Shown: one piece after another, positions 1 through 34,908 of the stretch | Numbering within the stretch: position 1 is the first letter of the stretch | Layout of the letters: each line of letters opens with the position of its first letter | Assembly (NCBI RefSeq): GCF_001580535.1 | Contig: NZ_LHZA01000128.1 | Coordinates: 1 to 34,908 of the forward strand | Source: Acetobacter cerevisiae | GTDB taxonomy: Bacteria > Pseudomonadota > Alphaproteobacteria > Acetobacterales > Acetobacteraceae | DNA length: 34,908 nt | Direction of reading: 5' to 3' | Translations under genes and position numbers: made by a program | Notes under the pieces: generated by a model | Databases searched by the model: none | Seen by the model: only the letters and a program-made list of their open reading frames with translations | What the model was told of the DNA's origin: nothing

Positions 1-25
1 GGTTCAAATCCTGCCCCCGCAACCA
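1..25 (+). tRNA. tRNA-fMet (initiator), 3' end only
   Basis: The first 25 bases hold the 3' part of a T-arm (GG-TTCAAAT-CCTGC), then the acceptor 3' strand CCCCGC, discriminator A and an encoded CCA. The bases match the end of bacterial initiator tRNA (E. coli fMet differs by one base in the T-stem as I recall it). In alphaproteobacteria tRNA-fMet commonly follows 5S rRNA as the last gene of an rRNA operon, so an rrn operon probably lies just upstream of the window; that part is inference. The anticodon is outside the window, so identity rests on the 3' end alone. Confidence 0.8.
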
Positions 26-821
26 AAATCCCTTAAAAACAATCCAAAATCTTAGCCCGACGCAGTTATGCGTGCGGGAATTTGTGCTTGGAAATAAGCC
101 AAAGCATACGCAGCAATGCAGGGGGCAAAACAAGACGCTCCAAAGCCGGATCAGAGTGGGCCAGAAGCAGCAAGATTAAGGTCAGGACGTCGGTCTTACC
201 CCGGTTCAGGCCTTATATTACGCGACCTTCCCGATCAGCGCCCGCAGTACCTTGGCAGTCTCCAGCCGTTCCTCGGAGCAATTAAAAACCCATGTTCTGC
301 CCCCCTCCGAGCGTCAATGCAGGAAAGTCCGTCATAATGGGCGTAACCAAGAGGTCAGTCTGAAAGAACAAGGATCTATTCCCAATCATATCCGACCGCC
401 ATTTTTTGCTAATTTTCATCATAGAAAAGATCGAAGCAAAAGCTTTATATTTTGGCCCGAATCGAATAAGTTAAAAAAATATGAAGTATTAACTTGTATA
501 AAAATTGATGTTTCAAAAAATTAGAAATCATAAGATTTTAAAAGAAATAAAATGAAAAAAACAATTGTTATTTCTTGGATATTTTATTTTCTCTCTTTTT
601 AGAAAACCTAATTTCTACGACTTTATGGCAAAACATAGAAAATTTATTCTTCTGTTTTCCTGAAAAAAAACTTGAATTACTGCTCTGGGGGTGTTTGTTT
701 TTTCCTCTCATGGCAGCTGCCCCATAAAGTGACGGGTAATTGCAGTGAAACAGTTCACAGAGCCAGAGCGTGAACGCTTTCCTATTGCGCTCCATGGCTG
801 ATAATTGAGGATGGACACGCA
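26..821. other. Intergenic region without a convincing gene
   Basis: About 800 bases between the tRNA end and the repeat protein. Short open frames exist on both strands, but none has a recognisable domain or a good ribosome binding site. Roughly 470-670 is strongly AT-rich and probably carries the promoter and leader of the downstream gene. Two small perfect inverted repeats lie in the leader: GTGAA-N4-TTCAC at 745-758 and AGCGT-GA-ACGCT at 767-778. On the minus strand about 80-315 contains short protein-like stretches interrupted by stops, possibly a decayed gene. Confidence 0.5.
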
Positions 822-3197
822 ATGGCGACTTACAACGTTACTTCGGGGCAGGTAGTCTCAAATGCTCTCGTATATGGAGATGTCGAAACCGTCTCAAGCG
901 GCGGTGCTACACAGGATCAGACCAACAACGGTCAACGGTTTGTTCTTTCCGGTGGTATCGTTCGCAATGGTGTAGTTGACAGTTCGGGTAAGGATTACAT
1001 TTCTGCTGGAGGTTCTTCTTTCCAGGGTGTCATCCAGAGTGGCGGCATTCGCTTTTTATCCTCTGGCGCAACCGCTAATAATCCATTTATCGCTGGTGGG
1101 GGCACTGTTAGCGCTGCCAGTGGCGCGACTGTTTTAGCAGCTTACGCTTTTAACAGCGGCGTATTGAGTGCCGCTTCTGGTGCCGTCATTAGCGGTGCAA
1201 CCATCACGACTGGTGGGTCAATTACTGCGAATTCAGGTACCATTCTAACGGGTGCGATCACAAACGGCGCCAGTATCTCTGGTGGTATTCTATCGGGCGC
1301 AGGCACAACCGAGATCACATCTTCTGGTGCAGTAATTGCCAATCAGACCATTGGAAGCGGTGCCTCCGCAACACTTCTTGCCAATACAAGCGCAGGAAGA
1401 AATCTGGTCATAAGTGGAGGAACTTTCGACTTATATACAAACAATACATCAAATACGACTATTGTTGGGACAGGCGGTAAGTTCATTCTGGAATCTGGTG
1501 TAACTTTCACTGCCACCAGCGGAAATTATGCAACGAGCGGAAATACAATCACTGTTAACTCAGGAGCAGTGCTATCCGCCTCGCGCGTCTCTTCCGGAGG
1601 AGTGATCAACGTTCAGGGGGGCGTTGTATCAAGCACGGTAGTCGATGGTGGAACATTAAATGTTTACACCGTGTCTAACGGGACAAACAATACAACATTC
1701 ACGTCAAATGGCGGCATTGTTAACCTTGAAGCAGGGTTTAACGATACCAGAGCTTGGACTGTTTCTAAGAACGTTACGTTCAATGTTTTAAGTGGTGCCG
1801 CAATCTCTACGCCTACAGTTCAGAACGACGGCACTCTGGATGTCCTTTCTAACGGTAAGATAACCGGAACGGCTACGGTCTCGTCCGGTGGCACGGTGGT
1901 TCTGAACGGCACCGCGGGTAGTGGCACGATCTCTCTGTCTGGCGACGGCGCACATCTGGTCGTCAGCGGCACAACGATGCCAACAAATACTATTTCCGGC
2001 TGGTCGCCCAATGATACAATTGAACTGGCTTCTATTCCGCAGGCGAGTGTTACCAGTGTCACCACGACATCCAGCGGCATCACATTCTACACCGCGAATG
2101 GTAATTACGTACTGAACGTGCCGGGTGCCAACTCCTACGGCTATACTCTGTCATCCGACAACAACGGCGGTCTGGTTTATACGACTTGCTTCGCTGAGGG
2201 CACCTTGATCACGACGCCGGACGGTGAAGCGACTGTCGAGACGCTTGTGCCAGGCACGCTGGTAATGACGCCAAAAGGAGCAATGCCGGTCAAATGGCTG
2301 GGCCATCGTTCGATCACGGTCTCCAGTCAGCCTGTTCCTGAAGAAAACTGGCTGGTCCGCATCTGTGAGGGTGCCCTTGCCGAAGGTGTGCCGTCCCGTG
2401 ACCTTCTCGTGACGCAAGAGCACTGCATGGTCTTTGATGGGAAGCTTGTTCCTGCCCGTATGCTGGTCAACGGAGAATCAATCCTGATTGATCGTACAAT
2501 CAGTAGCTATACTTACTATCATGTTGAGCTGGAGAGCCATGAGGCGGTCTGGGCTGAAAATGCGCTGACAGAAAGTTATCTGGACACGGGCAATCGCAGC
2601 CAGTTCGATAATCACACCGTGACAGCTATTTTTGGTGGTTCGAAAGCTGGTGGTTCAAAAACACTTCCGCTTGAGACCTCCCGTGCGTTTGTTGAACCGA
2701 TTTATGCCGCTATTGCTGCTCGCGCTGGTAGCGTCACACGTCAGGACGAACTGACCAATGATCCGGATCTGCATCTGGTAACGAACTCAGGTCAGGTCAT
2801 TCGCCCACTTCGTCAGGCAAACGACCGCGTTATGTTTATGATTCCTGCAAATGTCGCGGCAGTGAGTCTGGTCTCACGGGCTAGCCGTCCAAGTGACACA
2901 ATCGGGCCGTTTGTGGATGATCGCCGTGATCTTGGTGTTCTTGTGGGAGATGTCTCGTTCCTGACGGCCGGTCAGACAATTAGCCTGACAACACATTTGT
3001 CTCAGGCTGATCTGTCAGGGTGGCACGGTCTGGAGTCCTCCTCGTCTCGTTGGACGAATGGTAATGCTGCCCTGCTGTTAGAGACAGAAAGCGCGTCTGG
3101 CACAGAGGCAGGCATTCTTTCCATTCAGGTGGTATCCAGCGGGCCTTATCTGGTGGACGTTCCTGCCACCCGTGGCGATCTGCGTCATTTCGGATAA
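822..3197 (+). CDS. AIDA-type repeat protein with C-terminal Hint domain
   Basis: A 791-residue protein in two parts. Residues 1 to about 400 are Gly/Ser/Thr/Val-rich degenerate repeats of the VSSGG...VxxGG type found in AIDA-like adhesin passengers, predicted to form a right-handed beta-helix. At Cys456 a Hint_2 (hedgehog/intein-like) domain begins with CFAEGTLITTPDGE, continues with a TQEHCMVFDG-LVPARMLVNG block and includes HVELESHE-VWAEN-LTESYLDTGNR. Hint domains of this class are thought to self-cleave at the leading Cys. There is no Sec or Tat signal and no autotransporter barrel, so export, if any, would be by another route such as type I. The ATG at 822 follows a TGAGG about 11 bases upstream. 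A role in surface attachment or processing is inferred from architecture only. Confidence 0.82.
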   Translation: MATYNVTSGQVVSNALVYGDVETVSSGGATQDQTNNGQRFVLSGGIVRNGVVDSSGKDYISAGGSSFQGVIQSGGIRFLSSGATANNPFIAGGGTVSAASGATVLAAYAFNSGVLSAASGAVISGATITTGGSITANSGTILTGAITNGASISGGILSGAGTTEITSSGAVIANQTIGSGASATLLANTSAGRNLVISGGTFDLYTNNTSNTTIVGTGGKFILESGVTFTATSGNYATSGNTITVNSGAVLSASRVSSGGVINVQGGVVSSTVVDGGTLNVYTVSNGTNNTTFTSNGGIVNLEAGFNDTRAWTVSKNVTFNVLSGAAISTPTVQNDGTLDVLSNGKITGTATVSSGGTVVLNGTAGSGTISLSGDGAHLVVSGTTMPTNTISGWSPNDTIELASIPQASVTSVTTTSSGITFYTANGNYVLNVPGANSYGYTLSSDNNGGLVYTTCFAEGTLITTPDGEATVETLVPGTLVMTPKGAMPVKWLGHRSITVSSQPVPEENWLVRICEGALAEGVPSRDLLVTQEHCMVFDGKLVPARMLVNGESILIDRTISSYTYYHVELESHEAVWAENALTESYLDTGNRSQFDNHTVTAIFGGSKAGGSKTLPLETSRAFVEPIYAAIAARAGSVTRQDELTNDPDLHLVTNSGQVIRPLRQANDRVMFMIPANVAAVSLVSRASRPSDTIGPFVDDRRDLGVLVGDVSFLTAGQTISLTTHLSQADLSGWHGLESSSSRWTNGNAALLLETESASGTEAGILSIQVVSSGPYLVDVPATRGDLRHFG

Positions 3198-3212
3198 CAG
3201 TCTTTGAATGAT

Positions 3213-3246
3213 GATGGGGGAGCTTTTGCTTCCCCATTATTTTTTT
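3213..3246 (+). terminator. Rho-independent terminator of the Hint protein gene
   Basis: Starting 16 bases after the stop codon, ATGGGG-G-AGC pairs with GCT-T-CCCCAT around a TTTT loop, with one G-T wobble. A run of T from 3241 follows. It has the classic stem plus T-tract form and sits correctly downstream of 822-3197. Confidence 0.85.
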
Positions 3247-3408
3247 AGAAAACACATTTTATGATCAGACCGAGGAATGCGATTGTCCCGACGAAATCAG
3301 GCGTCACCTCGTTTCTGGCTGTTGTAGCATAGAGTGTTAAAATAAATTCCGGTCCAGATGAATGCTGTAACGGATTATATCGCCTTCAAATTTGTTGTGA
3401 TGTTTTAA

Positions 3409-3443
3409 CATTCTGTTATGACAGAATGGCTTCAGCATAACAG
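3409..3443. promoter_or_regulatory. Overlapping inverted repeats upstream of the LysR gene
   Basis: A perfect palindrome CATTCTGT-TATG-ACAGAATG occupies 3409-3428. A second perfect pair, CTGTTATG at 3413-3420 and CATAACAG at 3436-3443, overlaps it. The block lies 24 to 58 bases before the LysR start. LysR regulators commonly bind such dyads and repress their own gene, so this is a candidate operator; binding is inferred. Confidence 0.5.
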
Positions 3444-3466
3444 ACCAGGAAGGTAAAACGCTCGTT

Positions 3467-4360
3467 ATGCGTTTACGTCAGATCGAAGTTTTCTACGCGA
3501 TCATGTCCACGGGCTCTCTGCGCCGTGCTGCTGAGGTCCTGCATGTCTCCCAGCCAGCAGCCAGCAAGGTGCTGCGCTATGCGGAGCAGTCTTTAGGGTT
3601 TGCGCTGTTCGAGCGTACCGGGGGCAGGCTGGTGCCCACGCGGGAAGCACGGATCATGCTGCCGCATGTGAATACGATTTTTGAAAAAATTTCTGATCTC
3701 AAAAGATTAACGGAAAACCTGCGTTATGCGCGGGATGGGCACGCCATCAGCATCGGTTGTGTGCCCAGTCTGGGGCTGAGCGTGGTGCCACGGGTTATCC
3801 AGCGCTATCACGCGGCACATCCGGGAAACGAGCTGACAATCGATACGCTGCACGGGCCGGAAATTGTCGCGCGCATTCTCAATCATGATCTTGATTTGGG
3901 GATTGTGTTTGGGACGTATGAAAAGCAGGGACTCACGGCTAGCCATATTGCCGATGTCCCTTTGGTGCTGATTGACCAGGAGACCGTTACAGGCCCGGTC
4001 GCGCTGGAAGACATTAATCCGGCCCGCTATATTGGCCTGAGTGAGAATGATCCTACCGCCCGCCTGCTGGATATGGTGTGGGAAGAAGCGGACCTCTCGA
4101 CTGTGCCGGTTGTGCGGGTGCGCACACATTATATGGCGGCGGAACTGGTCCGCCTTGGCGGCGGCTGCGCTATTGTAGATGGGCTGACGGCTTTGCATCA
4201 TCCGGGGTTGCCCCCACCGCTTCCGCTCAAGCCCCCTCTGGGCATTGCCTGCACGGTTCTCTTCCGTGCTGATTACGCACTTTCACATATTTCCCGTGAT
4301 ATTCTGGAACTCCTTAAAGAGGAGATTCAAAAAGACCTTGCGGGCCTGCCCGCCCTGTAA
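3467..4360 (+). CDS. LysR-family transcriptional regulator
   Basis: A 297-residue protein with the standard LysR layout. An N-terminal winged helix-turn-helix covers residues 1-60, with the signature ...TGSLRRAAEVLHVSQPAASK followed by LGFALFER and GRLVPT. A periplasmic-binding-protein-like effector domain runs from about residue 90 to the end. The length is normal. It stands directly upstream of, and on the same strand as, the receptor and hydrolase island, so it is the natural candidate regulator of that island. The effector might be a D-amino acid or a released product; that is inference. A perfect dyad lies before its own start and another before the next gene. Confidence 0.93.
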   Translation: MRLRQIEVFYAIMSTGSLRRAAEVLHVSQPAASKVLRYAEQSLGFALFERTGGRLVPTREARIMLPHVNTIFEKISDLKRLTENLRYARDGHAISIGCVPSLGLSVVPRVIQRYHAAHPGNELTIDTLHGPEIVARILNHDLDLGIVFGTYEKQGLTASHIADVPLVLIDQETVTGPVALEDINPARYIGLSENDPTARLLDMVWEEADLSTVPVVRVRTHYMAAELVRLGGGCAIVDGLTALHHPGLPPPLPLKPPLGIACTVLFRADYALSHISRDILELLKEEIQKDLAGLPAL

Positions 4361-4377
4361 CAGCGCAGGCGCTCCTT

Positions 4378-4411
4378 AACCATTGGCTAATGGTTCATGA
4401 CATTTTTGACA
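4378..4411 (+). promoter_or_regulatory. Dyad plus -35 element upstream of the first TonB receptor
   Basis: A perfect inverted repeat AACCATT-GGCT-AATGGTT (4378-4395) stands 10 bases before a perfect -35 hexamer TTGACA (4406-4411). No good -10 hexamer is found 16-18 bases further on. A strong -35, a poor -10 and a dyad just upstream is the usual form of a LysR-activated promoter. Assignment to the neighbouring LysR protein is inferred. Confidence 0.5.
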
Positions 4412-4485
4412 TAGACAGAGTGTGCTTTTCTTCTGATCATTCCGACATCGTATTTACGTGGTGATCCGGTCGGGAAGGAAAGCAG

Positions 4486-7347
4486 ATGATGCGTCGATCA
4501 GGGATTTATAGAAAAAGACTGCTTTTTTTAGGGATTTCCGCTTTCTGCTATGGCTGGACGACTGAGGCCAACGCCCAGATCATTTCCCTGCCGGGCACAA
4601 CCACCGGGAAAGCGATTACCAACAAGACATCCAAAAAATCCGATGTGACATCCAAATCCAACGGAAAGGATGAAGCAATCACGGTGGTCGGCACGCATCT
4701 GGGTGCGGTCGAAACGGCGGAAATTCAGCCGGTTACCGTTATCACGAGTGAGCAGATCCAGCAGTCTTCTTCCATGACGACGGGGGATGTGTTTGCTCAC
4801 ATTCCGTCCATGGGGTTTTCAGGCAACACGTATTCCAATGCTGGTGGCTCCTGTCTGAACATCCGTAGCCTTGGTACAGCCCGTACTCTGGTGCTGGTTG
4901 ATGGTCATCGCATGGTCAATGGTAATGGCGCGGTCGATTGCCCGGATGTGAACAGCATTGTTCCCGCCATGATTGACCGTATTGAAATCCTGAAAGATGG
5001 CTCTTCAACCACTTATGGATCTGACGCGATTGCAGGTGTCGTCAATATTATTCTGAAGAAGAATTTTACCGGAACAACCCTGACCGCAAACGGCGGCATT
5101 AGTGAATATGGGGACGATCAGACGGCCGCGCTCACCGCAGCGCATGGCTTCAACTTCATGCATGATCGGGGCAATTTTACGATTGCCGGGTCCTATAACT
5201 ATCAGGCTCCCATGGCGGCGGACCAGCGCAAGTGGGCCATGCAGGAAGCGAAGGTTAATAACCCGCCAGGGCAGGAGCAGTATTATGGGTCACAATATGG
5301 TGCCCAGCCTGTTTATGCAGCCCTCAATGGCGGTGCGCCGCTAACGCCGTCCAGTGACGGTGTTGCGCAATCTGTCATTTCCGACGGGCATGGTGGTTAC
5401 AGACCCTATAAATGGAGTGATAATTATGATTACTCCAAAGATAACCAGATTATAGCAGAGCAGCAGGTCGGGTCTCTGGCATCGACAGGCCATTTTGACG
5501 TCAATAGCAACCTGCAACTCTATATGACGGCAAACTACAGCCACACACATACGGTGAGCGCAGGCACACCTATGTATATTGCGACACCGGCCACCACGCT
5601 GACAGGCAACTCTGGCGCAATGGTTGTGCCCGCCGGTGAACCGGGCAATCCTTTTGGCTCAGACGTCGCACTGAACCAGCGTATGTTCGGGATTGGCCGT
5701 GAATATGACTATGAAAATATTGATTACTATCAGCTGACAGGCGGTGCACGGGGCACGTTGCCGCACACCGGCGGCTGGACGTATGACTTCTTCTTCTCTT
5801 ACGGAAAAACCACGACGTCTGATAAAGGGACGGGGCGCGTCAACTGGCGCAATATGGAAAATGCACTTGGTTTTCAGCAAACCGGGGGCGCTGGTTCAAC
5901 CGAGGGATATTACGACCCCAATCTCTGTGCAAATACGTCCGGTTGCGCGCCGTATAACCCGTTTACAGGCAGCATGTCTCGTGCTGCGGCAAACTATATA
6001 GGGTTTGACGACGTTTATCCGTCCGCTCAGGAAATGCGGGACGTTCAGTTTACCGTTGCCAATAAGCATCTGGCCCGTCTGCCGTATGGCCCTCTGGGAA
6101 TTGCTCTGGGTGTGGAACATCGGAGTCTGGATGGCTACTGGTATTCTTCCTGGCAGGATAAAGCAGGTTTGAACTCGAACCAGGTTCGGGGTGATACTGG
6201 CGGCGGCTATAACGTGACGGAAGTTTTTGGGGAATTGAGTATTCCGCTGTTGCGGAATCTGCCTGCCGCTAAAGCTCTGAATGCTGAAGTTTCCGGACGG
6301 TTTTCAAACTACAACACATTCGGACAAGCCTATAACTGGCATGCTGGCCTGATTTATGCGCCAACGGATGATATTAAATTCCGGGTCAATATCGCAACAG
6401 GCTTCCGGGCTCCGACCATTCAGGACCTGTACAAATCAAAAATCATCAGCCTGACGGGTACGCGTGATCCGTGCGCCTATATCTCGACCTATCCCGGCGC
6501 TGTTCAGGGGGTAATGTCGGATAACTGCCGTGCGCAGGGGATCAACCCAAACACGTTCAAGCAGACAAACGGTTCTCTGAAATATGAAACAGGTGGAAAT
6601 GCTAGTCTGAAACCTGAAATTTCCAGAACCTATACAATTGGTTCTATCCTTACGCCACGTTTCATTCCGGGCCTTACCGCAACAGTTGATTACTTCCATA
6701 CGCATATCACGGAGACAATCGGCTATCCCTCACTCTCCACAGAACTGAACGGATGTTATGAAAGCACCGGCCTTTCAAGCAGCTATTGCTCCATTCTGAA
6801 TGGCCGTGACGTGAATGGTCAACTCTATCCGGTTGCGCGTTTGCATGAAAATACCGGCGCATTTATCGAAGACGGTCTTGATATCAATGCGTCCTATCAG
6901 GTGCCGATTGACTACAACAACGGCCTCTCTTTCGGTGCCGATATTCAGGATATCATGTCCTATAAATCGCAAAGTCAGGATGGGGAGGCTCTTATTTCCT
7001 ATCTGAGTACGGATGCGGGTGTGCCCAAATGGGTTGCCAATGGAACAGCTACCTTTACCCACGGGCCGTGGAGCTTCACCTACATGGTCCGGTTTATTGA
7101 TGGGTTTACCTATTATCCAAGCTCATCTTATGGCCCGACTGTGTCTGAGTGGTGGAAAACTAATCAGGCCTGGTATCATGATGTGATGATGACCTATCAC
7201 GGAGACATGTATAGTGTCACAGCGGGTGTGAAAAACCTTGCTGGTCGGGATCCGAATTTCTACGCGAACGGGGATTATAATACGTCACCGGGCATGTATG
7301 ACTATGCTGGCCGCTATATTTATCTGAAAGCACAGGTCCATTTCTAG
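4486..7347 (+). CDS. TonB-dependent outer membrane receptor
   Basis: A 953-residue receptor. The signal peptide ends near residue 30 (...TEANAQ), followed by a Ser/Thr/Lys-rich linker and a TonB-box-like AITVVGT near residue 64. The plug domain carries [37 protein letters not shown] and similar motifs, and a beta-barrel ends in the aromatic terminus ...LKAQVHF. This branch of the family is widely used for peptide or sugar import rather than only siderophores. No Fur-box-like sequence was seen upstream. It heads a run of exported amidohydrolases and peptidases, so import of their substrate is the likely role. Start: AAGGAAAG precedes tandem ATG codons at 4486 and 4489. Confidence 0.93.
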
Positions 7348-7360
7348 GCCAGATAACGGG

Positions 7361-7588
7361 GTGGGGGCGGTGCAGAACCCGCCTCCTTCCCGCATTGTCT
7401 CTATTGATATCCTGCGCAGTATCACCGTGGCTTTTATGATTCTTGTCAATAATCCCGGAGATTGGAATAAGGTCTGGTCTCCTCTGGAACATGCTGCGTG
7501 GAATGGCTGCACGCCTGCGGATCTTGTTTTTCCGTTCTTCCTGTTGCTTTATGGCTTGTACCGTAAAAAAATCCTTCTAAGGCTTTAG
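7361..7588 (+). pseudogene. N-terminal remnant of a NagX/heparan-alpha-glucosaminide acetyltransferase-like membrane protein
   Basis: This 75-codon frame begins with GTG and ends in TAG. It contains the conserved N-terminus of the COG4299/DUF5009 family: [40 protein letters not shown]. Family members normally have about 350-400 residues and many membrane segments; here the frame stops after the first segment and the next gene starts within a few tens of bases. Most of the gene has therefore been lost, apparently by deletion. NagX-type proteins are linked to amino-sugar use, which hints that the ancestral locus handled peptidoglycan-derived material. The family assignment is from the motif alone. 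Confidence 0.65.
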
Positions 7589-7621
7589 TTTTCTATGTTT
7601 CATTCACAGGTATTTCCCTCT

Positions 7622-9241
7622 ATGCGACAGCACCCCACGAGAATGAAACAGCGTGCAGGCATTGCCATGCAGTGCGGCACGCTGGCTGGGCTGTTGATGG
7701 CGCTTAGTGGCACATCAGTTCAGGCAGCAACGCCGTCTCTGCCTGATGGTCTGACAGAGCAGAAGATTGATGATGTTGTTACCAAAGCGCAGAAGGCTTT
7801 TGATGTGCCGGGTATCGCCGTTGGTGTGATCCATGATGGAAAAATCGTTTTTGCTAAAGGCTATGGGCGCCGGGAGGATAATGAAAAAAGCGGGAAGGTC
7901 GATCCCAATACCCTTTTCGCTATTGGCTCCAACAGTAAGGAATTTACGACCACCGCTCTGGCAACCCTTGTGGATGAGGGGAAGCTGAAATGGACCGACC
8001 GCGTCATTGATGTCATGCCCGAGTTCAGGGTTTCTGACCCGTGGATTACGCGTGAGTTCCGTGTGAGTGACCTGCTGACCCATCATAGCGGCATGGGGCT
8101 GGGAGCGGGAGATATGATGCTGTTCTCCCATAGCACCTTCACGCGTAAGGATGTTCTGGCCGCACTTCCTTATATGCCGTTTACGGGCCGGTTCCGGGCG
8201 GACTATGCCTATAACAATCTGCTCTATGTGGTGGCCGGAGCGCTTGTCGAAAAAATCTCCGGCCAGACATGGGAACATTACGTCCAGACACATCTGATTG
8301 ATGCGGCAGGTCTCCCGGCGTGCCAGAGTACATTCCCGGTCAAGGGGCAGACGGATGTTGCCGCAGGGCAGGGGAGTGATGGCGTTCTGCCGGACCGTGC
8401 CACGCTGGAACCGGTTGCCGTGGCGCCGGCGGGTGGTGTGTGGTGCAGCGTAAACGGCATGAACCGCTGGGTACAGACGCTTCTGAACGGCGGCAAGACC
8501 GTGGAGGGGCGCAAAATTATCAGCCTCGCCCAGCGTGATGCCCTGTGGGCGCCTTCAGCACTCATTCCGGTGCCTGACAGCGGGAGCAAAACGCAAAGCC
8601 ACTTCCGTGCTTACGGTTATGGCTGGTTTATGGAAGATTTTTACGGCCTCAAACGCGTGTGGCACACAGGGACTATCAGCGGCATGGTCAGCTATGTCTC
8701 CATGCTCCCAGAGAAGAATACCGGGCTGGTCGTCCTCACCAATCATTATGCTAACTCCGCAACCGCTGCCATTGCCGTCACCATGAGTTCCTTCATCGCC
8801 ACCGGCAAAAGTGCAGACTGGGTCGCATACTGGCAGGATGAGACTAAAAAGGCGCAGGCCAAGGCGGAAAAAGAAGCGTCCACCACCGGGCCGGGGTCAC
8901 CCGCGCGGCCCTTTATCGCTCTGCCGGTGTCTGATCTGAAAGACTATGTCGGCCTTTATCACGACTCATGGCGCGGCGATATCCGCCTCTCACTGCAAGG
9001 CAAGGATCTGGTCATGACGTTTGGGAAGGCCGATGGTCTGGCCGGCACCCTGTCCGCCCTGCCGCATGATCTGTTTGTGGCAAAGTGGCAGAACCGGGCT
9101 GAGGATGCGGAGGACGACAGCTACGTGCAGTTTGAGCGCAATACTTCCGGCAAGGTCACGGGGTTCCATATGCAGGTGGTCGGCTCTGATTTCAGCTTTG
9201 ACGCGCAGGATCTGCATCCGCTCAAGGTTTCCGATCAATGA
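7622..9241 (+). CDS. Exported S12-family serine hydrolase (class C beta-lactamase fold) with DUF3471 domain
   Basis: A 539-residue protein from this start. A Sec signal ends ...SGTSVQA. The beta-lactamase-type domain has the nucleophile motif GSNSKEF (Ser103, Lys106), a Tyr-x-Asn motif in YNNLLY and a C-terminal HTG box in WHTGTISG. After a Lys/Ala-rich linker, residues from about 420 resemble DUF3471, a beta domain common in this family. S12 enzymes include D-aminopeptidases, D-Ala-D-Ala carboxypeptidases, esterases and class C beta-lactamases; sequence alone cannot choose. An in-frame ATG at 7595 lacks a ribosome binding site and would add nine residues; an ATG at 7643 is also possible. It overlaps the next gene by 4 bases, so the two are translationally coupled. 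Confidence 0.88.
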   Translation: MRQHPTRMKQRAGIAMQCGTLAGLLMALSGTSVQAATPSLPDGLTEQKIDDVVTKAQKAFDVPGIAVGVIHDGKIVFAKGYGRREDNEKSGKVDPNTLFAIGSNSKEFTTTALATLVDEGKLKWTDRVIDVMPEFRVSDPWITREFRVSDLLTHHSGMGLGAGDMMLFSHSTFTRKDVLAALPYMPFTGRFRADYAYNNLLYVVAGALVEKISGQTWEHYVQTHLIDAAGLPACQSTFPVKGQTDVAAGQGSDGVLPDRATLEPVAVAPAGGVWCSVNGMNRWVQTLLNGGKTVEGRKIISLAQRDALWAPSALIPVPDSGSKTQSHFRAYGYGWFMEDFYGLKRVWHTGTISGMVSYVSMLPEKNTGLVVLTNHYANSATAAIAVTMSSFIATGKSADWVAYWQDETKKAQAKAEKEASTTGPGSPARPFIALPVSDLKDYVGLYHDSWRGDIRLSLQGKDLVMTFGKADGLAGTLSALPHDLFVAKWQNRAEDAEDDSYVQFERNTSGKVTGFHMQVVGSDFSFDAQDLHPLKVSDQ

Positions 9242-10422
9242 CAGTTCGGCTCCCGGCTTTTTCCCGCAGGGGTTTTTTGCAGGGATCTTCTCTTCTGCTT
9301 GCACAGGCAGGCCTGTCAGCCTGCCAGACGCCATCGCGTGAGGCTGACAGATTTGCAAAAGCGGATGCACTGATCGAGAAGGCAATTAGCAAAGGCGAGT
9401 GCCCCGGCGCGTTATGGGGTGTGGGTCAGCAGGGGCGGCTGATTCACCGTGGCGTCTTTGGTGCGCGCAGCCTTGTGCCAACGCGTGAGGCCATGACGTG
9501 GGACACCGTGTTCGACATGGCCTCCCTCACCAAACCAATGATCACCGCGCTGGCTGTCATGCAGCTTGTGGAAAAAGGTCTGGTGGATGTGGATGCACCT
9601 GTAGCCCGTTACCTTCCGCAATTTGCTGCGGCTGGGAAAGCGCAGATTACAGTGCGGTTGCTGCTCACGCATTTTTCCGGCCTGCAACCCGATCTGCCCC
9701 GCACGCCGGACTGGTGGGGGAAAGCCGCCGCAACAGACCGTATCATGCAGGCCGTTCCCAAAATTGCGCCGGGCAGCGGCTTTATTTACAGTGATCTTAA
9801 TTTTATCACTCTCGGGCTTCTGGTTGAAAAACTGACAGGGCAGACACTGGATGGGTATGCGCAGAACGCTATCCTCACCCCGCTTGGCATGACGCAATCA
9901 GGCTTTGTGCCGCCCCCATCCGAACAGGCACGTATTGCGCCCACGCAGTATGATGAACACGGCACGATGTTGCGCGGTGTGGTGCATGACCCCACGGCGC
10001 GCCGTATGAACGGCGTTGCGGGGAATGCGGGCCTGTTTTCTACGGCGGAAGATGTGGCCCGTTATGCGCAGGCTTTGCTGAACAAACGGGCGGGACGGCC
10101 CAGCGTATTTCCTCTCAGCCGCGCAACGCTGTTGACCATGACAATACCCCAGCAGCCGGCAGGCCAGAAGAGCCTGCGTGGTTTTGGGTGGGATATTGCG
10201 TCTCCCTATGCCTCTCCCAGAGGAGAGCGGCTGTCCCATCATTCCTTCGGCCATACCGGGTTTACAGGCACGTCGCTGTGGATTGATCCTGATAACGATT
10301 GCTATGTTTTTATTCTGACCAACCGTGTCCACCCTAATGGAGGGCATAGTGTAGTGCATTTACGGCATGATGTAGCAACGGCAGTCGGGGAGGCTCTAAG
10401 GCTGCCGTTAACCGTGCCGTAA
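9238..10422 (+). CDS. S12-family serine hydrolase, predicted lipoprotein
   Basis: 394 residues. The N-terminus combines an RRGFLQG twin-arginine-like motif with a lipobox LSAC, suggesting lipidation at Cys29 and anchoring to a membrane. The catalytic motifs are ASLTKPM (Ser96, Lys99), YSDLNF in place of the more usual Tyr-x-Asn, and HTGFTGT near the C-terminus. The Tyr-Ser-Asp variant is seen in esterase- and peptidase-like members of the family, so a D-peptidase, carboxypeptidase or esterase is more likely than a true beta-lactamase. The ATG overlaps the TGA of the preceding gene. Together the pair gives one soluble and one membrane-anchored enzyme of the same fold. Confidence 0.88.
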   Translation: MTVRLPAFSRRGFLQGSSLLLAQAGLSACQTPSREADRFAKADALIEKAISKGECPGALWGVGQQGRLIHRGVFGARSLVPTREAMTWDTVFDMASLTKPMITALAVMQLVEKGLVDVDAPVARYLPQFAAAGKAQITVRLLLTHFSGLQPDLPRTPDWWGKAAATDRIMQAVPKIAPGSGFIYSDLNFITLGLLVEKLTGQTLDGYAQNAILTPLGMTQSGFVPPPSEQARIAPTQYDEHGTMLRGVVHDPTARRMNGVAGNAGLFSTAEDVARYAQALLNKRAGRPSVFPLSRATLLTMTIPQQPAGQKSLRGFGWDIASPYASPRGERLSHHSFGHTGFTGTSLWIDPDNDCYVFILTNRVHPNGGHSVVHLRHDVATAVGEALRLPLTVP

Positions 10423-10444
10423 GCAAAAGTGCTTCGTCGCAGGG

Positions 10445-10541
10445 TTAACCTCAGGTTAAGGGTGGCGGGCATTTTTTAAATGGCATGCAGGGGGATCTGT
10501 TTTTAGATTTTCTACTGAGAAGATCCCGGAACATGGCATGC
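10445..10541. repeat. Palindrome and repeat-flanked hairpin before the DadA gene
   Basis: In the gap between the S12 lipoprotein and dadA, TTAACCT-C-AGGTTAA (10445-10459) is a perfect dyad. Downstream, the direct repeat ATGGCATGC occurs at 10480-10488 and 10533-10541. Between its copies lies an inverted repeat GGGATCT (10492-10498) and AGATCCC (10521-10527). This may be a regulatory leader with an internal promoter, or the footprint of a very small insertion; neither is proven. Confidence 0.45.
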
Positions 10542-10588
10542 GCATGTTTGAGCGGGCTCGTCATGATCATAAGGGGGCGATGGTTCTT

Positions 10589-11797
10589 ATGCCTGCAAAG
10601 CGGACAATCACGGTAGTGGGTGGAGGCGTTATTGGCCTGACAACCGCATATGCGCTCATCCAGGCCGGACACAGTGTGACGCTGGTGGAGCGGGAGGATC
10701 AGGTTGGTGAGCAGGCAAGCTTTGGCAATGGCGGCCAGCTAAGCTACCGCTATGTGCGGCCATTGGCGGATGCCGGGATTCCGCTGGAAGCGCTCTCATG
10801 GATGCTGCAGGCCGACTCTCCCATTTCCCTCAGGCTCCGGCTGAACTGGCAACAGTGGCGGTGGCTGACAGATTTTCTGCTGGCCTGCAATGCCAGAACC
10901 AACCAAGCCAACGCCGCCCGGCTTTTAAAGCTCGCCTTGCAGGGGCAACAGGCTCTCAACCTGTGGCGAGAGGATGGGCTGGCGGACTTTTTGTGGCGGA
11001 AGCCCGGTAAGCTGGTTGTGTATCGGAACGCACACAAATTTTCCAAAGCCGCCAAATCTGTCAGTAACCCGCAGCAGGAACAGGTTCTGACCCCGGCGGA
11101 GTGTGCGCAGGTAGAACCTGCTTTTGCAGGTCTTGCACCCACACTGGCAGGCGGTATTTTTTCTCCTGATGATGAAGTGGCGGATTGCTATCTGTTCTGT
11201 CAGGCTCTTCTTAAATCCCTCAAACAGAGCAAAGATTTTCAGATTGTAAAAGGCGATGTCGCTCTGGAGGAAGATCAGGATGCGCGGTGCCGGGTGCGGA
11301 TCAATGGGGCAGTGTGGCAGACGGACCTTGTGGTTCTGGCGGCAGGGTTGGCTTCTCGCGCGCTGATGCAGCCACTGGGTCAAAGACTGCCTCTTTACGG
11401 GCTGAAGGGATACAGCCTGACGGTGGAGGCAGATCCGGCCGTGCTGCCTGATGTGAGTGTCACGGATTATGATAACCGCGTTGTGTATGCCCGTCTGGGC
11501 GATCGGCTCCGTATTGCCGCCATGGTCGATATTGGTGCGCTGAATGCCTCGGCTGATCCGCGCCGGATAGCCTCGCTGAAACATCTGGCGGAGGAAACGC
11601 TACCGGCCGCCGGGCCTTATGCGTCCGCCGCCACCTGGGCGGGGATGCGGCCCGCCACGCCCACCGGGGTACCTTTGGTGGAGCGGACGCAATGGCGTAA
11701 CCTGCTGCTCAATGTTGGCCATGGGGCTTTGGGGTTCACGCTTTCCGGCGGCTCCGCCCTGACCATTCGGGACCTTGTTGAAGAGATGCAGCCGTAA
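10589..11797 (+). CDS. dadA: FAD-dependent D-amino acid dehydrogenase (DadA family)
   Basis: A protein of about 402 residues from this start. It opens with the FAD-binding Rossmann motif TITVVGGGVIGLTTAYAL...VTLVE and follows DAO/DadA organisation, with a substrate domain and a C-terminal return to the FAD domain (WAGMRPATPTGVPL, GHGALGFTLSGGS). DadA enzymes oxidatively deaminate D-amino acids to 2-oxo acids and ammonia at the inner face of the cytoplasmic membrane, passing electrons to the respiratory chain. The start was chosen because AAGGGGG stands 11 bases upstream and the Rossmann strand begins at once; ATG 10580 and 10538 are in frame upstream. The next gene starts one base after its stop. 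Its presence among D-residue-type hydrolases is the strongest clue to the island's chemistry. Glycine or other amine oxidation is an alternative. Confidence 0.87.
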   Translation: MPAKRTITVVGGGVIGLTTAYALIQAGHSVTLVEREDQVGEQASFGNGGQLSYRYVRPLADAGIPLEALSWMLQADSPISLRLRLNWQQWRWLTDFLLACNARTNQANAARLLKLALQGQQALNLWREDGLADFLWRKPGKLVVYRNAHKFSKAAKSVSNPQQEQVLTPAECAQVEPAFAGLAPTLAGGIFSPDDEVADCYLFCQALLKSLKQSKDFQIVKGDVALEEDQDARCRVRINGAVWQTDLVVLAAGLASRALMQPLGQRLPLYGLKGYSLTVEADPAVLPDVSVTDYDNRVVYARLGDRLRIAAMVDIGALNASADPRRIASLKHLAEETLPAAGPYASAATWAGMRPATPTGVPLVERTQWRNLLLNVGHGALGFTLSGGSALTIRDLVEEMQP

Positions 11798-11798
11798 A

Positions 11799-14243
11799 AT
11801 GAGACACTCCTCCCTTCTCACCCGTCGCCACGTTCTGCTGGGGGGTGTTGCCGCCGGTTTGGCAGGACTGACCGCTTCCCGCGCTCTGGCCCGGCAGGGG
11901 GCCTCTTCCAGCCTGATGGGGCTGGAGGGGCTGGATGCACCGGTCGAGGTGCTGGAGGACCAGTGGGGCGTGCCGCATGTGCGGGCGGCTTCCGTGCCGG
12001 ATGCGTTTTTTGCAAATGGCTATCTGATTGCGCGAGACCGGCTGTGGCAGCTCGATTTTGAGTATCGCCGGGCATTGGGCAGACTGGCGGAAGTGTATGG
12101 GCCTGACTGCGTGCCGTCTGACACGGCAAGCAGGCTTTTCTTGTTCCGGGGCGATGCACAGGCAGAGTTTGCGGCGCTGCCGCCCGCCGTGCAGGCCTGC
12201 GCCCGCGCCTATGTGGCGGCCATCAACGCCTATCTTGCCCGCATCAACACGGGTGAAGAAAAACTTCCTTCAGAATTCGATATTTTTTCATACCATCCTC
12301 TTGCGTGGGATGTTCTGGATCTGGTGCGTATCCGGGCGGAAGCAACAGGGAACACCAAAGCCGAAATCCGCCGTGCCCAACTGGCGGCGCAGGACGCGCT
12401 GGCCTATGACGCGCTGATCCAGCCTCTGCGCCCCGCCCATACGCTCAGGGTGCCGGATGGGCTGGATGTGCATGCTGTCACAGAGCAGGATCTGGGCCTT
12501 TTTGGTGTTTTGCAGGATGGCTCCTCTCTTTCCGGCCTGCATGCGGTGCCATCCCCCAGTGAGGGCGACCATCGACGCGCCAATGAAGGTAGTAACGCGT
12601 GGGTCATTGCACCCACGCGCACGGCCACCGGTCGCCCCATTCTGGCGAATGACCCGCATCTCAGTTTTGGCTCACCGGGGCCACGGCATGTCATCCATCT
12701 GACAGCACCGGGGCTGGATGTAATTGGCGGTGGGGCACCGGGTATGCCGGGCGTCATGCAGGGGCATAACGCGCATTTTGCTTTTGGGCGCACCAATTTT
12801 CATATCGATCAGGAAGATCTGTTTATCCTGCGCACGCATCCCGACCATCCTGACCGCTATTTTCATAACGGGTACTGGGTGGAGATGGAGCATGAGGAGA
12901 TCTCCATTGCTGTGCGTGGCGGCCCTGCGCAAAGCGTTACCTTGCGCTATGCGGCACAGGGGCCGGTTGTCTCTGCCGATCCTGCGCGGAACAGGGCTGT
13001 GGCAGTTTCCGCCACATGGCTCTATCCGGGCGCGAATGGCATGCTGGCTAATATCGGCATCAATCTTGCCAGCGACTGGGACAGTTTCCGTAAAGCCCTC
13101 AAACTCCATACCAGTCCAACAAATTTCACATACGCCGATACAGCGGGGAATATTGGCTGGCAGGCTGCGGGCGGTCTGCCGGAACGTCGCAACGGCTATG
13201 ATGGATTGCTGCCAGCCCCGGGGGATGGGCGGTATGACTGGAAGGGTCTCCAGCCGCTGGATGCGCTTCCCAACAGCTTCAATCCCGCCCGTGGCTGGTT
13301 TGGCACCTCCAACGAACTCAATCTGCCAGCGGACTACCCTTACGAGGAACGCTGCGTCAGTTACGAATGGAAAGACCCTTACCGTTACCAGCGTGTTGCA
13401 GAAGTCCTTCAGGCCTCTCCTCATGCTACAGTAGCGGATAGTGTGGCCTTGCAGCATGATACGCTCTCTCATCTGGCTTTGTCCGTGGTGCAACTGCTGC
13501 CGGAAGTGCCTGCGCCTATACAGGCAGAAGCCGCGTTGCTGCGCCAATGGAATGGGCACGTAGAGGCCACAAGTGCTGGCGCTGCGTTGTATGAGGTGTG
13601 GTGGACCCGCCTGAATACCCTGTTCTATCAAGCGCTGGTGCCGGAAAACCTGCGTTCTCTTCTGCCACAACCGCTTAACGCGTCTGTTCTGCTGGCACTC
13701 CTGCAAAAGCCCGATAGCCGATTGGGCTCGACGCCGGAGGCACAGCGTGATGCTCTGCTGGTCAAAGCGTTTCAGCAGGCCGTGGAAGAGTTGCGCGACC
13801 GTCTGGGGCCGGTGGCCGCCGCATGGCAGTGGGGCACCCTGCATACCGTGCAGCTTCGTCACCCGCTGCATGGTGTGAAAGCTGTAGCAGAAGCGTTTCT
13901 GCCCATAGGGGGAGAAACGGCCCGGAGTGGGGGAGACCCTTACACGGTCATGGCGCGCTGGTATAATCCGGATTTGTCAGAAAAAGCGCTTGCGCAGGGC
14001 CATAACCCGTATGCTGTAACAGGCGGGGCCAGTTATCTGATGGTGTGTGATGTCGGGGCGTGGGACAACTCACGGTTCCTTAACTTCCCCGGCCAGTCCG
14101 CCTTGCCGGACAGCGGGCATTATGCGGATGTCCTGCAACTCTGGCTCAAGGGCGCTATGCAGCTTCTTCCATTCTCTGCAAAAGCCGTTCAAGCCGCAGC
14201 CAGACATCATGCCGTCTTGTATCCAAAAGGAAAAACGCTATGA
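11799..14243 (+). CDS. Penicillin acylase-family Ntn amidohydrolase, Tat-exported
   Basis: An 814-residue precursor. The signal has the twin-arginine form LTRRHVLLGG...ASRALA. The family's N-terminal block is present (EVLEDQWGVPHVRA, YLIARDRLWQLDF). The autoprocessing site and nucleophile are in ANEGSNAWVIAP: cleavage before Ser265 would expose it as the N-terminal nucleophile of the beta chain, followed by NDPHL and PGMPGVMQGHN blocks. Relatives hydrolyse N-acyl amides such as penicillin G, cephalosporin side chains and acyl-homoserine lactones. Here a role in removing an acyl cap from an amino acid or peptide is inferred. The ATG at 11799 gives a proper signal peptide; an ATG at 11775 would overlap dadA. 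The end overlaps the next gene by ATGA. Confidence 0.9.
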   Translation: MRHSSLLTRRHVLLGGVAAGLAGLTASRALARQGASSSLMGLEGLDAPVEVLEDQWGVPHVRAASVPDAFFANGYLIARDRLWQLDFEYRRALGRLAEVYGPDCVPSDTASRLFLFRGDAQAEFAALPPAVQACARAYVAAINAYLARINTGEEKLPSEFDIFSYHPLAWDVLDLVRIRAEATGNTKAEIRRAQLAAQDALAYDALIQPLRPAHTLRVPDGLDVHAVTEQDLGLFGVLQDGSSLSGLHAVPSPSEGDHRRANEGSNAWVIAPTRTATGRPILANDPHLSFGSPGPRHVIHLTAPGLDVIGGGAPGMPGVMQGHNAHFAFGRTNFHIDQEDLFILRTHPDHPDRYFHNGYWVEMEHEEISIAVRGGPAQSVTLRYAAQGPVVSADPARNRAVAVSATWLYPGANGMLANIGINLASDWDSFRKALKLHTSPTNFTYADTAGNIGWQAAGGLPERRNGYDGLLPAPGDGRYDWKGLQPLDALPNSFNPARGWFGTSNELNLPADYPYEERCVSYEWKDPYRYQRVAEVLQASPHATVADSVALQHDTLSHLALSVVQLLPEVPAPIQAEAALLRQWNGHVEATSAGAALYEVWWTRLNTLFYQALVPENLRSLLPQPLNASVLLALLQKPDSRLGSTPEAQRDALLVKAFQQAVEELRDRLGPVAAAWQWGTLHTVQLRHPLHGVKAVAEAFLPIGGETARSGGDPYTVMARWYNPDLSEKALAQGHNPYAVTGGASYLMVCDVGAWDNSRFLNFPGQSALPDSGHYADVLQLWLKGAMQLLPFSAKAVQAAARHHAVLYPKGKTL

Positions 14244-15499
14244 AATTTAAAGTCTGTTCCGTTCTGGCTCTGGCGTTTTTCAGCACAACCGCTTTGGCGC
14301 AAACCGCGACTGATAAAAAGATGGATGCCGTGTTAACGCACGGTGAAAGCCAGCCTCTGGCGGCACTCGCTGCCGTCAAGCTGGACAATGGTCAGCCTGT
14401 TTACCAGTATTATGGCGGGTTTGCGCGGCGTGATGGCGCTCAAACTGTTCCGGTTAGGCAAGAAACGCTCTTCCGTATTGCGTCCATCTCCAAGGTGGTG
14501 ACCACTATCGGACTGATGGAACTGGTTGAACAGGGCAAGATCAATCTCGATCATGATATCTCGGAGTATCTCGGCTTTCCGCTGCGCAATCCGGATTTCC
14601 CCACAACGCCCATTACCGTGCGGATGCTTTTAAACCATACCTCCACCATTCGGGATGGTGATGTGTATGTTTTGCCGCCCGGCAAGACGGTTCGTGATTT
14701 TTTTGATGAGAGCCATAAACCTGGAAGTCAGGACTATCATTTCTCTTTTCATGATGGCCACGCACCCGGAACATATTTTACCTATTGTAACCTGTGCTAC
14801 GGGCTGGTTGGCACCATCATCGAGCGGGTCAGCGGGGAGCGGTTTGACCACTACCAGAAACACCATGTTCTGGAACCGCTGAAAGTTGACGGTGGCTATA
14901 ATGTCGCGGAGCTTGAGCATCCGGAGCGTCTGGCCACGCTTTATCAGCATTTACCCTCTGAGTATGAAGCCGCAGTTGATAGCCAGCCTCTTAAAGGCTG
15001 GAGCAAAGAGGCTTTAGCGTCCTACAAAATTGGCAGCAATGGCAGCGTGTTTTCTCCACAGGGCGGGCTGCGTATTTCTCTGCAGGGTCTCACACGTCTG
15101 GCGCAATTTATGATCCAGCGCGGCACGCTTGACGGTGTCAGGCTTCTGGCTCCCCAGAGCATTGAGGCGATGGAAACACCCACATGGACATTTAATGGCA
15201 AGAATGGCGTTTGCCCTTACCCGCTCAGCGCTTATGGCCTAAGCCTGTTTACGCTGACAGGCACAAAAGACACCAACGGAAAACCTGCCATTCCCTATAT
15301 CGGGTATCAGGGCGGCTTGCGTGGCCATCTGGGTGATGCGTACGGACTGCATTCCGGCTTCTGGTATAATCCCCAAAACGGAGAGGCCTATCTGTTTGCG
15401 GCGGATGGCTACCCTGATTATGAGCAGGAGAAGACCGGACAGTATTCTTCTTTCTCCAGAGTAGAAGAAGAAATTTTCACAACTCTGGCGGGAAAATAA
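14240..15499 (+). CDS. Exported S12-family serine hydrolase
   Basis: 419 residues with a clear Sec signal (MKFKVCSVLALAFFSTTALA). The catalytic set is IASISKVV (Ser82, Lys85), YCNLCYG as Tyr-x-Asn, and HSG in GLHSGFWYN near the C-terminus. It is the third class C beta-lactamase-fold enzyme of the island and differs from the other two in having no DUF3471 domain and no lipobox. D-aminopeptidase, D-stereospecific amidase or esterase activity is possible. It is translationally coupled to the acylase upstream (ATGA overlap) and lies 2 bases before the S9 peptidase, so all three probably share a transcript. Confidence 0.88.
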   Translation: MKFKVCSVLALAFFSTTALAQTATDKKMDAVLTHGESQPLAALAAVKLDNGQPVYQYYGGFARRDGAQTVPVRQETLFRIASISKVVTTIGLMELVEQGKINLDHDISEYLGFPLRNPDFPTTPITVRMLLNHTSTIRDGDVYVLPPGKTVRDFFDESHKPGSQDYHFSFHDGHAPGTYFTYCNLCYGLVGTIIERVSGERFDHYQKHHVLEPLKVDGGYNVAELEHPERLATLYQHLPSEYEAAVDSQPLKGWSKEALASYKIGSNGSVFSPQGGLRISLQGLTRLAQFMIQRGTLDGVRLLAPQSIEAMETPTWTFNGKNGVCPYPLSAYGLSLFTLTGTKDTNGKPAIPYIGYQGGLRGHLGDAYGLHSGFWYNPQNGEAYLFAADGYPDYEQEKTGQYSSFSRVEEEIFTTLAGK

Positions 15500-15501
15500 T
15501 T

Positions 15502-17577
15502 ATGATGATCCGTTCTGCCTTCGCAGCCGCCCTTCTTGCTGGTGGTTTATACTCCGTCTCTCCCGCAAGTGCTGCGCCGCTTGATGAGACAGGAGCCCGG
15601 CATCAGATCACGGCACTTCTGTCTATGCCGTTCGCCACAAATCTGGTTGGGGCCAGCAACGCGAACCGGTTTGCGTGGGTGGAAAAGCGCAACGGTGTGC
15701 GGAATATTCTGGCAGCGGACGCGGCAGGAACACCAAAAGGCCTGACGCATTTCACGCAGGATGACGGCAGCAATCTATGGAGCGTGGCCCTCTCCTCTAA
15801 TGGCAAGACGGTTGCCTATGTGGAAGGAGGAGACCCGGAATTTCCGGACGCCTCTTCTCCTAACCCGAACCTTTCAGAAACAGGAACGCATCAGAGCGTA
15901 AATGTGGTGCTGGAAAGTGGCAAACAGATGCGAATGGGGGAAGGCTGGAACCCCACATTCTCTCCGGATGGGGCGACGCTGGCGTTCTCGCGCAAAGGCA
16001 CCCTGTTTCTGGCCCCCGTTGGTAAGGTGGCGAAAGAGGTCATGAGCGTGCCGGGGAGCCTTACGTCCCTGCAATGGGCACCGGATGGCTCGACGCTGGT
16101 CTTCACGCTGGACCGTGGCAGTCATGCACTCATTGGATTATGGCACGTCAAAACGGCGACCATGACATTTCTTGCTCCCGCACTGGGGCAGGATAGTCTG
16201 CCAACATTTTCTCCGGATGGTCATTCTGTGGCGTTTGTGCGAGAGCATAGGCCGCTGACTGATAAGAAGACCGAAAAAGGCTCTTTCTGGTCGCTGCATG
16301 TTTATGATCTGGCCAGTAATACAGACCATGTTGTGTGGACACCGCCTGCCGGGACGGGTGCACGGTTTGCTGTGCCGGAGGGGAGCAGCCTTCTGTGGTC
16401 TGATAACGCCCATCTGCTCTTCCCGTGGGAAGGAAGCGGATGGATGCGGGTTTGTGCTGTGGCGGCATCGGGCACAGGAATCCCGTCCTGTCTGACGCCA
16501 GATAAGGCGGAAGTCTCATCCTATCGGTTGTCACAGGACAGAAAGACGCTTTTTTACACAAGCAATGTCGGGAATGTGGATGCCTGGCACGCATGGCGGC
16601 TGGCTCTGGACGGCTCTTCTCCCCAGCGTTTGACCCACAGTGAAGATATGGAAACAGACCTTGCTGTGGCCGGAGCAAAGGTGGGCGTCATCGCCGCCAG
16701 TGTCACACAGACAGCGCATCCGGCGGTGGTCGGGCCGGATGGTGCAAGCGCGCCGCTTGTTTCTCCGCAAGCACCGTCAGATGTGCATTTCGTGACCCCG
16801 CAAGTGGTTGTGTTCCACAGCGCTGATGGCGTTGAAGTGCATGGACAGCTTTTTGTGCCGGAGGGAGAGGCTAAAACACCGCGCGCTGCCTTGGTGTTTG
16901 TGCATGGTGGGCCGCATCGCCAGACGCTCCCTGCCTTTAATGGCATGGACTATTATTCCAATGCCTATGCCATGAACCAGACCTTGGCGGCGCAGGGCTA
17001 TGTTGTGTTGTCCGTCAATTATCGGAGCGGGACAGGCTATGGCGAGGCGTTTCGGAATGCGCCTGAAACGGGCGGACACGGAGCCAGTGAATATCGGGAT
17101 GTCTTTGCTGCTGCCACCTATCTCAGGGCCCGAGCGGATATTGATCCCGCGCGGATCGGCATCTGGGGCGGAAGCTGGGGCGGCTATCTGACGGCACTCG
17201 CTCTGGCCCGTAATAGTGATGTCTTTGCGGCAGGCGCGGATTTTCATGGCGTGCATGATATGATCGACCCCGACACATATGGCCTTTCCCCTGAGGAGAA
17301 CAGGAAAGCGCATGAAGTGGAATGGCAGTCCTCCCCTGCGGCAGATATTGCTCACTGGCATGCTCCGGTTCTTCTAGTGCATGGTGATGATGATTATAAC
17401 GTCGAATTTGAGCAATCGACCCTTCTGGCAAAACTGTTGTCAGAGCAGGGCGTGCTGTATGAGGAACATTCTTTTCCCAATGAACGGCATACTTTTTTGC
17501 GCATGCAGGATTGGCTGACGGCCTATATGTGGATGGATACGTTCTTTGCCCATACACTGACGTCTCATAAGCCCTGA
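15502..17577 (+). CDS. Exported S9 prolyl-oligopeptidase-family peptidase
   Basis: 691 residues. A Sec signal (about residues 1-24, ...SPASAA) precedes a seven-bladed-propeller-like region with WD40/PD40-type strands (SPDGATLAFSRKG, APDGSTLVFTLDRG, SPDGHSVAFVRE). The alpha/beta hydrolase domain follows from about residue 430, with GGSWGG (Ser558), HGDDDYNV (Asp631) and NERHTF (His663) as the triad. S9 enzymes cut short peptides, often after Pro or releasing dipeptides or acyl-amino acids; lasso-peptide isopeptidases also belong to this clan and are likewise found next to TonB receptors. It could finish degradation of peptides trimmed by the neighbours. Confidence 0.92.
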   Translation: MMIRSAFAAALLAGGLYSVSPASAAPLDETGARHQITALLSMPFATNLVGASNANRFAWVEKRNGVRNILAADAAGTPKGLTHFTQDDGSNLWSVALSSNGKTVAYVEGGDPEFPDASSPNPNLSETGTHQSVNVVLESGKQMRMGEGWNPTFSPDGATLAFSRKGTLFLAPVGKVAKEVMSVPGSLTSLQWAPDGSTLVFTLDRGSHALIGLWHVKTATMTFLAPALGQDSLPTFSPDGHSVAFVREHRPLTDKKTEKGSFWSLHVYDLASNTDHVVWTPPAGTGARFAVPEGSSLLWSDNAHLLFPWEGSGWMRVCAVAASGTGIPSCLTPDKAEVSSYRLSQDRKTLFYTSNVGNVDAWHAWRLALDGSSPQRLTHSEDMETDLAVAGAKVGVIAASVTQTAHPAVVGPDGASAPLVSPQAPSDVHFVTPQVVVFHSADGVEVHGQLFVPEGEAKTPRAALVFVHGGPHRQTLPAFNGMDYYSNAYAMNQTLAAQGYVVLSVNYRSGTGYGEAFRNAPETGGHGASEYRDVFAAATYLRARADIDPARIGIWGGSWGGYLTALALARNSDVFAAGADFHGVHDMIDPDTYGLSPEENRKAHEVEWQSSPAADIAHWHAPVLLVHGDDDYNVEFEQSTLLAKLLSEQGVLYEEHSFPNERHTFLRMQDWLTAYMWMDTFFAHTLTSHKP

Positions 17578-17653
17578 CCAGCAAGGGCATCGTCTTAAAA
17601 ACGCTTATAGGGCGTACGCTGTGGTGTATGATAGATCAAGGAGGGAAAAGCTG

Positions 17654-18568
17654 ATGAAGATGCTGAAAATTTCCACTGTTCTGGCAAAAACCTTTTTAGC
17701 CGGAGCACTCCTGATGCCTCATCTGGCCAGCGCGGCGCCTTCCGCCGGGTCAAACCCCCTGGCGCAGATCATGGCAAAAACGGTCAGCAAGCAGCCGGGG
17801 CATTTTGCTGTTTATGCGGCACGTAGTGGTCAGGCGCCGGATGTGTGCCTGAACTGCGATGATCTGATTAATGCAGCCAGCACCATGAAGCTGTTCGTGC
17901 TGGATACAGCCTATGAGGCCTTTACAAAAGGCACCTTGCATCCAGAAGATACCATTGTTGTTCACAACCATTTTCATTCTTTGGTGGGAAAGGGGAGCTT
18001 TGCGCTTGAGCAGAAAGAGGATTCTTATGACCCTCTCTACGCGCAGGCAGGCAAGCCGGTGCCTGTTTCAGAACTTCTGCGCGTGATGATCCAGTATAGC
18101 AGCAATCTGGCGACCAACCTGATGATTGAAAAGCTTGGGGTGCTCCCAATACGCTCCGTCGTGAAAGCGCAGGGCCTCATTGGCATCGTCTTCGGGCGGA
18201 TGATTGAGGACTTTGATGCGAATGATCAGGGAATTCGTAATCAGGTTTCAGCACGTGGGTTAGGGGATTTTCTGCAAAAGCTGGATAGCGGGAAGATTGT
18301 GGGTAAGGCGCAAAGCCAGAGCATGATCCAGATTATGCTGGGGCAGAAATTTAATGACATTATTCCCCCCGGCCTGCCCGCCAGCACACCCGTGGCCCAT
18401 AAGACCGGCTGGGTCGATGGCGTGCGGAATGATGCCGCCATTGTCACCCTGCCTGATGGCAAACGCTATATTCTGGTGGTGCTGACATCCGGTTTGCCGG
18501 ACGAACAGGCCGGGATCAGGGTGCTGAATACGCTTTCTCATCAGGCGTATGAATATTTTTTAAAATAG
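17654..18568 (+). CDS. Exported class A beta-lactamase-like serine hydrolase
   Basis: 304 residues with a Sec signal (MKMLKIS...MPHLASAAP). The class A motifs are partly kept: AASTMK (Ser76, Lys79), YSSN in place of the Ser-Asp-Asn loop, and HKTGW as the KTG box. The omega-loop Glu-x-x-x-Asn motif needed for deacylation in class A beta-lactamases is not evident; the equivalent stretch reads around MIEDFDANDQG. It is therefore better regarded as a penicillin-binding or D,D-peptidase-like hydrolase than as a resistance enzyme. The start was set by AAGGAGGG 8 bases upstream of ATG 17654. It is last in the co-directional island, 76 bases after the S9 gene. Confidence 0.85.
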   Translation: MKMLKISTVLAKTFLAGALLMPHLASAAPSAGSNPLAQIMAKTVSKQPGHFAVYAARSGQAPDVCLNCDDLINAASTMKLFVLDTAYEAFTKGTLHPEDTIVVHNHFHSLVGKGSFALEQKEDSYDPLYAQAGKPVPVSELLRVMIQYSSNLATNLMIEKLGVLPIRSVVKAQGLIGIVFGRMIEDFDANDQGIRNQVSARGLGDFLQKLDSGKIVGKAQSQSMIQIMLGQKFNDIIPPGLPASTPVAHKTGWVDGVRNDAAIVTLPDGKRYILVVLTSGLPDEQAGIRVLNTLSHQAYEYFLK

Positions 18569-18644
18569 CTTTAAATTTGTAAAACTTGTTTTGGTAAAAA
18601 CTTTCCGGAGACTGTGGAGTGTAAGGTTTTACTGGTTAAGCAGG

Positions 18645-18673
18645 GTGACATCAAATTGTCATTGTAACGTCAT
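18645..18673 (+). promoter_or_regulatory. Pho-box-like element (three direct repeats)
   Basis: Three 7-base units at an exact 11-base period, GTGACAT-N4-TTGTCAT-N4-ACGTCAT, resemble the PhoB consensus CTGTCAT-N4-CTGTCAT (5, 6 and 5 of 7 matches). They lie about 90 bases before the receptor that precedes a phospholipase C gene. TACAAC at 18679-18684 could serve as the -10. Phosphate-starvation control fits the phospholipase; PhoB binding is inferred. Confidence 0.55.
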
Positions 18674-18765
18674 CAAACTACAACACACACACCAAAACAA
18701 GACGATAGTCTGCGCAGCGTTATCTAACCCCCCATTGGGAGCCTCGGGATGAGGGATCGCGCTGC

Positions 18766-21156
18766 ATGAAACAGAATAAACTGCTGCTTCTTACAACATG
18801 TATGAGTTCTTTACTGTTTCATCATGCTCACGCTGAGACGGTCTCAGCCAGCACCCAGACTAAAAAGGCTGAACAGGTACACACCAAACCGGCAGCCAAA
18901 AGCAAAACGGCTCAGGCTTCTCAAAAGGCAAAAGTGGCACCCCCACAGGATGATAAGGCAGAGTCTATTGTGGTCATGGGGGCAGGTGCGGCCCGTGAGA
19001 CGCAAAAGCTCTCTCACATGGCGTTGCAACAGGTGGTTCCCGGCACCAGCCCTCTGAAAACCCTGTCTAAACTGCCGGGCGTTATGTTTACCTCATCCGA
19101 TGCGCTGGGGTCTTATGAATGGTCGCAGCAGATCATCATCCGTGGGTTTGACCAAAGTCGCCTCGGCTTTACCATGGATGGTATTCCGCTGGGCAATCTG
19201 GCCTACGGGAACGATAATGGCCTGTCTATTGGCCGTGCTCTGCAAACAGAAAATAACGGTACGGCCACACTGGCGCAGGGGGCGGGTTCGGTCGGGGTTG
19301 CGGCTTCTAATGACCTCGGTGGCGCGCTTGAATTTACGTCTATCGACCCAACCGAAAAGTTTGGCGCGGACGTTGCGGCCACAGGTGGCTCGTATGGCAC
19401 ATGGCGCACGTTTGCACGCGTTAATAGTGGCACGCTTCCCGGGGGTGGCCGCCTGTATGTGTCCTATGATTATCAGGATGCCAACAAGTGGAAAGGGAAG
19501 GGAATTCAGCAGCAGCAGCAGGCAAACGCCAAGTTCGTGCAGCCGCTGGGTGACAAGGTCAAGCTGACGCTGTTTGGGGATTACAGCCAGCGGGCCGAAA
19601 ATGATTATCAGGATATTTCAAAAGAGCAGATCCGTACAATCGGTTATAAGCTCGATAATATTACCAATAACTATGGTCTGGCTAAAGATATCGCCAGAGC
19701 TTACCAGAACGGCACCGCCTTTCCGGCGGGGATTAAGGATCAGGACCAGTCTTACTACAACTCAGCGGGTCTGCGGGAGGACGTGCTGGGGTATGGCAAG
19801 CTTGATTTTAAGCTGACTGACCGTTTGAAAGGTTCTGCCACCGTCTACGGCCATACCAATACGGGGCAAGGGATCTACGCCACCCCGTATACGCCAACGC
19901 CTGAGGCGCTGGGGGGCTCTCCGCTTTCTGTCCGTACGACGGAATATGATATTCATCGTGAAGGCTTTATTGGCAGCCTGTCCTATGAAATCGGTCATCA
20001 TACTATTGAGGGTGGCTTCTGGTTTGAAAATAACGATTTTGAACAGGCACGCCGCTTCTATCCGCTGAGCGAAGATGGCTACACCGGCAGTTCCGTCCAC
20101 TGGTTCCGGGGCAACTCCTTCGCAACCCAGTGGCAGAGTGCGTTTAATACCAAAACCTATCAGTTCCACCTGCAAGATACCTGGCAGATCACTCCGGCGC
20201 TGAAGCTGAACTATGGCTTTAAATCGTTGGTAGTGGATAACCGTGGGCGGCAGCTGGAAGGGAGCGAGATGGGTGTGCCGGTGCCAACTAACACCTATGC
20301 CGGTGGCTCCATTACCTCAGCTAACGGCTTCCTGCCGCAGATTGGCGCCAATTACCGCATTAACAAGCACAATGAAATTTTTGCAGATTTTGCAAGAAAT
20401 ATGGCGGCTTTTGACAACTCTTCCACCGGTGCAACCAGCCCGTTCGCTATGACGAGTGCGGCTTATGCCGCGTCAAAAAATTCGCTGCGTCCGGAAATGT
20501 CTTATAGTGAGGAAATCGGGTATCGCTTCCATAACCGCCGTATTCAGGCGTCTCTCACCGGCTATTACATTCAGTTTGAAAACCGGCTTCTGTCCATCAC
20601 ACCAAATGCGACCAACAACGTGCAGGGGATTCCCAGCATTCTGGTCAATGGCGGGGGTGTAACAGCGCGTGGTATTGATGCCGCGTTTAACTATCACTTT
20701 ACTGATAACTGGTCCCTGTATGTCTCCTACGCCTACAACCAGTCGACTTATAATGATGATCTGACAACGGGTGGCGTGACCTACAACACGCGCGGCAAGA
20801 GCGTGGTGGCCATGCCGCGGAATCTGGCAAACGTTCAGATCAGTTATGATGACGGGTCAATCTGGGGTAATTTTGGCATGCAGTATCAGGGCCGCCGGAC
20901 GTATACCTATACCAACGACCAGTGGATCAAACCGAACGATATTTTCAACCTGAATGTCGGCTACCGCTTCCATAGCCAGAACTGGGCGCTGCGGGGGCTG
21001 GATATGCAGATTAACGTGACCAACCTGTTCAATAAACGCTATGTGGCGACTGTAGGGAGTGCCGGCTTCCGCCCGACTGACCCGACCGGCAGCCTCCAGA
21101 CACTTCAGGCGGGTTCTCCGCGAATGGTGTTTTTTACGGTGCGTAAGCATTTCTAA
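18766..21156 (+). CDS. TonB-dependent outer membrane receptor (putatively Pho-controlled)
   Basis: 796 residues. The signal peptide ends ...HHAHAE; a Lys/Ala/Gln-rich linker leads to a TonB-box-like ESIVVMG near residue 68. The plug contains LKTLSKLPGVMF, QQIIIRGFDQSRLGFTMDGIPLG and a glycine-rich ASNDLGGALEF. The barrel ends with the aromatic terminus ...VFFTVRKHF. It differs clearly from the 4486 receptor, being shorter and with a different plug type. It is followed 48 bases later by a phospholipase C gene, and the promoter region carries Pho-like repeats. Uptake of a phosphorus compound or a phospholipid breakdown product is therefore a reasonable inference. GAGGG lies about 12 bases before the ATG. 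Confidence 0.9.
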   Translation: MKQNKLLLLTTCMSSLLFHHAHAETVSASTQTKKAEQVHTKPAAKSKTAQASQKAKVAPPQDDKAESIVVMGAGAARETQKLSHMALQQVVPGTSPLKTLSKLPGVMFTSSDALGSYEWSQQIIIRGFDQSRLGFTMDGIPLGNLAYGNDNGLSIGRALQTENNGTATLAQGAGSVGVAASNDLGGALEFTSIDPTEKFGADVAATGGSYGTWRTFARVNSGTLPGGGRLYVSYDYQDANKWKGKGIQQQQQANAKFVQPLGDKVKLTLFGDYSQRAENDYQDISKEQIRTIGYKLDNITNNYGLAKDIARAYQNGTAFPAGIKDQDQSYYNSAGLREDVLGYGKLDFKLTDRLKGSATVYGHTNTGQGIYATPYTPTPEALGGSPLSVRTTEYDIHREGFIGSLSYEIGHHTIEGGFWFENNDFEQARRFYPLSEDGYTGSSVHWFRGNSFATQWQSAFNTKTYQFHLQDTWQITPALKLNYGFKSLVVDNRGRQLEGSEMGVPVPTNTYAGGSITSANGFLPQIGANYRINKHNEIFADFARNMAAFDNSSTGATSPFAMTSAAYAASKNSLRPEMSYSEEIGYRFHNRRIQASLTGYYIQFENRLLSITPNATNNVQGIPSILVNGGGVTARGIDAAFNYHFTDNWSLYVSYAYNQSTYNDDLTTGGVTYNTRGKSVVAMPRNLANVQISYDDGSIWGNFGMQYQGRRTYTYTNDQWIKPNDIFNLNVGYRFHSQNWALRGLDMQINVTNLFNKRYVATVGSAGFRPTDPTGSLQTLQAGSPRMVFFTVRKHF

Positions 21157-21204
21157 AATCGTTTCTTAGCGTTCTGTTTTGTGTCTTCTCTGACGGATAA
21201 TTTC

Positions 21205-23220
21205 ATGCTTCGTGCCCCTAATCGTCGCCAGTTTCTGAAGTTTGGTGCGGCTGCAACAGCAGGGGCCGCGTTGCCGGAAAACCTGAAGCGGGCTCTGGCA
21301 GTGGCCCCCAACACGGCAACCGGCACCATCCGGGATGTGGAGCATGTGGTTATCCTGATGCAGGAGAACCGCTCTTTCGATCATTACTTCGGCTGTCTGC
21401 AAGGGGTGCGCGGGTATGGAGATCCATGGGCTGAAAAACAGTCTGATGGAAAAAGCATTTTCGCGCAGCCTGACGGTAAGGGCGGCCACGTTCTGCCCTT
21501 CCTGTTTAATACGGCGCACACTTCCAGCGCCTGTCTGGCCAGTCTGGACCATAGCTGGAAAAATACGCAGGCCGAATGGAACAACTGGGATACATGGGTA
21601 CCGCATAAAACGCCCATGACCATGGGGCACTTCACCCGTAAGGAAATTCCTTATTACTATGCTTTGGCAGATGCTTTTACGATCTGCGATGCCTACCACG
21701 CATCCATTTTCGGGCCGACAAATCCGAACCGCCTCTATTTCTTTACCGGCACCAACGGGCTGGCTGCGGGCAATTCTGGCAAGCAGGCCGTAGAGAATGT
21801 TGATGATGGCAACTGGTCTGCCGACATGGCGCATGACCGCGCAGACTTTAAACCGTTTGACTGGGCCACCTATCCTGAAAAACTTCAGGAAGCAGGGGTC
21901 TCCTGGAAAGTGTATCAGGAATACGACAACTTTGGTGATAATCCTCTGGCGTCTTTCGCGGCGTTCCGCTCTGTCGGGAAAGACACATGGGCGTATCGTG
22001 GTGCACGTAGCATCGTCGACGGCTCGGGTCCTGCCGATATGCATGATACAGAAGGGCGCTATCTGATTGCCGCGTTTGAGCGCGATGTGGCGCAAGGCAC
22101 GCTGCCTCAGGTTTCATGGATTGTGCCGCCCACAGCGCTGAGCGAACACCCGAACGCGCCGCCGGGTTATGGTGAATATCTGATTTCCCAACTGATGGAT
22201 GTGTTTGTAAGGCACCCGGATGTCTGGGCTAAAACGGTCTTTATTCTCAATTATGATGAAAATGACGGATTTTTTGACCATGTGCTGCCACCCATTCCGG
22301 CACTGAATACGCAACAGGGCGCCTGCATGGTCTCGACCGATGGAGAAAATTATTACGGCCAGCCTGTGGGGCTTGGCCCACGCGTGCCGGCTCTGATTAT
22401 CTCTCCGTGGACCAAAGGTGGGTGGGTCAACTCACAGGTTTTCGACCACACGTCCGTTTTGCGTTTTCTGGAAGCACGCTTTGGGGTGCAATGCCCCAAT
22501 ATTACACCATGGCGGCGCAGTGTGTGCGGGGACATGACATCCCTCTTCGACTTTGCGCAGACCAACCGTCAGTGGGAAGCGTCTCTGTCGCGTACGGACA
22601 CCTATCTGGCAGACACACGCAAATCCTGCGCCTTGCCCAAACCGCTGGTGCCTGCCCGGCAAACTATGCCCAAGCAGGAAACCGGGCAGCGCCCCGCGCG
22701 CGCTCTGCCCTATGTGTTGCATGCTAACAGGCGCGCCAATGGGGTGTTGGAGCTTGCTAATGAGGGCACGCAGGGCGCAGTTCTGCGCATCAGGGACGGC
22801 CAGACAGCCCGCCATTATACCCTTGCAGCAGGCCAGAGCCTGTCGGTGCATCTGGAGGCCAAAGCGGACCAACCCATAACGGTGCATGGGCCGAACGGGT
22901 TTTTTCGGGCGTTTTATGGTCAGGGCCTGCCGGAGTGTAGCCTGCGTTATGACCCTGCTCAAAGCAGCGTAATCCTGTCCCTGCAGCATCCGGGCCAGAC
23001 AGCCCGCATGTTGCGGATTGAGGACGGCTATAACCATACGCGGCATACCGTCACGGTGCCGACGGGGGCGGTCATTGCAACATCATGGCTGCTTGCGGCA
23101 TCGGACAACTGGTATGATCTGGCTGTGTATGATGCGCATGATGGTAGTCTGCTCATGCAGCTGGCCGGGCATATGGAAAATGGAAAACCCAGCCGCACGG
23201 ACCCGCATATGGGCCATTAA
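21205..23220 (+). CDS. Phospholipase C, phosphocholine-specific type, Tat-exported
   Basis: 671 residues. A Tat signal NRRQFLKFGAAATAGAALP precedes the phosphoesterase domain (PF04185), with the hallmark EHVVILMQENRSFDHYFG and downstream GPTNPNRLYFFTG and NYDENDGFFDHV blocks. The C-terminus holds two DUF756 repeats (about residues 500-660), as in non-haemolytic bacterial phospholipases C. The enzyme would release phosphorylated head groups from phospholipids in the periplasm or medium. ATG 21205 gives a compact Tat signal; a GTG at 21181 is in frame but has no ribosome binding site. Cotranscription with the receptor upstream is likely. Confidence 0.93.
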   Translation: MLRAPNRRQFLKFGAAATAGAALPENLKRALAVAPNTATGTIRDVEHVVILMQENRSFDHYFGCLQGVRGYGDPWAEKQSDGKSIFAQPDGKGGHVLPFLFNTAHTSSACLASLDHSWKNTQAEWNNWDTWVPHKTPMTMGHFTRKEIPYYYALADAFTICDAYHASIFGPTNPNRLYFFTGTNGLAAGNSGKQAVENVDDGNWSADMAHDRADFKPFDWATYPEKLQEAGVSWKVYQEYDNFGDNPLASFAAFRSVGKDTWAYRGARSIVDGSGPADMHDTEGRYLIAAFERDVAQGTLPQVSWIVPPTALSEHPNAPPGYGEYLISQLMDVFVRHPDVWAKTVFILNYDENDGFFDHVLPPIPALNTQQGACMVSTDGENYYGQPVGLGPRVPALIISPWTKGGWVNSQVFDHTSVLRFLEARFGVQCPNITPWRRSVCGDMTSLFDFAQTNRQWEASLSRTDTYLADTRKSCALPKPLVPARQTMPKQETGQRPARALPYVLHANRRANGVLELANEGTQGAVLRIRDGQTARHYTLAAGQSLSVHLEAKADQPITVHGPNGFFRAFYGQGLPECSLRYDPAQSSVILSLQHPGQTARMLRIEDGYNHTRHTVTVPTGAVIATSWLLAASDNWYDLAVYDAHDGSLLMQLAGHMENGKPSRTDPHMGH

Positions 23221-23237
23221 AGCATAAAGCGGGGAGT

Positions 23238-23307
23238 GGCGGAGGGGCGTTGCGCTCCGCTCCGCTCCGCCTGTTGAGCGTAGCTCCACTGTTGCAAGCG
23301 GGGCTAC
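23238..23307. terminator. Hairpin-rich convergent intergenic region
   Basis: Between the convergent phospholipase and encapsulin genes, GGCGGAG (23238-23244) can pair with CTCCGCC (23265-23271), which belongs to a tandem GCTCC x3 (23254-23268). A second stem, GTAGCTCC (23280-23287) with GGGGCTAC (23300-23307), follows, then a short T-rich stretch. This is a plausible bidirectional terminator, but neither stem has a strong T-tract immediately after it. Confidence 0.4.
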
Positions 23308-23320
23308 AGCGCAATGGTTT

Positions 23321-24118
23321 TTAGTCGATAACGACTGTGGCTTCATCCGTCAGAACGCGGAACAGGAAGCTTTCCTGCAGGTAGAGTTCCACGGTGGTGG
23401 CCGTGTGGCTCAGATAACCGATGGAGAAATCCTGCCCGATATCCAGCGCCAGATCGCCCCCGCGCATGGAGACAAGGAACGCGCCCTCAATAGCCGGAGC
23501 CCAGATGATTTTGCCGTCAATCATGCTCTCAATGTGCTTGATGATTGGATAGCCATCATCCCCACCGCCCGTCACAGCCTGATACGCCTGCGCGCCCAAA
23601 ACCAGTGAATACGGGCCATTTACACCCGCAAGGCGCAGGCTGCTCAGCGCATCGGCCACCACACCCGGATAGTTCTTGGCAGATGTGGGCAGTTTGAGAT
23701 GAGCGTTGGAGCTGCGCCCCCGGATGCCCGCCATGCCAGCAGCGTCATAGCCGTTGAAAATGGCGCGATCTTCAAAGAACGCGATTTTTTGCGCGGCATC
23801 TTTTACCGGCTGCCAGTCGGCATCTAGCGCGCCACGTTCCACGGCGTCAATTTCCTCGCGGGAGAGGGTAAAGGGCACGCGCACTTCCACCGGCGGCAAA
23901 ACTTCACGCTTGACCGCATGAATGCCGTCTTCCGGTGTGACGAGAGCGGTGGCCCGGCCTGTGCCAACACCAGAAAATGCGGTGCCTTTGGGCTCGGACG
24001 TATCCACCACGCGGCGGCCTGCCAGATTGCGGCGGATGGTGCGGGCGGCTTCTTCCTCAATTTCCGCCCACGCGGCGCTGGAGACAGGAGCCAGATGTTT
24101 ATGCAGATTGTTCATCAT
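23321..24118 (-). CDS. Family 1 encapsulin shell protein
   Basis: A 265-residue protein with the HK97-fold encapsulin (linocin-M18-like, PF04454) signature. The N-terminal MNNLHKHLAPVSSAAWAEIEEEA helix for cargo docking is followed by RTIRRNLAGRRVVD and FTLSREEIDAVERG. Later blocks include DREDRAIFNGY-like FFEDRAIFNGYDAAG, GPYSLVLGAQAYQ and the C-terminal GQDFSIGYLSHT...LYLQESFLFRV. Length is standard for family 1. It follows the peroxidase gene by 8 bases, and its AAGGA ribosome binding site overlaps the peroxidase stop codon, so the shell is coupled to its cargo. Two tandem ATGs (24118, 24115) are possible starts. It assembles into a cytoplasmic protein nanocompartment. Confidence 0.95.
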   Translation of the reverse strand: MMNNLHKHLAPVSSAAWAEIEEEAARTIRRNLAGRRVVDTSEPKGTAFSGVGTGRATALVTPEDGIHAVKREVLPPVEVRVPFTLSREEIDAVERGALDADWQPVKDAAQKIAFFEDRAIFNGYDAAGMAGIRGRSSNAHLKLPTSAKNYPGVVADALSSLRLAGVNGPYSLVLGAQAYQAVTGGGDDGYPIIKHIESMIDGKIIWAPAIEGAFLVSMRGGDLALDIGQDFSIGYLSHTATTVELYLQESFLFRVLTDEATVVID

Positions 24119-24126
24119 ACGTGTCC

Positions 24127-25152
24127 TTACTTCAGGGAGCCAATGCCAAGAGAACCATCCTGTGGGGCGGCCTCAGGCGTTTTTGTATCAGCTGGTGCGG
24201 AGGGGGCGGGTTCCGCGGCGTCGGTCGCCATATCGGCGGCGTTATCGAGGAAGTCTGACGTTGGGATAAAAAACAGCGTTCCGGTGACTGCGGTGCTGAC
24301 ATCCAGCAACCTGTCGTAATTCCCGGCAGGTTTTCCCACAAACATGTTTTGCAGCATTTGTTCCGTGCGGGCAGGGGAGCAGGAATAGCCGATAAAGTAG
24401 GTGCCAAACTCGCCTTTGCCCACTTCACCAAACGGCATGTTGTCACGCACGATCTGAAGCTGCTGCCCGTTTTCTTCAATATTGGTCAGCACATTATGCG
24501 CGTAGCTTGGCTTGGCGGCATCCTGCAGTTCGATATCAGAAACTTTCTTGCGGCCAATGATATGTTCTTGAACTTCTGTGGGGATAGCATCCCACTTCTT
24601 CAGGTTATGTAGATATTTCTGCACAATCACATAGTTTCCGCCTGCAAAATCCGGGTCTTCATCGCCAATCAGGGTTGCAACTTTGGCAGCCTGACCTTCC
24701 GGGTTTTCCGTGCCGTCCACAAAGCCCAGCAGGTCACGGGAGTCGAAATATTTGAACCCATGCACCTCATCAATCACCACGGCGGCGCCTTCAAGCCGGG
24801 AGACAATGGCGGCGGCCAGCTCAAAGCACAGATCCATGCGGGTGGCGCGGATATGGAAGAGGAAATCGCCCGGTGTGGAGGGTGCGTGATGCACGCCGTT
24901 GATTTCCTGAAACGGATGCAACTCCTTGGGGCGCGGCTGGCCAAACAGGCGGTCCCACGCGTGGGAGCCAATGCCGGTAATGCAACTCAGCCGACCATCG
25001 GGGATGCGGAAGCCCACTCCGCGCCCGAGGGAGGAGAGGTCTGCAAGCAGGTCCACCATCTGCGGATTAACGGACTCATCCTCGTTCAGCGTCAGGACGA
25101 GGAAAACTGCGGCCTGAGTCAGTGTTGTATCAACGGGCTGCGGCGTGACCAA
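24127..25152 (-). CDS. DyP-type haem peroxidase with encapsulin-targeting peptide
   Basis: 341 residues. The DyP family GxxDG motif is in GFVDGTENP (Asp146 as distal acid), with proximal haem ligand His219 in SYAHNV and distal Arg236 in IVRDNMPFG. The core ends near residue 310. An Ala/Pro-rich linker of about 20 residues then leads to the last ten residues DGSLGIGSLK, which match the encapsulin cargo-loading peptide of known DyP cargos. The enzyme uses H2O2 to oxidise bulky substrates. The start is TTG at 25152, since no ATG or GTG precedes the conserved TLTQAAVFLVL strand; AGGGAG lies about 10 bases upstream of it. Confidence 0.95.
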   Translation of the reverse strand: MVTPQPVDTTLTQAAVFLVLTLNEDESVNPQMVDLLADLSSLGRGVGFRIPDGRLSCITGIGSHAWDRLFGQPRPKELHPFQEINGVHHAPSTPGDFLFHIRATRMDLCFELAAAIVSRLEGAAVVIDEVHGFKYFDSRDLLGFVDGTENPEGQAAKVATLIGDEDPDFAGGNYVIVQKYLHNLKKWDAIPTEVQEHIIGRKKVSDIELQDAAKPSYAHNVLTNIEENGQQLQIVRDNMPFGEVGKGEFGTYFIGYSCSPARTEQMLQNMFVGKPAGNYDRLLDVSTAVTGTLFFIPTSDFLDNAADMATDAAEPAPSAPADTKTPEAAPQDGSLGIGSLK

Positions 25153-25205
25153 TGGCTTGAAACTCCCTGCTTATGGCGCCTGCCTGAAAAAAGCAGGTGT
25201 ATCAG

Positions 25206-25233
25206 ACCATAGGCAGATCGCTTCGTCTGGCAA
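25206..25233 (-). promoter_or_regulatory. Candidate promoter of the DyP-encapsulin operon
   Basis: On the minus strand TTGCCA (25233-25228) and TATGGT (25211-25206) form a -35/-10 pair with a 16-base spacer, about 55 bases before the DyP start. Each hexamer has 4 of 6 consensus matches. It lies after the terminator-like stem of the preceding gene, so the operon can be transcribed on its own. Confidence 0.4.
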
Positions 25234-25267
25234 GGGAGAGCAGGGCTGAAAAAGCCGAATGGGCGGC

Positions 25268-25327
25268 CAAAACCGGCCCCTGATAACTCAGGCTGATAAT
25301 GCCATAAATCCGGGTGTCAGGGGCCGG
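25268..25327 (-). terminator. Long-stem terminator after the PiuC-type gene
   Basis: Reading the minus strand, CCGGCCCCTGA pairs perfectly over 11 bases with TCAGGGGCCGG (25327-25317 and 25283-25273), and TTTT follows at once (25272-25269). The 33-base loop can fold further. The stem begins about 8 bases after the stop codon of the dioxygenase gene. The T-tract is short. Confidence 0.6.
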
Positions 25328-25334
25328 AGGTGCG

Positions 25335-26018
25335 TCAGAGCTGTGCCCACTGCCTCAACAGGTTGTGATAGGTGGAGGTCAGCCCCAGAACGGCGGGACT
25401 GTCATCGGGCAGAAGTTTGCGGGTTTCTATAATGGCCAGGTCAAATTGGTAGAGCAGGGTGCGCTGGGTATCATCCGGCACCATGGACTGGGACCAGAAG
25501 AACGAGGCCCAGCGCGAACCACGGGTGACCGGGCTGACACTATGGAGACTGCTGGAAGGGTAGAGCACCATATCCCCGGCCGGAAAGCGGACGCTCTGCA
25601 CGCCAAACGTATCCTGAATCATCAGCTCGCCGCCGTCATACTCCTCCATCTCACTCAGGAACAGCGTGGAGGATAAGTCCGTCCGCATCCGAAAACCGGT
25701 GCCCGGCACGGGGCGGATGGCGTTGTCCACATGGGCGTGGAAACGCATGCCTTCATCATACCGGTTGAAAAGCGGCGGGAAGACACGCAGTGGCAGGGCG
25801 GCGCTGTTAAAGGTGGGGTTGCGGCCAAGGGCGCGCAGAATGATCTCCCCCAGTTCCCGCCCTTCCGCGCTGTCCTGCGGGATCTGAAGGTTGAATTTTG
25901 CTTTGGCGGACTGGTCCCCCGCCGTCACCTTGCCATCCACCCATTCGGATTTCTCCAGTGTGGCGCGGCAATAGGACACTTCTTCTGGTGTCAGAACATT
26001 CGGGATGTGAACAAGCAT
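25335..26018 (-). CDS. piuC: PKHD-type Fe(II)/2-oxoglutarate hydroxylase, PiuC/YbiX family
   Basis: 227 residues, the normal length of PiuC. Iron ligands are visible as His96-x-Asp98 in FHAHVDNA and His159 in SSLHSV; Arg169 in RGSRW is the expected 2-oxoglutarate contact. The opening [14 protein letters not shown] and the block YDGGELMI are typical. These cytoplasmic enzymes are regularly encoded beside catecholate siderophore receptors, as here, and are iron-repressed; the substrate is not established. The gene is third in the minus-strand operon, 54 bases after the Sel1 gene. Confidence 0.92.
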
Positions 26019-26072
26019 GAGAGCGGAGTCCGTTTAGTAGGTTTGCTGTCGCCGTGGCGAGGGTCACCACCA

Positions 26073-26783
26073 CTATGCTGCGGTGGTAGCAGGCTGATGA
26101 GAAGGGCGGAAGGCGGCTGCCTGCCACAGCCGGGCTGCGTGATGCGCAATGGCGCGCAGGCGGGGGTCTGGCTGATGCTGCACAAGGGCTTCCAGAGCCT
26201 TGAAAATATCGCTGAATCCTTCTTCCAAAGCGCGGGAAAACCATTTTATGGCGGGCTCAATCCGGCCCGATGATAAATCATAACGACCAAGGTTGAGATA
26301 CCCCCAGCAATCCCCGGACTGTGCGGCGGCCAGAAAAAAGTCATACGCCTTGTCCGGGCCACATTCCGGGAGGGCGTCGCTTTCCGCAATCAGACCAAGC
26401 ATATTGAAAGATTTGGAAATACCTTTCTGGGAAGAAGAAACATACAGATGATACGCCTTTCTGATGTTGCGCGGCACACCCTCACCAGCCAGATAAAGGT
26501 CCGCGAGGTTGAACATGGCCCATCCATCACCTTCGGCGGCAGCCTGTCTGAAATAGGCGCTTGCTGCTGCCGGGTTGCGCGGCACGCCCCAGCCGCGCTC
26601 ATAGGCGCGGCCCAGCATGTTCAGAGCACGCGGGTCCCCGGAGCGGGATGCGACTTCAAACATGCTGAAGGCTTGAGAATATTTCCCCTTATCCAGAAAG
26701 ATCTGGCCTAAAAGCAACTGCATGGTGACAGGTGAGAGAGGGGCACTCTTCTCCGTTGTGCTTTCAGGCAGAACTACTGTCAT
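26073..26783 (-). CDS. Sel1-repeat protein
   Basis: 236 residues built of Sel1-like (TPR-type) repeats between about residues 20 and 200, for example ALNMLGRAYERGWGVPRN and AMFNLADLYLAGEGVPRN with the LG..Y..G.GV..N core. There is no signal peptide, so a cytoplasmic adaptor is likely. Sel1-repeat proteins are often found between a Fiu/PiuA-type receptor and PiuC, exactly the order here. It starts 4 bases after the receptor stop, with no Shine-Dalgarno sequence, so translation probably depends on coupling. Function unknown. Confidence 0.85.
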   Translation of the reverse strand: MTVVLPESTTEKSAPLSPVTMQLLLGQIFLDKGKYSQAFSMFEVASRSGDPRALNMLGRAYERGWGVPRNPAAASAYFRQAAAEGDGWAMFNLADLYLAGEGVPRNIRKAYHLYVSSSQKGISKSFNMLGLIAESDALPECGPDKAYDFFLAAAQSGDCWGYLNLGRYDLSSGRIEPAIKWFSRALEEGFSDIFKALEALVQHQPDPRLRAIAHHAARLWQAAAFRPSHQPATTAA

Positions 26784-26787
26784 AAGG

Positions 26788-29097
26788 TTAGAATGTCACG
26801 CCAACGTTGCCGATGAAATATCGCCCGGGAGCCGGAACCACGCGGGAGCCGGAGAAGGAGGACCCATAGTTCAGGCGATTAGTAATGTTATTGGCGTTGA
26901 AGGACACACGATAATGTTTGAGATCCCAGGACACCATGCCGTTCAGAACAAAATTGTGTGGAATGCGCCCGGTGTTGGTCGTGCTGGGGCCACCCCAGTA
27001 AGCGGAGGAATATTGTGCGCCGCCACCGATTTTCAGAGTGCCCCATTCGGGGTTTAAAATAAGGTGGGAGAGGTCATAGGAACTCCAGACAGACATGGAG
27101 TTATCGGGCACCTGCGGTGCGGTCTTGCCATTATCGCCAGTTGCGCTGTGGGTCACAATTCCGTCCATGTAGGAGTAGGATGCAAAAACCTGCCAGTTTT
27201 GAGTGATTTTGCCAGTCGCACTTAGTTCCACACCCCGAATGCGGCGACCGCTGCCTGAATCGATAAAGCCAGTTTGCATGTCACCATTAACATCATAATA
27301 GCGGGAATTGTTTTCACTAATCTGGAAGAACGCCACAGTTGTGCCAAGGCGTTTGTGGAAGAAGTCAGACTTGTTGCCCACTTCAAACAGGTCACTCCGT
27401 TGTGGGGAGAGATTCACGCCTTTCTGTGCAACGTCACCAGCCTGCGGCCTGACGGTAACCAGAGAGGAAACGTCTGTTCCAACCGGTTTATAGGACCGGG
27501 CAAACGTAAAGTAGAAGGAACTATTTTTAAAAGGCGCATACATAATGCTGGCGGAGGGGCTCCAGCGGTCAGACTTCTGCTCGGCCCGGCCCTGTTCTTC
27601 CGTGGTCCGTTTGTAATAGGTGCTGCTGAAGGAATCCCAGCGCCCCGTTCCAAACAGGGAAAGCTGTTTGGTTATCTGGATACGGTCGGAAAAAAACAAT
27701 CCCAGATCACGCGCGTTGGCATTGCCGTATCCGGAGTCCGGGAAGCTGACAGACGTGCCCGGAGAATTATAGCTTGGGTTGATGATAGTCTGATTGTTGC
27801 TGCGGTTGGTAAAGCTGCCCGGCCAGCGGGAATCACTGGCATAGTTGATGTCGACACCGGCTTTAATGTCATGATGCAGGAAGCCCGTCCTGAACTGTGA
27901 CCGTCCCATCAGGACATTTTGTACGCCCCAGCCTTCCTGCCGATACGCGGTGCCGCCGCCTGCGCCGTAGGGCAGGGCATAGTTCTGGCCAGAAAGGATA
28001 GCACTGGCACACGCACCGGAGCAGGAGGAAGGGGTTGTGGCGGTGTAATCACGATTATACAGGCTGAGCCGTGTATCATTGGTGATGGTCAGCCAGCGGG
28101 AGATTTCCGACTTCAGAGCAGACGTCAGGGTGTGGATGTTCGAGCGGTCAAAATCAAAGTTACGGGTATAGCTGGTGTTGCGGGGGACACCATATTCCGT
28201 GATCGGCCGGTAAATACCGTTCACCTGAATCATGCTGACGCCGTAATCCGGTTTGCTGTCACTGTTCAGCCATTGCCAGGTCAGATGCCAGGAGGTTTTG
28301 CTGCGAAGACCCACCCCGAAATCAACAGCCGCGCCATAGCGGTTGGAGGTGACATTGTTCCGGTCCACCACATCCTGCTTGTTGAACATGCCGTTTACGC
28401 GAATGGCCATGTCATCATTGATCTGGTAGTTGATATCCCCAACACCACGGAACAGCGGTCCACTGCCAAAAGACTGATCGTAGTTAAAGGCATTTCCCAG
28501 ATGTGCATGTTTCTGGCTCTGGTTGATTACGCCACCGACGTTCCCCGCACCAAAATACTCGCCTGATGGCCCCTTGATGACTTCCACGCTTTCCGTATTG
28601 AAAACATCGCGGGTATAGGTGCCAAAATCGCGCAGGCCGTCCGTATAGATATCCTGCCGGGCCTGCAGGCCGCGGATGCGGAACTGGTCCCCATTCAGGC
28701 CCCCGGCACCTTCCCCCGTGGAAAGTGTGATGCCGGGCACGTTGCTCAGCACCTGATCCAGCGTAAAGGCCCGCTGCTGCTTTATCAGCTCCTGCGGTAT
28801 AACCGTAATGGTCTGCGGCGTATCACGCACGGACCCGGGCATACGGGAAATATTGAGTGTCTGGCTGTTGGTATTGCCAGCGCTGTAAGACGCTGCGTCA
28901 GAATCGTCATGATGTCCGCCCACACGCACCGCTGGCAGTTTGATAGTGGTGTCGGTCGTCGCGGGCTGGAGGGGATGAGTTGTATCGTCTGCGTGGGCTT
29001 GTTCTGTAACACCCAGCCCGACTGACACACCTAAAGCTACAGCAAGCTGAAGGCCAATGCCTTGTGAGGGTGGAAGGGGCAACTCTGTCCGACTCAT
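26788..29097 (-). CDS. fiu: TonB-dependent catecholate siderophore receptor (Fiu type)
   Basis: 769 residues from this start. The signal region MSRTELPLPPSQG...GVTEQAHAD precedes a TonB-box-like IKLPAVRVGG. The plug has the siderophore-receptor signature RDTPQTITVIPQELIKQQRAFTLDQVL, IRGLQARQDIYTDGLRDFG and VEVIKGPSGEYFGAGNVGGVINQ; the barrel ends YFIGNVGVTF. This set matches Fiu-like receptors for monomeric catechol-iron complexes. ATG 29097 was chosen over 29259 because AGGAG lies 7 bases upstream and a signal peptide follows; the longer form would read through the promoter. A Fur-box-like sequence lies upstream, so iron repression is expected. Confidence 0.9.
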   Translation of the reverse strand: MSRTELPLPPSQGIGLQLAVALGVSVGLGVTEQAHADDTTHPLQPATTDTTIKLPAVRVGGHHDDSDAASYSAGNTNSQTLNISRMPGSVRDTPQTITVIPQELIKQQRAFTLDQVLSNVPGITLSTGEGAGGLNGDQFRIRGLQARQDIYTDGLRDFGTYTRDVFNTESVEVIKGPSGEYFGAGNVGGVINQSQKHAHLGNAFNYDQSFGSGPLFRGVGDINYQINDDMAIRVNGMFNKQDVVDRNNVTSNRYGAAVDFGVGLRSKTSWHLTWQWLNSDSKPDYGVSMIQVNGIYRPITEYGVPRNTSYTRNFDFDRSNIHTLTSALKSEISRWLTITNDTRLSLYNRDYTATTPSSCSGACASAILSGQNYALPYGAGGGTAYRQEGWGVQNVLMGRSQFRTGFLHHDIKAGVDINYASDSRWPGSFTNRSNNQTIINPSYNSPGTSVSFPDSGYGNANARDLGLFFSDRIQITKQLSLFGTGRWDSFSSTYYKRTTEEQGRAEQKSDRWSPSASIMYAPFKNSSFYFTFARSYKPVGTDVSSLVTVRPQAGDVAQKGVNLSPQRSDLFEVGNKSDFFHKRLGTTVAFFQISENNSRYYDVNGDMQTGFIDSGSGRRIRGVELSATGKITQNWQVFASYSYMDGIVTHSATGDNGKTAPQVPDNSMSVWSSYDLSHLILNPEWGTLKIGGGAQYSSAYWGGPSTTNTGRIPHNFVLNGMVSWDLKHYRVSFNANNITNRLNYGSSFSGSRVVPAPGRYFIGNVGVTF

Positions 29098-29184
29098 GCG
29101 TCGTGCTCCTGATGAACCATGCTGCCGGTTCGTATGGTGAAGATGAGAAATGCAGGCTTTTGATATGAGCGCAGGCACAAAGAT

Positions 29185-29203
29185 GCAAATGATTATCAAT
29201 AAC
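29185..29203 (-). promoter_or_regulatory. Fur-box-like site for the siderophore receptor operon
   Basis: GCAAATGATTATCAATAAC matches 14 of 19 positions of the Fur consensus GATAATGATAATCATTATC, with the core ATGAT.ATCA intact. It lies 88 bases before the receptor start. Fur or a related iron regulator would repress from here; binding is inferred. Confidence 0.65.
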
Positions 29204-29400
29204 GAAAATAGGCGTTTTCTGAGTGTGTGGCGCAGGTGCCACAGGGCGGGGGAGGGCACAAAAAAGTGAGTTTTTTGAAAGGGAAATAAAAATATTTGTT
29301 ATTTCAATAAGTTATATAGAAATTTTCAGTGGTAGGGATGTTCCTGCGACGTTGGCAGGCTTATGGCCCATGCCGACAGGACGCATATTTTTCTCTATAT

Positions 29401-29419
29401 GATAGTGATTCTCACTTGC
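29401..29419 (+). promoter_or_regulatory. Fur-box-like site for exbB-exbD-tonB
   Basis: GATAGTGATTCTCACTTGC matches 13 of 19 positions of the Fur consensus and keeps the dyad form. It overlaps a possible -10 hexamer TATGAT (29398-29403), an arrangement suited to repression. It lies about 120 bases before exbB. Confidence 0.55.
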
Positions 29420-29536
29420 ATGAGTGGGAAGGCCTTGTTATCGCTGGCCTGATTATCCCTGCTGGAAAAGCCGTTGTCCGGCCTTTTTCTGCACGGTTCC
29501 CCGCCTGACATCGTTGTAAACGCGCAGGATTCTTTA

Positions 29537-30292
29537 ATGCCCACATCACCCGCTTCCTTCGTGACTGCTGTCTCTCTTTCTCCATGGGAGATGTTTTTGA
29601 ACGCAGGCCCGGTTGTGCGCTGCGTGATGCTGCTTCTGGCCTTTGCCAGTCTGGTGACGTGGACAATTTTGATTGCAAAAACTGTAGAAATTTTCCGTTT
29701 GCGTCGCGAGCTTTCTCAGGCGGAAGAGAATCTGGAGCAGGCGGAAACGCTGGAACGGGGTGAGGGGCTTACGCAGGATTGTCGTATTGCCCGCACTCTT
29801 GTGGTGGCAGCGGAAACAGAGCGGATGCGCTCTGTCGATATCCCGGATGATGAAGACGGGCTGAAAGAGCGTATTGTCCTGCATCTGGAGCGGCTGGAAG
29901 CAGCAGAAGGTCGCCGCCTGCTGCGTGGCACCGGGCTGCTGGCCACCATTGGCGCGACGTCTCCGTTTATTGGCCTGTTTGGCACGGTGTGGGGCATCAT
30001 GTCCTCCTTCACCGGGATTGCTGCAGCTAAAGCGACCAGTCTGGCGGTTGTGGCGCCCGGTATTGCTGAGGCCCTTTTGGCCACTGCTCTGGGTCTGGTG
30101 GCGGCCATTCCTGCTGTAATTATCTACAATCATCTTGCCCGCCAGTCTGCCGGGTGCCGTGCGCAGGTGGCGGATATTACGTCGCTCATCATGCGTCTGG
30201 TCTCGCGGGATCTGGGGCGTCTGCGCTCCCAGCGCGCACGGGGCACCGTGGTGCGCTTTAGTCAGCGTGACCAGCAGGCCGTGGCGGAATAG
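29537..30292 (+). CDS. exbB: ExbB, TonB-system proton channel subunit
   Basis: 251 residues from this start. It has the MotA/TolQ/ExbB layout: a first membrane segment (about residues 25-48), a cytoplasmic region with the conserved LERLEAAEGRRLLRGTGLLATIGATSPFIGLFGTVWGIMSSF stretch, and two further membrane segments (GIAEALLATALGLVAAIPAVIIYN). With ExbD it forms the proton-driven motor that energises TonB. ATG 29537 has CAGGA 7 bases upstream; an upstream TTG at 29474 is unlikely. First gene of exbB-exbD-tonB. Confidence 0.95.
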   Translation: MPTSPASFVTAVSLSPWEMFLNAGPVVRCVMLLLAFASLVTWTILIAKTVEIFRLRRELSQAEENLEQAETLERGEGLTQDCRIARTLVVAAETERMRSVDIPDDEDGLKERIVLHLERLEAAEGRRLLRGTGLLATIGATSPFIGLFGTVWGIMSSFTGIAAAKATSLAVVAPGIAEALLATALGLVAAIPAVIIYNHLARQSAGCRAQVADITSLIMRLVSRDLGRLRSQRARGTVVRFSQRDQQAVAE

Positions 30293-30301
30293 GGGGCTGA
30301 T

Positions 30302-30748
30302 ATGGCCATTCGTATCCGGCATGCGGACGAGACGCTGAAGGAAACGCATGAGATCAACGTGACACCGTTTATTGATGTCATGTTGGTGCTGCTGGTCATT
30401 TTCATGGTCACAGCTCCGTTGACCACGGTGAATGTGCCGGTCGATCTGCCTTCCTCAACCGAAAAACCAGCCCCTCGCCCGGATGATCCGGTCTTCCTGA
30501 CCGTTAAAGCTGATCATGGTCTTGCTGTGGGAGAAGAGGCTATTGCTGCGGAGGCTCTGCCCACTGCGCTGGCAAATGTAACAAAAGGCAATAAGGACCA
30601 GCGTATTTTTCTGCGGGCGGACAAGAGTGTGGATTACGGCACGCTGATGGGCGTGATGGATAAGCTCCGTTCTGCCGGTTACCTCAAGGTCGCTCTGGTC
30701 AACCTGCAAGGGCAGGAGGAAGGGACCGCAGTCGGGGCCGCTCCATGA
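30302..30748 (+). CDS. exbD: ExbD, TonB-system motor subunit
   Basis: 148 residues. The cytoplasmic N-terminus leads into the single membrane helix with INVTPFIDVMLVLLVIFMV, which includes the conserved membrane Asp needed for proton use. The periplasmic domain (about residues 45-140) includes FLRADKSVDYGTLMGVMDKLR. It starts 9 bases after exbB and its TGA overlaps the ATG of tonB. Confidence 0.96.
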   Translation: MAIRIRHADETLKETHEINVTPFIDVMLVLLVIFMVTAPLTTVNVPVDLPSSTEKPAPRPDDPVFLTVKADHGLAVGEEAIAAEALPTALANVTKGNKDQRIFLRADKSVDYGTLMGVMDKLRSAGYLKVALVNLQGQEEGTAVGAAP

Positions 30749-31611
30749 GTGCAACCCTGACTGATGGGAGCGGCTCTGTCAGCACCCGCTCTGGCGCATT
30801 TGCCGTCTGGCGCGCGGAACAGATACGTCGCGCACGGAAGGACGAGCGGCGCCGCTGGGGTGTGTCCCTGCTGGTGGTGTTGGTCGTGACCGGCGGGGTC
30901 GTGGGGGCGGTGCTGCGTCTTCCTGCCGCGGCTGATGTGCCGGTTTCCGAACCGCCTCCCGCCGCGATTGCGATTGATCTCGCTCCCGAGCCCGTTTCCA
31001 CCCCGGCACCCGTTTCCGATGTGCCACCCGGTCCGCAGCAAACGCTTTCTACGCCGGACCCGGCACCAGAAGACCCGCCGAAGGTTTCCGCGCCCCCATC
31101 CCCCGCACCCAATCCCCCCGTTCCGGTGCCTAAGCCGGAAAAGCTGCATAAAGTTGTAAAGAAATCTAAACCCGCTCCGGTTTTGAAAAAGCCGGTTCCG
31201 GATAAAACACCGCCCGCGGACCAAACTACGGCTACCCCTGCGGCGGAAGCGCCTCCGGCCTTAAATCAGGCGGCTCCTGCGTCGGGGGCGTCGTCCTCAC
31301 ATGCGTCCCAGAGTCCGGCAACATGGCAGGGGGCGCTTCTGGCTCGTCTGGAACGGTATAAGCGCTACCCGGCAGAAGCTATGGCGGACCATCAGGAAGG
31401 CGTGCCCATGCTGCATTTCTCCATGGACCGCCATGGGCATGTGCTTTCGGCCCGTATCCAGCGTGGTTCCGGCCATACGTTGCTGGATAAGGAAGCACTG
31501 GCGCTGGTGCGGCGTGCAGAGCCGCTGCCCAGCCCGCCGGACAGCGTAGCGGGCGACCCGGTGGTGCTGACGGTGCCGATTGAATTTTATATGGAGCAGG
31601 AGAAGCATTGA
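30745..31611 (+). CDS. tonB: TonB energy transducer
   Basis: 288 residues. A cytoplasmic tail of about 37 residues precedes one membrane helix (WGVSLLVVLVVTGGVVGAVL). A long Pro/Ala/Lys-rich periplasmic spacer (about 65-185) is followed by a TonB C-terminal domain (about 195-288) with YPAEAMADHQEGVPMLHFSMDRHG and a PLPSPPD loop. It couples the ExbBD motor to outer membrane receptors, probably including the three in this window. The ATG overlaps the exbD stop. Confidence 0.94.
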   Translation: MSATLTDGSGSVSTRSGAFAVWRAEQIRRARKDERRRWGVSLLVVLVVTGGVVGAVLRLPAAADVPVSEPPPAAIAIDLAPEPVSTPAPVSDVPPGPQQTLSTPDPAPEDPPKVSAPPSPAPNPPVPVPKPEKLHKVVKKSKPAPVLKKPVPDKTPPADQTTATPAAEAPPALNQAAPASGASSSHASQSPATWQGALLARLERYKRYPAEAMADHQEGVPMLHFSMDRHGHVLSARIQRGSGHTLLDKEALALVRRAEPLPSPPDSVAGDPVVLTVPIEFYMEQEKH

Positions 31612-31741
31612 GGACGCAGGCGGCCTGATCGCCCACTCAATTCGGCGTCAGAGGTTGGAAGGGGATTCCTTCCGGGGGGAAGTGTCTGTAAAAGCACCTT
31701 TTAACCTGGGCACCCTGCCGCAACTGAGTGATCTGTTCCGT

Positions 31742-32374
31742 ATGCCAGCATCTCCTCCCCCGGTACGCCGTCGCACACAGGCTGACCGCAGTGCGACCAC
31801 ACGGACAAAAATCATTCAGGCGACCGTAGCTCTGCTGCAAACGCAGGGTTATGCCGCAACCACCATCCAGCGTATTGCCAAGGCGGCCGGGGTTAGTCTG
31901 GGGGCTTTGCAGCATCATTATCCGGCCAAGGCGCAGATCATGGCCATGGTGCTGCGGCATTATGCCCTTAAGCGTACACGGCTGTATCGCCCGGCTATGC
32001 AGCATAAAAGCGAGCCGGAACAGCGGGTGGACGCCATGCTGGAGGCCATGTGGACTCTGGTGACCGAAGGCCCGGACTTTATCGCCACAGTAGAAATTGA
32101 ACTCGCCCGGCGGAGTGACCCGGAACTGGCGGCGGCCACTGCACCTGTGCTGGCCCGCATTGATCAGTTCATGACACGCTGGCTTTTTGGCAGGGAGCGC
32201 GGCCAGCCAGATCCGCAATTTGTCACGCTGCGTCTGCTGAATTCCACGTTCTTACGGGGGGTCGCTATTGAGATTGCGCGTGGCACCCCCCTGAGTGATC
32301 TGAAAGAGGCGTATCAGATCTGGTGCGGGTTCTCTCGGGCGGAACTTCTGAAGATTGTTCAGGAAACACCGTGA
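31742..32374 (+). CDS. TetR-family transcriptional regulator
   Basis: About 210 residues from this start. The N-terminal TetR helix-turn-helix is clear: RTKIIQATVALLQTQGYAATTIQRIAKAAGVSLGALQHHYPAKAQIM. The C-terminal ligand domain is of normal size. Basic residues RRRTQADRS precede the DNA-binding domain. The start is not certain: no strong ribosome binding site lies before ATG 31742, and a GTG at 31682 after GGGGGGA is in frame. It follows tonB by 130 bases, and its targets could be itself or the adjacent M24-family gene. Confidence 0.85.
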   Translation: MPASPPPVRRRTQADRSATTRTKIIQATVALLQTQGYAATTIQRIAKAAGVSLGALQHHYPAKAQIMAMVLRHYALKRTRLYRPAMQHKSEPEQRVDAMLEAMWTLVTEGPDFIATVEIELARRSDPELAAATAPVLARIDQFMTRWLFGRERGQPDPQFVTLRLLNSTFLRGVAIEIARGTPLSDLKEAYQIWCGFSRAELLKIVQETP

Positions 32375-32396
32375 CGGCAGAAAGCCAATAAATGTC

Positions 32397-32426
32397 TTGA
32401 CGACTCATAAACAAGTAGGATGTATT
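32397..32426 (+). promoter_or_regulatory. Candidate promoter of the M24-family gene
   Basis: TTGACG (32397-32402) and TGTATT (32421-32426) form a -35/-10 pair with an 18-base spacer. Transcription would start near 32433, after the in-frame ATG at 32425, which supports a later translation start for the gene. Confidence 0.5.
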
Positions 32427-32496
32427 GTTTGTTATGAAAGCTTCCAGGGCGGCCTTCCTGTGGGAAGGGCGGTCTGAACGCCAGAAAGGGTATAAC

Positions 32497-33654
32497 GTGA
32501 CGATGCCATCTTTAACTGCTCATCAGGTTTCCAGTCAGGAAATTGCCGAACGGATCAAAAAAGTTCGGGAGAAGATGGAAAAAGCAGGCCTCTCTGCTTA
32601 CATCTCGTTCGACCCGGACAACGTTTATTATCTGACAAACTTTGCAAACTTTGTGCATGAGCGGCCATTTGTGCTGGTCATCACTCCGTCAGACCTCACC
32701 TTTGTTATTCCCCGGCTGGAAAGAGCGCATGTGGAGCGCCACAAGGTGGGGGATGGACTGAAGCTGGTGGACTATGCGGAATTTCCCGCGCTGCCCGGCA
32801 CCCGCTGGTCTGACCGCCTGAAGGATGTGCTGCCAGCACAGGGCACTATTGGGATTGAGGGCGCATGCCCGGCTTACCTGAGTGCTCTGGTCAGCAACCC
32901 GACACAGGTTTTGAATGTGATTAACGCCGTGCGGGAAGTGAAGTCTCCGCATGAAATTTCCCGTATCGCATGGACCTGTGATGTCATGACAAAGGCGTTC
33001 GGCATGATGCTGGGTGCGGTCAAAAACGGCACCATGGTGGCGCAGGCCATTGGAGGCGTCACACCGTATTTCTATCAGCGCTGCCTGACGGAAGCATCAA
33101 ACTACAACGTGATGTCCACCCACGCGGCCGGATTGATCCAGCCGCCCGCCTATACGGACGACCCCCATAATTTTTCCTGCCTGACCGCTCCGTGTGAGCC
33201 GGGCGGCCCGTTCCTCGGCCTGATTGCCGGGAAAATTAACGGGTATGGTGCAGAGATTGAGCGAACGTTCTTTTTAGAACACGTGCCAGAAGAAGCGCGT
33301 AAGCCTTTCGATACCATGATGGAAATGCGGCATAAGGCGTATTCCATGCTGAAGCCGGGCGCGATTGGTTCCGAAATTGACGCGGCTTGTCAGGCTATTG
33401 CGAAAAAAGCCGGGTATGACAGGCTATTGCACCGCACAGGGCACAGCTTTGGTGTGACCAATCATGAGGCACCCTTTCTGGCGATTGGTGAAGATAACGT
33501 TATTCAGCCGGGAATGTTGTTCAGTATTGAGCCGGGCATTTACATTCAGGGTAAAGGTGGTTTCCGCCATTCCGACACCGTGCTTGTAACGGAAACAGGT
33601 TACGAAATTCTGACAAAATATCCTCATGACAAAGAGGACCTGACCTTATCCTGA
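32497..33654 (+). CDS. M24/creatinase-fold (pita-bread) hydrolase with altered metal site
   Basis: About 385 residues. An N-terminal creatinase domain (IAERIKKVREKMEKAGLSAYI, NVYYLTNFANF) precedes the pita-bread domain (REVKSPHEISRI onward). GHSFG and NHEAP keep the catalytic His and Glu region, and SIEPGIY keeps one Glu ligand. The two Asp ligands of aminopeptidase P-type enzymes are replaced (LIAGKINGYGAEIERTFFL), and the last Glu is Ser (FRHSDTVLVTE). This resembles metal-free creatinase more than a metallopeptidase. Creatinase, an amidinohydrolase or an unusual Xaa-Pro dipeptidase are all possible. GTG 32497 has AAAGGG 6 bases upstream; ATG 32503 is the alternative. Confidence 0.85.
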   Translation: MTMPSLTAHQVSSQEIAERIKKVREKMEKAGLSAYISFDPDNVYYLTNFANFVHERPFVLVITPSDLTFVIPRLERAHVERHKVGDGLKLVDYAEFPALPGTRWSDRLKDVLPAQGTIGIEGACPAYLSALVSNPTQVLNVINAVREVKSPHEISRIAWTCDVMTKAFGMMLGAVKNGTMVAQAIGGVTPYFYQRCLTEASNYNVMSTHAAGLIQPPAYTDDPHNFSCLTAPCEPGGPFLGLIAGKINGYGAEIERTFFLEHVPEEARKPFDTMMEMRHKAYSMLKPGAIGSEIDAACQAIAKKAGYDRLLHRTGHSFGVTNHEAPFLAIGEDNVIQPGMLFSIEPGIYIQGKGGFRHSDTVLVTETGYEILTKYPHDKEDLTLS

Positions 33655-33767
33655 AAAGGAATAAAGGCAGGCCTGTAACGTGTCCGTGAAACACCCGCTC
33701 CTCTGTTCTGAGTTCAAGCGTTCCCTATATTTAAAAAGGATCGCACAGAGCAGAAGGAGCCAGAGGC

Positions 33768-34433
33768 ATGAAAATCGGTATTATTGGAGCAGGCCATATT
33801 GGCGGTACACTGGCCCGCAGGCTGGTGGCAGTTGGGCATGAGGTCAAAATTGCCAATTCACGCGGGCCACAAACATTGGTGGATGTGGCGCGCGAGAGTG
33901 GTGCAAAAGCCGTTACTGTTGCGGATGCCGTCAAAGACGTTGGGCTGATTATTGTCACCATTCCGGAAAAGAATATTCCGGTATTAGGGCGATCCGTCTT
34001 TGAGCATGTTCCTGCGGATGTTGTGATTGTAGATACCGGGAATTATTACCCGCGTGAGCGTGATGGCCGGATTGCTGCGATTGAAGAGGGTACGCCGGAA
34101 AGCGTGTGGATGTCCGGGCAGATTGGCCAACCTGTTATCAAGGTTTTCAATAACATATACGCGCAGCATCTTCTGGAAAACGGAAAGCCTCATGGAGCCG
34201 CTGGACGTATTGCATTGCCGGTGGCCGGCGATGATGCCGCTGCAAAAAAACAGGTGATGGCGCTTGTTGACCAGCTGGGGTTTGACCCGGTGGATGCCGG
34301 GAGCCTTGCAGACTCCTGGCGTCAGCAACCGGGAACGCCAGTCTATTGCGGGGATTTGGATGCCGCCGGTGTGCGCAAGGCTCTGGCAGAAGCGAGCCCA
34401 GTGCGCACTGAAGCATTTAAGGCGCAAACCTGA
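33768..34433 (+). CDS. NADPH-dependent F420-reductase-like oxidoreductase
   Basis: 221 residues. The N-terminal Rossmann motif is MKIGIIGAGHIGGTLARRL, with NSRGP after the second strand, as in NADP-binding members of the F420-dependent NADP reductase family (PF03807). The region VFNNIYAQHLLENGKP matches the family's central block. Members in bacteria without F420 have unknown substrates. AGAAGGAGCC precedes the ATG by about 7 bases, a strong ribosome binding site. It is a single gene followed by a perfect hairpin. Confidence 0.88.
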   Translation: MKIGIIGAGHIGGTLARRLVAVGHEVKIANSRGPQTLVDVARESGAKAVTVADAVKDVGLIIVTIPEKNIPVLGRSVFEHVPADVVIVDTGNYYPRERDGRIAAIEEGTPESVWMSGQIGQPVIKVFNNIYAQHLLENGKPHGAAGRIALPVAGDDAAAKKQVMALVDQLGFDPVDAGSLADSWRQQPGTPVYCGDLDAAGVRKALAEASPVRTEAFKAQT

Positions 34434-34445
34434 CACTCAGAACTG

Positions 34446-34471
34446 GTGGCAGGGAGGCGTATCCCTGCCAC
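34446..34471. terminator. Perfect 10-bp hairpin between convergent genes
   Basis: GTGGCAGGGA (34446-34455) and TCCCTGCCAC (34462-34471) pair without mismatch around a 6-base loop. It lies 12 bases after the oxidoreductase stop and 17 bases after the end of the convergent hydrolase gene. No T-run follows directly, so it may terminate weakly or protect 3' ends for both genes. Confidence 0.55.
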
Positions 34472-34488
34472 GCAGTATTGATAAGGCT

Positions 34489-34908
34489 TTATTCAGGTGT
34501 TGGTGCGCACTGCGGGGTCACCGGCTGGTCGGACATGACAGCTTTTGTAAAAATCTCTGAATCTGGCAGGGACGCATTGACTGTCTGATCGTGGTTCAGC
34601 CCTTTATAAATATGCGCCTGCACAACCGTTCCGGCCTCGCACGCGGCTTTGACCAGACCAAGCTGAAGCGGCGGCGGTACGTCCTGATCAACCTCACCTG
34701 TGCCGACAAACAACGGCTGCTTTAACTTCATGGTCGGATAAGCCATGGCGGCGAAGGCTGGGGCGAGAGCGTGCTGGTAACCGGGTTTGAGCGAATTGCT
34801 GAAATTCAGCTCCTCGGCCCGTGCTTTGCTGGTCAGCGGATACACGCACAGATCAGCCGCAGCCTGATAGGCAGGCATGGCTAGAGGTGGTCCCCATTTT
34901 TCGGACAG
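34489..34908 (-). CDS. Alpha/beta hydrolase, C-terminal part, cut by window edge
   Basis: The minus-strand frame is open to the end of the window, giving at least 139 residues with no start inside; the Met at 34878 is internal. The visible part has the late strands of an alpha/beta hydrolase: PLFVGTGEVDQDVP with a candidate catalytic Asp, and IYKGLNHDQTV with a candidate catalytic His. Cysteines in KAACEAG and QCAPTPE fit an exported lipase or esterase-like enzyme. The nucleophile elbow is outside the window. Confidence 0.7.
   Translation of the reverse strand: MSEKWGPPLAMPAYQAAADLCVYPLTSKARAEELNFSNSLKPGYQHALAPAFAAMAYPTMKLKQPLFVGTGEVDQDVPPPLQLGLVKAACEAGTVVQAHIYKGLNHDQTVNASLPDSEIFTKAVMSDQPVTPQCAPTPE

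Follow-up and report, generated by a model that had tools for sequence, protein, structure and literature searches.

The MurNAc recycling operon of Bacillus subtilis (murQRP-amiE-nagZ-ybbC) contains murQ, an amidase and ybbC; the published gene list, as far as available, holds no TonB receptor, Ntn amidase, DadA, S9 or class A-like enzyme (PMC5061867). The GlcNAc utilization clusters of Caulobacter combine a TonB receptor with NagA and NagB. The available text describes them for the free sugar and does not name peptide or D-amino acid enzymes (PMC13046382). The D-succinylase of Cupriavidus sp. P4-10-C (PDB 7EA4 and 7EBY), an S45 Ntn hydrolase, is used to produce D-amino acids out of N-succinyl amino acids and, according to the accessible part of the source, also acts to some degree on L-forms (PMC7431475). 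Nothing attributable to the locus studied here occurs in the available part of the Asaia secretome study (PMC12502724), and no description of such a system was found in open-licence PMC literature.

The locus was analysed in a window of 34 908 nucleotides of the Acetobacter cerevisiae genome. It is here interpreted, with a probability of about 0.8, as a catabolic locus for peptidoglycan (muropeptides).

Organization and conservation of the island

The genes named in the initial annotation are open reading frames on the forward strand, and their Pfam families were confirmed. The island comprises a TonB-dependent outer-membrane receptor (TonB1, 4486-7347), an S12 serine hydrolase with a C-terminal DUF3471 domain (S12a, 7595-9241), a second S12 hydrolase (S12b, 9238-10422), a DadA-like FAD D-amino acid dehydrogenase (10538-11797), a penicillin-acylase-family (S45) Ntn amidase (PA, 11775-14243), a third S12 hydrolase (S12c, 14240-15499; AmpH-like, below cut-off), an S9 prolyl-oligopeptidase-family peptidase (15502-17577) and a class A beta-lactamase-like hydrolase (clA, Beta-lactamase2; 17621-18568). 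A second TonB receptor (TonB2, 18766-21156) and a PLC-like phosphoesterase (21181-23220) follow on the same strand as a possible extension. The LysR-family regulator gene at 3467-4360 (+), identified by Pfam, had been omitted from the island and belongs with it; it is present in 12 of the 13 named Acetobacteraceae loci. The island contains no inner-membrane carrier, which counts against muropeptide catabolism. A phage origin was rejected, the three flanking proteins giving two weak PHROG matches.

The tight junctions first reported are indeed there: 4-base overlaps at S12a/S12b and PA/S12c, and a 2-base gap at S12c/S9. The annotated 23-base overlap of dadA and PA depends on a TTG start of PA. 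Because a stop codon stands where the first eight PA codons would be in three relatives (G040, G001 and G030), PA more probably starts at the ATG at 11799, in which case it does not overlap dadA. Export signals were judged by inspection of the translations rather than by a predictor. Putative signals were seen as N-terminal hydrophobic stretches, in line with the first reading, with a twin arginine in PA (Tat-type) and S12b and a lipobox-like LSAC in S12b.

Related loci were taken as the best 80 of at least 580 confirmed candidates. The gene set was conserved across species and thus reflects more than chance: in all 13 named Acetobacteraceae loci PA is immediately preceded by dadA, giving the conserved co-occurrence in this family that the island had been expected to display. 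The island is a conserved operon. Its receptor is more variable. TonB1 orthologues (72-99%) were found at the island in G033, G037, G008, G040 and G009, two of them partial; the close relative G038 has no TonB1 at its island, and certain other relatives carry a receptor of 25-29% identity in its place.

Genes adjoining the island in related bacteria

LysR in the named Acetobacteraceae loci, and the neighbours in the sphingomonad and remaining loci below, were counted by tblastn (E 1e-10, >80 aa), since open reading frame calls are approximate in GC-rich loci. Most neighbours were assigned through their similarity to a single representative with a Pfam or NCBIfam scan. The single representatives of PBP4, MurQ, NagB, NagA, DgcN, DgcA and NamZ scored over the curated cut-offs; NagX, NagK and NagP scored below the NCBIfam cut-offs, and the NagX-like protein of locus L037 matched no Pfam family.

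The island adjoins NamZ (an exo-muramidase), MurQ, NagA/NagB, NagX or PBP4 in 10 of 22 relatives' loci. In A. indonesiensis (L160/L057) and in G037 (L162), lysR and an SSF-NamZ-MurQ-NagB group run in divergent directions, and NamZ lies beside lysR in A. farinalis (L161); NamZ and MurQ adjoin the island in G004 as well as G037. In A. cibinongensis (L041/L058) the island is flanked by SSF-MurQ-NagB and, at its opposite end, by NagK-NagP-NagA. PBP4-NamZ was found at the island in two Gluconobacter (L059 and L061), PBP4 in Asaia (L066), and NagB-like and NagP-like genes in Brytella (L064). In L040 and L044 a NagX-like gene separates TonB1 from S12a; L037 and L039 have one there too, with a second receptor in between. 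NagP-NagA was located beside a PA-less version of the island in G070 (L171). NagX and NagP belong to GlcNAc metabolism and might instead point to chitin, which would weigh against the muropeptide interpretation.

NamZ, MurQ, NagA, NagB, NagX, NagP and PBP4 were absent from the examined DNA in the other 12 of the 22 PA-bearing loci (A. malorum, G038, G036, G043, G089, G073, G030, Gluconobacter vitians and four Gluconacetobacter). A transporter is at the island instead of these genes in G073 and G030. The window likewise has no peptidoglycan-sugar gene beside the island, NamZ and MurQ included, and both results speak against a muropeptide role; such absences are weak evidence because several contigs are short. 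Elsewhere in the source genome, SSF-NamZ-MurQ was located on contig C72 (L159), NagA and NagB are present, and NagX gave no match.

PA is carried by 11 of 48 congeners. NamZ occurs in 11/11 of these carriers vs 5/37 non-carriers (Fisher 1.9e-7, with kinship and genome completeness ignored; G041 is 68% complete), and the five congeners with NamZ and no PA argue against muropeptide catabolism. MurQ exceeded its cut-off in 70/147 genomes, most congeners included; being common in the genus, it is not discriminating and was discarded as a marker.

In sphingomonad loci of related PA, DgcN and DgcA (D-glutamate catabolism) were found by tblastn in 24/37, PBP4 in 19/37 and dadA in 0/37; DgcN was missing from the examined DNA in the other 13, which counts against the muropeptide interpretation. 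Acetobacteraceae loci have DadA in place of the DgcN-DgcA pathway. DgcN matched in 3 of 51 genomes searched, all three of other families. It was dismissed as a partner in Acetobacter, with no match in the source genome or the 30 congeners searched (of 48). Among the 30 loci that belong to neither the Acetobacteraceae nor the sphingomonad set, DgcN, DgcA and PBP4 were near the PA homologue in 0/30 (tblastn); 28 of these loci fall on the D-succinylase side of the PA tree, L112 does not, and L108 is absent from it.

Peptidoglycan stems, non-ribosomal peptides and beta-lactams had been offered as substrates. The first is favoured by the neighbours NamZ, MurQ, NagB, NagA, NagX, PBP4 and DgcN/DgcA; nothing was found for the other two.

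The same kinds of enzyme would serve for housekeeping recycling of the cell's own wall instead of foreign peptidoglycan, and the available text of PMC10864386 reports that Acetobacteraceae make unusual 1,3-crosslinks in their peptidoglycan. The patchy occurrence of PA among congeners and a TonB receptor pointing to outside material make this source of substrate unlikely. It is not exclusive of feeding on muropeptides, because the enzymology is common to both and the source alone differs.

The penicillin-acylase-family amidase

PA matched the Pfam family Penicil_amidase (616 bits, E 1e-184) and has its fold, with a Ser at the predicted start of the beta-chain as in D-succinylase. In alignments, limited here and below to orthologues with a called reading frame, Ser273 and Asn513 were invariant, and GSN with Ser273 and the twin arginine were kept in 14/14 sequences. 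D-succinylase was the best PDB match by sequence (E 1e-150) and by fold (TM 0.82-0.90), and is homologous to PA over the full length. It is 39% identical to PA, vs 48-53% to its 24 closest rows, all of its own branch. In a tree built by a quick method with a midpoint root, D-succinylase fell among 29 rows and the window PA among the other 50 (SH-aLRT 100), with long branches flagged for D-succinylase and L112. Three of the 80 loci (L065, L082 and L108) were left out, having no PA reading frame of 650-1000 aa. D-succinylase itself is a long branch in this tree. An identification of PA as D-succinylase was set aside, PA lying outside that branch.

The initial annotation had proposed an acylated D-residue compound as substrate. 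This holds in so far as the closest solved relative of PA cleaves N-acyl-D-amino acids, and is weakened by the position of PA on another branch. In its full form, this explanation has a free N-acylated D-amino acid or acylated D-peptide (a non-ribosomal peptide or lipopeptide) taken up and dismantled: PA would remove the cap like D-succinylase, the S12 enzymes would cut the D-peptide and DadA would oxidize the product. An Amidohydro_3 protein near PA in 23/37 sphingomonad loci is consistent with it, as are D-peptidases and a D-amino acid amidase among the S12 matches. The tree and the neighbours, which are peptidoglycan and D-glutamate genes, make it quite improbable.

For the muropeptide interpretation, the candidate bonds for PA may be L-Ala-D-Glu, the L-Ala-mDAP (D-centre) 1,3-crosslink and gamma-D-Glu-mDAP. 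We know of no penicillin-acylase-family enzyme that acts on cell walls, and to our knowledge the physiological substrates of many S45 members are unknown. It is tentatively suggested, at somewhat less than even odds, that PA founds a new class of peptidoglycan amidase. This would be an Ntn hydrolase cutting the amide between L-Ala and a D-centre (stem D-Glu, or the mDAP D-centre in the 1,3-crosslinks of Acetobacteraceae) and feeding a dedicated D-amino acid branch, which acetic acid bacteria would run through DadA and sphingomonads through DgcN-DgcA.

The other hydrolases, the second receptor and DadA

The motifs SxxK, YNN and HTG of S12a were kept in 11/11 orthologues, SxxK, YSD and HTG of S12b in 6/6, and SxxK, YCN and HSG of S12c in 7/7. 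The best PDB match of S12a was 2qmi, named Pbp related beta-lactamase; the best NCBIfam model of S12b was PBP4B (138 bits vs a cut-off of 385). S12a is a proposed DD-peptidase or D-aminopeptidase. The S9 peptidase has GGSWG in 12/12 orthologues, and its best PDB matches are dipeptidyl-peptidase-4-like. Lasso-peptide processing was rejected for it (86.6 bits vs a cut-off of 400).

TonB2 and the phosphoesterase follow clA in G033, G038 and G009 as well as in the window, and G030 has a pair of 65-69% identity next to NamZ/MurQ and NagX/TonB (L169). This pair would suit a broader catabolism of Gram-positive walls, in which the S12 enzymes would act as D-alanyl esterases on teichoic acids, the phosphoesterase would cut the polymer and DadA would use the D-Ala. 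S12 enzymes can be D-alanyl esterases, and 'Protein flp' is among the S12 matches. Since the pair was present in 3/22 of the relatives' island loci (in limited DNA), such a role is considered very unlikely.

The closest solved relative of clA is TLL2115 (PDB 2j7v). The class A motifs SxxK, SxN and KTG are present, as STMK/STIK, SSN and HKTG in 8/8 sequences. The site at which Leu and Glu differ between 2j7v and 2j9o, presumably Ambler 166, the place of the deacylating Glu166 in the omega loop, aligns with Ile; the adjacent Glu (+1) is kept in 8/8. A DD-peptidase activity is proposed for clA. Detoxification or catabolism of beta-lactams, with side-chain removal by the acylase, ring opening by S12 and class A enzymes and oxidation of a D-side chain by DadA, is scarcely credible: it has family resemblances in its favour, the relatives' sugar and D-Glu neighbours would go unexplained, and the beta-lactamase models among the matches listed scored far below cut-offs (best class A 85.5 vs 200 bits, for clA; best class C 85 vs 415), on which ground resistance was also rejected.

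The DadA-like protein narrowly missed the cut-off of NF001933 (379.7 vs 383 bits) and carries the FAD-binding GxGxxG in 14/14 aligned sequences. Matches of at least 53% to the island dadA came only from genomes with the island or PA-less versions of it, and the gene was treated as an island-specific subfamily.

Proposed pathway and significance

Gene content, conservation, linkage and motifs were observed; from them we infer the substrates and the order of steps that follow. Soluble fragments of peptidoglycan from dead or lysed bacteria would cross the outer membrane through the TonB receptor(s), TonB1 being the proposed importer of muropeptides or amino-sugar peptides. In the periplasm, S12a, S12b, S12c and clA would cleave D-Ala-D-Ala ends and DD-crosslinks. 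PA would cleave an amide whose amine partner is a stem D-residue (L-Ala-D-Glu, or L-Ala on the mDAP D-centre in 1,3-crosslinks), with gamma-D-Glu-mDAP as a further option, and the S9 peptidase would trim the remainder. D-amino acids, once freed, would enter the cell, where the island-specific DadA would convert them to 2-oxo acids and ammonia. NamZ, a sodium symporter, MurQ, NagA and NagB would handle the sugars; their genes stand beside the island in certain relatives and at other sites in the source genome. LysR would control the locus. The route first put forward, from import through amide cleavage and D-peptide cleavage to D-amino acid oxidation, fits this scheme. If ybbC of B. subtilis is NamZ, as we assume, the linkage of MurQ and NamZ in that operon is likewise found at the island in some relatives.

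Peptidoglycan D-amino acids are a large, slowly used store of nitrogen and carbon. If the interpretation is correct, the catabolism of MurNAc and GlcNAc would be coupled in this locus to TonB-dependent import, to hydrolases of D-peptides and to the oxidation of D-amino acids. One branch of the S45 (penicillin-acylase) family would then have a natural role, and the locus would illustrate how dead neighbours may serve acetic acid bacteria and sphingomonads as food.

Gene layout of the island

The TonB receptor, S12, DadA, penicillin-acylase-family (PA), S9 and class A-like genes listed in the initial annotation were all confirmed on the + strand by reading-frame calls and Pfam. They are preceded by a LysR gene (3467-4360, +). 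Spacing was operon-like from S12a to S9, apart from a 115-base gap that separates S12b from dadA. The receptor and S12a are separated by 247 bases, and more than one transcript is therefore possible. The window was scanned for promoters (18 vs 12.5 ± 3.3 in shuffles) and terminators (21 vs 18.5 ± 4.2). The listed PA start is a TTG at 11775. An ATG at 11799 is the likelier predicted start, because the stretch matching the first eight codons holds a stop in three other genomes (G040, G001 and G030). Ahead of the island, 822-3197 encodes a repeat-containing protein of 791 aa, in which residues 455-589 form a Hint_2 domain. Further along, an encapsulin gene (Linocin_M18) adjoining a DyP-type peroxidase gene (23321-25152, - strand) is likely an encapsulin with its cargo, and 26788-31611 holds another TonB receptor (- strand) and a TonB protein (+ strand).

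Island enzymes

PA covered all 675 positions of the Penicil_amidase profile. Its top solved relative was the Cupriavidus D-succinylase (E 1e-150 across residues 17-817), and the first four PDB matches of its AlphaFold2 model (mean pLDDT 79, pTM 0.82) were all this enzyme. Ser273 and Asn513 (beta position 241), the latter of which we take to be the oxyanion residue, were invariant in a 13-sequence alignment. The S12 motifs (SxxK, YxN or YSD, HxG) were kept in 11/11, 6/6 and 7/7 aligned orthologues of S12a, S12b and S12c, GGSWG in 12/12 S9 sequences and the three class A-like motifs in 8/8. The nearest solved relative of the class A-like enzyme was TLL2115 (2j7v), presumably a cyanobacterial PBP-A, a DD-peptidase-like protein. 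Matches of at least 53% to the island DadA were found only in genomes with the island or its PA-less version (G070, G084), and the next best among the matches listed reached at most 43%; judged from sequence, this DadA forms a separate subfamily. A fourth S12 gene of the window's genome (L167, contig C96), 56% identical to S12b, shares its contig with a TonB receptor.

Conservation across Acetobacteraceae

Of 48 congeners, 11 had a PA orthologue (at least 60%), as did two further genomes of the family (G089, G073). The best 80 of 580 confirmed candidates comprised 13 named Acetobacteraceae, 37 sphingomonad and 30 remaining loci; among them, the closest named relative of PA was that of Acetobacter malorum LMG 1746 (96%), which identifies the host as an Acetobacter. 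The 34,908-base window belongs to a genome assembled into 157 contigs (3,085,002 bases). In all 13 named Acetobacteraceae loci (Acetobacter, Gluconobacter, Gluconacetobacter, Brytella, Asaia), dadA lies immediately 5' of PA on the same strand, accompanied by lysR (12), S9 (11), S12a (10), S12c (8), the class A-like gene (7), a TonB1-like receptor (6) and S12b (5). In the smallest version (G073, Brytella), lysR-dadA-PA-S12c precedes an amidase and an ABC importer of the dipeptide/oligopeptide type, which scores below NCBIfam cut-offs; this arrangement points to peptides as cargo. Two genomes without any PA-family match in a genome search carry an island version with lysR, dadA and S9 (L171 in G070, also with S12a and S12c; L170 in G084), and PA is thus dispensable in some lineages. 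In one island (L044, G009), the lysR, S12a, PA and S9 frames are broken, by decay or sequencing error.

Peptidoglycan genes near the island

Of the 22 Acetobacteraceae loci with PA, 10 have one or more genes for NamZ, MurQ, NagB, NagA, NagP, GlcNAc kinase, NagX or PBP4 close to the island: those of A. indonesiensis, A. farinalis, A. cibinongensis, G037, G008, G009, Brytella, Asaia and two Gluconobacter. NagP-NagA also adjoin the PA-less version of G070. None occurred in the flanking sequence examined of the other 12 loci and the window; G073 and G030 have a transporter beside the island instead. MurQ, NagB, NagA and PBP4 representatives scored above curated cut-offs, and NagX, NagP and kinase representatives below. 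Among the 48 congeners, NamZ was present in 11/11 PA carriers vs 5/37 non-carriers (Fisher 1.9e-7, uncorrected for kinship). The window's genome has sodium symporter-NamZ-MurQ genes on contig C72, NagA on C87 and NagB on C112; NagX had no match in it. These neighbours point to peptidoglycan fragments as the putative substrate of the island. A TonB receptor and a PLC-like phosphoesterase (18766-23220), immediately 3' of the island, may also belong to the locus, since a 65-69% identical pair in G030 (L169:2676-7134) adjoins NamZ/MurQ and NagX/TonB.

Sphingomonad loci and proposed fate of the D-amino acid

Sphingomonad PA proteins (47-53% identical) clustered with those of Acetobacteraceae (49 rows, SH-aLRT 99; 36 of the 37 sphingomonad loci included). 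Near these 37 genes were found a TonB1-like receptor (27), DgcN (24), DgcA (24), an Amidohydro_3 protein (23), an S12b-like protein (22), a dicarboxylate/glutamate-type symporter (19), PBP4 (19) and MurQ (5), and dadA in none. Both DgcN and DgcA of locus L070 exceeded curated cut-offs. In published accounts (PMC10845958, PMC12363236), DgcN-DgcA converts D-Glu to L-Glu, or racemises acidic D-amino acids. DgcN, DgcA and PBP4 were near PA in 0 of the 30 remaining loci (DgcN, sphingomonad vs remaining, Fisher 3.7e-9). Of these, 28 fell on the D-succinylase side of the tree; L112 fell outside and L108 was left out. A Rhodospirillales bin (L049/L112) has two PA-family genes in tandem. DadA and DgcN-DgcA seem to be interchangeable members of the locus; both may therefore serve to remove a D-amino acid freed by PA.

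Candidate bonds cut by PA

D-succinylase acts on N-succinyl-D-amino acids (PMC7431475), and Acetobacteraceae peptidoglycan has a 1,3-crosslink in which L-Ala is joined to mDAP at its D-centre (PMC10864386). The peptidoglycan counterparts of the D-succinylase substrate amide are L-Ala-D-Glu and, in Acetobacteraceae, this crosslink. By analogy, these two bonds jointly would have the edge, because their leaving amine is a D-centre. Gamma-D-Glu-mDAP is a third candidate, as the succinyl group resembles a gamma-glutamyl group. The D-centre argument makes cleavage at the lactoyl-L-Ala amide less probable. D-Glu as the predicted product is favoured by the sphingomonad neighbours, which are glutamate-specific.

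Relation to known systems

Use of peptidoglycan fragments is already described in B. subtilis (PMC5061867), and Tannerella is another known example. The combination of TonB uptake, an Ntn amidase, S12/S9 hydrolases and DadA was not found described in the open-licence PMC texts searched.
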